Shown: piece after piece, positions 1 to 43,743 of the stretch | Layout of the letters: the number at the start of each line of letters is the position of its first letter | Numbering within the stretch: position 1 is the first letter of the stretch | Source: Phreatobacter sp. | GTDB taxonomy: Bacteria; Pseudomonadota; Alphaproteobacteria; Rhizobiales; Phreatobacteraceae | DNA length: 43,743 nucleotides | Reading direction: 5' to 3' | Assembly (NCBI RefSeq): GCF_022843985.1 | Contig: NZ_JALHMP010000035.1 | Location: 1-43,743, forward strand | Translations under genes and position numbers: made by a program | Notes under the pieces: model-generated | The model's input: the letters and a program-made list of their open reading frames with translations, nothing else | Databases searched by the model: none | What the model was told of the DNA's origin: nothing

Positions 1-158
1 GCGCATGATGCGCCCGGGTGATATCGGTCCACATGCCGATCTCCATCGAAGGTCTCGCAACCACCGACGGAATCACAAGCGGCTGATATCACTCAACTTC
101 TTTTTCGGTCAGGCTCTGACAGATTGTTGGGACAGACCAACGACACGGGATTCAGACA

Positions 159-992
159 ATGAAGACGACCGCCTATCTGCCCCTGCTGACCTATCCCGAT
201 ACGGTATCCGTCAAGGCGGCCGCAGCCGCGGCGAGAATGGCCGCCGCAATCGGCGCCGATCTCGACGTTATGATCTATTCCGTGGATCTTCCGCGCTCGA
301 GCACCTCCTTCGGCGGCATGATCATCAACGTGTCGGATATGATCCGAAAGGTCGAGAATGACAGCCGCGAGCACAGTGCGGGGCTGGCGAGTACCGTTCA
401 GGACGTGGCGCGAAGCCACGGCCTGGCCCTGCAGCTCGATCAGCGCCATGCGGTGCCGGCCGAGGCCGTCCACGGGGCTGTCGCGGAGGCCCGCTATCGC
501 GATCTCGCCATCGTCCCCTGGTCGGAGGACAATCTGACGTCCCGCGAACTGGCGGAGGCGCTGATCTTCGGCGCTGGTCGGCCTGTTCTGCTTGTCCCCG
601 AGACCCACGAGGCGACGCCGATCAGCCATGTCGCCGTGGCCTGGGACGGCAGCCGTGTGGCGGCGCGGGCCCTCGCCGATGCGCGGGCCTTCCTCGCCGC
701 GGGAGCGCAGGTCACGGTGCTGATGGCGGGCGATGAGAAAAAGCTCGAGGCCGGGATCGGCGACCTCCTGGTGGACAGCCTGTCGCGCCGTGGCGTGACG
801 GCGGCGGTCCGGACCGTATCGGCGAAGGACCGGCCTGTCGCCCAGGCCCTTCAGGCTGCCTGCGGTGAGGTCGGTGCCGGCCTGCTGGTGATGGGGGGCT
901 ATGGCCATTCGCGGCTGAGGGACTTCGTCGTTGGCGGCGCCACGCAGGGGGTGCTCGCCGCGCCCTCCATGCCGGTGCTCATCTCCCACTGA
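159..992 (+). CDS. Universal stress protein, tandem UspA domains
   Basis: A 277-residue cytoplasmic protein, about twice the length of a single Usp domain, consistent with a tandem UspA arrangement. The C-terminal domain (from about residue 145) has the nucleotide-binding signature G-x2-G-x9-G, read as GGYG followed by HSRLRDFVV and GG. The usual S/T after the last G is a glycine here. The N-terminal half keeps the Usp beginning (YLPLLTYPD) but not this loop, as in many tandem Usps. ATG is preceded by only a weak GGGA (147-150). Short dyads lie upstream at 108-120 and 126-141. Usps bind ATP or act as stress effectors; the target of this one cannot be read from sequence. It is monocistronic: a strong hairpin follows at 1027-1053 and the next gene begins a transport operon. 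Confidence 0.88.
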   Translation: MKTTAYLPLLTYPDTVSVKAAAAAARMAAAIGADLDVMIYSVDLPRSSTSFGGMIINVSDMIRKVENDSREHSAGLASTVQDVARSHGLALQLDQRHAVPAEAVHGAVAEARYRDLAIVPWSEDNLTSRELAEALIFGAGRPVLLVPETHEATPISHVAVAWDGSRVAARALADARAFLAAGAQVTVLMAGDEKKLEAGIGDLLVDSLSRRGVTAAVRTVSAKDRPVAQALQAACGEVGAGLLVMGGYGHSRLRDFVVGGATQGVLAAPSMPVLISH

Positions 993-1026
993 GTGCCAGG
1001 AACACCGCGGGGCGGCGCCGTGACCT

Positions 1027-1053
1027 GCGGGCGCGGAGCCGCACCGCGCCCGC
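1027..1053. terminator. Strong GC hairpin downstream of the usp gene
   Basis: A perfect 10-bp inverted repeat, GCGGGCGCGG (1027-1036) and CCGCGCCCGC (1044-1053), with a 7-nt loop, begins 35 nt after the usp stop codon. No run of T follows directly, so it may act as a terminator or as an RNA 3' stabiliser. Confidence 0.45.
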
Positions 1054-1143
1054 TTGGCGCGTTGCAGACGAGCTATGCACCCTGCGGCATCTTGCTTTTT
1101 GCCCCCTGCATCGAAAGGCTTCCGTTACGCGATGACGTTCCAC

Positions 1144-1220
1144 GGTCCGCTCGATCGGACCATGCAAAGGAATGCGTCGCGTGCCGCTCCAAGAGCGGCC
1201 GGGATGCGGCTTCCGCATCC
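1144..1220 (+). promoter_or_regulatory. Three tandem hairpins in the leader of the ABC importer operon
   Basis: Three consecutive perfect inverted repeats lie just before the first permease start. Arm 1144-1149 pairs with 1156-1161 (6 bp), 1183-1189 with 1193-1199 (7 bp, 3-nt loop), and 1202-1209 with 1213-1220 (8 bp, 3-nt loop). The last ends 4 nt before the GGGAGGA ribosome binding site (1224-1230). Folding of the third stem beside the RBS could affect translation. I did not recognise a known riboswitch class. Confidence 0.4.
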
Positions 1221-1233
1221 GATGGGAGGACGG

Positions 1234-2010
1234 ATGGAACGGACGAGCCGCATCAGTGCGGCATTGATCTTCATTGCGCCGCTGGCCGTGCTGGTCGCGC
1301 TCTGGGCCGTGGTCGTCCCCGTTTTCGGTGTCCGGCCGCAGATCTTTCCGAGCGTCCCGGCTGTTGGCCGGGCCGGTCTCGACAGCATCCTTGACGGATC
1401 GCTGCTGCGTCATGTGGCCGCGAGCGTGTCCCGCGTCGCCATCGGAACGGTCCTGGCGGTGCTCGTCGCGGTGCCGCTCGGGATCCTCATGGGGGTGAGC
1501 CGCGGCGTCTCAGCCTTTCTCACGCCGCTGATGCGCTTCTTCTCGGTTCTGGCCGGCATCGCCTGGATCCCGATCGCCACCCTCTGGTTCGGCTATGGCT
1601 TCGGCGCCATCGTCTTCGTCATCTTCAACGCCGTCTTCTTCGTCGTCGCCTACAACACGCTGCTCGGCGTCTCGACCATCCCGATGACGCTGCGTCACGC
1701 CGCGGCCTCCCTCGGCGCCGGCCGCCAGGCGATGCTCACCGACGTCTTGCTGCCAGGGGCGCTGCCCAACATCGTCACCGGCATCCGCACCGGCCTCGGC
1801 TTTGCCTGGCGTGGCCTGATCGCCGCCGAGATGATCGCTACCGATGTCGGCCTCGGCTACATGCTCTTCGTCGCCCGCGATTTCTACCAGACCGAGGTCA
1901 TCGTCCTCGGCATGATCGTCATCGGCACGCTCTGGCTGCTGATCGACCGGCTGATCCTCGTGCCTCTCGAACGGGCGACGATCGAGCGCTGGGGGCTGGT
2001 CAGCGCATGA
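1234..2010 (+). CDS. ABC transporter permease, NitT/TauT/SsuC type
   Basis: Inner-membrane permease of the binding-protein-dependent family used for nitrate, taurine, alkanesulfonates, pyrimidines and similar small solutes. I chose ATG 1234 (MERTSRISAAL) because GGGAGGA lies at 1224-1230. An in-frame extension to 1054 would run through the leader hairpins. The resulting 258 residues match the usual family size. The cytoplasmic EAA-type loop is visible as AASLGAGRQ followed by LLPGALPNIVTG. Its stop overlaps the next gene's start (ATGA). The partner permease, ATPase and binding protein follow directly, so the importer is complete. The substrate is unknown; the amidase at the operon end hints at an amide or a nitrogen compound. 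Confidence 0.9.
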   Translation: MERTSRISAALIFIAPLAVLVALWAVVVPVFGVRPQIFPSVPAVGRAGLDSILDGSLLRHVAASVSRVAIGTVLAVLVAVPLGILMGVSRGVSAFLTPLMRFFSVLAGIAWIPIATLWFGYGFGAIVFVIFNAVFFVVAYNTLLGVSTIPMTLRHAAASLGAGRQAMLTDVLLPGALPNIVTGIRTGLGFAWRGLIAAEMIATDVGLGYMLFVARDFYQTEVIVLGMIVIGTLWLLIDRLILVPLERATIERWGLVSA

Positions 2011-2813
2011 ACGCCCTCCTGCCGCTCTGGAGCTTCGTCGTCAGGACCTCGGTGAAATGGCCGATCCTGCAGACGCTGGCGCCCTTCGTGCCCGTCGTCG
2101 CGCTGTGGTGGGCGGTGGCTGCCTGGGGTCCCTTCCCCCCCGCCTTCTTCCCTTCCCCGGCCGACGTGGTCGCCAAGTTCGTCTCGCTGATGGAGAAGGG
2201 AATCCTCCCCGAATATCTCGGCGACAGCGTCGCGCGGCTGGCCATCGGCGCCGCCGTCGGGATCGGGCTCGGCGTACCGCTCGGTCTGTGGATCGGCCTC
2301 AACAAGAGCGCACACCGCGCGCTCTGGCCGGTCCTGCTGTTCTTCCAGGCCATCGGCGATATCGCCTGGCTGCCGATCCTGATCATCTGGTTCGGCTTCG
2401 GCCTGACGACCATGACCTTCGTCATCGTCTATACAGTGCTGTTCCCGGTGATCCTGAACACGGTGCTCGGCGTGCGCTCCGTCCGGATCGAACTGCACCG
2501 GGCGGCCCAGAGCCTGGGCGCCTCCCCCGCCCGCATCGTCGGCGAGGTCGTTGTTCCCGGTGCGCTGCCGAACATCATGACGGGCCTGCGCAACGGCCTC
2601 GGCTATGGCTGGCGGGCCCTCATCGCCGCCGAGATGATCGTCGGCACCAGCGGCATCGGCTTCCTCATGTTCGACGCGCGCCGGGCCGGCTCGGTCACCG
2701 AAATCGTGCTTGGCATGATCGTGCTCGGCATCCTCTGGTACATCGTCGACGCGTGGATCCTCGCTCCGATCGAGCAGGCCACCGGCCGACGCTGGGGATT
2801 GGTCACGCAGTGA
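2007..2813 (+). CDS. ABC transporter permease, NitT/TauT/SsuC type (second subunit)
   Basis: A 268-residue multi-pass permease homologous to the preceding one, so the importer has a heterodimeric membrane channel instead of the homodimer common for SsuC/TauC. It starts at ATG 2007, overlapping the previous stop by 4 nt. The EAA loop is visible as AAQSLGASPARIV followed by VVPGALPNIMTGLRNG. The C-terminus overlaps the ATPase start (GTGA at 2810-2813), which implies translational coupling. Confidence 0.9.
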   Translation: MNALLPLWSFVVRTSVKWPILQTLAPFVPVVALWWAVAAWGPFPPAFFPSPADVVAKFVSLMEKGILPEYLGDSVARLAIGAAVGIGLGVPLGLWIGLNKSAHRALWPVLLFFQAIGDIAWLPILIIWFGFGLTTMTFVIVYTVLFPVILNTVLGVRSVRIELHRAAQSLGASPARIVGEVVVPGALPNIMTGLRNGLGYGWRALIAAEMIVGTSGIGFLMFDARRAGSVTEIVLGMIVLGILWYIVDAWILAPIEQATGRRWGLVTQ

Positions 2814-3568
2814 AGTCGCTCAGCCTGAAGAACCTCGCGAAGACCTATTTCGACGCCTACAAGGGCGAACATGTCACCGCCATCCGCGACGTGTCGCTGG
2901 AGGTGCCCGCCGGTGAGTTCGTCTCCATCGTCGGGCCGTCCGGCTGCGGCAAGTCGACCATCCTCAACATGGTGGCCGGCTTCATCCCGCATTCCGGCGG
3001 CGAGATCCTGGTCGGTGGCACCCCGGTGAAGGGCCCCGGCCCCGATCGCGGCGTCGTCTTCCAGTCCTTCGCGCTGTTTCCCTGGAAGACCGTGCTCGAC
3101 AATGTCGGCTTCGGCCCGAAGATGCGCGGCGTGCCGAAGGCCGAGCGCGATGCGATCGCGCGGGAATATCTGGCGCTTGCCGGGCTTTCGCATGCCGCGG
3201 ACCGCTATCCGAACGAGCTCTCCGGCGGCATGCAGCAACGCGTCGGCGTGGTCCGGGCCCTTGCCAACGAGCCGGACGTTCTTTTGATGGACGAGCCCTT
3301 CGCCAGCGTCGACGCGCAGACCCGCATGACGCTGCAGGACGAGCTCTCCCGCATCTGGGAGGAACGGCGTCCGACCGTGGTCTTCATCACCCACGACGTG
3401 CCGGAGGCCGTGTTCCTCGCCAACCGGGTGGTCGTCCTCTCCAAGGGCAAGGTTCTGGCGGAGGTCGAGGTGCCGATCAGTCGCCCGCGCGTCTGGGACC
3501 GGCTGGTGGCCGACGATGAATTCAAGGACCTGTCCAACCAGGTCCTTGCCCTGGTGAGGTCGGCATGA
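2810..3568 (+). CDS. ABC transporter ATP-binding protein, NitT/TauT/SsuB type
   Basis: Cytoplasmic ATPase of 252 residues with all expected motifs: Walker A GPSGCGKST (42-50), Q-loop Q85 in VVFQSFALFPW, signature LSGGMQQ (137-143), Walker B LLMDEP (158-163) and switch His195 in ITHD. The FALFPWKTV stretch is typical of the nitrate/taurine/sulfonate group. The start is GTG 2810, overlapping the upstream stop; translation from there gives the correct N-terminus (MKSLSLKNLAKTY). It energises the permeases at 1234 and 2007. Confidence 0.92.
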   Translation: MKSLSLKNLAKTYFDAYKGEHVTAIRDVSLEVPAGEFVSIVGPSGCGKSTILNMVAGFIPHSGGEILVGGTPVKGPGPDRGVVFQSFALFPWKTVLDNVGFGPKMRGVPKAERDAIAREYLALAGLSHAADRYPNELSGGMQQRVGVVRALANEPDVLLMDEPFASVDAQTRMTLQDELSRIWEERRPTVVFITHDVPEAVFLANRVVVLSKGKVLAEVEVPISRPRVWDRLVADDEFKDLSNQVLALVRSA

Positions 3569-3894
3569 GGCTTCTTCGGCAGGCCCTCGGTTCCCGGCGC
3601 GGCCTGATCCTGCTCGGGCTCGCCGCCGCGTGGCTCCTCTGGCAGGCCTGGCTCTTCGCCGTGGCGCCGGCCAAGATCGCCGCCGGCTTCCCGGAGCGCG
3701 CGCGCGTCAATGCCGTGATCACGCTGCCCTTCGCCCCGGAGCGTTTCCATATCCTTGTGTTCCAGCGCTACGGCCGCGTGTCGGGAACGGAAGGCAACAG
3801 CGTCGAACTGCGCAGCATCGACAGAAGCCAACTCGGCGCCATCGCCCGGCTCTACTGGGTGAGGCGGATAGAGCCATTGCAACAGGGAGGATGA
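3565..3894 (+). CDS. Small membrane-anchored protein of unknown function in the ABC operon
   Basis: A 109-residue protein I do not recognise. The N-terminus carries two arginine-containing segments and then one hydrophobic stretch (about residues 14-33, LILLGLAAAWLLWQAWLF). This suggests a single membrane anchor with a periplasmic domain of about 75 residues containing LPFAPERFHILVFQRYGR. It starts at ATG 3565, overlapping the ATPase stop (ATGA), and ends just before the binding protein gene. It is therefore locked between two core importer genes and likely co-translated. It could be an accessory to binding-protein docking or assembly, but there is no direct evidence. Confidence 0.7.
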   Translation: MRLLRQALGSRRGLILLGLAAAWLLWQAWLFAVAPAKIAAGFPERARVNAVITLPFAPERFHILVFQRYGRVSGTEGNSVELRSIDRSQLGAIARLYWVRRIEPLQQGG

Positions 3895-3896
3895 CC

Positions 3897-4955
3897 ATGA
3901 TCACGAGACGGACGGCCGTCGCCGGAACGCTGCTCGCAGCGCCTGCGCTCGCCTATGCCCAGCCCATGACCAAGCTCAAGGCCGGTATGGTCACCGGCAT
4001 CGACCAGATCGGCCTGCCGATCGCTCTCGAGCGCGGCTTCTTCGAGAAGCAGGGCCTCGACGTCGACATCGCGCGGCCCTACGCCACCGGCGTCGACGCG
4101 CTGAACGCCCTGCAGGCCGGCGAGAGCGCCATCGTGCAGGTCGGCGTGCCGATGATCGGTGCCGTGGTGCGCGGCATGGACCTCGTCGCTCTCGCCAACT
4201 ATTCCGGCAAGGCCACCGCCCGCGGCTCCGACGCCACCATGGCGCTGATCGCACGCGGCGATTCCGGCATCACCAAGGGCAATCTCGCCAGCCTCCGGGG
4301 CAAGCGGATCGCCGCCTCCTTCGGCACGATCAACCATCTCTACATTCTCGCCCTGCTCGAGAAGGGCGGGCTGGCCCCGGCCGACGTGACTCTCGTCAAC
4401 ACGCCGCCGCCGGACATGACCGTCGCCCTTCTCGCCAAGGGCATCGACGCCTTCGTCGGCTGGGACCCCTGGCCCATCGTCGCGCTGAAGGACGTTCCGG
4501 GTGCGGTGGAGATTATCCGTGGCGGCGACGCTATTTCCTATGTCGGCTTCAACGTGGCCTTGCGGCCCTGGGTCGCCGCCAACGGACCGACCATCGAGAA
4601 GTTCCTGATCGCCGTGTCGGAGGCCGATCAGTGGATGCGCAAGAACCCCAAGCCGGCGGCGCAGGTGGCGACCCGCTGGATCCCCGGTCTTCGGCAGGAC
4701 ATTGCCGAGACGGCGATGGAGTTCAACATTCAGCAGGCCGACCGGCGCCTGTCGGCGAACAACTACCGCGCGATGCACGAAGCCCTCGACAGGCTGCACC
4801 GCCTCGGTTTCCTGCGTTCGACCTTCGACGTCAACAAGCATTTCGAGCCCAAGCACATGGTCAAGGTGATGCAGGACCACCCGGCCCTGTTCGCCGATCT
4901 GCCGTCGATCCCGGCGGATGCCGCGATCGGGCCGGGCTTCGTCTTCAGGCCCTGA
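3897..4955 (+). CDS. ABC transporter substrate-binding protein, NitT/TauT/SsuA-like
   Basis: Periplasmic binding protein of 352 residues. The signal sequence MITRRTAVAGTLLAAPALAYA, with an RR pair, could be Tat- or Sec-type. The mature part begins near QPMTKLKAG. Two possible starts exist. ATG 3891 abuts the GGGAGG at 3885-3890, whereas ATG 3897 has a proper 6-nt spacing, so 3897 is preferred. The family fold is indicated by GLPIALERGFFEKQGLDVDI near the N-terminus and by the interdomain segments GKRIAASFGTINH and GIDAFVGWDPWP. It supplies substrate to the permeases encoded just upstream; the ligand cannot be read from sequence. Confidence 0.88.
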   Translation: MITRRTAVAGTLLAAPALAYAQPMTKLKAGMVTGIDQIGLPIALERGFFEKQGLDVDIARPYATGVDALNALQAGESAIVQVGVPMIGAVVRGMDLVALANYSGKATARGSDATMALIARGDSGITKGNLASLRGKRIAASFGTINHLYILALLEKGGLAPADVTLVNTPPPDMTVALLAKGIDAFVGWDPWPIVALKDVPGAVEIIRGGDAISYVGFNVALRPWVAANGPTIEKFLIAVSEADQWMRKNPKPAAQVATRWIPGLRQDIAETAMEFNIQQADRRLSANNYRAMHEALDRLHRLGFLRSTFDVNKHFEPKHMVKVMQDHPALFADLPSIPADAAIGPGFVFRP

Positions 4956-5139
4956 TCCCCCGGCGATCCCCATCGCCGCCGTCGACCATTGCGCGCCCGG
5001 GGTCTCCCTCTGGAGATCCCGGGCGATGCGTGGGGCGCCGTCCAGCTCATGCCGGCGGCTTCGGAGGCGGAACCGGGAGCGGTTGCAAAGATCCTCCGTC
5101 TCCTGTCTTGCTCGCCGATCTGCCGCCGAGGAGGCCGCC

Positions 5140-6546
5140 TTGCCGATCGACATGACCGCGGCCTTCGCCTTATGGCCTCCGCTCGCCGCCATCGCGGCCG
5201 TCGTCAACGACGGCCGGAGCACGGCTGCTGCCGAGGCCGATCGGGCCCTGGCGCGCATCGGCGAACTGGACGGGGCCATCAATGCCTTCACTGCGGTCGA
5301 CCGGGACGACGTGGCGGCGCGGGCCGCACGGGTCGATGCGCGGATCGCCGCCGGCGAACGCCTGCCCCTCGCCGGCGTGCCCGTGGCGATCAAGGACAAT
5401 ATCTGGGTCGCGGGGCGCCCGATCACGCAGGGCTCGCGGCTGTTCAGCGACTTCGTCGCGCCGGCGGACGCCGAGGCCGTGGCGCGGCTGGTGGCTGCCG
5501 GTGCGGTGATCGTCGGTATCGCCAATACGTCTGAATTCGCCGCCAAGGGCCAGACGACGAATCTCCTCCACGGCACCACCCGCAATCCCTGGAACACGGC
5601 CCTGACTCCCGGTGGATCCTCCGGCGGCCCGGTTGCCGCGGTCGCGAGCGGCATGGTGCCGCTGGCGATCGGCACCGATGCAGGGGGCTCCAGCCGCCGA
5701 CCTCCGGCCCATACCGGCCTGGTCGGCCTCAAGCCCTCCTTTGGCGCCGTTCCCTATGGTCCGGGCTTTCCCGAGCCCTTCTTCGCCATTTCCTGCATCT
5801 GCCCCATCGCCCGGACCGTCGCCGACACCGCCCTCGCCTTCGAGGTCATGGCCGGCGCCAGCGCGCTCGACCCCCATTCGGCTGTCCTGCCGGCGGATGG
5901 CGGGCTCCCGGCCCGGCAGATGCGGATCGCCTACAGCCCGCGCTGGGGCCTCGACGTGCCGGTCGAACCGGATGTCGCGGCCCATGTCGCCGCCTGTGTC
6001 GAGCGGCTGCGCCGCGCCGGGCTGACCATCCTCGACAGCGATCCCCAATGGCCGGCCGGCGCCGCGGAGGCCGGTCTCGGCGCCATCCAGCAGGGCGGTC
6101 TCGCCGCCCTCTTCGGGGCGTCGTGGTCGGAACGGCCGGATCGCATCGATCCCGATCTGGGGGCGCAGATCAGCGCCGGTCTCGGGCTTGCGGGAACCGA
6201 CGTCGCCGGCGCGCTGCTCCTGTCGGAACAGGTCGCCGTCGCCGGTGCGCGCTTCTTCGCCACGCAGGGTCTTGATGCGGCAATCGGACCGACCACGCCC
6301 TGTGCCGCCTGGCCTGTCGACCGCCTCGGTCCGGAGACGATCGGCGGCGTGCCGGTCGGTCCGCGCGGCCACGCGGTCTTCACGCCATTGTTCAACCACA
6401 CGCGCCAGCCGGCGATCTCCGTTCCTTGCGGCCTCGACCGGTCGGGCCTGCCGCTCGGGCTGCAGATCGTCATGCCCCGCGGGCGCGACCGCGACCTGCT
6501 CCGGCTGGCGGCCGCGGTGGAAGAGGCGCTGGCGGCAGCGATGTGA
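5140..6546 (+). CDS. Amidase signature family hydrolase
   Basis: Cytoplasmic hydrolase of 468 residues with the Ser-cisSer-Lys triad of the amidase signature family: Lys85 (VAIKDNI), cis-Ser160 in PGGSSGGP and nucleophile Ser184 in GTDAGGSSR. Residues after the nucleophile (SRRPPAHTGLVG) differ from the common SIRxP motif, so substrate preference may be unusual. I chose TTG 5140 because GAGGAGG (5128-5134) sits 5 nt upstream; ATG 5152 is 17 nt from it. It lies 184 nt after the binding protein gene, so co-transcription is plausible but not certain. The importer may supply an amide that this enzyme hydrolyses to acid plus ammonia. The substrate class is inferred only from context. Confidence 0.85.
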   Translation: MPIDMTAAFALWPPLAAIAAVVNDGRSTAAAEADRALARIGELDGAINAFTAVDRDDVAARAARVDARIAAGERLPLAGVPVAIKDNIWVAGRPITQGSRLFSDFVAPADAEAVARLVAAGAVIVGIANTSEFAAKGQTTNLLHGTTRNPWNTALTPGGSSGGPVAAVASGMVPLAIGTDAGGSSRRPPAHTGLVGLKPSFGAVPYGPGFPEPFFAISCICPIARTVADTALAFEVMAGASALDPHSAVLPADGGLPARQMRIAYSPRWGLDVPVEPDVAAHVAACVERLRRAGLTILDSDPQWPAGAAEAGLGAIQQGGLAALFGASWSERPDRIDPDLGAQISAGLGLAGTDVAGALLLSEQVAVAGARFFATQGLDAAIGPTTPCAAWPVDRLGPETIGGVPVGPRGHAVFTPLFNHTRQPAISVPCGLDRSGLPLGLQIVMPRGRDRDLLRLAAAVEEALAAAM

Positions 6547-6700
6547 TCCCAGGCCGGCTGGCGGATGGCAGCACCGCGCCGCGATGCTCCCGATCGGCCT
6601 CGTCCCGGTGCGCGGCGGGGATTGATCAAGAGCCCTGCGGAACACACAACTCCATCCGGCCGCAATATGCCCTTTCCGGCCGATCGAGGACCGCCCGTCG

Positions 6701-7312
6701 ATGTTCGACCCTCTCGCCAGACGCCTCATCGATCCTCCTCTGGCGCGGCTCGGCGCCTGGATCGCCCGGCGTGGCGGCTCCGCCAATGCCATGACCGCGG
6801 CGGGGCTGGTGGTCGGACTGGCGGCAGCCCTCGCCATCGCGATGGGTCATGCCGGCTGGGGGTTGCTGCTGATCCTGGTCTCCCGGCTGGCGGACGGTCT
6901 TGATGGCGCGGTGGCGCGCGTGCGCGGGCCGACTGATCTCGGCGCCTTTCTCGATATTGTCGCAGACTTCGCGTTCTACGCGGCCATCCCCATCGCCTTT
7001 GCCATCGCCGATCCGGCGAATGCCTTCCCGGCCCTGGTTCTCGTCGCCAGCTTCCTGCTGTCCGGCGGAAGCTTTCTCGCCTTCGCCACCCTCGCCGAGA
7101 AGCGCGGCCTCGCAACCACGGCCCGCGGGCGCAAGGGCTTCTTTCATGCCGGAGGGCTGGCGGAGGGCACCGAGACCATCGCGGCCTTCGTGCTGATGTG
7201 CCTGTTTCCGGCTTCCTTCGCGCTGATCGCCTGGATCTTCGCCGCGGCCTGCCTGATCACCGCCTGCGGCCGCTGCCTCGATGCGGCCCGCTTGTTCGGT
7301 CGGGCCTCCTGA
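6701..7312 (+). CDS. CDP-alcohol phosphatidyltransferase family membrane protein
   Basis: A 203-residue integral membrane enzyme carrying the family motif: D65-x2-D68-G69-x2-A72-R73, then G81-x3-D85-x3-D89. The spacing between AR and G is 7 residues where 8 is the most common value. Hydrophobic segments flank the motif on both sides. Such enzymes transfer a phosphoalcohol from a CDP-alcohol, for example in phosphatidylglycerol, phosphatidylserine or phosphatidylinositol-phosphate synthesis. The acceptor of this one is unclear. It stands alone, 154 nt after the amidase, and converges on the GntR gene. The tail KGFFHAGGLAEGTETI is not diagnostic. Confidence 0.82.
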   Translation: MFDPLARRLIDPPLARLGAWIARRGGSANAMTAAGLVVGLAAALAIAMGHAGWGLLLILVSRLADGLDGAVARVRGPTDLGAFLDIVADFAFYAAIPIAFAIADPANAFPALVLVASFLLSGGSFLAFATLAEKRGLATTARGRKGFFHAGGLAEGTETIAAFVLMCLFPASFALIAWIFAAACLITACGRCLDAARLFGRAS

Positions 7313-7318
7313 GACAGG

Positions 7319-7330
7319 CCCCGGCCGGGG
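7319..7330. terminator. Short GC palindrome between convergent genes
   Basis: CCCCGGCCGGGG is a perfect 12-bp palindrome in the 22-nt gap between the convergent CDP-alcohol transferase and GntR genes. It could be a minimal bidirectional termination element. There is no U-tract on either side. Confidence 0.3.
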
Positions 7331-7334
7331 ACCC

Positions 7335-8039
7335 TCAGCCTGGGGCGCCGGCGATGCGGGCGACATAGTCCTGCAGCCGGTCGAGGCCGCGCTGCATGTG
7401 ATGGTCGAGCTCGGCCAGCATCAGGTCGAGCCGGTCACCGGTGGCCAGGTCCACATAGGCCCGGTGCGCATCATCCAGAGGGCCGGAGCGTCCATGGGCC
7501 TTCTGGTGGATCGCGAGATAGAGATGGAGCCGGGGGGCAATGCGGTTCCAGGTCTCCAGCAAAAGCCTGTGACCGCAGAACTCGTAGACGGTCGCGTGAA
7601 GCTGAACCTCGGCCTGCGACGCGGCGAAGCCGTCGCCCCCGGGCAGGGCGGCCAGCAGGGCCTCGTGCCGGGCCCTGAGGGTTGCGGCGAAGGCCTCGGT
7701 GCGCCTGTCCCAGATCTGCGCGAAGGCGAGGCGTTCCATGGCCGTGCGCAGCGAGTAGATCTCGCCGACATCGTGGCGCGACAGCGCCATGACGCGGGTG
7801 GCCGTATAGGGCACCGAGACGAGCAGCCCCTCCTCGACGAGTTGGCCCATGGCCTCGCGGAGGGGACCGCGGCTGACCCCGAAATCGGCGGCGAGCTGCT
7901 GTTCCGTCACCGTGCTGCCCGGCGCGATGCGGCCGTCGATGATGGCATGGCGCAGGCGCTCGGCGACGCGATCGCGGAAAGTCGCGCGACGCAGCGGCGC
8001 GACGGCCGTGTCGGTCGCGAGGCCGGCGGCGCGGCTCAT
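7335..8039 (-). CDS. GntR-family (FadR/FCD) transcriptional regulator
   Basis: A 234-residue regulator. The N-terminal winged helix (about residues 20-80) contains LRHAIIDGRIAPGSTVTEQQLAADFGVSRGPLREA, split here by the recognition helix. The C-terminal all-helical FCD domain has the metal/ligand His pattern (QLHATVYEFCGH and later HH). The start ATG overlaps the stop of the upstream aminotransferase-like gene (ATGA), making this the last gene of the amino acid transport operon. It probably controls that operon; a candidate operator lies at 11996-12023 ahead of the binding protein gene. Confidence 0.88.
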   Translation of the reverse strand: MSRAAGLATDTAVAPLRRATFRDRVAERLRHAIIDGRIAPGSTVTEQQLAADFGVSRGPLREAMGQLVEEGLLVSVPYTATRVMALSRHDVGEIYSLRTAMERLAFAQIWDRRTEAFAATLRARHEALLAALPGGDGFAASQAEVQLHATVYEFCGHRLLLETWNRIAPRLHLYLAIHQKAHGRSGPLDDAHRAYVDLATGDRLDLMLAELDHHMQRGLDRLQDYVARIAGAPG

Positions 8040-8959
8040 CGGGCGACCCAGGCCTGGTAATGGTCGGAGGCGAGCCTGGTCATCGCTCCGGGCGCGCCGT
8101 CGCCGATCACCCGCCCGTCGATCTTCGTCACCGGCGTGACCCCGCCGAGCGTTCCGGTGATGAAGGCCTCATCGGCCGAATAGACCTCGGCAAGGGTGAA
8201 GGGACGCTCCTCGGCGGGCAGGCCTGCGGCGCGCCATGCATCCAGCACCGCCTGGCGGGTCAGGCCCTTGAAGCAGAAGGCGCCGGTCGAGGTCCACAGG
8301 GCGCCGCGGCGGATGATGAAGAAATTGGTGGAGTTACAACTGGCGACGAAGCCCTGCGGGTCGAGCATCAGGGCCTCGTCGGCTCCGGCATGGATCGCCT
8401 GGATCAGCGCCTGGATGAGGTTCAGGCGGCTATGCGAGTTGAGGCGCAGGTCGAAGACGTCCGGCGTGCTGGTGCGAAAGGTGGAGGTGAACAGGGACAG
8501 GCCGCGCGCCTTCGCCTCCGGACGTGGCGTCTTGTACTCGGCGACGATGACAATGGTCGCCTTGCCCAGGATGAAGCGCGGATCCTGGTTGACCGTCTTC
8601 TTGACACCGCGGGTCACCATGAGACGCACATGGGCGCCGTCGGTCATGCCGTTGCGCGCCAGGGTCTCGTTGACCGCGGCGGCGACCTCCGCGCGGCTGA
8701 GGCCGATGTCGAGGGCGATGGAATTGGCCCCTTCGAACAGGCGGTCGAGATGGGCCTCCAGCTGGATCAGGCGGCCGTTCTTCAGCCGCAGGCCCTCCCA
8801 GACGCCGTCGCCGAGCACGAAGCCGCTGTCGAAGACGGAGACGCGCGCCTCGTGGCGGGGGACGAAGGTCCCGTCGACATAGACGAGAACCGACTCGTTG
8901 CGCGGGTCGTCGAGATAGCCCTGGGCACTGCCCGCAGTGGAGGTCGATGCGCTGGTCAT
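8036..8959 (-). CDS. Fold-type IV PLP aminotransferase-like protein with altered active site
   Basis: A 307-residue protein of the branched-chain/D-amino acid aminotransferase fold. Fold markers are VYVDGTFVP, FDSGFVLGDGVWEGLR, the phosphate-region EAHLDRL (Arg73), GADEALMLD and STNFFI. The segment where the Schiff-base Lys is expected (K-S-x-N-x-L-N in relatives) reads N174-S-H-S-R178-L-N here. The Glu that normally contacts the PLP nitrogen (V-x-E-G-x-x-S-N) is Ser207 (VASCNSTN). Either this is a divergent subfamily with a different lysine, or it does not perform normal transamination. It starts at ATG 8959, 11 nt after the ATPase stop, and is translationally coupled to the GntR gene. Its place in an amino acid importer operon suggests it acts on the imported compound. 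Confidence 0.82.
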   Translation of the reverse strand: MTSASTSTAGSAQGYLDDPRNESVLVYVDGTFVPRHEARVSVFDSGFVLGDGVWEGLRLKNGRLIQLEAHLDRLFEGANSIALDIGLSRAEVAAAVNETLARNGMTDGAHVRLMVTRGVKKTVNQDPRFILGKATIVIVAEYKTPRPEAKARGLSLFTSTFRTSTPDVFDLRLNSHSRLNLIQALIQAIHAGADEALMLDPQGFVASCNSTNFFIIRRGALWTSTGAFCFKGLTRQAVLDAWRAAGLPAEERPFTLAEVYSADEAFITGTLGGVTPVTKIDGRVIGDGAPGAMTRLASDHYQAWVAR

Positions 8960-8970
8960 GGCATGGTCCG

Positions 8971-9753
8971 TCAGAAGCTGAACCGGCGATGGCCGGCGAT
9001 AAAGGCCTGGGTCAGCGGCCGGCGTGGTGCCTTGAGCACCTCGTCGGGCGTTCCCTGCTCGTAGATGCCGCCCTCGGCGAGAAAGAGGACGCGGGTCGCC
9101 ATGTGGTAGGCGAAGCCGATCTCGTGGGTGACCAGGATCATGGTGCGTCCTTCCGCTGCCAGGGTCTGGATGGCATCCAGCACCTCGCCGACAAGGGCCG
9201 GGTCGAGGGCCGAGGTCGGCTCGTCGAAGAGCAGGATCTCCGGCTCCATGGCGAGGGCTCTTGCAATGGCGACGCGCTGTTTCTGCCCGCCGGAGAGATG
9301 AGCCGGATAGGCTTCGGCCTTGTCGGCGAGGCCGACCCGGGCGAGCTCGGCGAGGCCGAGACGTGCCGCATCGTCCCGGGCCATGCGCTTCACCGTCACG
9401 AGGCCTTCCATGACGTTGCCGAGCGCCGTCATGTGGGGGAACAGGTTGAACTGCTGGAACACCATGCCGACGCGCTGGCGCAGCCTGTTGAGGCTGCCCT
9501 CGTCGTAGCGGATCCCGGTGGCCCCCGCGCGCTGCCGCTCGGCGCCGACCGGCTCCCCGTTCAGGATCACACGCCCCGCGTCGGGATGCTCCAGGAAGTT
9601 GATGCAGCGGAGCAGGGTGGACTTGCCCGACCCCGATGCGCCGATGATGGCGATGCGGTCGCCGCGCTTCACGTCGAGATCGACGCCGGAAAAGACAGCC
9701 CGCTCGCCGAAACGCTTGTCGAGGCCGGCAAGCCGGAGGAGAGGCGTGTCCAT
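8971..9753 (-). CDS. Polar amino acid ABC transporter ATP-binding protein (HisP/GlnQ type)
   Basis: A 260-residue ATPase with Walker A GASGSGKST (38-46), Q-loop in MVFQQFNLFPHMTAL, signature LSGGQKQ (153-159), Walker B LLFDEP (174-179) and ITHE-like VTHEIGFA. The FQQFNLFPHMT stretch marks the polar amino acid group. The insertion ERQRAGATGIRYDEGSLNRLR before the Q-loop resembles HisP-like members. It lies 3 nt after the permease gene at 9757-10422 and serves both adjacent permeases. Confidence 0.92.
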   Translation of the reverse strand: MDTPLLRLAGLDKRFGERAVFSGVDLDVKRGDRIAIIGASGSGKSTLLRCINFLEHPDAGRVILNGEPVGAERQRAGATGIRYDEGSLNRLRQRVGMVFQQFNLFPHMTALGNVMEGLVTVKRMARDDAARLGLAELARVGLADKAEAYPAHLSGGQKQRVAIARALAMEPEILLFDEPTSALDPALVGEVLDAIQTLAAEGRTMILVTHEIGFAYHMATRVLFLAEGGIYEQGTPDEVLKAPRRPLTQAFIAGHRRFSF

Positions 9754-9756
9754 GGC

Positions 9757-10422
9757 TCAGTCGCTCCGCGCCAGCCGCCGCTCCAGCGCATAGGTCGCGC
9801 GCACGAGCGGGTAGAGAAAGAGGAAAAAGAGGGCGCCGATGACGCTGTAGACCTCCAGCGGGTTGAAGTTCAGCGAGGCGATGAGCCGACCCTGGTGCAG
9901 CAGCTCGATATAGGCCACGACCGAGGCAAGGGTCGTCATCTTGAAGATCTCGATGCCGCGGTTGGTCAGCGCCGGCAGGACCCGCCTCAGGGCCTGGGGC
10001 AGGACGATCCGCCGGAGCGTCTGCAGGCCGGACATGCCGATGGCGCGCGCCGCCTCCCATTGGCCCGGTTCGATCGACTGGATGCCGGCGCGGTAGATCT
10101 CGGCCGAATAGGCGGCCGAGTTGAGCGAGATGCCGAGGATGGCCGCCGTGAAGGGGGTTATCTCGACCGGAACGAGCATCGGCAGGGCGAAATAGAACCA
10201 CAGGATCTGCACGAGTACCGGGGTGTTCCGGAAGAACTCGATGAAGCCGATGGAGAACCAGCGCGCCGCCCGCCAGCGTGACCGCCGCGCCAGGGCCACG
10301 ACAAGGCCGAAACCGAGACCGAGCACCAGGCAGACGGCGAAGAGCCGCAGGGTGCCGACGGCGCCCATGGCCAGGGCTTGCCAGTTGTCGAGCAGCGGCG
10401 TGAAGTCCCAGCGGTAGGTCAT
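9757..10422 (-). CDS. Polar amino acid ABC transporter permease (HisQ/HisM/GlnP type)
   Basis: A 221-residue inner-membrane permease of typical family length. Family sequence features are GLVVALARRS, FIEFFRNTPVLVQILWFYFALP, SAAYSAEIYRAGIQSIEPGQWEAARAIG and the coupling loop LPQALRRVLPALTN. The start ATG overlaps the stop of the sister permease (ATGA at 10419-10422). Together with the upstream permease it makes a heterodimeric channel. Confidence 0.92.
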   Translation of the reverse strand: MTYRWDFTPLLDNWQALAMGAVGTLRLFAVCLVLGLGFGLVVALARRSRWRAARWFSIGFIEFFRNTPVLVQILWFYFALPMLVPVEITPFTAAILGISLNSAAYSAEIYRAGIQSIEPGQWEAARAIGMSGLQTLRRIVLPQALRRVLPALTNRGIEIFKMTTLASVVAYIELLHQGRLIASLNFNPLEVYSVIGALFFLFLYPLVRATYALERRLARSD

Positions 10423-11093
10423 CGCGCCATCTCGCCGCTTTGCGCCATGCGGCGCTCGACGAGGGCGCCCAGCATGCTCACCAGCGTGATGACGAGGAAG
10501 TAGAGGAGGGCCGCCGCGGTGAAGACCTCGAGGGGGCGGAAGGTCTTCTGGGCCAGTTCGTTGGCCTGGTAGAGCAGGTCGGCATAGGAGACGGTGGCGA
10601 CCAGGGTGGTCGTCTTCATCAGCTCGATCGAACGTTCCATCATGGCCGGGAACATGCGTTTCACCGCCTGGGGCAGGATGATGCGCCGCATCGCCTGGGC
10701 CTTGCTCATGCCGATGGCCCGGGCCGCCTCGCCCTGCCCCTTCTCCACGGAGACGATGCCGGCGCGGAAAATCTCGGCGAAGAAGGCCCCGGACTGGATG
10801 GTGAAGGTCAGCGCCGCGGCGAGATAGGGCGTCATCTCGACCTTCAGGATGATCGGCAGCCCGAAATAGAACCAGAAGAGCTGCACCAGGGGCGGCGTTG
10901 TCCGGAACACCTCGATCACCAGCCCGGCCGGGGCCGCCAGGAGGCGGCTGCCGGACAGCCGTGCCAGCGCCAGGGCAAGGCCGACCGGCAGGCCGCCGGC
11001 GAGCGCCACGACGGTCAGAGCAAGCGTGTTGCCGAGGCCGGCCAGAAGCAGGTCACCATTGGCCCAGATCGGCGTGAAGTCCCAGTTGTACAC
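10419..11093 (-). CDS. Polar amino acid ABC transporter permease (second subunit)
   Basis: A 224-residue permease, paralogous to the downstream gene: it starts with YNWDFTPIWANGDLLLAG, where the sister starts with YRWDFTPLLDNWQALAMG. Family core: VIEVFRTTPPLVQLFWFYFGLP, GAFFAEIFRAGIVSVEKGQGEAARAIG, LPQAVKRMFPAMMER. GTG 11093 is chosen by alignment with the sister protein; longer starts would run into the binding protein gene, which ends 10 nt upstream. No clear Shine-Dalgarno sequence precedes this GTG, so translation may depend on coupling. Confidence 0.88.
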   Translation of the reverse strand: MYNWDFTPIWANGDLLLAGLGNTLALTVVALAGGLPVGLALALARLSGSRLLAAPAGLVIEVFRTTPPLVQLFWFYFGLPIILKVEMTPYLAAALTFTIQSGAFFAEIFRAGIVSVEKGQGEAARAIGMSKAQAMRRIILPQAVKRMFPAMMERSIELMKTTTLVATVSYADLLYQANELAQKTFRPLEVFTAAALLYFLVITLVSMLGALVERRMAQSGEMAR

Positions 11094-11103
11094 GGGAGCT
11101 GCG

Positions 11104-11940
11104 TCAGCCGAGCATTTCCTTGATGATCGGCGGCGCCGCCTTGGGATCGAGGCCGAAGCCGGTGAGGAATTCCTCGTACCAGGCCTGGATCTGGCGGCTC
11201 CTGTAGTAGCCGGCGATCTGCTGGTCGACCCAGGCGACGAAGGCGGCATCGCCCTTGCGGACCGCGGCACTCGAGGCATTCGACTGGGTCGGCTGCGGCA
11301 CCACGATCTTGCCCGCACCGAGGCGCTGGCGCGCCGCGATCAGTGGGGGATGGAACAGGCAGACCGCCTCGACGCGGCCGGACTGGAAGGCGGCGATGGC
11401 CTCGGTATTGCCGGGGAAACGCTGGATGGAGGCCTTGGCGACATTGGTGGTGAGGAAGCGGTCCATGCTGGTCGCCTGCGGCACGGCGATCCGCACCTCC
11501 GGCTTGTTCAGGTCCTCCCAGTTGCGCACGGCGAGGTCGTCCTTGGCCAGCACCGCGAGCGAATAGTAGAGCAGGGGGGAGGTGGGAAAGTCGACCGCCT
11601 GGGCCCGCTCGGGCGTGGCGTCCAGCACGTACATGATGTCGATGCGGTTGGCCTGGAGGGCCGCGATCGCCGTGCCCCAGGTGACTTCCACCGGCTCGAA
11701 GCGGACGCCGAGCGCGGCTGCCATGGCCTTGCCGAGCGAGACGCCGACCCCGGACGACCACTCGCCGGTGCGGGGATCCTTGGAATACCAAGGCGGCGCC
11801 TGGGTGACGCCGACCCGCAGCGCGCCGCGGCGCTTGACCTCGTCCAGGGTGCCCGTGCCCTGGGCGATGGCTGGCGCGACGAGGGTGGCTCCCGCCGAGA
11901 CAACAAGGGATGCGGCGAATATCCGTCGATCGATGGTCAT
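11104..11940 (-). CDS. Polar amino acid ABC transporter substrate-binding protein (SBP family 3)
   Basis: Periplasmic protein of 278 residues. Signal peptide MTIDRRIFAASLVVSAG with a cleavage site near PAIAQ. The family start of the mature domain is visible (LDEVKRRGALRVGVTQAPPWYSKDP), as is DIMYVLDATPERAQAVDF. ATG 11940 has a purine-rich GGGGGGA upstream. An in-frame ATG at 12018 lies inside the putative operator and would put a charged extension before the signal peptide, so it is rejected. It is the first gene of the importer-aminotransferase-GntR operon. The ligand is not identifiable, though the family binds amino acids or opines. Confidence 0.9.
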   Translation of the reverse strand: MTIDRRIFAASLVVSAGATLVAPAIAQGTGTLDEVKRRGALRVGVTQAPPWYSKDPRTGEWSSGVGVSLGKAMAAALGVRFEPVEVTWGTAIAALQANRIDIMYVLDATPERAQAVDFPTSPLLYYSLAVLAKDDLAVRNWEDLNKPEVRIAVPQATSMDRFLTTNVAKASIQRFPGNTEAIAAFQSGRVEAVCLFHPPLIAARQRLGAGKIVVPQPTQSNASSAAVRKGDAAFVAWVDQQIAGYYRSRQIQAWYEEFLTGFGLDPKAAPPIIKEMLG

Positions 11941-11995
11941 GGTTCCCCCCGTCCGGCCGCGGCTGGAGCGCCGCTGCCCGACAGTCAAAAGCGCC

Positions 11996-12023
11996 GATTG
12001 TCGATTGTCAACAATCAAGACAA
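11996..12023 (-). promoter_or_regulatory. Candidate operator of the amino acid importer operon
   Basis: The element has two direct copies of GATTGTC (11996-12002 and 12003-12009), an inverted copy AACAATC (12010-12016) and a GACAA half-site (12019-12023). GATTGT (12003-12008) and ACAATC (12011-12016) form a dyad with a 2-nt centre. On the - strand a TTGACA hexamer, a perfect -35 match, lies at 12011-12006 within the dyad; no convincing -10 follows. It is the only AT-rich palindromic cluster before the binding protein gene and is the likely site of the operon's GntR regulator. Confidence 0.5.
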
Positions 12024-12142
12024 ACCGTCGGGCGAGCGCGGCAGCGGCGCCGGAGACGCGCGCGGCTGTCGATCCTGGTCGCCATGGCCGGCGCTCATCC
12101 TGTGGTCACCGCCCGGGGCAGCCGCTCGCGTTGCGGCCGGCC

Positions 12143-12165
12143 GTCGCCCGCGGGCCCGCGGCGAC
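12143..12165 (-). terminator. Hairpin after the TRAP operon
   Basis: A near-perfect GC palindrome (GTCGC + C, core CGCGGGCCCGCG, then GCGAC, with one bulge) begins 3 nt beyond the stop codon of the TRAP large permease on the - strand. It probably terminates or protects the TRAP mRNA. There is no T-run. Confidence 0.4.
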
Positions 12166-12167
12166 CG

Positions 12168-13511
12168 TCAGCGCATGAGCTTCGGCAGCCACAGGATCAG
12201 CGGCGGCCAGGCCATGGCGATGCCCAGCGGGATGAGCTGGATCATCATGAACGGCGTCACGCCGCGATAGATCGTGCCGATCGTGACATGCGGCGGGCAG
12301 ATGCCCTTCAGATAGTAGAGCGAGGCGCCGAAGGGCGGCGAGATGAAGGATGTCTGCAGGTTCACGGCGACGAGGATGCCGAACCAGATCAGCGTCTCCT
12401 CGCGGGACAGCCCCATGCCGAAGTCGAGGTCGGCGACGATCGGGGCGACGAGCACGATGAGGATGAAGGTGATCTCCACCCATTCCAGCACGAAGCCGAG
12501 GACGAAGACCGCCAGCATGATGATGACGAGGACGCCCCAGGCGCCGACCGTGTCGACAAAGAGCATGTTGCGCACCAGGTCGTCGCCGCCGATGCGCAGA
12601 AAGAGCCCCGTGAAGCAGGTTGCACCGATCATCACCATGGCGATCATGGCGGTGGTCCGCAGCGTCGAGTGCAGGATCGGCGGCAGCGACGCCCAGCGGA
12701 ACTCGCGTGAGAAGGCGGCGAGCAGCGTGGCGCCGAGGGCGCCGATGGCCGCCGCCTCCGTGGGCGTCGCGATACCGGCCGCAATCGAGCCGAGAACGGC
12801 GATGATGAGGCCGAGCGGCGCCACGAGATTGGCTGCAGCCTCCAGCAGCAGCGCGCCGATCCGAATGCCCTCGCGCCGCTCGATGGCCGGCATGCGTTGG
12901 GGCCAGAAGACCGACCCGATGAGGATCCAGCCGATGAACAGGAGGCCGAGAAGGATGCCGGGGACGAGGGCGCCGAGGAAGAGATCGCCGACCGAAACCT
13001 GGAGCACCTCGCCAAGGACCACCAGCATGATGCTGGGGGGAATGAGAATGCCGAGGGTGCCCGAGGCGGCGATGATGCCGGTGGCGATCTGCGGGTCGTA
13101 GCCGCGTTCGAGCATGGCCGGCAGGCCGAGCAGGCCGAGCATGACGATGGAGGCGCCGACAATGCCGGTCGACGCCGCCATGATGATGCCGATGACCGCC
13201 ACGGCGATGGCATAGCCGCCGGGCAGGGGTCCCATCAGGCGCGCCAGCGAGGTCAGCAGCCGCCCGGCAATGCCCGACTTGTCGAGCATGAGGCCCATAT
13301 AGACGAAGAGCGGGATCGACAGCAGCAGCCAGTCGGCGAGGATTCCGGCGTAGATGCGCGTCACGAAGGTGAACAGGAAGGCGATGGGAACGTCAGCGAC
13401 GAGGCAGAAGGTCACTGCGATGCCGGCCATGACGAAGCCCATGGGATAGCCGCTGAAGGCCCCCGCGACGAGCATGACGAGCATGGCGATCGGGAGCCAT
13501 TGTCCGGTCAC
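12168..13511 (-). CDS. TRAP transporter large permease (DctM type)
   Basis: A 447-residue, about 12-segment membrane protein of the ion-driven TRAP family. Family features are MLDKSGIAGRLL, the glycine-rich helix ASTGIVGASIVMLGLLGLP and SGTLGILIPPSIMLVVLGEVLQVSVGDLF. It uses sodium or proton gradients to import the solute delivered by the DctP-type protein. The start is GTG 13511, overlapping the stop of the small subunit (GTGA), with GAGGGG upstream. It is the last gene of the operon that begins with IclR. Confidence 0.93.
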   Translation of the reverse strand: MTGQWLPIAMLVMLVAGAFSGYPMGFVMAGIAVTFCLVADVPIAFLFTFVTRIYAGILADWLLLSIPLFVYMGLMLDKSGIAGRLLTSLARLMGPLPGGYAIAVAVIGIIMAASTGIVGASIVMLGLLGLPAMLERGYDPQIATGIIAASGTLGILIPPSIMLVVLGEVLQVSVGDLFLGALVPGILLGLLFIGWILIGSVFWPQRMPAIERREGIRIGALLLEAAANLVAPLGLIIAVLGSIAAGIATPTEAAAIGALGATLLAAFSREFRWASLPPILHSTLRTTAMIAMVMIGATCFTGLFLRIGGDDLVRNMLFVDTVGAWGVLVIIMLAVFVLGFVLEWVEITFILIVLVAPIVADLDFGMGLSREETLIWFGILVAVNLQTSFISPPFGASLYYLKGICPPHVTIGTIYRGVTPFMMIQLIPLGIAMAWPPLILWLPKLMR

Positions 13512-14131
13512 GTCGTCATCCCCTCTTCCGGTTTGGCGCCCTGACGGCGGGTGAACCAGTCGACGCGGGCGGGATCACGGCCACGTCCGGACAGGGCGAC
13601 GACATGCTGGATGATCTTCACCAGGACGACGATGGCTAGCAAGGCAAAGCCGAGCGGCATCATGCCCTTGACGAGATAGCGGTCCTCCAGCCCGCCGGTC
13701 GTTGAGCGCTCGGCGGTCCTGAAGGCGGTTCCGGTGAAACGCCACGAGAAGTGCAGCATGAACAGCGTGAAGGGCAGAAGAAGAAAGGTGTCGCCGATCA
13801 GTTCGATGATGACGCGCGTGCGCGCCGTCCAGCGACTGGCGATGAAGTCGATGCGCACATGGGCGTCGGTCTCGACGGCGTAGACGATGCCGAGCATCAC
13901 CATGACGGCGAAGAGGTGCCATTGCAGTTCGGTCAGGCCGGTGACCGTCAGGCGGTCGCCGAAGAGGGGAAGCGTGAAGCCCCAGATGACGATGGTGGAC
14001 AGCCGCAGCTGGCTCGCCAGGACCGTCGCGAGAATGACGACGATGACGAGCGGGAGGGTCCAGCTGGCAAGCCGGCAGAAGCCGCTCGCCAGGCGGCTGG
14101 TCCGATCCAGAAGCTTCAGCGCCGCATCCAC
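13508..14131 (-). CDS. TRAP transporter small permease (DctQ type)
   Basis: A 207-residue, four-helix membrane subunit with the DctQ pattern VETDAHVRIDFIASRWTARTRVIIELIGD. The start GTG 14131 is preceded by AAGGAA at suitable spacing. A longer reading to 14242 would overlap the end of the binding protein gene and has an arginine-rich, unlikely N-terminus. It sits between the P and M subunits, the usual TRAP gene order. Confidence 0.88.
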   Translation of the reverse strand: MDAALKLLDRTSRLASGFCRLASWTLPLVIVVILATVLASQLRLSTIVIWGFTLPLFGDRLTVTGLTELQWHLFAVMVMLGIVYAVETDAHVRIDFIASRWTARTRVIIELIGDTFLLLPFTLFMLHFSWRFTGTAFRTAERSTTGGLEDRYLVKGMMPLGFALLAIVVLVKIIQHVVALSGRGRDPARVDWFTRRQGAKPEEGMTT

Positions 14132-14202
14132 GTGCCGGGTTCCTTGCAAGCGACGGCCGGCACGCGAGGCGCCGGCCGCAGGGTCATTCCGCCGTCCCTG
14201 GA

Positions 14203-15270
14203 TCAGCGCAGCGGCGCAGGGATGCGCTGCAGTTCGCGCCACTCGCCGACCTTCGTGATGTAGTCACGCAGGCTGGTCAGGGCTTCCTTGAACAGCGGGT
14301 CGCGCGCCGCCTGCTCGTTCAGAACCTCTTCCGAGGCCTTCTGCAGGGCGGTGAGCACGGTGTCGGGGAAGCGCCGGATGGTGACGCCCTGGCTGCGATA
14401 ATACTCAAGGGCGGTGCGCTGGGTGTCGATCTGGTCGTACATGTTGAAGGTCACGTTCGCCATGCAGGCCTCGCGCATGATCGTGCGCTGCCGGTCGGTA
14501 AACGAGTTCCAGACCCCCTTGTTGATGATGATCGAATCCCAGGTGGCGAGCTGGTGCCAGCCGGGGAAGTAGTAGTTCTTGGCGACCCGATAGAAGCCCA
14601 GGCCGCGGTCGATTGAAGGCAGCGAGAATTCTGTGGCATCGATGCGTCCGCGCTCCAGGGCCACGAAGATCTCGCCTGCGGGCACCAGCTGCGTCGAGAC
14701 ACCGAGCTTCGACAGGACGAGGGCGCCGAGGCCGGCGATGCGCATGCGCAGGCCCTTCAGGTCGTCGACCGAGTTGATCTCCTTGCGGAACCAGCCGCCG
14801 GCCTCGGAATCGACGAGGTGACAGGGCAGGATGACCACGTTGTGCGGGTCGTAGGCCTTCTGGATGATCTCGAGACCGCCGCCGCGGAACATCCAGGCGA
14901 GCAGGATCTCCGGGGATGCGCCGAAGGGCATGGCGCTCACGAGGTTGGTGACGGGGATCTGGTTCGCCCAGTACCCCATCCAGTCGAAGGCCATGGGAAT
15001 GGCGCCCGACGAGACGGCACCGAACATCTCCAGCGGCGGCGACAATTCGCCGGCATTGCGGACGCGGATCTTGATCTCGCCATTGGTCATGGCATCGACC
15101 ATCTGCGCCCAGCGGCCCGGGCTCGGTCCGAGCGAGGGCAGGTTGATGGGGAAGCCGTGCTGCAGATCGAATGTCCGCGATTGCTGCGCCATGGCGGGCT
15201 CCGCCACCGGCATCCAGGTCGCCGCGGCCAGAAGCGCAAGCCCGGCCGTCACTGTCCTCAAGAGTTTCAT
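14203..15270 (-). CDS. TRAP transporter substrate-binding protein (DctP type)
   Basis: A 355-residue periplasmic protein. The signal peptide ends near VAEPAMAQ. The conserved substrate-contact region is visible: GLRMRIAGLGALVLSKLG, VPAGEIFVALERGRIDATEF, SLPSIDRGLGFYRVAKNYYFPGWHQ. GGAGGAAACGGCG precedes the start. Arginine in the RMRIAG segment is the family's carboxylate clamp, so the ligand is probably an organic acid. Co-location with an FAD dehydrogenase and an SDR suggests the acid is oxidised after import; the compound itself is unknown. Confidence 0.92.
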   Translation of the reverse strand: MKLLRTVTAGLALLAAATWMPVAEPAMAQQSRTFDLQHGFPINLPSLGPSPGRWAQMVDAMTNGEIKIRVRNAGELSPPLEMFGAVSSGAIPMAFDWMGYWANQIPVTNLVSAMPFGASPEILLAWMFRGGGLEIIQKAYDPHNVVILPCHLVDSEAGGWFRKEINSVDDLKGLRMRIAGLGALVLSKLGVSTQLVPAGEIFVALERGRIDATEFSLPSIDRGLGFYRVAKNYYFPGWHQLATWDSIIINKGVWNSFTDRQRTIMREACMANVTFNMYDQIDTQRTALEYYRSQGVTIRRFPDTVLTALQKASEEVLNEQAARDPLFKEALTSLRDYITKVGEWRELQRIPAPLR

Positions 15271-15372
15271 CGCCGTTTCCTCCTCCGGCAGGTCACAGAA
15301 GCCCGCTTGGCCATTCGGCCTTGTTGATGTCGGCGCATCCTCGGCGGGTACCAGGAGGCCGTCTAGGCGTGA

Positions 15373-17106
15373 TCAGGCACGTGTGCCCTGCGGCAACTCC
15401 TCGTCCGATGGGGCGACAGGGTTCTGTTCCATGTGCCTGGCGGCGATGTAGCCGAAGGTCATGGCCGGGCCGAGAGTGATGCCGCCGCCGGGATAATTGC
15501 CCCCCATGATGCTGGCGGCATCGTTGCCGGCGGCATAGAGACCGGCGATCGGGGCCCCTGTCGCGTCCAGCACGCGCGCATGGGCATCGCAGCGAATGCC
15601 GGCAAAGGTCCCCAGTTCGCCCGGCACCACCTCGACAGCATAGAAAGGGCCGGTCTCGATCGGCGCGACGCAGGGGTTGGGCTTGACGTCGGGGTCGCCG
15701 AGATAGCGGTTGTAGGCGGTGCTGCCGCGGCCGAAAGCCGGGTCCTCGCCGCGTCGCGCGGCGTCATTGAAGCCGTGCAGGGTCGCCTCGAAGGCCTCAG
15801 GGGCGATGCCCGTCACGACGGCGAGATCCCGCAAGGTCCGCCCCTTCTTCAGGTAGCCATTGCCGAGATAGGGCGAGAGCGGCACGGGAAAGGGCTTGAC
15901 GAAGCCGAGGCCGTAGCGCCGCAGCGTCGGATGGTCGGTGATGAGATAGGCCCTGACGTCGGTTCCCTTCGGCGTCGCCTTGAACAGCCCCTGCATGAAG
16001 TCGTGATAGGAGTTGGCCTCGTTGACGAACCGCTCGCCGGCCGGCGTGACCGCGATGACCCCCGGCTTGGCGCGATCGATGAAATGCGGAAAGAGCCCGG
16101 TCGAGCCGTCACGGCGCCGCACCCGCGAGACCGGCGCCCAGGCGGCAGGATTGGGATAGTCGGTGACGATGGCGGCGCCGATCCGCTCGGCGACACCCAG
16201 CCCATCGCCGGTATTGCCGGGCGGGGCGGGGGAGAAGTGTTCCTGTCCCGTCGGAGCATGGGGATAGAGCGCCTTGCGACGCTCGACATTGCGGGGGAAG
16301 CCGCCGGCGGCGAGCACGACACCGCGGCGGGCATGGATCTCGACCGGGCCTTCGGGTGTCTCGACGATGCCACCGACCACGCGGTCGTCCCGGACGATCA
16401 GTTCGCGCAAGCCGCTGGACGTGCGGATGGGAATGCCGAGGTCAAGGGCCGATTTCGCCAGCCGGCCGATCAGCGCATTGCCGTTGGTCAGCCGCATGGC
16501 GCGGCCGTGGAGGGCGAGGTCGCGCGCATAGCGCGCCAGGAGCATGCCGACATAGCCGGCCGATTTCAGCGACCGGGTGACGTTGAAGAAGTGCAGCAGC
16601 TCCTTGCCGGAGCCGATCATCATGCCGAGGAAGGTGATCTCGGGGAGCGGCGGGCGCAGGCGCTTGATCTCGGGTCCGAGCTCGCGGCCGTCGAAGGGCT
16701 CGGCGACGATGGAGCGCCCGCCGGGCTTCGCGCCGGGGGCATCCGGGTGGTAGTCGGAAAAGGCCGGTCCCAGCACGAACTTCACCGCGGTGTTCTGCTC
16801 GAAGAACGACACCATCTCCGGTCCGTTGGCGAGGAAGGCGTCGACCCTCTCGCCGTCGAAATGGTTGGCTGCCTCATGCTGCAGGTAGCGGCGGGCCTCG
16901 GCCGGGCTGTCTTCCATGCCGGCGGCGCGGGCGTGCGGATTGCACGGAATCCAGAGCCATCCGCCCGACCGCGCCGAGGCTCCGCCGAACTGGGCCTCCT
17001 TCTCGACCACGATCACGTCGAGTCCGCCGAGCCGGGCGGTGACGGCTGCGGCGAGGCCACCGGCGCCTGAGCCGACGACGAGGGTGTCCGTCGCGATTGC
17101 GGTCAC
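15373..17106 (-). CDS. FAD-dependent dehydrogenase, fumarate reductase/ketosteroid dehydrogenase-like flavoprotein
   Basis: A 577-residue flavoprotein with an N-terminal Rossmann motif VVGSGAGGLAAAV (Gly12-Gly17), then EKEAQFGGASARSGG, and the C-terminal FAD-closing segment YAAGNDAASIMGGNYPGGG. The family includes fumarate reductase flavoproteins, 3-ketosteroid 1-dehydrogenases and related desaturases or reductases. No N-terminal signal peptide is seen, so it is probably cytoplasmic. The start GTG 17106 has GGGAGG 7 nt upstream. It lies between the SDR and the TRAP genes; palindromic DNA at 17140-17168 may add an internal promoter or operator. Confidence 0.88.
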   Translation of the reverse strand: MTAIATDTLVVGSGAGGLAAAVTARLGGLDVIVVEKEAQFGGASARSGGWLWIPCNPHARAAGMEDSPAEARRYLQHEAANHFDGERVDAFLANGPEMVSFFEQNTAVKFVLGPAFSDYHPDAPGAKPGGRSIVAEPFDGRELGPEIKRLRPPLPEITFLGMMIGSGKELLHFFNVTRSLKSAGYVGMLLARYARDLALHGRAMRLTNGNALIGRLAKSALDLGIPIRTSSGLRELIVRDDRVVGGIVETPEGPVEIHARRGVVLAAGGFPRNVERRKALYPHAPTGQEHFSPAPPGNTGDGLGVAERIGAAIVTDYPNPAAWAPVSRVRRRDGSTGLFPHFIDRAKPGVIAVTPAGERFVNEANSYHDFMQGLFKATPKGTDVRAYLITDHPTLRRYGLGFVKPFPVPLSPYLGNGYLKKGRTLRDLAVVTGIAPEAFEATLHGFNDAARRGEDPAFGRGSTAYNRYLGDPDVKPNPCVAPIETGPFYAVEVVPGELGTFAGIRCDAHARVLDATGAPIAGLYAAGNDAASIMGGNYPGGGITLGPAMTFGYIAARHMEQNPVAPSDEELPQGTRA

Positions 17107-17139
17107 GGAAGGGCCTCCCTCTCGGGGGTGGGGGTCGCC

Positions 17140-17168
17140 ACGAATTCGCGATGAACGAATTCATTCGT
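17140..17168 (-). promoter_or_regulatory. Paired palindromes upstream of the FAD dehydrogenase gene
   Basis: CGAATTCG (17141-17148) is a perfect palindrome. ACGAAT-TC-ATTCGT (17155-17168) is a second dyad. Both contain ACGAATTC, repeated directly 15 bp apart. They lie in the 124-nt gap between the SDR and the FAD dehydrogenase. They could be binding sites for the IclR regulator encoded two genes upstream. Confidence 0.4.
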
Positions 17169-17230
17169 CAAGCTAGGCGAGGTTTCGCCCGCTTGGCAAG
17201 CGGCCGTTCGGCAGGTCCGGCCTTCGCCGT

Positions 17231-17980
17231 TCAGACAGCGAGATAGCCGCCGTCGACGACGAGGGTCGTGCCGGTGACATAGGTCGCCATGGACGAGCAG
17301 AGAAAGACGACAGGACCGACCAGTTCCTCGGGTTCGCCGAAGCGCGCCATCGGGATGCGGGCGAGAAACCTGGCTGCCCGGGCCGGGTCGCTGCGGGTGG
17401 CGATAGTCATCTCGGTGGCGATCGTTCCGGGAGCGATGGCATTGACCCTGACGCCGCTGGGGGCGAGTTCCTGGGCGAGGTTCTGCGTCAGCATCTTCAG
17501 GGCTGCCTTGGACGTCGAATAGCCGAGGGAGGTCGCGGTGGAGACGAAGGCGGCGATCGAGGCGATGTTGACGATGCAGCCGCGTGTTCGCTTCAGCGCC
17601 GGCAGAACCGCCATCGTGACGTTGAGCGCGCCGTCCAGGTTGACTTTCATCACCGCGTCCCAGGCCTCGAAAAGGCTCGGGTCGTCGATGCCGTGCCGCG
17701 GGCAGATCCCGGCGCCGTTGACCAGGATGGAGATGTCGCCGGTCTTCGCCATCACTCTGGACAGGATGTCGGCGGCGCCCGCCCGGTCGGTGACGTCCAG
17801 CGCCGCCCATTCCGCCCGTCCGCCAGCGGCCACGACGGCGGCGGCAACGGCCGCGCAGGCATCCGGAGAGCGGTCTGTCGCAATCACGGTGGCGCCTTCC
17901 CGCGCCAGCCCGAGGCAGAGCGCCCGCCCGATGCCGCCGCCGGCACCGGTTACCAGCGCCACACGATCCTGAAGCTTCAT
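17231..17980 (-). CDS. Short-chain dehydrogenase/reductase (SDR)
   Basis: A 249-residue NAD(P)-dependent oxidoreductase with the classical SDR layout: TGAGGGIG (11-18), NGAG near 88-91, catalytic Ser141, Tyr154 and Lys158 (GYSTSKAA), and APGTIATEM. Asp36 in IATDRS suggests NAD(H) preference. ATG 17980 is used; a GTG codon lies immediately before it, but GGGAGGG spacing favours the ATG. It follows the IclR gene by 27 nt and likely oxidises or reduces a hydroxy group of the compound taken up by the TRAP system. Confidence 0.9.
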   Translation of the reverse strand: MKLQDRVALVTGAGGGIGRALCLGLAREGATVIATDRSPDACAAVAAAVVAAGGRAEWAALDVTDRAGAADILSRVMAKTGDISILVNGAGICPRHGIDDPSLFEAWDAVMKVNLDGALNVTMAVLPALKRTRGCIVNIASIAAFVSTATSLGYSTSKAALKMLTQNLAQELAPSGVRVNAIAPGTIATEMTIATRSDPARAARFLARIPMARFGEPEELVGPVVFLCSSMATYVTGTTLVVDGGYLAV

Positions 17981-18007
17981 CACACCCTCCCTGCCGTCAC
18001 CGGATCT

Positions 18008-18790
18008 TCACGGTGCCCGGTATCCCAGATCCGACGAGAGCTTTCCGACAAAGGCAAGCATCGCTTCCGCCCGTGCGCCGCCTGACCTCGTCTCCAGCAT
18101 GCCGGCAGCGGCGATCATGGTCACGACGCATTGAAGCTGGCCAGTGTAATCCCGGACAGGTGCCGCGATGGCATTCACGCCGGGCACGGGCTGGCCTTCG
18201 ATCGGCGCAAAGCCGTGGCGGCGGATGAAGGTCGTGTGGCGCTTCAGGTCGGCCAGGGTCGTCGCCTCGCCGATGCGCTGGGTCGCGCGATCGGTCCGTT
18301 CGGCGGTGACGCGTTCGTCGATCAGCCTGTCCGGCAGATGGGCGGCGAAAACCCGTCCGGTGGCGGTCCCGGTGATGGAGAAGACGGTCCCGGCCCGCAC
18401 ATTGACGTGCAATTGGTGGGGGCCCTCCTGCACCTGGACGATGGTCGGGCCATAGGTGCCCCAGACCGACAGCGCAACCATGGCGGCCTGTTCGGTCGAG
18501 AAGGCGACGATGGCCTCGCTCGCCATGCGGAGGGGGTCATGGGTGCGAAGCCGGACCAGACCGAGGCTGAGCGCCATAGGCCCCAGCCGGTAGAGGCCGG
18601 AGCCGTCCTCCTGCTCGACCAGGCCGGCGCTCTTGAAGGAGACGAGATAGGCGTGGACCTGCGCCGGGGTCATGCCGGCATGTTCTGCCAGGTCGCGCAG
18701 CATGCAGGGGCGCCCGATCGTCACGAAGGCGTGGAGGATCCGGCTGCCCGTCTCGATCGCGCCGACGCCCCGCTGCGGCTTGGTCTCCAT
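18008..18790 (-). CDS. IclR-family transcriptional regulator
   Basis: A 260-residue regulator with an N-terminal winged helix (about residues 10-65: GSRILHAFVTIGRPCMLRDL, AEHAGMTPAQVHAYLVSFK) and a C-terminal effector domain (TGTATGRVFAAHLPD, RHGFAPIEGQPVPGVNAIAAPV). ATG 18790 is chosen; the open frame continues upstream to 18919, but that part is arginine-rich and not IclR-like. It is the first gene of the SDR-flavoprotein-TRAP operon and presumably its regulator, with candidate sites at 17140-17168. Confidence 0.88.
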   Translation of the reverse strand: METKPQRGVGAIETGSRILHAFVTIGRPCMLRDLAEHAGMTPAQVHAYLVSFKSAGLVEQEDGSGLYRLGPMALSLGLVRLRTHDPLRMASEAIVAFSTEQAAMVALSVWGTYGPTIVQVQEGPHQLHVNVRAGTVFSITGTATGRVFAAHLPDRLIDERVTAERTDRATQRIGEATTLADLKRHTTFIRRHGFAPIEGQPVPGVNAIAAPVRDYTGQLQCVVTMIAAAGMLETRSGGARAEAMLAFVGKLSSDLGYRAP

Positions 18791-18930
18791 GGCGATCACA
18801 CTCCACCCTTCATCCGCGGTCGAAGCCCGCCGACGCGACGGGCGCTCGGCGCGTCGCCGGCCGCGAAGGCTAGCGTCTGCCGGACGCATCAAGAAGATCA
18901 CGCCGCCTGATTTTTCCATCGCGGCCGGGG

Positions 18931-19257
18931 CCGATCCCGTTCAGCCAGATCGGCATCCTGGCCCATACGGCGGCGAAACATGCGCTGGTTGGCCTCACCA
19001 AGCAACTCAGCCAGGCCTTCGGGCCATCCGGCAACACCTGCAACGTGGTCGCGCCAGGCTTCGTGCGCTCCAATCCGGCACCGGAACGGCAATGGAACGC
19101 CTATGGCTCCGACGACCAGAAATGGCTGGTGGAATCCATCCATGTCCGTCGCCTCGGCACGGCAGCGGACATTGCCCATGCCGTGCTGTTCCTGGTCGGC
19201 GACAAGGCTGGCTGGATCAGCGACCAGATCCTGTCGATGGACGGTGGTCGCTCATGA
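18931..19257 (+). pseudogene. Truncated SDR-family dehydrogenase remnant
   Basis: The reading frame from about 18931 to the stop at 19255-19257 matches only the C-terminal half of an SDR: QIGILAHTAAKHALVGLTKQ, NVVAPGFVRSNPAPERQW, and the end LVGDKAGWISDQILSMDGG. The N-terminal cofactor-binding half (TGxxxGIG) is absent and there is no good start codon upstream. The position of the catalytic Tyr in Y-x3-K is His (codon cat at 18964-18966), one transition from tat. It is therefore a decayed gene. It lies divergent to, and immediately upstream of, the iclR gene. Confidence 0.72.
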
Positions 19258-19412
19258 AGCGCGGGAAAACTGTCATCGGCCAGCTTCCTTTGACCTGCCT
19301 CAGGTCGGACTTCCGTGCGCCAAGCTGGAGATCGCGTCGGCGCAGACAGCCTGTGATCTCGAAAAGCCGCGGGCGGCCGGTCCGGATGTTTCTTCGCAGA
19401 AAATCGTGCCCC

Positions 19413-19455
19413 TGTTCCGGCGGGAACATGCCGGGTTGTGGGGCCGGTCTAGGGT
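19413..19455 (+). promoter_or_regulatory. Promoter-like element of the small secreted protein gene (copy 1)
   Basis: Dyad TGTTCC (19413-19418), GGCG, GGAACA (19423-19428), then exactly 19 nt, then TCTAGGGT (19448-19455), 50 nt before the start codon. The same arrangement with identical spacing occurs at 43396-43438 before the related gene. It is probably a shared promoter plus regulator or sigma-factor site. Confidence 0.6.
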
Positions 19456-19505
19456 CTGGACATCGGGGCAGGAGACGCCCCCGCCACACCAAAGGGACCA
19501 CCGCC

Positions 19506-19763
19506 ATGAACCGCTTCAAGTCTTTCGCTCTCGCCGCCGTCGCCGCCGCCGCCCTGTCGCTTGCCATGGCGCCCCCGGCCGAGGCCCGCTCGCGCAACGC
19601 CGCCCTCGGCATCGGCGCCCTGGCCGTCGGCCTCATCGTCGGCAGCGCCGTCGCCGCCTCCAGCCGCGCCCGGGCCTATGAGGTGCGCGAGTGCTTCACC
19701 ATGCGCCGCTGGGTCGAGGGCCCCTATGGCATGGAGCGCCGCACCGTCCGCGTCTGCGAGTAA
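19506..19763 (+). CDS. Small secreted/envelope protein with glycine-zipper-like segment
   Basis: An 85-residue protein with a signal peptide (MNRFKSFALAAVAAAALSL, cleavage near PAEARS). An Ala/Gly-rich hydrophobic segment follows (NAALGIGALAVGLIVGSAVAA), then a charged tail with two Cys (ECFTMRRW, RVCE) that could form a disulfide. AAGGGA precedes the ATG. The layout R-S-x-N-x-x-L-x-I-G...G-S-A-x-A resembles the protein starting at 43486. The function is unknown; the glycine-zipper-like segment suggests membrane association in the envelope. A strong terminator follows at 19794-19818. Confidence 0.75.
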   Translation: MNRFKSFALAAVAAAALSLAMAPPAEARSRNAALGIGALAVGLIVGSAVAASSRARAYEVRECFTMRRWVEGPYGMERRTVRVCE

Positions 19764-19793
19764 GCGCGACGCCCCATCCGCCGCGGTCCCCAC

Positions 19794-19818
19794 AGCCCCA
19801 GCCCCCCCGGCTGGGGCT
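19794..19818 (+). terminator. Rho-independent-type terminator
   Basis: A perfect 10-bp stem, AGCCCCAGCC (19794-19803) and GGCTGGGGCT (19809-19818), with a loop of five C, lies 30 nt after the small secreted protein gene. It is followed by a T-containing stretch (ctggtctgtttg). Most of the remaining intergenic DNA to 20031 shows nothing recognisable. Confidence 0.65.
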
Positions 19819-20031
19819 CTGGTCTGTTTGGGGTCCTGCCCGCGGCCGTCCCGCGCGCCGCGTGTCGTGCAATCCGCCTGCTGCGTGATGCCTTTGGCGA
19901 ATGGACAGCCGGTCGGGCTTGCTTGATGTCGCGATCAGGGTGTGCCGCTCTGCTTCTCCCCTTTCTCGGACATGTGGGCAGCGAACATCCCGGCACATGA
20001 CCGCCGGCATGGGCGCTGGTTCCGGCTTGCG

Positions 20032-21039
20032 TCAGGGCGCGGCCGTCGAGCGCCGCACGACCAGTTCGATCGGCAGCCGCGTATGCTCCAGGCGACCTTG
20101 ACCACTGATCTCGGCCAGGAGGGTGGAGGCCGCCACCTGCCCGATCTGCGCGGTTGGAATGCGCACCGTCGTCAGGGCCGGCATCATACTGGCTGAAAAC
20201 TCGATGTCGTCGATGCCCGCCACCGACAATTCCCCGGGCACGGATAGCCCGCGCGCCTGCGCTTCCTGCACGCCGCCGATGGCGAAGAGATCGATCCCGC
20301 CGATGACGGCGGTCGGTCGTTCGGCCAGATCGAGCAGCCGCGCGCAGCCGGCGCGTCCTCCGGCCATGGTCAGGACCTGCTCGCTGACCAGCGCATCGGG
20401 CAGCGCGAGGCCCGCCCGTTCCATGGCCTGCCTGACGCCCGCGAGCCTTGCCCGCTGGCGGTCGTTGAACGCCAGATGGCCAACGATCATGCCGATGCGC
20501 CGATGGCCTAGACCGATCAGGTGCTCCGCGACCAACCGCCCGGCCGCCTCGTTGTCCACCGTCACCGCCGCGAAGTCGGGCGCGCCGACCCAGGTGAGGA
20601 CAACCCGAACTTCGCTCGTCGCCAGGAGCCTTACCGTCTCCTGGGAGCGCTCGGCCCCGACCAGCATCAGCCCGTCGACGCCGCGCGCCAGAAGCATGCG
20701 CACCGCCTCGGTTTCCGCCGCAAGGCTCATTTCGTGGGAGGCGACCAGCAGCTGATAGCCTTCACGCGCTAGGGCCGATTGAAAGGACTGGAGCACGCGG
20801 GCGAAGATGGTGCTGTCGAGGGTGGGGACGACGGCGCCGATCGTCATCGAGCGACCGGAGGCGAGGGCGCGCGCGGTGCCGTCAGTCAGATAGCCAAGTC
20901 GGCGGGCGCTGTCGCGCACGCGCGTCAGGGTTTCGAGCGCCAGCAGGCCGGGCTGGGCCATGGCGCGCGACACGGTCGCCGGGGAAACACCGGCGTCACG
21001 GGCGACATCGACCAGCCGGGCTTTGCGGTGGGAAGCCAT
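20032..21039 (-). CDS. LacI-family transcriptional regulator of the sulfonate uptake/oxidation operon
   Basis: A 335-residue LacI regulator. The N-terminal helix-turn-helix and hinge are visible (residues 7-65: RLVDVARDAGVSPATVSRAM, then RRLGYLTDGTARALASGRS), followed by the periplasmic-binding-protein-like effector domain (IGAVVPTLDSTIFARVLQSF, DGLMLVGAERS, VDNEAAGRLVAEHLIGLGHRRIGMI). No Shine-Dalgarno sequence lies before ATG 21039, and a promoter-like pair at 21069-21074/21046-21051 would start RNA at about the ATG, so the mRNA may be leaderless. It diverges from the DHPS-type ABC operon and its candidate operators lie between them. The inducer is probably the imported sulfonate or an intermediate. 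Confidence 0.9.
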   Translation of the reverse strand: MASHRKARLVDVARDAGVSPATVSRAMAQPGLLALETLTRVRDSARRLGYLTDGTARALASGRSMTIGAVVPTLDSTIFARVLQSFQSALAREGYQLLVASHEMSLAAETEAVRMLLARGVDGLMLVGAERSQETVRLLATSEVRVVLTWVGAPDFAAVTVDNEAAGRLVAEHLIGLGHRRIGMIVGHLAFNDRQRARLAGVRQAMERAGLALPDALVSEQVLTMAGGRAGCARLLDLAERPTAVIGGIDLFAIGGVQEAQARGLSVPGELSVAGIDDIEFSASMMPALTTVRIPTAQIGQVAASTLLAEISGQGRLEHTRLPIELVVRRSTAAP

Positions 21040-21045
21040 GGTGCG

Positions 21046-21074
21046 GTTATGAAAAATTTTTCAGTACCTGTCGA
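21046..21074 (-). promoter_or_regulatory. lacI promoter with palindromic operator in the spacer
   Basis: TGAAAAATTTTTCA (21050-21063) is a perfect 14-bp palindrome. On the - strand a -35-like TCGACA (21074-21069) and a -10-like CATAAC (21051-21046) are 17 bp apart and enclose the palindrome. This arrangement suits autorepression by the LacI protein. Confidence 0.6.
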
Positions 21075-21146
21075 GCCCCTCAAGATAGCCATCAACGAAA
21101 GCCGATCAAAGCCAGGCCCGAATGCACTTGACTCACTCATGCAGGT

Positions 21147-21175
21147 CTGAAAACTTTCGATGAAAGCGCTATCAT
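21147..21175 (+). promoter_or_regulatory. Promoter and second operator for the ABC/hpsN operon
   Basis: A -35-like CTGAAA (21147-21152) and a -10-like TATCAT (21170-21175) are separated by 17 bp. A degenerate copy of the upstream palindrome, TGAAAACTTTCG (21148-21159), overlaps the -35. A further small dyad CTTTC/GAAAG (21154-21166) sits in the spacer. GGGGGAG (21189-21195) is the RBS for the permease at 21204. It is a likely site of repression by the divergent LacI protein. Confidence 0.5.
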
Positions 21176-21203
21176 AAAAGGCGTCCAGGGGGAGTGTCGG
21201 CCG

Positions 21204-21980
21204 ATGATCGGACGGCGAGGGCTGATCGGGCTGGGAACCGTCGCGGGCGTCATCGCCCTGTGGTTCCTGCTGACCACCCTGACCGGGATCGTCTCCGGGG
21301 CGCGTTTTCCCTCGCCGTCGGAATTCTGGGCCTCGCTGGTGCAGATCTGGACCCGCGGCTATGCCGGCGGGCAATTGCTCGCCCACGCCCTGCACAGCCT
21401 GAAGCTCGTGGTCATGGGCTTCCTCGTCGCCATCGCGACCGGCATTCCCCTCGGCCTCTGGATGGGATGGAGCCGGCGGGCCGAGGCGGCCATCAATCCG
21501 GTCTTCCTGGTCATCCGCCCGATCCCGCCGCTGGCGTGGATCCCGCTGGCGATCCTGTGGCTCGGCCTCGGCGACGCCGCCAAGATCATGGTCATCTGGT
21601 TCTCGGCCTTCGTTCCCTCGGTGATCAACACCTTCGCCGGCGTTCGCAACATCGACCGGCCGATCCTCGAGGCCGCGCGCATGCTCGGCACGCCGCGCGG
21701 GCGCATGGTGACGGAGATCATCGCCCCCGCCGCCTCGCCGCTCATCTTCACCGGGCTGCGCCTGTCGCTGCAGGCGAGCTGGACAACGCTGGTCGCCGCT
21801 GAACTCGTCGGCGCGATGGTCGGCGTCGGTTTCGTCCTCAACATGGCGCAACAGGATCTCTACCCGGCGATGATCCTCGTCGGCATGATCACGGTCGGCA
21901 TCCTCGGCTGGGCAACGACCGTGGCGCTGGCGCGGGTCGAGCGGCAGGCGCTCGCCTGGAACGTCGCGGCCCGGGATTGA
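21204..21980 (+). CDS. ABC transporter permease, SsuC/TauC type (putative sulfonate importer)
   Basis: A 258-residue inner-membrane permease. Family features are RFPSPSEFWASLVQ near the N-terminus, IPLGLWMGWSRRAEAAINP and the coupling loop AARMLGTPRGRMVTEIIAPA. ATG 21204 is preceded by GGGGGAG. It is first in the operon of permease, permease, ATPase, aminotransferase, binding protein and dehydrogenases. Because the downstream genes oxidise a C3 sulfonate, the importer likely carries that compound. Confidence 0.9.
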   Translation: MIGRRGLIGLGTVAGVIALWFLLTTLTGIVSGARFPSPSEFWASLVQIWTRGYAGGQLLAHALHSLKLVVMGFLVAIATGIPLGLWMGWSRRAEAAINPVFLVIRPIPPLAWIPLAILWLGLGDAAKIMVIWFSAFVPSVINTFAGVRNIDRPILEAARMLGTPRGRMVTEIIAPAASPLIFTGLRLSLQASWTTLVAAELVGAMVGVGFVLNMAQQDLYPAMILVGMITVGILGWATTVALARVERQALAWNVAARD

Positions 21981-21984
21981 TCCG

Positions 21985-22773
21985 ATGAACGGCGCGCCGC
22001 TTTCCCTCCGCGAAACCTTGGCCTGGGGCGCCCTCGGCGCCCTCGCATTCGTCGGCTTCTGGACGCTGATCACAACCTCCGGACTTGTCCCGCGCCAGTT
22101 CCTGCCCTCGCCGCTCGATCTCGTTCAGCGCTTCTTCCACCTGCTCACCTCGCCTTTCGCCGGCGCCACGCTGCCGGAGCATCTCGCATCGAGTTTCCGC
22201 CGCTATGCCTTCGGCGTGCTGCTGGCGGCGGCCATCGGCATACCGCTCGGACTTCTCATGGGGTGGTTCCGCCTTCTCGACGACATCGTCACCCCGATCT
22301 TCGACGGTCTGCGCTTCATTGCCCCCATTGCCTGGGTGCCCTTTGCGGCCCTCTGGTTCGGAACCGGCATCGGCGGGCCGGTCATGATCATCTTCGCCGG
22401 CGCCTTCCCGCCCTGCCTGATCAACGCCTATCGCGGCGCGCGCTTCGTCGAGCCGCGTCTGATCGAGGCGGCCCGCATGCTCGGCACGGGCAACCTGCGC
22501 ATGATCCTGGAGATCCTGCTGCCGGCCGCCGTGCCCTCGATCGTCGCGGGACTGCGCGTCTCGGCCGGACTTGGCTGGCAATCGCTGGTCGGCGCCGAGC
22601 TCATCGTCGCGGCTGCCGGCGTCGGTTTCATGATGGTGCAGGCACAGGGCAGCGTTCAGACCACGACAGTCATGGCCGGCATGCTCGCCATCGGCCTCGT
22701 CGGCATGCTGATCGATATCCTCCTGCGCCAGGGCGAGGCGTGGATGCGCCGCCGCCGTGGGCTCGACAGCTAG
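21985..22773 (+). CDS. ABC transporter permease, SsuC/TauC type (second subunit)
   Basis: A 262-residue permease starting 4 nt after the preceding stop. It has the same family hallmarks: FLPSPLDLVQRFFHLL, IPLGLLMGWFRLLDDIVTPI and EAARMLGTGNLRMILEILLPA. With the gene at 21204 it forms a heterodimeric channel, as in the importer at 1234-3568. The ATPase gene follows after 17 nt. Confidence 0.9.
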   Translation: MNGAPLSLRETLAWGALGALAFVGFWTLITTSGLVPRQFLPSPLDLVQRFFHLLTSPFAGATLPEHLASSFRRYAFGVLLAAAIGIPLGLLMGWFRLLDDIVTPIFDGLRFIAPIAWVPFAALWFGTGIGGPVMIIFAGAFPPCLINAYRGARFVEPRLIEAARMLGTGNLRMILEILLPAAVPSIVAGLRVSAGLGWQSLVGAELIVAAAGVGFMMVQAQGSVQTTTVMAGMLAIGLVGMLIDILLRQGEAWMRRRRGLDS

Positions 22774-22790
22774 GAAGAAGGCGAAGTCCC

Positions 22791-23588
22791 ATGGGGTCGA
22801 TCCGTTTCCAGAACGTGGACAAGGTGTTCGGCGCCAGCCAGGCGGGCGTCAAGGTGCTCGACGACATCAATCTGGAGATCGGCGAGAAGGAATTCGTCGC
22901 CATCGTCGGCCCTTCAGGATGCGGCAAGACCACCTGCCTGCGCATGGTCGCCGGGTTCGAGGCCCCGTCCTCGGGGACAATCACCGTCTCCGGCAAGGTC
23001 GTCAGCGAGCCGGGGCCTGACCGCGCCGTCGTGTTCCAGCAATTCGCGCTGTTCCCCTGGAAAACCGTCCGCGAGAACATCGACCTCGGGCTGCGCAACA
23101 AGAACCTGCCGGCAGCCGAGCGCGATCGCCTCATCGCCGACGCCCTCAAGCTGATGAACCTCGAGAGCCACGCCGGCGCCTTCCCCCACCAGCTGTCGGG
23201 GGGCATGCAGCAGCGCGTCGCGATCGCCCGCGCCTATGTGCTCGACCCCGATGTGCTGCTGATGGACGAGCCTTTCGGCGCGCTCGACGCCCAGACCCGT
23301 GTGGTGATGCAGGAGGAACTGGTGCGCCTCGCGCGGGTCAATCCGCGCACGGTTCTGTTCATCACCCATGCCGTGGAGGAGGCCGTCTATCTGGCCGATC
23401 GCGTCGCTATCATGACCCGCAGGCCGGGCCGCATCAAGGAAGTCCTCGACATCAAATCCGTGCGCCTCGCCGAGAACTGGGACCGCTTCGCCCGGATCGA
23501 GGACGTCATGGATCAGGAGTCGTTCGTTCACCTGCGCACCCAGATCTGGAAGTCACTGCGCGAAGAAAAGGGCGCTCAGGGTGTCTGA
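22791..23588 (+). CDS. ABC transporter ATP-binding protein, SsuB/TauB type
   Basis: A 265-residue ATPase with Walker A GPSGCGKTT (40-48), Q-loop in VVFQQFALFPWKTV, signature LSGGMQQ (135-141), Walker B LLMDEP (156-161) and ITHAVEEA with the switch His. The C-terminal extension (MTRRPGRIKEVLDI onward) is typical of sulfonate/nitrate ATPases. ATG 22791 follows AGGAAG. Its last 8 nt overlap the GTG start of the DegT gene, so that aminotransferase is translationally coupled to the transporter. Confidence 0.92.
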   Translation: MGSIRFQNVDKVFGASQAGVKVLDDINLEIGEKEFVAIVGPSGCGKTTCLRMVAGFEAPSSGTITVSGKVVSEPGPDRAVVFQQFALFPWKTVRENIDLGLRNKNLPAAERDRLIADALKLMNLESHAGAFPHQLSGGMQQRVAIARAYVLDPDVLLMDEPFGALDAQTRVVMQEELVRLARVNPRTVLFITHAVEEAVYLADRVAIMTRRPGRIKEVLDIKSVRLAENWDRFARIEDVMDQESFVHLRTQIWKSLREEKGAQGV

Positions 23589-24864
23589 ACAGCTGGCACT
23601 GACCCGCGACCTGACCGAACCGGAGCCCATTCCGGAAGCCGGTATCGCGCGCGCGACCGAGCTGATGCGATCAGGGCGCCTGTTCCGCTATGGCGAGATG
23701 GGAGCGGACCAGCTCGACGCCTCGCTCCTGGAAGAGGAATTCGCGGCCTTTGTCGGGCGGCGCTATTGCGTCGCGGTCAATTCCGGTGGCGCGGCGATCT
23801 TTCTCGCCCTGAAGCTTCTCGATGTAGAGCCGGGCGCACCGGTCCTCGTCAACGGATTCACGCTGGCCCCCGTGCCGGGTGCGATCCGCCATGCCGGCGC
23901 CAGACCCGTCATCGTCGAGATCGGCCAGGACTATTGCATCGACATCGACGACCTTGTCGCCAAGGCCCGCATGTCCGGCGCGAAGGTCCTCGTTCTCTCG
24001 CATATGCGCGGCCATATCGCCGACATGGACGCGGTCATGGCCGCCTGTACCGATCTCGGCCTCGCGCTGGTCGAGGACTGCGCCCATGCGCTCTGCGCGT
24101 CCTGGCGGGGTCGCGCCATCGGCACTTTCGGCGCGATCGGCGCCTTCAGCGCCCAGACCTACAAGCACCTGAACGCCGGTGAGGGTGGTTTTGTCGTCCT
24201 CGACGACGAGGACATGGCGGCGCGCGCGATCCTTCATTCCGGCAGCTATATGCTGCACGCCCAGCATCGCAGCGTTCCGCCCCCCGCGGTGATCGCCCGC
24301 TGGAGCGAAGAGACGCCGAATTTCAGCCTGCGCATGACTGCACTGGCCGCAGCGCTGCTGCGCTCGCAACTCGCAGAGCTTCCCCGCCGCGCCAGGCGCT
24401 GGAACGAGATCCATGATCGCATCGGCGCGCGCCTGTCCCGTTCGCAGCATGTCCGGCTGCCGCACCGCAGCCCCCACGAGAGCTATTCGGCGACCTCGGT
24501 GCAGTTCTCACTGCCGGGCCTGTCGATGGATGAGATCATCGCGGCGCTTGCCGCCTGCAAGGCACGCGGACTGCCGGTGAAATGGTTCGGCGGCGCCCGT
24601 CAGGTCGGCTTCACGAGCGCGCCGCGGCATTGGCGCTACGCGGGCGACCAGGGACCGCTGACTGCGACGCACCAGGTGCTCGCCAGCCTTTGCGATATCC
24701 GAACGCCCGTCACGCTGACGGACGAGGAATGCGACCTCATCGGCGACATCGTCTGTGAGGCCATCGAGACCGTGGTCCGGGCGTCTGCCTGGCCGCGCAA
24801 AGGCGCCGCCCCCGCCGGACACCTGGCGGACGGCTTCAGAACAACACGGGAGGATGATTCATGA
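23581..24864 (+). CDS. DegT/DnrJ/EryC1-family PLP aminotransferase inside the sulfonate importer operon
   Basis: A 427-residue fold-type I enzyme. Key features are NSGGAAIFLALKLL (PLP phosphate region, 67-80), VEDCAHA with Asp166 for the PLP nitrogen, and the Schiff-base Lys195 in FSAQTYKHLNAGEGGF. Active-site residues are intact. Family members normally aminate keto sugars or cyclitols, that is, secondary ketones. It starts at GTG 23581, 8 nt inside the ATPase gene, and its stop overlaps the binding protein start (ATGA), so it is embedded between importer subunits. A substrate with a C2 ketone or amine and a sulfonate would fit the pathway, for example the cysteinolate/3-hydroxy-2-oxopropanesulfonate pair. 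The family call is firm and the substrate is inference. Confidence 0.88.
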   Translation: MSEQLALTRDLTEPEPIPEAGIARATELMRSGRLFRYGEMGADQLDASLLEEEFAAFVGRRYCVAVNSGGAAIFLALKLLDVEPGAPVLVNGFTLAPVPGAIRHAGARPVIVEIGQDYCIDIDDLVAKARMSGAKVLVLSHMRGHIADMDAVMAACTDLGLALVEDCAHALCASWRGRAIGTFGAIGAFSAQTYKHLNAGEGGFVVLDDEDMAARAILHSGSYMLHAQHRSVPPPAVIARWSEETPNFSLRMTALAAALLRSQLAELPRRARRWNEIHDRIGARLSRSQHVRLPHRSPHESYSATSVQFSLPGLSMDEIIAALAACKARGLPVKWFGGARQVGFTSAPRHWRYAGDQGPLTATHQVLASLCDIRTPVTLTDEECDLIGDIVCEAIETVVRASAWPRKGAAPAGHLADGFRTTREDDS

Positions 24865-25910
24865 AGCGTTTGATCGCAGGACTTCTGGCCGCTGCATCGA
24901 TCGGGCTGGCGGCGCCCGCTGTCGCCCAGACCCCGACGCCCATCGGCGTCAGCTACCAGCCCTCGCTCTACTGGGCGCTGCCGTTCCACTACGCCACGGT
25001 GAAGGGCTGGTGGCGCGAGGTCGGACTCGCGCCGAACTTCACCACCTTCCCGGCCGGCGCGCCGCAGATTGCCGCGGCCCCCTCCCGGTCCTGGGATGTC
25101 GGCGGAACGGGCTCCGTTCCCGCCGTGCTCGGTGCGGTCCGCTTCAACATCCTGACCATCGGCATCACCAACGACGAATCCAAGACCAATGCGATGATGG
25201 TGCGCGGCGAGCGTTTCGACGCGGTCCGCGCCAATCCGCAGCTGCTGCGCGGCCAGCGCCTGCTTCTGACCACCAACTCCACCGTCGACTACGCGGCGCG
25301 CAAATGCCTGGTCAGCATGGGCCTTGCCGCCAACGACATGCAGTTCGTCAACCTCGGTCAGGCGCAGATCATCACCGCGCTGACCTCGAACAATGGCGAC
25401 TTCGCCGGCGTCTGGGCACCGAACACCTACACGCTCGAGGAGCGCGCCAACGCCCGCTACCTGTGCTCTGGCGCCGAGGCGGGGGCTATCGTTCCCGGCG
25501 CCCTCGTGGTGCGTGCCGACTTCGCCCGCGAGCGTCCCGATGACGTGGCGAAGTTCCTCGCCGTCTATCTGCGTGGCTGGTCCTGGGCCAAGGCGAACCC
25601 GGCGGAAGCCCGCGCCCTCGCCCTCGATTTCTACAAGCAGGGTGGGCTCGAAGTGTCGCCCCGGGCGATGGACCAGGAATTCGCCCTCCGTCCGACCTTC
25701 GGCCTCGACGAGCAGTTGCGCATGATGGCGCGCGGCGCCTCCGGCTCGACGGTCGACGGCTGGTTCGGCGAGATCGGCAAGTTCATCACCGATGTCGGCA
25801 CGATCCCCACGAACCCGGCACCGGCAAGCTACATCTCGGACGATTTCCTCAAGCGTGTGGCCGCAGACGCGCGTCTGCGCGCCTTCGCCACCGAGTTCGA
25901 CAGGCGCTGA
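24861..25910 (+). CDS. ABC transporter substrate-binding protein, SsuA/TauA-like
   Basis: A 349-residue periplasmic protein. Signal peptide MKRLIAGLLAAASIGLA with cleavage near PAVAQ. Mature features are YATVKGWWREVGL, DVGGTGSVPAVLGA and GDFAGVWAPNTYTLEE. The start overlaps the aminotransferase stop (ATGA). It belongs to the same broad family as the protein at 3897 but is clearly distinct in sequence. It would deliver the sulfonate to the permeases at 21204-22773. A hairpin (25948-25969) follows before hpsN and may reduce read-through. Confidence 0.88.
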   Translation: MKRLIAGLLAAASIGLAAPAVAQTPTPIGVSYQPSLYWALPFHYATVKGWWREVGLAPNFTTFPAGAPQIAAAPSRSWDVGGTGSVPAVLGAVRFNILTIGITNDESKTNAMMVRGERFDAVRANPQLLRGQRLLLTTNSTVDYAARKCLVSMGLAANDMQFVNLGQAQIITALTSNNGDFAGVWAPNTYTLEERANARYLCSGAEAGAIVPGALVVRADFARERPDDVAKFLAVYLRGWSWAKANPAEARALALDFYKQGGLEVSPRAMDQEFALRPTFGLDEQLRMMARGASGSTVDGWFGEIGKFITDVGTIPTNPAPASYISDDFLKRVAADARLRAFATEFDRR

Positions 25911-27310
<1,400 letters not shown>

Positions 27311-27311
<1 letters not shown>

Positions 27312-28087
27312 TGGCCTTCGCGCTCGCCCCGCTCTTCGATCTCACTGGCCGCACCGCCCTCGTCACCGGCGGCAATAGCGGCATCGGCCTCGCCATCGCC
27401 CGCGCGCTCGGCCTCGCCGGAGCGAGCGTCATTCTGCTGGCGCGGCGCAGCGCGGACCTGGAGGCGGCTGCAGCCCGGCTGCGGAGCGATGACGGGATCA
27501 CCGCATCGGTCGTCGTCGCCGACCTGGCGGCGCCGGATTTCATCCCGCCGCTGTTGGCAAAGCTCGCACCGGAGCGGAACCCGATCGACATCCTCGTCAA
27601 CGCCGCCGGCGTGAACCTGCGTCAACCCTTCGGCGCGGTGACGGCCGAGAGCTTCGACCTGCACATGGCGCTGCATCTGCGCGCGCCCTTCCTTCTGGTC
27701 CAGTCTCTGTGTCCCTTCATGGCGGCGCGCGGATGGGGACGCGTCCTCAACATCGCATCGCTGCAGAGTACGCGCGCCTTCCCCAACAGCGCCCCTTACG
27801 GCGCGGCGAAAGGAGGGGTCGTCCAGCTCACCCGCGCCATCGCCGAGGAATGGTCCCGCCGCGGCGTGACCTGCAACGCCATAGCGCCCGGCTTCTTTCC
27901 GACGCCACTGACAGAACCGGTCTTCGCCGATCCCGTGCGGGCCGCCCGCAATGCCGACCAGACGGCAATCGGCCGCAACGGGCGCCTGGAAGACCTGTAC
28001 GGCGCCAGCGTGTTCCTCGCCTCGGACGCGTCGCTCTATGTCACCGGCCAGACCCTCGCCGTCGATGGCGGCTTCACTGCCAAGTGA
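27311..28087 (+). CDS. Short-chain dehydrogenase, possible DHPS 2-dehydrogenase
   Basis: A 258-residue classical [11 protein letters not shown] (19-26), NAAG (97-100), Ser150, Tyr163 and Lys167 (APYGAAKGG) and the ending [14 protein letters not shown]. Arg45/Arg46 after the second strand (LLARRS) suggest NADP(H) use. Its start overlaps the hpsN stop by one base. In known DHPS degraders two 2-dehydrogenases (HpsO, HpsP) racemise DHPS via the 2-oxo compound; this SDR and the following alcohol dehydrogenase are the obvious counterparts. I did not assign O or P individually. Confidence 0.85.
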
Positions 28088-28111
28088 AGGCGAACACAGG
28101 ATCCGATTCGC

Positions 28112-29113
28112 ATGAAGGCCCTCGTCTATCTCGGTCCCAACCGCCTCGTCCATCGCGACGAGCCCGATCCCGTCCCGAACCCGGGCGAGGTTCTCGTCCG
28201 GGTCGAGGCGGTCGGCATCTGCGGCTCCGACATGCATGCCTATCATGGCCATGACAGCCGCCGCCCGCCGCCGCTTATCCTCGGCCACGAAGCGGCGGGC
28301 CGCATCGTCGGCGGCCCCTGGGATGGCCAGCGCGTGACCATCAACCCGCTGGTGGTCGATCCGAGCTGCCCCTATGCGATCGAGGGACGCTGGCACCTCT
28401 CGCCCTCGCGGCAGATCATCTCCATGCCGCCGCGTGCCGGCGCATTCGCCGAACTCGTGACCATCCCGGAGCGCAATGTCGTCGCCATTCCCGACGACCT
28501 GCCGATCGAGATGGCCGCCCTGGCGGAGCCGATTGCGGTGGCCTGGCATGCGGTGCGGCTCGGCGTCGAGCGGCTGCATCAGCCCCTGGCCGCCTGCCGC
28601 ACCGTCGTGCTTGGCGGCGGCGCGATCGGGCTGGCATCCGCCCTGGTCGCACGGCTTTTCGGCGCCCGGCGGATCAGCCTCGGCGAACCCAATCCCCTGC
28701 GCCGCCGCACCATCGGCGAGCACGAGGGTTTCGATGTCTATGCGCCGGGTGGCGCCACCGACCCGGCCGACAACAGCGTCGACCTCGTCATCGACGCCGT
28801 TGGGGCCGATGCCACCCGCGCCGCCGCCTCGGCCATGGTCCGCCCCGGCGGGGTCATCGTCCATGCCGGGCTTCTGCCGGGCACCGACGGGCTCGACCTG
28901 CGCAAGATCACGCTTCAGGAGGTCACGCTGACAGGGACCTATTGCTACACGCCGACCGATTTCGCCCAGACGGTTGCAGCCCTCGCCGCCCGGTCGCTGG
29001 GCACGCTGCGCTGGTTCGAGGAGCGGCCGCTCGCCGGGGGACCGGGAGCTTTCGCGGATATCGACGCCGGTGCGACCCCGGCCGCCAAGATCATCCTGCG
29101 CTGCGGCGCCTGA
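28112..29113 (+). CDS. Medium-chain alcohol dehydrogenase lacking the structural zinc site, possible DHPS 2-dehydrogenase
   Basis: A 333-residue MDR-family dehydrogenase. Catalytic zinc ligands are present (Cys37 in GICGSDMH, His59-Glu60 in LGHEAAG), as is the Rossmann region (VVLGGGAIGLASALVARLFGA). The structural-zinc lobe, usually four Cys in about 15 residues, has only Cys86 (DPSCPYAIEGRWHLSPSRQ); the surrounding loop is otherwise conserved in position. The second cofactor strand ends SLGEPNPLRRRT. It lies 24 nt after the SDR and ends 16 nt from the convergent comC. It probably works with the SDR in inverting the C2 hydroxyl of DHPS or processing the product of the DegT enzyme. Confidence 0.85.
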   Translation: MKALVYLGPNRLVHRDEPDPVPNPGEVLVRVEAVGICGSDMHAYHGHDSRRPPPLILGHEAAGRIVGGPWDGQRVTINPLVVDPSCPYAIEGRWHLSPSRQIISMPPRAGAFAELVTIPERNVVAIPDDLPIEMAALAEPIAVAWHAVRLGVERLHQPLAACRTVVLGGGAIGLASALVARLFGARRISLGEPNPLRRRTIGEHEGFDVYAPGGATDPADNSVDLVIDAVGADATRAAASAMVRPGGVIVHAGLLPGTDGLDLRKITLQEVTLTGTYCYTPTDFAQTVAALAARSLGTLRWFEERPLAGGPGAFADIDAGATPAAKIILRCGA

Positions 29114-29129
29114 CCGCCGCCTGTGACCC

Positions 29130-30098
29130 TCACCAGGCCGCGGTCAGCCCCTCGGCCTCGGCCTTCCGGCGCAAGCCGAGCCGCCGCTGGCCAGGCAGAC
29201 GCGCGCCGGCCTGCGCCTCGATCATGCCGGCAAGCCTCGACAGGCGCTCGGCGAGATGATCCCCGCCCATGGCGGCGGGATCGATGACGATGACCAGTTG
29301 CCCGGTGCGCGGGGGTCCGCCCTCCCCGTCCAGGAAGGATGAGGCCTCCGCCGCGAGATGCGCGCCGACCAGCGCCGCGGCGAGGATCTCGATCATCAGC
29401 GCCAGGGTCGCCCCCTTGGCATCGCCCATCGGCGTCATCGTGCCCGCGAGCGCAGCCGCCGCATCGGTGGTCGGCCGCCCGTCGGCATCAAGCGCCCAGC
29501 CTTCCGGGATGGTTTCGCCCTTCTGATGCGCGGCGGCGATCGGTCCACGTGCCACCTTCGACATCGCCATGTCGATGACGACGGGTTCGCGGCCCTTGAG
29601 CGGCGCGGCAAAGGCGAGGGGGTTGGTGCCGAACACCGCCTTTGATCCGCCCCAGGGCGCGATCGCACCGGGTGTGTTGGCGAACATCAGGGCCACGAGA
29701 CCCTGTTCCGCCAGAGCTTCGACATGGAGACCCGCGGCGCCGCAATGGTTGGAGTTGCTGATCGGTGCGCAGGCGATCCCCTGCGCGCGGGCGACCGCCG
29801 GGAGCTCGGCGATCACCAGATCGATCGCCGGATAGGCGAAACCATCCCTGGCATCCACCGCCAGAACGCCCGGACGGGGATGCGACGCGGCGGGTGTCGC
29901 GCGGCCATCGATCTTGCCCGCGCGGAGCATGGTCAGATAGGTCGGCACGCGGGACAGCCCGTGCCCCTTGAGGCCGTCGGCCTCGGCGCGGACGAGCGCG
30001 CGCGCGACCGAGAGCGCGTTCCCGGCGCTTGCGCCTTCGGCTTCGAACCTGCCTGCGACATGGGCGATACCGTCGGCGATCGACAAGGTGCGGCTCAT
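29130..30098 (-). CDS. comC: (R)-sulfolactate dehydrogenase, malate/L-lactate dehydrogenase type 2 family (ComC-like)
   Basis: A 322-residue NAD(P)-dependent 2-hydroxyacid dehydrogenase of the LDH2/MDHG2 family. Family residues are HGLSR (46-50) and SNSNHCGAAGLH (His118), plus AMSKVARGPIAAAHQKGETIP for cofactor contacts. ComC interconverts (R)-sulfolactate and 3-sulfopyruvate. ATG 30098 overlaps the slcC stop (ATGA), with AAGGAG 7 nt upstream; an extension to 30146 would sit inside slcC. Paired with slcC it makes a racemase-like route. The family also contains malate and ureidoglycolate dehydrogenases, so the assignment depends on the suyAB/slcC context. Confidence 0.82.
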   Translation of the reverse strand: MSRTLSIADGIAHVAGRFEAEGASAGNALSVARALVRAEADGLKGHGLSRVPTYLTMLRAGKIDGRATPAASHPRPGVLAVDARDGFAYPAIDLVIAELPAVARAQGIACAPISNSNHCGAAGLHVEALAEQGLVALMFANTPGAIAPWGGSKAVFGTNPLAFAAPLKGREPVVIDMAMSKVARGPIAAAHQKGETIPEGWALDADGRPTTDAAAALAGTMTPMGDAKGATLALMIEILAAALVGAHLAAEASSFLDGEGGPPRTGQLVIVIDPAAMGGDHLAERLSRLAGMIEAQAGARLPGQRRLGLRRKAEAEGLTAAW

Positions 30099-31036
30099 GC
30101 AGGAACTCCTTCCAGGGCGCGACGGACGGCTTCGACAGTCACCCATGAGACGCGCGTGTTCGATTCAGCCGTCACCCCGGCGATATGCGGGGTGAGGATC
30201 AGGTTGGGGCAGCCGACAAAGATCTCCGCCTTGTCTGCCTTCAGGGGCTCGACAGCGAAGACATCGAGCGCCGCTCCGCCGATCGTTCCGGCCTTCAGCG
30301 CCGCGACGAGCGCTGCTTCGTCGACGACACCGCCCCTGGCGGCGTTGATCAGGATCGCGTCGGGTTTCATGGCGGCGAGCTCCGTGGCCCCGATGCAGTC
30401 CCGCGTTGCGGCGGTCAGAGGGACATGCAGGCTGAGCACATCGCTGAGCCGCAGGAGATCGTCGAACGCGACCGGTTGGACGCCAAGCGACCGGAAGGCC
30501 GGATCATCCGCGCCAAGGAACGGGTCATGGGCGAGGATCGTGACGCCGAAAGGCACGGCCCGGCGGGCCGTCTCGCGGGCGATCGCCCCGAATCCGAGCA
30601 GGCCGAGGCTCTTGCCCATCAGTTCACGGCCCATCAGGTCGGTGCGCGGCCACTGGCCGGCGCTGACCCGGTCGGTTGCGAACCAGGCGCGGCGGAGCAG
30701 CATCAGGGCGGCGGAGATGACATATTCGGCAACCGAGGCGTCATTCGCTCCCGTAGCGGGAAACACCGCGATGCCCCGGCCGGCGCAGGCTTCAACGTCG
30801 ATATTGTCGAGCCCGACGCCCAGCCGTCCGATCGCCTTCAACCGCGGCGCAGCTGCCAGCAGTTCCGGGCGCACCTGCGTCCGGTTGCGCACGATCAGCC
30901 CGCGCGCTTCCGCCAGCAAAGCGAGGAGCGCTTCCGGACGGTCGACCAGCGTGGGGTCGTAGTGAACGTCGAAGCCGGCCAGCCCCCCGGTGATCGCCGC
31001 CTCATCCATGAATTCGCTGATGACAATATCGGGCAT
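30095..31036 (-). CDS. slcC: (S)-sulfolactate dehydrogenase (SlcC-like), D-2-hydroxyacid dehydrogenase family
   Basis: A 313-residue NAD-dependent dehydrogenase. It has the SlcC-like start PDIVISEFMDE, the cofactor motif LGFGAIA (147-153), and catalytic Arg234 (NAARGG), Glu263 (AVEP) and His284 (TPHIAG). SlcC oxidises (S)-sulfolactate to 3-sulfopyruvate, which ComC reduces to the (R) form used by SuyAB. It begins 9 nt after the suyZ-like gene and overlaps comC. 3-Phosphoglycerate dehydrogenase-like function is the alternative, but the length (no C-terminal ACT domain) and location favour SlcC. Confidence 0.85.
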   Translation of the reverse strand: MPDIVISEFMDEAAITGGLAGFDVHYDPTLVDRPEALLALLAEARGLIVRNRTQVRPELLAAAPRLKAIGRLGVGLDNIDVEACAGRGIAVFPATGANDASVAEYVISAALMLLRRAWFATDRVSAGQWPRTDLMGRELMGKSLGLLGFGAIARETARRAVPFGVTILAHDPFLGADDPAFRSLGVQPVAFDDLLRLSDVLSLHVPLTAATRDCIGATELAAMKPDAILINAARGGVVDEAALVAALKAGTIGGAALDVFAVEPLKADKAEIFVGCPNLILTPHIAGVTAESNTRVSWVTVEAVRRALEGVPA

Positions 31037-31045
31037 GGCGCGTTC

Positions 31046-32077
31046 TCAGCCGAGGAGTGTGAGACCAGTGACGACGACGAGGAGGATCCAGAGGGTCGCC
31101 CCGACGAACACCGCGCCATGGCGCCATCCGATGGCGCGCAGCGCGGCGAAGGAGGTACCAAGCCCCAGTGCCGCGATCGCGACGAGGAGTCCGAGGCCCG
31201 AGGCCTGGATCAGTGCTGAGCGGATCGGGGCATAGGCGAGGCTCGCGGCCAGGGCGGGCTGGGCGCTCATCCATGTGTTGAAGCCACAGAGAGCGATGAA
31301 GACGAAGGCGAAAACGGGGGCTGGAACCTTGGCGCTCCCGGTCGCCTCCCCTTGCCGGGTGAACCACCAGCCGATGCCGACGACGACCGGCAGAAGCAGA
31401 AAGACGCGGAACAGCTTGACGATCACGGCCGTGTCGCCGGTGGCCTCGGACACCGCATAGCCGGCGCCCACCACCTGCGCCATGTCGTGGATCGTCGCGC
31501 CCAGCATGATTCCCGTCGTGCGCGCGTCGAACCCCAGCGCGGCGCAGAGCGGGGGATAGGCCAGCATCACGACGGTGGAGAGGACATTCGCCATCACGAC
31601 CGCGAAGGCGACATCCGCACTCTTGTTTGGCGAGTTCGGCACCACGGTCGCGGTCGCCAGAGTCGCGGACGCCCCACAGACGGCATTGGCGGCACCCGCA
31701 AGGGCGCCATAACCGGCCTCCCGGCCCATGAGGCGGGCCAGCGCCATGGCCAGGATGATGGTCGTGGCCATGGACAGGATGACGAGGAGGGCAACGCCGA
31801 GACCGAGGCCGGCGATGTCACCGAGAGCGATACGCAGGCCGAGGAGACCGATCGCCCAGCGCAGCAGCTTCTTCACGCAGAAGGTCAGGCCGGGCTGGAA
31901 CGTGGCCCGGCTGGCGATCCCGTTCAGCGCGACGCCGATGATCAATGCGATCACCATGGCCGGCAGGGCCAGCCGCCCGCCGGACAGGACGGCGAGCGCT
32001 GGCTCAGCGAGCGCCGCCGCCAGCGCAACAAGGCCGGCGAGGGCGAGGCCCGGGACCAGGGGCGAGAGGATGCTCAT
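31046..32077 (-). CDS. suyZ: YeiH/UPF0324-family membrane protein, putative sulfite/sulfate exporter (SuyZ-like)
   Basis: A 343-residue integral membrane protein with about ten hydrophobic helices. The family signature is GATIHDMAQVVGAGYAVSE, with AANAVCGASATLATATVV upstream and NKSADVAFAVVMANVLSTVVML. The family is often found in sulfolactate and sulfonate gene clusters, where it is proposed to remove the toxic sulfite, or sulfate, released by the lyase. It lies between suyB (79 nt) and slcC (9 nt). The export direction and ion are inferred from neighbours. Confidence 0.8.
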   Translation of the reverse strand: MSILSPLVPGLALAGLVALAAALAEPALAVLSGGRLALPAMVIALIIGVALNGIASRATFQPGLTFCVKKLLRWAIGLLGLRIALGDIAGLGLGVALLVILSMATTIILAMALARLMGREAGYGALAGAANAVCGASATLATATVVPNSPNKSADVAFAVVMANVLSTVVMLAYPPLCAALGFDARTTGIMLGATIHDMAQVVGAGYAVSEATGDTAVIVKLFRVFLLLPVVVGIGWWFTRQGEATGSAKVPAPVFAFVFIALCGFNTWMSAQPALAASLAYAPIRSALIQASGLGLLVAIAALGLGTSFAALRAIGWRHGAVFVGATLWILLVVVTGLTLLG

Positions 32078-32156
32078 GCGCCCATCCTGGGCGATATGGC
32101 ACCGGCCCCGGCCGGGCCCCCCCTGCGCTTGGTCCGCAGGGCGACCGCTGTCGCGG

Positions 32157-33437
32157 TCACGCCGAGCGGTAGAGCTTGGTCATCACGAACTCGCGGTGGC
32201 CAAGCGCTTCCGCCGCCGTCAGCCGCCCATTGGCGGTGCGCACGATGTTGGCGATCAGCGCATCGCCCGCCTCGGGGATCGTCATGTCGCGGCGCAGGAT
32301 CCCCGACACGTCGACATCGATATGTTCGGGCATGGTCCGCATGGTCTGCGGATTGCCGGTGATCTTGATGACGGGCACGATCGGGTTGCCGATGACGTTG
32401 CCCTGTCCCGTGGGGAACGTGTGCACCACGTAACCGCCGGCGGCCATCAGGGTCACGCATTCGGCAGCGGCCGAGGACGTGTCCATGAAATAGAGCCCGG
32501 GCCCCCTGGCCGGTGCCTCTGCCGGCTGCAGGATGTCGATATAGGTCGAGTTGCGACCGATTTTCTCGAGATTGCCGAGCGCCTTCTCCTCGATGGTCGA
32601 CAGTCCGCCCTTGATATTGCCCTTGGTCGGCTGCGAGTCGGAGAGATCGGAGGTCTTGAACTGCTCGATCACGTCGTCCTGATAGGCCTTCCACATCTTG
32701 TACCAGCGCTCGCCGACCTCCGGGGTGGCCGCGCGCGCCTTGCACAGATGTTCCGCACCGGTGATCTCGGAGGTTTCGCCGAACACGCCATAGATGCCCT
32801 TCGGCAGAAGCTTGTCATACATGTTGCCGACGGTCGGGCAGGAGGACAGCCCCGTGGTCGTGTCGCTTTCGCCGCATTTGGTCGAGACCCAGAGCTCGGC
32901 AATGTCGCATTTCTCGCGCTGAAGCTCTGACGCCCATTGCACGAATTCCTTGGCGACATAGGACGCCTTGGCGATCGTGCCGATGTCGCCGACACCCTCG
33001 ATCCCGAAGCCGACGACCGGCTTGCCGGTCTTGGCAATGCCATCGACGATGATCTTGGTCCAGCCGTCCTCGATCCCGATCACCACCACCGCAGCGACAT
33101 TCGGGTTCGAGCCGATGCCGATCAGGGTGCGGAAATGCAGGTCGAGGTCTTCGCCGAACTGCAGGCGGCCATAGGCGTGGGGCAGGGCGAGCGTGCCCTT
33201 GACGTTGTTGGCGACGGCTTCACAGGCCGCGTTCGACAGGTCGTCGAGCGGCAGGATCACCACGTGGTTGCGGACCCCAACGCGCCCGTTCTCGCGCCGC
33301 CATCCCATGAAGGAGGAGGCGGCGGCCGTGGTACGGCGTTTGGGTTTGGGCGCCTTGAAGGCGGGCACATCGATCTTCCGGCCCTTGATCTGGGCGAGCC
33401 GGTTCCGGTTGAGGTCGAAATTGGCGACGATCGTCAT
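32157..33437 (-). CDS. suyB: (2R)-sulfolactate sulfo-lyase large subunit SuyB
   Basis: A 426-residue protein of the altronate/galactarate dehydratase-like (UxaA/GarD C-terminal) family. Motifs are [13 protein letters not shown] (51-63), [15 protein letters not shown] (185-199, with Cys188), [12 protein letters not shown], and the C-terminal [12 protein letters not shown]. With SuyA it cleaves (R)-sulfolactate to pyruvate and sulfite, the desulfonation step of the pathway. About 40 residues precede the conserved [10 protein letters not shown] core, including a basic [11 protein letters not shown] stretch of unclear role. ATG 33437 is preceded by GAGGAGA; suyA ends 13 nt upstream. Confidence 0.9.
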
Positions 33438-33450
33438 GACGGATCTCTCC

Positions 33451-33738
33451 TCACCAGCGCTTGGTCTTGAGATTGTGGACGTGGACGTAGTCGCCCTTGG
33501 CGGCCGGGCCGATGATCTTGCCGATGTCCTGGCCGTATTTGATGGCCGTGTCGCCGGCCTTGAGGTCCTTCAGCGCCACCTTGTGGCCGATCGGCACGTC
33601 GGCTTTGGCGGTGAGTTCGAAGGACGAATTGTCGTGGGTGACCACGCACAGCATTTTCGTGCCGGCCTTCAGGCCTTCGACCACGACCACGCCGACATTA
33701 TCCGCCGTCTCATGCACGAGCAGGTGCGGCTTGCTCAT
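33451..33738 (-). CDS. suyA: (2R)-sulfolactate sulfo-lyase small subunit SuyA
   Basis: A 95-residue SAF/UxaA N-terminal-like domain: [58 protein letters not shown]. SuyA is the small partner of SuyB. ATG 33738 is favoured because GGGAGGG is 5 nt upstream; the frame is open to 33759. It is the first gene of the suyA-suyB-suyZ-slcC-comC operon; a good promoter overlapping a palindrome is at 33796-33823. Confidence 0.92.
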
Positions 33739-33795
33739 CAAATCCCTCCCGGAACGCATGTCTGACCGCCGTTCTCGACGGCCGCTCGGGAATGT

Positions 33796-33823
33796 CTTAT
33801 ATAAGTTATATGATAGATGACAA
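33796..33823 (-). promoter_or_regulatory. suyA promoter overlapping palindromic operator, divergent with the gntR gene
   Basis: On the - strand TTGTCA (33823-33818, 5/6 match) and TATAAG (33801-33796, 5/6 match) are 16 bp apart, a strong promoter for suyA. The region contains two overlapping perfect palindromes, CTTATATAAG (33796-33805) and ATATAA-G-TTATAT (33799-33811). These are typical of AT-rich GntR-family operators and are unusual in this GC-rich DNA. Binding would block suyA transcription and probably also the gntR gene, whose ATG (33810) lies within the element. Confidence 0.65.
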
Positions 33824-34604
33824 TGCCTCTTCGTCGCCGCTGTCGCGCAAGGCTGCCCCGCCGACCGATTTCGGCTTCCGGCCGCTTTATCGTCAGGTGA
33901 AAGAGGAGTTCGTGCGCCGCATGGTCGACGGGCGCTGGGCGACGGGCACCGCGCTGCCGAGCGAGCAGGGCCTCGCCGCCGAACTCGGCGTGAGCCAGGG
34001 GACTGTGCGCAAGGCGCTGGACGAACTGGCCGCCGAGAATGTGCTGGTCCGTCGCCAGGGACGCGGCACCTATGTCGCCGAACATGACGAAGCGCGCATC
34101 CTGTTCCAGTTCTTTCGTCTTGTTCCCGATGACGGCATCGCCCGTTTCCCTGACAGCGAGGTGCTGTCGCAAGGTGTTCATGCCGCGCGCAAGGACGAGC
34201 GCGACGCGCTGGTGCTTCCCTCCGGCGCGAAGGTCGCCCGCATCGGCCGCGTCCGCTCGCTTGGGCGTTCGCCCGTCATTCTGGAGACCCTGTCGCTGCC
34301 CGACAGGCTGTTCCCGGGGCTCACGCAGTCGCCGGTGCCGAACAGTCTCTATGCGCATTATGCCGCACATTACGGGATCACGATCGCCCATACGACCGAG
34401 CGGCTGAAGGCGGTGACCCTCGCCGGCGAGGACGCCGCCCGTCTTGATCGGCCGGACGGCCATCCTGCGCTGCGCGTCGAAAGGCTGGCCACCGCGCTCG
34501 ATGGCCGCGCCGTAGAATGGCGCGTGAGCCTATGCCTGACCGACTCCGCGCATTACCTTGTCAATGACGCGCCCAAAGGACCGCACAAAGCGGCCGGAAC
34601 TTGA
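33810..34604 (+). CDS. GntR/HutC-family (UTRA) regulator of the suy operon
   Basis: A 264-residue regulator. The winged helix (about residues 24-90) shows LYRQVKEEFVRRMVDGRW, LPSEQGLAAELGVSQGTVRKA and RRQGRGTYVAEH; a UTRA effector domain follows (RIGRVRSLGRSPVILETLSLP, TTERLKAVTLAGEDAARL). Two ATGs are possible, 33792 and 33810, and neither has an RBS. I chose 33810 because 33792 lies upstream of the palindromic operator. A TATAAG (33800-33805) 4 nt before 33810 could give a leaderless mRNA. It is divergent from suyA and co-oriented with the TctC-type gene 27 nt downstream. The effector may be sulfolactate or sulfopyruvate. Confidence 0.87.
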   Translation: MIDDNASSSPLSRKAAPPTDFGFRPLYRQVKEEFVRRMVDGRWATGTALPSEQGLAAELGVSQGTVRKALDELAAENVLVRRQGRGTYVAEHDEARILFQFFRLVPDDGIARFPDSEVLSQGVHAARKDERDALVLPSGAKVARIGRVRSLGRSPVILETLSLPDRLFPGLTQSPVPNSLYAHYAAHYGITIAHTTERLKAVTLAGEDAARLDRPDGHPALRVERLATALDGRAVEWRVSLCLTDSAHYLVNDAPKGPHKAAGT

Positions 34605-34631
34605 ACCAGACATCACAGGAGGAAACTGCCC

Positions 34632-35633
34632 ATGACCATGTTCCCCAGAGCGACGCTCGTCGCCAAACTCGCCCTCGCGGCTCTTTGCGTCGCCGGCCTG
34701 ACCCGGACCGCTGAGGCGCAATCCTTTCCGGCCCGGACGATCTCCCTGGTCGTGCCCTTCGCCGCCGGCGGTCCGAGCGACGTCATCGCGCGTCTGCTTG
34801 CCGAGCATATGGGCCGCACGCTGGGCCAGAGCGTCGTGGTGGAGAACACGGCCGGTGCCGGCGGCACGACCGGCGCCACGCGCGTGGCGCTTTCCCCGGC
34901 GGACGGATACACCGTTCTCATCCACCATCTGGCCCTGAAGGCAGCGCCCGCGCTTTACAACAACCTGCGCTATGACACCGCTGCGGCCTTTGAGCCGCTC
35001 GGCATGATCAATACCGGCCCGATGGTCCTTGCGACCAAACTGGCTCTCGAGCCCAAGACGGCGTCGGACTTCTTCGCCTATGCCCGCGCCCAGGGCGACC
35101 GGCTGACCATGGCCCATGCCGGCGTCGGTTCCAATTCCCATCTCTGTGCGCTGCTGATCGGCCAGGCGAGCGGCGCCAAGCCCACGCTCATCGCCTATCG
35201 GGGCACCGGCCCGGCCATGAACGACCTCGTCGGCGGCCAGATCGACGCGCTCTGCGACCAGTCGACCTCGGCCATTCCCCAGATCCAGGGCAACCGCATC
35301 CGCGGGCTTGCCGTCACCTCGGCGGAACGCCTTGCGATCATTCCGAACGTCCCGACCACGCGCGAGACCGGAACCGCGATCGACATGACGATCTGGCACG
35401 GTCTCTACGCGCCGCGCGGCACGCCGGCGGAAGCCGTCGAGAAGCTGTCCGCCGCGCTGCGGGCGGCGGTGGCCGACCCGGCGATCAACGAGCGCTTCGC
35501 GTCCTTCGGCACGAGCAGCTTCCCGGCCGCTCAGCGCACGCGTGAAGCCCACAAGGCCGCCTTCGACGCTGAGATCGCCAAGTGGGCGGCGACCCTGCGT
35601 GCCGCTGGGGTGGTCGCCGGCGCGGCGAATTGA
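34632..35633 (+). CDS. Tripartite tricarboxylate transporter-type substrate-binding protein (Bug/TctC), orphan
   Basis: A 333-residue periplasmic protein with a signal peptide ending near TRTAEAQ. The Bug/TctC fold is marked by FPARTISLVVPFAAGGPSDV, VVVENTAGAGGTTGA, GVGSNSHLCALLI, YRGTGPAMNDLVGGQIDALC and WHGLYAPRGTPAEAVEKL. AGGAGGAAA lies before the ATG. Matching TctA and TctB membrane subunits are absent from the window. It is transcribed with the gntR regulator, so it may bind a sulfonated or carboxylated metabolite, feeding membrane parts encoded elsewhere or sensing. Orphan Bug proteins are frequent in proteobacteria. Confidence 0.88.
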   Translation: MTMFPRATLVAKLALAALCVAGLTRTAEAQSFPARTISLVVPFAAGGPSDVIARLLAEHMGRTLGQSVVVENTAGAGGTTGATRVALSPADGYTVLIHHLALKAAPALYNNLRYDTAAAFEPLGMINTGPMVLATKLALEPKTASDFFAYARAQGDRLTMAHAGVGSNSHLCALLIGQASGAKPTLIAYRGTGPAMNDLVGGQIDALCDQSTSAIPQIQGNRIRGLAVTSAERLAIIPNVPTTRETGTAIDMTIWHGLYAPRGTPAEAVEKLSAALRAAVADPAINERFASFGTSSFPAAQRTREAHKAAFDAEIAKWAATLRAAGVVAGAAN

Positions 35634-35676
35634 CGACCAGCCGAGTTCGCGCGCGGGCGTCACATCCGCCACGGCT

Positions 35677-35698
35677 TGTCCGGCATCAGGGCCGGACA
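35677..35698 (+). terminator. Hairpin downstream of the TctC-type gene
   Basis: TGTCCGGC (35677-35684) pairs with GCCGGACA (35691-35698) across a 6-nt loop, 43 nt after the stop. No T-run follows. The remaining gap up to 35896 holds no gene I can support. Confidence 0.4.
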
Positions 35699-35896
35699 CA
35701 GGCGGGTGCGATCCGCCATGATGGATAGCACCCGGGACCGGAGTCTGACGGTCCGCGGGTTGGCACCGGGATCAAGCGACCGGCGCTCATTCACACGCAT
35801 CTGGACGATCATCGGGGCCCTTGTCCCGATGGCTCGCCTTTCGCTTGTCCCATGGGCCTCGATGAGCCGGCTCACAGTGTCCGCGCGGCAGGCCTC

Positions 35897-36721
35897 TCAG
35901 ACGGCCAGTCCCATCTCCACCAGATGCCTTGCGCCCTTCTGCAGGTTGGTCTGGTCGCGGACTTCGAGCACCAGGCGGGGATTGGACGTGAGCCGGCCGA
36001 GCGCGCGGAAGACGGCGATCCAGTTGATCGTGCCTTCACCGGGGAGCCAGTGGCGGTCAGCGAAACCGTCGGCATCCTGGATATGGACATGTTCCAGCAG
36101 GTTGCCGGCGGCGATCACATGGACATCGACCGGCGGCCCGCCGGTGGAGACATGGGCATAATGGGCGTGGCCGGTATCGAGCGACACCTTGACGTTGGGC
36201 GAGGAAAAGCTCTCCGCCAGCCGGACGCGGTCCATGGGGTTCTTGTCTTCGATGTTTTCGATGACCAGCGTGACGCCCAGGTCCTCGGCCCGCTTCACCA
36301 CCGAGCCGAGCGTCAGGTGCGTGCGTTCGATCAGCTTCGCGGCCTCGTCCGGGAAGACCTGCAGGTTGTTGAATCCCCAGGTCGTCGCCGGCGAGTGGAT
36401 CACCATCTGGGTCGCACGAAGCTTTTCGCAGACGGCGAGAGCCGTCAGGAAGCGGTCGGTGACGACGCGGCGGACTGCCGGATCATGGCTCGCGATCGAG
36501 AAGCCCCAGAACGGTCCGTGGATGCCGAGCCGGCCAGTATGGCCGTCGAGCGTCTTTTTCGTCGCCGCGATGACGTCGGAAAAGTCGCCATCCAATGCCT
36601 CCGGCTTGAAGAAGGCCTGCAACTCGAGGTCACGCTGGCGTTCGATCAGCCAGTCGCGGTGAAGGCCGAGATTCTCGTGGGCGATGGCAGCACCGAGGGT
36701 CGGCAGGTTCGACAATGTCAT
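35897..36721 (-). CDS. Sugar phosphate isomerase/epimerase-like TIM-barrel enzyme (AP endonuclease 2 family)
   Basis: A 274-residue xylose-isomerase-like TIM barrel. Likely metal ligands and catalytic residues are His68 (GIHGPF), His109 (VIHSP), Glu155 (VIENIED), Asp182/His185 (SLDTGHAHY), His213 (EHVHIQD) and Glu253 (VLEVRD). Such enzymes isomerise or epimerise sugars, keto-acids or related polyols. It is the last gene of a Dpp/Opp-like ABC importer operon, 17 nt after the permease. This suggests the importer carries a sugar, cyclitol or glycoside and not a peptide. The substrate is unknown. Confidence 0.82.
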   Translation of the reverse strand: MTLSNLPTLGAAIAHENLGLHRDWLIERQRDLELQAFFKPEALDGDFSDVIAATKKTLDGHTGRLGIHGPFWGFSIASHDPAVRRVVTDRFLTALAVCEKLRATQMVIHSPATTWGFNNLQVFPDEAAKLIERTHLTLGSVVKRAEDLGVTLVIENIEDKNPMDRVRLAESFSSPNVKVSLDTGHAHYAHVSTGGPPVDVHVIAAGNLLEHVHIQDADGFADRHWLPGEGTINWIAVFRALGRLTSNPRLVLEVRDQTNLQKGARHLVEMGLAV

Positions 36722-36738
36722 GATGGGTGTGATCCGGA

Positions 36739-37620
36739 TCAGCGAAGGGTCGGGTCGAGACGGTCGCGCAGCCAGTCACCGACCACGGAGACTGCGAGCG
36801 TTGTGAGGATGATGACGACGGCCGGCGACAGCAGGATCCAGGGGGCCGTCTGGATGTACTCGCGGCCATAGCCGACCATGTTGCCGAGCGAGGTAAGGGG
36901 CGGCTGAACGCCGAGGCCGAGGAACGACAGGCCGGACTCGAGCAGTATGACCTCGGGAATGTTGAGCGTCATGGCGACGATAAGGGTCGAGGCGATGTTG
37001 GGAAGGATATGGGCACCATAGACGCGGAAGGGCGACGCGCCGATCTCGCTCGCCGCGGCAGCATATCCCTGTTCCTTGGCGGCAATGGCAAGGCCACGCG
37101 TGATGCGGGCGATCCGTTCCCATCCGTGCATCCCCATCAGAAGGATGAAGAGCGTCAATGTGTTGCCGAAAAAGGCCAGGACCGCCAGGGCGATGATGAG
37201 AAACGGGATCGCCGCCATGAAATCGATGGCCCCAAGGATGACCTGTTCGATCCAGCCACGGAAATGGGCGGCCAGAAAGCCGAGGCTGACCCCGATGGCA
37301 GCCGCGATCAACGTCGAGAGGAAGGCAATGACGAGGCTCATGCGGACCGACTCGATCAGCCGTGAAAGGACATCACGGCCGAGTTCGTCGGAGCCGAGGA
37401 GATGGCGGAACGTGCCGCCCATGAAGACCGGCTCTGCAAGACGGTCTCGCAGGTCGAGCGCCATGAAGTCGTAGGGCTTGAGCCAGTCGGCGAAAATCGA
37501 AACGAGCGCGATGCAGGCGATCCAGGCGAGCGCCAGAAGGACAGCCGGAGGCCAGGCGCGGAAGAACCGCCGCCGCCCGCTGGTCTCGACTTCGGTTGAG
37601 GGCAGCGCGGCGTCGCTCAT
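36739..37620 (-). CDS. Dpp/Opp-type ABC transporter permease (DppC-like)
   Basis: A 293-residue permease with the N-terminal OppC region (RRFFRAWPPAVLLALAWIA) and the DppC hallmark HLLGSDELGRDVLSRLIESVRMSL. The coupling loop is AAASEIGASPFRVYGAHILPN, and EVILLESGLSFLGLGVQPP follows. ATG 37620 overlaps the DppB-like stop by 4 nt. It pairs with the permease at 37617-38561. Confidence 0.92.
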   Translation of the reverse strand: MSDAALPSTEVETSGRRRFFRAWPPAVLLALAWIACIALVSIFADWLKPYDFMALDLRDRLAEPVFMGGTFRHLLGSDELGRDVLSRLIESVRMSLVIAFLSTLIAAAIGVSLGFLAAHFRGWIEQVILGAIDFMAAIPFLIIALAVLAFFGNTLTLFILLMGMHGWERIARITRGLAIAAKEQGYAAAASEIGASPFRVYGAHILPNIASTLIVAMTLNIPEVILLESGLSFLGLGVQPPLTSLGNMVGYGREYIQTAPWILLSPAVVIILTTLAVSVVGDWLRDRLDPTLR

Positions 37621-38561
37621 GTGCCACCTCGCGCCAGGCCGCCCCGTGCGGTCCGCAATCGCGGATCGACGAAGCCGTAGACGATGTCGACGATCAGATT
37701 GGCCGAGACCATGGTGACCGTCACCAGCAAGAGGATCGCCTGTACCACCATCAGGTCGCGGTTGCCGACCGCCGAGACCAGCAGGCGGCCGACCCCTGGC
37801 CAGGCGAAGACGCTTTCGACCACCACGGCACCGGCGACCAGCGAGCCGATCATGAAGCCGGCGATCGTCAGCGTCGGAATGGCGGCGTTCGGGAACGCAT
37901 GTCCGATGACGACCGCGCGCCAGACCAGACCCTTGGCCAGTCCGGTTCGGATGAAGGGCTGGCCGAGCACCTCGAGCATGGCCGACCGGGTGAACCGCGC
38001 GAGGACCGCCGCACCGGCGACGCCAAGCGTGACGATCGGCAGGATCGCGTGGCGCCAGCTGTCCGCACCGGCCGCCGGCAACCAGCCCAGCTGGACGGCG
38101 AAGACAAGCATCAGTCCCAGGCCCAGCACGAAGCTCGGCACCGTGTAGCCGGTCACCGAGAAGGCCATGACCAGACGGTCGATCCAGGTGTCGCGCCAGA
38201 GGGCCGCGATGATTCCCGCCGAAATGCCGATCACCAGTTTGATGATCAGGGCCGGAATCGTGATGGCGAGCGTGACAGGTATGCGTTCTGAGACCACAGC
38301 CCAGGCATCGCGCCCATCGCGCATCGACCGGCCGAGTTCGCCATGGGCGAGGTTCCAGAGATAGCCTAGATATTGCTTCCAGAGCGGTGCGTTGAGCCCC
38401 CATTCCTCGCGGAAGGCGGCGATGGCTTCCGGCGGCGCATCGGCGGAAAGGATCAGGATCGCCGGGTCGCCGGTGGCGTTGAGGATGAAGAACGCGAAGG
38501 TGAGCACGAGGAGAATGGTCACCAGGGCGCGAAAGGCGCGCGACGCGATATAGCCGAGCAT
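37617..38561 (-). CDS. Dpp/Opp-type ABC transporter permease (DppB-like)
   Basis: A 314-residue permease starting MLGYIASRAFRALVTI. It has the long periplasmic stretch typical of DppB (FREEWGLNAPLWKQYLGYLW, LGRSMRDGRDAW) and the C-terminal VVVESVFAWPGVGRLLVSAV. The coupling loop is RTGLAKGLVWRAVVIGHAFPN. ATG 38561 lies 2 nt after the ATPase stop. The operon order is binding protein, two ATPases, two permeases, enzyme. Confidence 0.92.
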   Translation of the reverse strand: MLGYIASRAFRALVTILLVLTFAFFILNATGDPAILILSADAPPEAIAAFREEWGLNAPLWKQYLGYLWNLAHGELGRSMRDGRDAWAVVSERIPVTLAITIPALIIKLVIGISAGIIAALWRDTWIDRLVMAFSVTGYTVPSFVLGLGLMLVFAVQLGWLPAAGADSWRHAILPIVTLGVAGAAVLARFTRSAMLEVLGQPFIRTGLAKGLVWRAVVIGHAFPNAAIPTLTIAGFMIGSLVAGAVVVESVFAWPGVGRLLVSAVGNRDLMVVQAILLLVTVTMVSANLIVDIVYGFVDPRLRTARGGLARGGT

Positions 38562-38563
38562 GA

Positions 38564-39556
38564 TCAGGCGGCCTCGCGGGCGGGCGTTGAAAGGACCGGG
38601 AAATGGCATGCCGCGAAGCGGCCGTCATCGAGAGGGCGCAGCAGCGGGGCCTCGCTGCGACAGCGGGCTTCGGCGCGCGGGCAGCGCGGGTGGAAGGCGC
38701 AGCCAGGGGGCGTATTGATCGGGCTCGGCGGATCGCCCTGGAGCGACGCGCGCGCGCGGCCGCGCGTCAGAGGGGTCGGGATCGCCCCGACCAGCGCCCG
38801 GGTATAGGGGTGGGCCGGGGCGTGAAACAGGGCCTCCGGGTCGCCGCGCTCGACGATACGGCCGAGATACATGACCGCCACTTCATGGGCGACCTGGCGG
38901 ACCACTTTCAGGTCGTGGGAAATGAACAGATAGGTCAGCGAGAATTGGTCCTGCAGGTCCAGCAGCAGGTTGATCACCTGGGCCTGGATCGACACGTCGA
39001 GCGCCGAAATCGGTTCGTCGCAGACCAGCAGCTTCGGCGACAGGATAAGGGCTCGGGCGAGCACCACCCGCTGGCGCTGGCCGCCGGAAAGCTCATGAGG
39101 ATAGCGGTCGAAGAAGCGCGACGAGAGGCCCACCGCATCCATGATGGACAGCGCCTTCTGACGGCGTTCCGCCGCTGTACCGAGGCCATGGATCAGCGCC
39201 GGCTCCATGACCTGCTTGCCGACGGTCAGGCGGCGATCCAGCGCCGAGAGCGGGTCCTGATAGACCATCTGCATGGTGCGACGCTGCGCGCGCCACCGGG
39301 CATCGCGTACCGCGCCGACCGGCTCGCCGTCGAACACCACCTTCCCGTCGTCGCGCGCCAGCGTCCCGAGCACGAGGCGGGCTGTCGTCGACTTGCCGCA
39401 GCCCGATTCCCCGACGAGGCCAAGCGTGCGGCCGGCGGGAATGGAAAACGAGACGCCGTCGACCGCCTTGAGGACGACGGGGGCACCGAAAAGCCCGCCA
39501 CCGCCGCGGACAAGGTAATGCTTCACGAGGCCCTCGACCTCAAGGAGAGCGCTCAT
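38564..39556 (-). CDS. Dpp/Opp-type ABC transporter ATP-binding protein (DppF-like)
   Basis: A 330-residue ATPase: Walker A GESGCGKST (49-57), Q-loop in MVYQDPLSALDRRLTVG, signature ELSGGQRQRV, Walker B LLVCDEPISALDVSIQAQV and ISHDLKVV. The C-terminal oligopeptide-transporter extension carries the Cys motif GCAFHPRCPRAEARC that can bind an Fe-S cluster. ATG 39556 overlaps the stop of the partner ATPase (ATGA). Confidence 0.92.
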   Translation of the reverse strand: MSALLEVEGLVKHYLVRGGGGLFGAPVVLKAVDGVSFSIPAGRTLGLVGESGCGKSTTARLVLGTLARDDGKVVFDGEPVGAVRDARWRAQRRTMQMVYQDPLSALDRRLTVGKQVMEPALIHGLGTAAERRQKALSIMDAVGLSSRFFDRYPHELSGGQRQRVVLARALILSPKLLVCDEPISALDVSIQAQVINLLLDLQDQFSLTYLFISHDLKVVRQVAHEVAVMYLGRIVERGDPEALFHAPAHPYTRALVGAIPTPLTRGRARASLQGDPPSPINTPPGCAFHPRCPRAEARCRSEAPLLRPLDDGRFAACHFPVLSTPAREAA

Positions 39557-40542
39557 GCCGCGATCTCCAAGGAGGTCGCAGGGCGGGCGCGGAAGCAGGC
39601 GGTCCGCCGATCGGCGGCGACAGCATCGAGCGAGGGGATCGCCGTGACGCAGCCGGCGATCGCGGCCGGGCAACGCGGCGCGAAGGAACACCCGGGCGGC
39701 AGCGCCGCAGGATTGGGCACCTGACCGTGAATGGCGGTGAGGCGACGACGCGGGCCGCCGACATCCGGAAGCGCGGCGAGCAGTCCCTGCGTGTAGGGAT
39801 GGCGAGGATCGTCGAACAGGGCATCGACAGGTGCCTCCTCGACGATCCGCCCGGCATACATGACAGCGACCCGGTCGGTGATGTCGGCGACGATGCCGAG
39901 ATCATGCGAGATCAGCACGAGCGCCATGCCGGTCTCCCGGCGCATCTCGGCAAGCAGATCGAGGATCTGCGCCTGAATGGTCACATCGAGCGCAGTCGTC
40001 GGCTCATCGGCGACCAGCAGATCAGGCTCGCCGGCCAGCGCCACCGCGATCATCACGCGCTGGTTGGTGCCGCCCGACAGTTCGTGCGGATAATCGTCGA
40101 TCCGGCGGGCCGCCGACGGGATATGAACGCGGTCCAGCAGACGCCGGGCCTCGGCGCGGGCGGCAGCGGCATCGAATCCGCGATGGAGGCGGACCGCCTC
40201 GGCGATCTGGGTGCCGACACGGTGCACAGGGTTCAGGGAGGACGTCGGGTCCTGGAAGATCAGCGCGACCCTTTTGCCGCGCACACCGGCCATCTGATCG
40301 CGGGTCAGACCCTGGATCGGCCTGCCGTCCAGGAGGACCTCGCCAGCGATCCTGGCCTTGGCCGGCAGAAGCTTGGTGGCGGCAAGCCATGTCACACTCT
40401 TGCCGGAGCCGGATTCGCCGACGAGGCCCAAGGCCTCGCCGCGGCGGATCGTCAGCGAGACTCCATGCAACGCCCGGACCCAGTTTCCACCCACGGGAAA
40501 GTCGACCGTCAGGTCCTTCAGTTCGACGAGTGGGCTGGTCAT
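39553..40542 (-). CDS. Dpp/Opp-type ABC transporter ATP-binding protein (DppD-like)
   Basis: A 329-residue ATPase: Walker A GESGSGKS (42-49), Q-loop [16 protein letters not shown], signature [10 protein letters not shown] (Thr in place of the common Met), Walker [20 protein letters not shown], and C-terminal [15 protein letters not shown] with the family Cys pattern. ATG 40542 has GGAGGAG 5 nt upstream. It follows the binding protein gene by 62 nt and forms a heterodimeric motor with the DppF-like protein. Confidence 0.92.
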
Positions 40543-40604
40543 GAACGCTCCTCCGGATGCCGGCCGCGCCGGAATGGGCGCGGCCGCTGGCAGGCGATGC
40601 CGGG

Positions 40605-42272
40605 TCAGCGGGTGGCCGGGACGATGCGGAAGTTCGACGCCCGGAAGTCCATCGCCTGGGTCGGCGAGGGCTTCCACTCGATGTCCTTGCGCTTGCCGAA
40701 GAAGAGTACCGAGCGGTGGAGGACCGTATAGCCCGGGTCCTCACGCTCGATGATCTCCATCATCCGGCGGAACGTCGAACGGCGCTCATCGGCATTGGTC
40801 GAGGTTTCCAGCACCGTGCACAGCCCGTTGAAGTCGGCGTTGGTCCACTCGCCGGCCTGCTGCTGCTGGCCACGCTCGCAATGCTGGTTGACGATCGAGG
40901 ACACCGGATCGTTGAAGGGGGCCGAGTTCGACCAGTCGCGGATGGCGCGCGGGTTCTGCGGATTCGACCGGTCGAAAATCTGCTGCCAGTTCTCGACCAT
41001 CTGGAGCTGCACGTTGAGACCAACGGCCTGCCACATCTGCTGCAGGGCCTGCGCGGTCGGGACCTGGTTGGTGTAGTAGCCCGAGGCGACCCGGTAGGGG
41101 ATGACTTCACCGCGATATCCAGCTTCCTGCAGCAGGCGGCGGGCAAGGGCCGGGTCGAAGGCCGGCACGGTCCAGTCGGAATGGAACATCGGGCCGTAAT
41201 ATTCCCACTGCAGGCCAGCGGGGACCGAGGTCTTCCCCTGGAAAAGCGCCTCGACGATCAGGTTCCGGTCGATGGCATGGGTCAGCGCGCGGCGGATGCG
41301 GGGATCCTGCAGACGCGGATGGTTCTTATCGAACACCAGAAGGCGGTGATTGAGGATGGCGCCGCCGATCACGTCGTGACGCGCCGAGCGCTCGATGGCC
41401 CGGAACTGGTCGGGCGGAACGTCGGTGATGAAATCGAACTGACCGGACAGAAGCCCGTTCACCCGGGTGGCGATTTCCGGCACGACGACGAAGCGGAGTT
41501 CGCGGATCGGCGGGCGACCGCCCCAGTAGTCGTCATGGGCCTCAAGGACGAGAATGTTGTCCGGGCGGAATTCCTTGACACGGTAGGGACCGGTGCCCAC
41601 CGGGCGGCGGGCCCAGGCGCCCCAGTTCTCCGCGGCCTGGAAGCCGGCCCGGGAAATGATCTCGGTGCCGTTGCGGGTCAGACGGCCTTCCAGCGTCAGG
41701 TCCGCCACGCGGTTGGTGTAGCGCACGGTATAGGGGCCGACGGCCTCCATCGAGCCGAAGGCGGGCAGCAGCCGGCCGGCGATGGCGACCGCCTCGCGCG
41801 GCACCGAGGTCGCGCCCTGCGCGCCCTGTGCGAACAGCGTCGCGGTGGGCTGGCCGCTGGTCTGCGGATTGGCCTCACCCGTGCCCCACATGCGTTCGCG
41901 GCCGAAGGTGAAGACCACGTCCTCGGCCGTCATCTCGCGGCCGTCGTGGAACTTGACGCCGCGGCGCAGCGTGAATTCGATGGTCTGGGGGTCGATGCGG
42001 CGGTAGCTCTCGGCAAGGCCGGGCTTGAGGCTGAGATCGCCGGTCTTGTCCACCTCGATCAGGTTCTCGAAGATCGAATCGAAGATGCGCGCGCCGACAT
42101 TGGACTGCTCGCGCAGCGGCTCGAGAGCACCGGACGTCACGATCTGCTGCACGGCAATGGTGATGACCGGCCGCGTGTCGGCAGGCTGGGCCGATAGCGG
42201 TGCCGCGAAACCGGCGATGATCGGCAGCGCGACCACCAGGCGGCGGGCGAGTTCGGGTATGCGTAACGGCAT
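40605..42272 (-). CDS. Dpp/Opp-type ABC transporter substrate-binding protein (SBP family 5)
   Basis: A 555-residue periplasmic protein, normal length for the family. Signal peptide MPLRIPELARRLVVALPIIA, cleaved near PLSAQ. Family 5 marks are LIEVDKTGDLSLKPGLAESY, FTLRRGVKFHDGREMTAEDVVFT, VGTGPYRVKEF and DPRIRRALTHAIDRNLIVE. TTGGAGGT precedes the ATG. It is first in the operon. Besides peptides, members bind nickel, heme, opines, glycosides and oligosaccharides. The downstream isomerase-like gene favours a sugar-type ligand, but this is inference. Confidence 0.92.
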   Translation of the reverse strand: MPLRIPELARRLVVALPIIAGFAAPLSAQPADTRPVITIAVQQIVTSGALEPLREQSNVGARIFDSIFENLIEVDKTGDLSLKPGLAESYRRIDPQTIEFTLRRGVKFHDGREMTAEDVVFTFGRERMWGTGEANPQTSGQPTATLFAQGAQGATSVPREAVAIAGRLLPAFGSMEAVGPYTVRYTNRVADLTLEGRLTRNGTEIISRAGFQAAENWGAWARRPVGTGPYRVKEFRPDNILVLEAHDDYWGGRPPIRELRFVVVPEIATRVNGLLSGQFDFITDVPPDQFRAIERSARHDVIGGAILNHRLLVFDKNHPRLQDPRIRRALTHAIDRNLIVEALFQGKTSVPAGLQWEYYGPMFHSDWTVPAFDPALARRLLQEAGYRGEVIPYRVASGYYTNQVPTAQALQQMWQAVGLNVQLQMVENWQQIFDRSNPQNPRAIRDWSNSAPFNDPVSSIVNQHCERGQQQQAGEWTNADFNGLCTVLETSTNADERRSTFRRMMEIIEREDPGYTVLHRSVLFFGKRKDIEWKPSPTQAMDFRASNFRIVPATR

Positions 42273-42369
42273 GGCGGACCTCCAAGCGGCGGGTGAGGCT
42301 CACGAGTGCCACGGCGATGTGAAGGTAAGGTCGCGGTGCGATGACTGTTCGAAGACATCGCAGGCATGA

Positions 42370-43186
42370 AGCGCCCCGAACAACCCGCACTTCAGCGAGA
42401 CGGTCCTGGCGCTCGACGAGACCTTTGCAACCCATCGGATCCAGCCGCTGATCGGCAGCACCAACTCAGACAGCCGCACGCAATCATCGCTCGTGCGCGC
42501 GTTTCTGTCGCGCAAGCCGGAGGCGCTGGCGCTGACCAATGACGAGCACCAGCCCGACCTGCGCCGTCTTCTGGCGCGGACCGACCTGCCAGTGGTCGAG
42601 ATCTGGGGCCGACCGGAGGATCCGATCCAGCATGTCGTCGGGTTCTCCAGCCGCGAAGCCATGCGCGACCTGACCTTTGCCCTGATGGATCGTGGCTCCA
42701 GCAACATCGTCTATGTCGGCGAGAATGCCGACGAAGGCACCTGAAGCGGCGAGCGGCTTCGCCGAAGCCCACATGCTGCGCGGCGTCGACCATCCGCGGA
42801 TGTGCTCCATCGGCCGGCCACCAGCGACGATGTCGGATGGTGAGGCGGCGCTGGCTGTCGTCATGCGCGACTGTCCCGGGGCGGACCTCATCATGTGCGT
42901 GTCGGACCCTCTGGCTTTCGGAGTCATCAATGCACGGAAGCGCCGCGGCGTGCGTGTCCCCGAGGACATCGCCGTGGCGGGCTTCGGTGATTTCGAAATC
43001 TCGCTTATCGCCTTGCCGGCCATCACCACGGTCAAGGTCGATCCGCGCACGATCGGTCGAATGACGGCGGAACTGATCCTGACGCTGCGCGCGCGGGGGT
43101 CCAAGGACCGCTCGCCGTCACCGGTGATCAAGCGGATCGAGACTGCGACCGGTATCAGGGCCAGCGCTCCGGGAAAACCGATCTGA
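42370..43186 (+). pseudogene. LacI-family regulator pseudogene (no HTH, frameshifted)
   Basis: From 42370 one frame encodes the start of a LacI effector domain (NPHFSETVLALDETFATHRI, RAFLSRKPEALALTNDEHQP, PVVEIWGRPEDPIQHVVGFS, IVYVGENADEGT) and stops at 42742-42744. The second half continues in another frame (+1) as AASGFAEAHMLRGV, DLIMCVSDPLAFGVINARKR, GVRVPEDIAVAGFGDFEISL, to a stop at 43184-43186. The N-terminal helix-turn-helix (about 60 residues) is missing and the frame is closed by TGA at 42367-42369. It is divergent from the Dpp-type operon, of which it was probably the regulator, so that operon may now lack local repression. Confidence 0.8.
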
Positions 43187-43395
43187 GCCGGCAAGGTTTG
43201 ACGGATCGCCAGTTCCCTCCACGGACGGGTTGCGGGCGTATGGCGAGCCGCTGTCGCCAACCGGGATGCTGCGGGAGTCTTGAAGGCTGCAACGACGGCC
43301 AGTCTCGATGCTGCCGGCGTCCTGGAAGCAAGCGCGTTGGGTCCCCGCTGTCGCGTTTGATGGGATCGTGAGCGGGTCCGAAATGTCCTTCCGCC
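43187..43395. other. Intergenic stretch without recognised genes
   Basis: The whole gap between the LacI pseudogene and the last gene spans 43187-43485. Apart from the promoter-like element at 43396-43438 I see no open frame with coding character, repeat or RNA gene. Confidence 0.5.
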
Positions 43396-43438
43396 TGTTC
43401 CGGTGGGAACAGCGGCGATGCCGGGGCGGCTCTAGGGT
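43396..43438 (+). promoter_or_regulatory. Promoter-like element of the small secreted protein gene (copy 2)
   Basis: TGTTCC (43396-43401), GGTG, GGAACA (43406-43411), exactly 19 nt, TCTAGGGT (43431-43438). It starts 90 nt upstream of the start codon and ends 47 nt before it. It matches the element at 19413-19455 in both half-sites, in spacing and in distance to the gene, whereas the sequence between and around them differs. Confidence 0.6.
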
Positions 43439-43485
43439 CATCACATGGGCGGAATGGTTCGCCAGCAACCCCACAGGAGACCACC

Positions 43486-43743
43486 ATGACCCGCAAGCTC
43501 GCCATTGCCGCTTTCGCCGCCAGTCTTGCCGCCTGCCCGATGCTCGTCAGCGAAGCCGAGGCGCAGAACGCGCGTCGCTCCAACAACCATCTTGCCATCG
43601 GCATCGCGGCCGGTGTGGGCGGTCTGCTGATCGGCTCGGCCATCGCCAATGCCCAGTCCCGCCAGTATGTCGACCACCGCTACGGGGGGCACTCCGGCTT
43701 CGGCTATGGCCGGCCCCGCTTTGTCAATCGGCGTCCAAAGTTG
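43486..43743 (+). CDS. Small secreted/envelope protein with glycine-zipper-like segment (cut by window end)
   Basis: The first 86 codons of an open frame that runs off the window. A signal peptide (MTRKLAIAAFAASLAACPML, cleavage near EAEAQ) is followed by RRSNNHLAIGIAAGVGGLLI, the small-residue stretch GSAIANAQSR, and a Gly/Tyr/His-rich region (YGGHSGFGYGRP). The Cys at residue 17 is not followed by a clear lipobox pattern, so a lipoprotein is possible but unlikely. AGGAGA precedes the ATG. It is related in layout to the protein at 19506; the C-terminal parts differ. Function unknown. Confidence 0.7.
   Translation, partial: MTRKLAIAAFAASLAACPMLVSEAEAQNARRSNNHLAIGIAAGVGGLLIGSAIANAQSRQYVDHRYGGHSGFGYGRPRFVNRRPKL

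Follow-up and report, generated by a model that had tools for sequence, protein, structure and literature searches.

Understanding why a gene for a DegT-family aminotransferase is embedded among the importer genes of a sulfonate operon is the question raised by this locus of Phreatobacter sp., which we analyzed in a window of 43,743 nucleotides (the whole stretch of DNA considered here). Cysteinolate is abundant in algae, and its cell contents exceed those of DMSP in some of them, according to passages of PMC8703288. Neither a DegT enzyme of C3-sulfonate catabolism nor a bacterial enzyme for cysteinolate was found in the literature searched, in agreement with an earlier sequence-only reading that knew of no described DegT enzyme with such a role. 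Burchill and Williams, writing on cysteinolic acid in 2022 (cited in PMC11631085), may have proposed related steps already. Here, we argue that DegT probably lets bacteria use an amino-sulfonate such as algal cysteinolate.

Gene content and conservation of the operon

Table 1 Features of the operon and its surroundings, with positions in the window.
Feature	Position	Strand	Evidence
LacI-type regulator, divergent from operon	20032..21039	-	ORF
ABC importer permease 1 (NitT/TauT type)	21204..21980	+	PF00528; NCBIfam matches all under cut-off
ABC importer permease 2	21985..22773	+	PF00528
ABC importer ATPase	22791..23588	+	PF00005; start taken as the ATG of MGSIRFQ
DegT-family PLP aminotransferase (main subject)	23581..24864	+	PF01041, 186.8 bits; GTG start; 427 aa
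Substrate-binding protein (SBP), NMT1/SsuA-like	24861..25910	+	PF09084
HpsN, DHPS 3-dehydrogenase (HisD-like)	25998..27311	+	PDB 8v35, E 1.6e-208
HpsO, SDR DHPS dehydrogenase (predicted)	27311..28087	+	PDB 9pvq, E 8.8e-90; 8wwf (HpsO), E 2.8e-74
HpsP, zinc alcohol dehydrogenase (predicted)	28112..29113	+	PDB 8wwd, E 6.7e-110; next match 8.7e-30
Ldh_2-family dehydrogenase, probable sulfolactate dehydrogenase	29130..30146	-	PF02615
2-Hydroxyacid dehydrogenase, possible SlcC-type sulfolactate dehydrogenase	30095..31036	-	PF02826/PF00389; role from context only
YeiH-type putative sulfate/sulfite exporter	31046..32077	-	TIGR00698, 102 bits, under cut-off 232.6
SuyB (presumed), sulfolactate sulfo-lyase large subunit	32157..33437	-	PF20629, PF04295
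SuyA, small subunit, 102 aa	33451..33759	-	ORF directly upstream of SuyB; name from position
GntR-type regulator, divergent from suyAB	33792..34604	+	ORF, named by eye

DegT belongs to the DegT/DnrJ/EryC1/StrS family by its Pfam score (DegT_DnrJ_EryC1, cut-off 19.8) and by fold, the 50 Foldseek matches listed for its AlphaFold2 model (pLDDT 86.5, pTM 0.87) being DegT-type aminotransferases or close kin. K195 and D166, which we take to be the catalytic lysine and the PLP-N1 aspartate, had been described as intact by the sequence-only reading and are invariant in 114 aligned rows (window included), and the gene is under purifying selection (dN/dS about 0.12-0.22 in four pairs). The same reading correctly placed an 8-nt overlap with the ATPase gene, whose ORF ends at 23588, and a 4-nt overlap with the binding-protein gene, whose ORF starts at 24861. 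With gene starts set to the start codon closest to the aligned window start, the ATPase/DegT overlap is 8 or 11 nt in 23 of the 27 window-type loci measured, and the DegT/SBP junction is a 4-nt overlap in three, a 1-nt overlap in one and a gap of 4-48 nt in 23.

HpsN aligns to 8v35 without gaps and keeps the zinc and sulfonate contacts of CpHpsN. The predicted HpsO and HpsP find solved HpsO and HpsP structures as their best matches (8wwf and 9pvq; 8wwd, which would be an HpsP from its place next to 8wwe and 8wwf, the entries for HpsN and HpsO). The binding protein scores 84.1 bits against TIGR01728 (SsuA_fam, cut-off 163.5). For the Ldh_2-family enzyme the best NCBIfam match, L-sulfolactate dehydrogenase NF040650, falls short (175.5, cut-off 500), and the 2-hydroxyacid dehydrogenase reached no cut-off in the NCBIfam scan. 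We take the larger sulfo-lyase ORF to be SuyB from its family, its context and recall.

The orthologous DegT-SBP-HpsN-HpsO-HpsP linkage is kept in all 31 distinct window-type genomes, the window's own among them, whose contigs run far enough downstream, the other four of the set of 35 being cut short; the pattern-search locus set is biased to the window because the search patterns were derived from it, and gene names in several locus listings were read by eye. A genome survey of DegT-hpsN adjacency, as the sequence-only reading had proposed, thus finds it recurring, and we reject a single-strain oddity. A LacI-type regulator homolog (61-95% identical) occupies the same divergent place in all 30 of the other window-type loci whose upstream sequence exceeds 4.3 kb, and homologs of the GntR-type regulator (51-58%) occur in L105, L107, and L109. 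SuyB copies, 80-100% identical, are present in 33 of the 35 window-type genomes, counting the window's own (the count covers DegT-positive genomes only), and CuyA exceeds its cut-off in four of the 35 (1/8 and 3/27).

The window's own genome, which is 100% complete, lacks CuyA: its only full-length CuyA-like protein scores 328.8 against NF052482 (cut-off 450), and a score of 577.9 bits against a cut-off of 392 identifies it as an ACC deaminase. Nor was a CuyB racemase found there with one CuyB as query (best match E 2.4e-4, 25% identity), and a direct cysteate exit is rejected for this genome. Therefore, the amine of an imported amino-sulfonate has to be removed before SuyAB can act, and this deamination is the logical role for DegT.

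Neighbours of DegT relatives in other bacteria

DegT relatives in other bacteria are 40-57% identical and carry the same conserved residues, and HpsN/HisD is their commonest partner. CuyA and the racemase lie near DegT in 10 of the 11 plasmid records, in 10 of the 53 loci from the window's order, and in 4 of the 16 loci of the "other class" set (a set in which L134 clusters with the far Rhodobacteraceae paralog). Of these CuyA-bearing loci, 10, 7, and 3, respectively, also have a HisD-like gene. The only CuyA/CuyB set scanned with curated models (Ensifer, L166) exceeded both cut-offs (CuyA 549.9 against 450, CuyB 285.9 against 190). Loci with both CuyA and CuyB number 24 versus four with Xsc; these four DegT loci, one being the source of the query, match an Xsc fragment at an identity of at least 73%. 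In 24 of 46 more distant loci of the order, none of the markers occurs within the fetched stretch (some contigs are short); among these 24, Xsc adjoins DegT in two and CuyA is found elsewhere in the genome in 12. Overall, one DegT and HisD core meets three desulfonation exits, namely SuyAB, CuyB/CuyA, and Xsc. Anywhere in the genome, CuyA exceeded its cut-off in 24 of 54 DegT-positive genomes of the order versus 2 of 26 DegT-negative genomes, the latter hand-picked from one order, with eight from the window's genus that include both CuyA-positive ones.

The published zinc and sulfonate contacts of HpsN are kept in the HisD-like partner in all 13 window-type rows and all 35 others (aberrant row L075 of the HisD tree left out), except for Ser226, which is Thr in 34 of the 35 other rows. 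The HisD of the CuyA-type operon is closest to RpHpsN (8wwe, E 4.4e-183), which is known as an R-DHPS dehydrogenase. At the thresholds applied, sulfolactate dehydrogenase-like genes are rarely near DegT, being restricted among window-type loci to the window, its near-twin L024/L077, L105, L107, and L109, and elsewhere to two CuyA-type loci (L069, L161) and L124.

The DegT tree, built by a quick method, holds 116 rows (the window, 113 homologs, and two own-genome outgroups), with most near-identical window-type loci left out; its root is unsure because the outgroups sit on very long branches. Conserved columns, including L95, P97, R143, H145, H196, N247, S249, R251, R296, K334, and W335, presumably line the active site. 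They are shared by the window, CuyA, and HisD-only types, by most of the remaining rows, and by the close Rhodobacteraceae paralog; this sharing suggests one substrate.

Proposed role and competing readings

We propose, at evenly balanced confidence, that DegT performs aminotransfer between cysteinolate and 3-hydroxy-2-oxopropanesulfonate (HOPS); the substrate, amino acceptor, direction, and step order are what we infer. The compound taken in by the importer would be a C3 sulfonate bearing an amine, cysteinolate (2-amino-3-hydroxypropanesulfonate) being the likeliest, and DHPS would probably enter as well. As the first intracellular enzyme, DegT, with PLP on Lys195, would transfer the amine from C2 to a 2-oxo acid, thereby releasing HOPS. 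HOPS might then be reduced by HpsO/HpsP to DHPS, which HpsN would oxidize to sulfolactate, or be oxidized by HpsN to sulfopyruvate, which SlcC/Ldh2-type enzymes would reduce to sulfolactate; SuyAB would then split sulfolactate into pyruvate and sulfite. Relatives would use the same pair of DegT and a HisD-like dehydrogenase to feed CuyB/CuyA and, in a few, Xsc. The CuyA/CuyB neighbours point to a C2-amino C3 sulfonate, and cysteinolate is the natural compound known to us that explains the HisD-like partner too.

The reduction of the 2-ketone to DHPS by HpsO/HpsP, as the sequence-only reading had it, is doubtful because both are reported, in passages of PMC11131964, to oxidize the C3 hydroxyl rather than C2, giving sulfolactaldehyde identified against a standard; passages of PMC11382572 call them DHPS-2-oxidoreductases. 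An exit by HpsN acting directly on the HOPS ketone is possible. Further points weigh against the cysteinolate reading: the 24 more distant loci of the order without markers, the position of the close Rhodobacteraceae paralog outside sulfonate operons, the possibility that the HisD-like enzyme of CuyA-type operons takes cysteinolate straight to cysteate and so leaves DegT without need there, and the possibility that two substrates are imported, one for DegT and another for HpsN. The sequence-only reading thus gains partial support from the unbroken linkage and the recurrent C3-sulfonate neighbours, although cysteate/sulfopyruvate transamination explains nearly as much.

Cysteate/sulfopyruvate transamination is the strongest rival, though a less likely reading. 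DegT would make cysteate from sulfopyruvate in CuyA-type operons, whereas in the window type it would turn imported cysteate into sulfopyruvate, which SlcC/Ldh2 would reduce to sulfolactate for SuyAB. Consistent with this, 8 of 11 plasmid loci have DegT flanked directly by cuyA on one side and the racemase gene on the other, sulfolactate dehydrogenase-like genes adjoin suyAB in the window, the reaction would link up with any of the three exits, and the aminotransferase and CuyB genes of R. pomeroyi are stated to be unknown in passages of PMC11382572, a gap in the CuyA route for which DegT would suggest a gene. However, the scarcity of such dehydrogenase genes near DegT argues against it, whereas HpsN/HisD is so common a partner, and the HisD of CuyA operons would have no clear role unless sulfopyruvate is made elsewhere. 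Ordinary class I aminotransferases, moreover, could catalyze this transamination, which counts against a need for DegT.

A relay in CuyA-type operons, which we think unlikely, would have DegT convert cysteinolate and sulfopyruvate into HOPS and cysteate by amine transfer, with the HisD-like enzyme oxidizing HOPS back to sulfopyruvate, for a net conversion of cysteinolate to cysteate; in the window type, the same DegT would use another acceptor. Every enzyme of the CuyA-DegT-CuyB-TauABC-HisD operon would thereby get a step, with none missing. Yet it would be simpler for the HisD-like enzyme to oxidize cysteinolate itself. To our knowledge, no enzyme has been described that transfers the cysteinolate amine to sulfopyruvate.

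Action on a terminal amine, interconverting sulfolactaldehyde with 3-amino-2-hydroxypropanesulfonate or sulfoacetaldehyde with taurine, appears improbable. The PDB matches include 5k8b, which we take to be 8-amino-octulosonate transaminase and a sign that DegT enzymes can accept aldehydes. The four loci matching Xsc and a TauA of one CuyA-type operon above the taurine cut-off (320.9 against 304.25) also fit, as does the sulfolactaldehyde reportedly yielded by HpsO/HpsP (PMC11131964), but CuyA and CuyB act on the C2 amine and are the commoner neighbours. Chance capture of an ordinary nucleotide-sugar or aminocyclitol aminotransferase is extremely improbable, although the best PDB and fold matches are such enzymes, given the conserved linkage, the other sulfonate genes near many relatives, and scores far under the curated NCBIfam cut-offs in all seven matches to nucleotide-sugar equivalogs of PseC, ArnB, WecE, and LegC type (best, PseC 124.9 against 423.5), and on these cut-offs and the sulfonate context we reject a nucleotide-sugar identity.

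To extend the cysteinolate reading, we consider, as a doubtful suggestion, that DegT and HisD form a portable module serving SuyAB, CuyB/CuyA, and Xsc, and that the close Rhodobacteraceae paralog, whose gene often follows one for a HAD phosphatase, catalyzes the reverse reaction to make the cysteinolate head group of the SAL aminolipid. Despite the same conserved columns, this paralog lay near a sulfonate marker in none of 13 loci; its flanks, read by eye, are glmS-like (13/13), glmU-like (12/13), and HAD phosphatase-like (11/13). Among 120 Rhodobacteraceae genomes, SalA (hand-set limit E 1e-80 or better, partial G1103 counted in) occurs in 80 of 83 with the close paralog (hand-set limit E about 1e-150 or better, a count that takes in G1183 at 1.2e-150 and G1203 with its split gene) versus 8 of 37 without it. 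SalA was called from the HX5D motif and an Arg 26 residues past the motif His; the FPxGxV valine falls at 79, versus 80 implied by the published numbering. The far DegT paralog likewise marks the SalA-carrying lineage. Since the 23 genomes in which no DegT match reaches 1e-60 have neither SalA nor the close paralog, shared ancestry may explain the association, and we do not accept it as proof of the DegT substrate.

If this extension is true, one enzyme family would stand behind both the bacterial entry and the origin of cysteinolate. With its residue signature defined, such a family would allow cysteinolate turnover to be followed through genome sequences. It would also correct misleading labels in relatives, where DegT is currently annotated as a generic DegT or class I/II-fold aminotransferase, the HisD partner as histidinol dehydrogenase, CuyA as D-cysteine desulfhydrase, and the binding protein of several as taurine-specific.

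Comparison with known systems

Relatives of HpsN, HpsO, HpsP, and SuyAB from the DHPS catabolism of Cupriavidus pinatubonensis JMP134 and Dinoroseobacter shibae are all in the window. The C. pinatubonensis cluster hpsRNOUP-suyAB uses the MFS importer HpsU, with DegT unmentioned in the passages of PMC11382572 that describe it, whereas in the window DegT is embedded among the genes of an ABC importer, and a LacI-type regulator runs divergently. The cysteate route of CuyA and CuyB is similar in that DegT relatives adjoin cuyA and cuyB, in most cases along with a HisD-like gene, and differs in that the window's genome has neither CuyA nor CuyB; a DegT gene is no part of the published scheme in the literature searched.

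The DegT/DnrJ/EryC1/StrS sugar and cyclitol aminotransferases (AHBA synthase 1b9h, BtrR 2c7t, scyllo-inositol-type 7b0d) have the fold and the catalytic Lys and Asp in common with the window DegT but are only 19-25% identical among the 50 Foldseek matches listed. In the alignments printed, they carry Phe or Trp in place of L95 and Phe, Tyr, or Ala in place of R143, and differ at H196 and N198 beside the lysine; unlike theirs, the genomic context of DegT is sulfonate breakdown. Finally, the taurine and cysteate aminotransferases Tpa (class III) and AAT (class I), which belong to fold classes other than DegT, would perform comparable chemistry on amino-sulfonates.

The DegT gene and its operon

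The DegT-family gene, coding for a PLP aminotransferase, belongs to a plus-strand array of two permeases, an ATPase, DegT, a binding protein (SBP), HpsN, HpsO and HpsP, the last three named via matches to solved structures, with a divergent LacI regulator gene at the front. Beyond HpsP, the minus strand encodes two dehydrogenases (Ldh_2 and 2-hydroxyacid), a YeiH-type exporter, SuyB and SuyA; the gene for a GntR regulator diverges from suyAB. ORF coordinates bear out the sequence-only reading that DegT shares 8 nt with the ABC ATPase gene before it and 4 nt with the SBP gene after it, and the alignment likewise upholds its intact catalytic residues, K195 and D166, which are invariant across the family. 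The AlphaFold2 model (pLDDT 86.5) has a DegT fold, with 19-25% identity to its fold matches among the 50 listed. No equivalog model assigned the protein, its seven NCBIfam matches being nucleotide-sugar enzymes far below cut-off.

Coordinates of DegT and of other features observed in the window
Feature	Position	Strand	Basis
DegT-family aminotransferase, 427 aa	23581-24864	+	ORF call, family match
Second NMT1-type importer (ATPase and SBP), then amidase gene	2057-6546		
TRAP transporter	12168-15270	-	DctM and DctQ by Pfam, its binding protein by eye
Flavin-dependent dehydrogenase-like ORF, with an SDR, adjoining the TRAP transporter	15373-17106		by eye
IclR-like regulator near the TRAP transporter	18008-18919		by eye

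Conservation and genomic contexts

A DegT homolog (E <= 1e-40) was found in 54 of 397 same-order genomes, the window's own counted, and a scan of named genomes yielded 39 loci, of which 37 had a DegT that could be used. The nearest homolog (94%) is from a Phreatobacter MAG; other loci of the window type occur in Bosea, Rhabdaerophilum and MAGs labelled Beijerinckiaceae, Methylobacterium or Hyphomicrobiales. Merging both sets gave 35 distinct window-type genomes including the window's, four of them cut short. All 31 untruncated genomes carry DegT-SBP-HpsN-HpsO-HpsP on one strand, and DegT-hpsN adjacency is thus not confined to one strain. The divergent LacI gene is present in 30/30 other window-type loci extending far enough; of 27 loci measured, 23 have an ATPase/DegT overlap of 8 or 11 nt. 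SuyB (80-100% identity) occurs in 33/35 genomes, its gene lying near DegT in the window and at loci L107 and L109 and elsewhere in genomes G052, G353, G365, G132 and G065; it was not found in G089, an 84%-complete MAG, or G1218. CuyA exceeded its curated cut-off in 4/35 (1/8 and 3/27 in the two subsets).

Homologs outside the window type (40-57% identity, order and plasmid sets) occupy several contexts. Cysteate lyase CuyA and an amino acid racemase lie near DegT in 10/53 order loci, 4/16 loci from other classes and 10/11 plasmid records, joined by a HisD-like gene (an HpsN relative) in 7, 3 and 10 cases, respectively. In a complete plasmid operon the gene order is LysR, cuyA, degT, racemase, tauA, ATPase, permease, hisD-like, alpha/beta hydrolase and YeiH, and in an Ensifer operon the DegT neighbours exceed the curated CuyA and CuyB cut-offs. 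Elsewhere a HisD-like gene occurs without CuyA (e.g., L033, L049, L056, L110, L113), or Xsc is present (L036, L074, L075, L113; >= 73% identity to a query fragment taken from L075 itself). Among the 46 more distant order loci, 24 showed no marker near DegT; two of these 24 are Xsc loci (L074, L075), and 12 come from genomes that encode CuyA at another site. Genome-wide, CuyA exceeded cut-off in 24/54 DegT-positive vs 2/26 DegT-negative order genomes (Fisher p 8e-4, relatedness ignored).

The alpha/beta hydrolase recurs in DegT-racemase operons (L158, L160, L161, L166) and at L051, where no CuyA was seen; it may release cysteinolate (2-amino-3-hydroxypropanesulfonate) from an ester or amide conjugate. 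At L033, L035 and L036, a threonine-synthase-like PLP gene (by eye) past the LacI gene, pointing away from the HisD-DegT pair, could encode a further C-S lyase for an amino-sulfonate. In annotated plasmids (L157-L163, L165, L166), CuyA is labelled 'D-cysteine desulfhydrase' and the HisD-like sulfonate enzyme appears as 'histidinol dehydrogenase'; six of the records also call the SBP 'taurine'. These public names mislead as to the pathway.

Rhodobacteraceae paralogs

Two DegT groups occur in Rhodobacteraceae. Near the close paralog (13 loci) no sulfonate marker was seen; by eye, its flanks include glmS-like (13/13) and glmU-like (12/13) genes, and a same-strand HAD phosphatase-like gene lies upstream in 11/13, adjoining it in eight (L128, L136, L138, L140, L145, L148, L151, L153; centres <= 1.3 kb) and ~2.3-2.4 kb away in three (L129, L144, L150). 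The review PMC11631085 calls the head group of the Rhodobacteraceae aminolipid SAL cysteinolic acid; PMC8319176 writes it as aminopropane sulfonic acid and describes cysteinolic acid biosynthesis as still to be established. Across 120 genera, the SAL acyltransferase SalA occurs in 80/83 genomes with the close paralog vs 8/37 without. Because both follow lineage, this agreement is a lead only, and the association of paralog, HAD and SalA possibly reflects cysteinolate biosynthesis, confounded by lineage. The faster-evolved far paralog (L137, L139, L143, L147, L149, L152) neighbours glutamine synthetase-like, FAD oxidase and class I glutamine amidotransferase genes, by eye resembling a glutamylpolyamine cluster.

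Substrate pocket and proposed function

Alignment columns were compared among window-type (14 rows), CuyA-type (25), HisD-only (15), remaining (35), close-paralog (13) and far-paralog (12) sequences. L95, P97, G100, H196, M224, N247, S249, W274, K334, W335 and S346 are near-invariant in all groups but the far paralog, and R143, H145, N198, Y223, R251 and R374 are retained or nearly so in every group, far paralog included. These columns probably line the active site, and their sharing across contexts suggests one substrate. In the HisD-like partner, 48/48 rows retain the CpHpsN residues that, according to PMC11382572, contact zinc, substrate and sulfonate (His, Glu-His, Asp-Lys and His; numbering offset by one); CpHpsN Ser226 is Thr in 34/35 non-window-type rows. 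Together, DegT columns and HisD contacts point to a single DegT pocket and a single HisD pocket for the sulfonate that recur with several exits, putatively sulfolactate lyase, cysteate lyase and sulfoacetaldehyde acetyltransferase.

We give roughly even chances to DegT being a cysteinolate:2-oxo acid aminotransferase yielding 3-hydroxy-2-oxopropanesulfonate (HOPS). A molecule that combines a sulfonate with a C2 amine and a CH2OH would occupy every operon part, and cysteinolate fits: DegT would act on the amine, HpsN or HisD on the CH2OH, and Suy, Cuy or Xsc on the sulfonate. Because a genome search found neither CuyA nor the racemase CuyB in the window's genome, the amine must go before SuyAB acts, which supports this assignment. 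HpsO and HpsP are reported in PMC11131964 to act on the C3 hydroxyl, forming sulfolactaldehyde by oxidation; PMC11382572 views them as C2 oxidoreductases epimerising DHPS. If the former is right, HpsN may oxidise HOPS to sulfopyruvate, to be reduced by the adjacent sulfolactate dehydrogenase-like enzymes. In CuyA operons sulfopyruvate could itself serve as amino acceptor, a possible relay.

The main rival, less likely in our view, is that DegT acts as a cysteate/sulfopyruvate aminotransferase. Many contexts are also compatible with that reaction, and such an enzyme would fill a gap stated in PMC11382572. In 8/11 plasmid loci degT has cuyA as its immediate neighbour on one side and the racemase gene on the other, and the best match of the Ensifer HisD is RpHpsN, which is known as an R-DHPS dehydrogenase; both findings suit this rival. 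Against it, genes resembling sulfolactate dehydrogenase rarely occur near DegT, whereas HpsN/HisD is the commonest partner.

Our search of mostly open-access literature returned no paper describing a cysteinolate/cysteinolic acid aminotransferase or a DegT enzyme for cysteate. AHBA synthase, 7b0d and BtrR differ from DegT in having Phe or Trp at the position of L95 and Phe, Tyr or Ala at that of R143. The fold and the pathway parts are known; their combination is undescribed, and the substrate is probably new.
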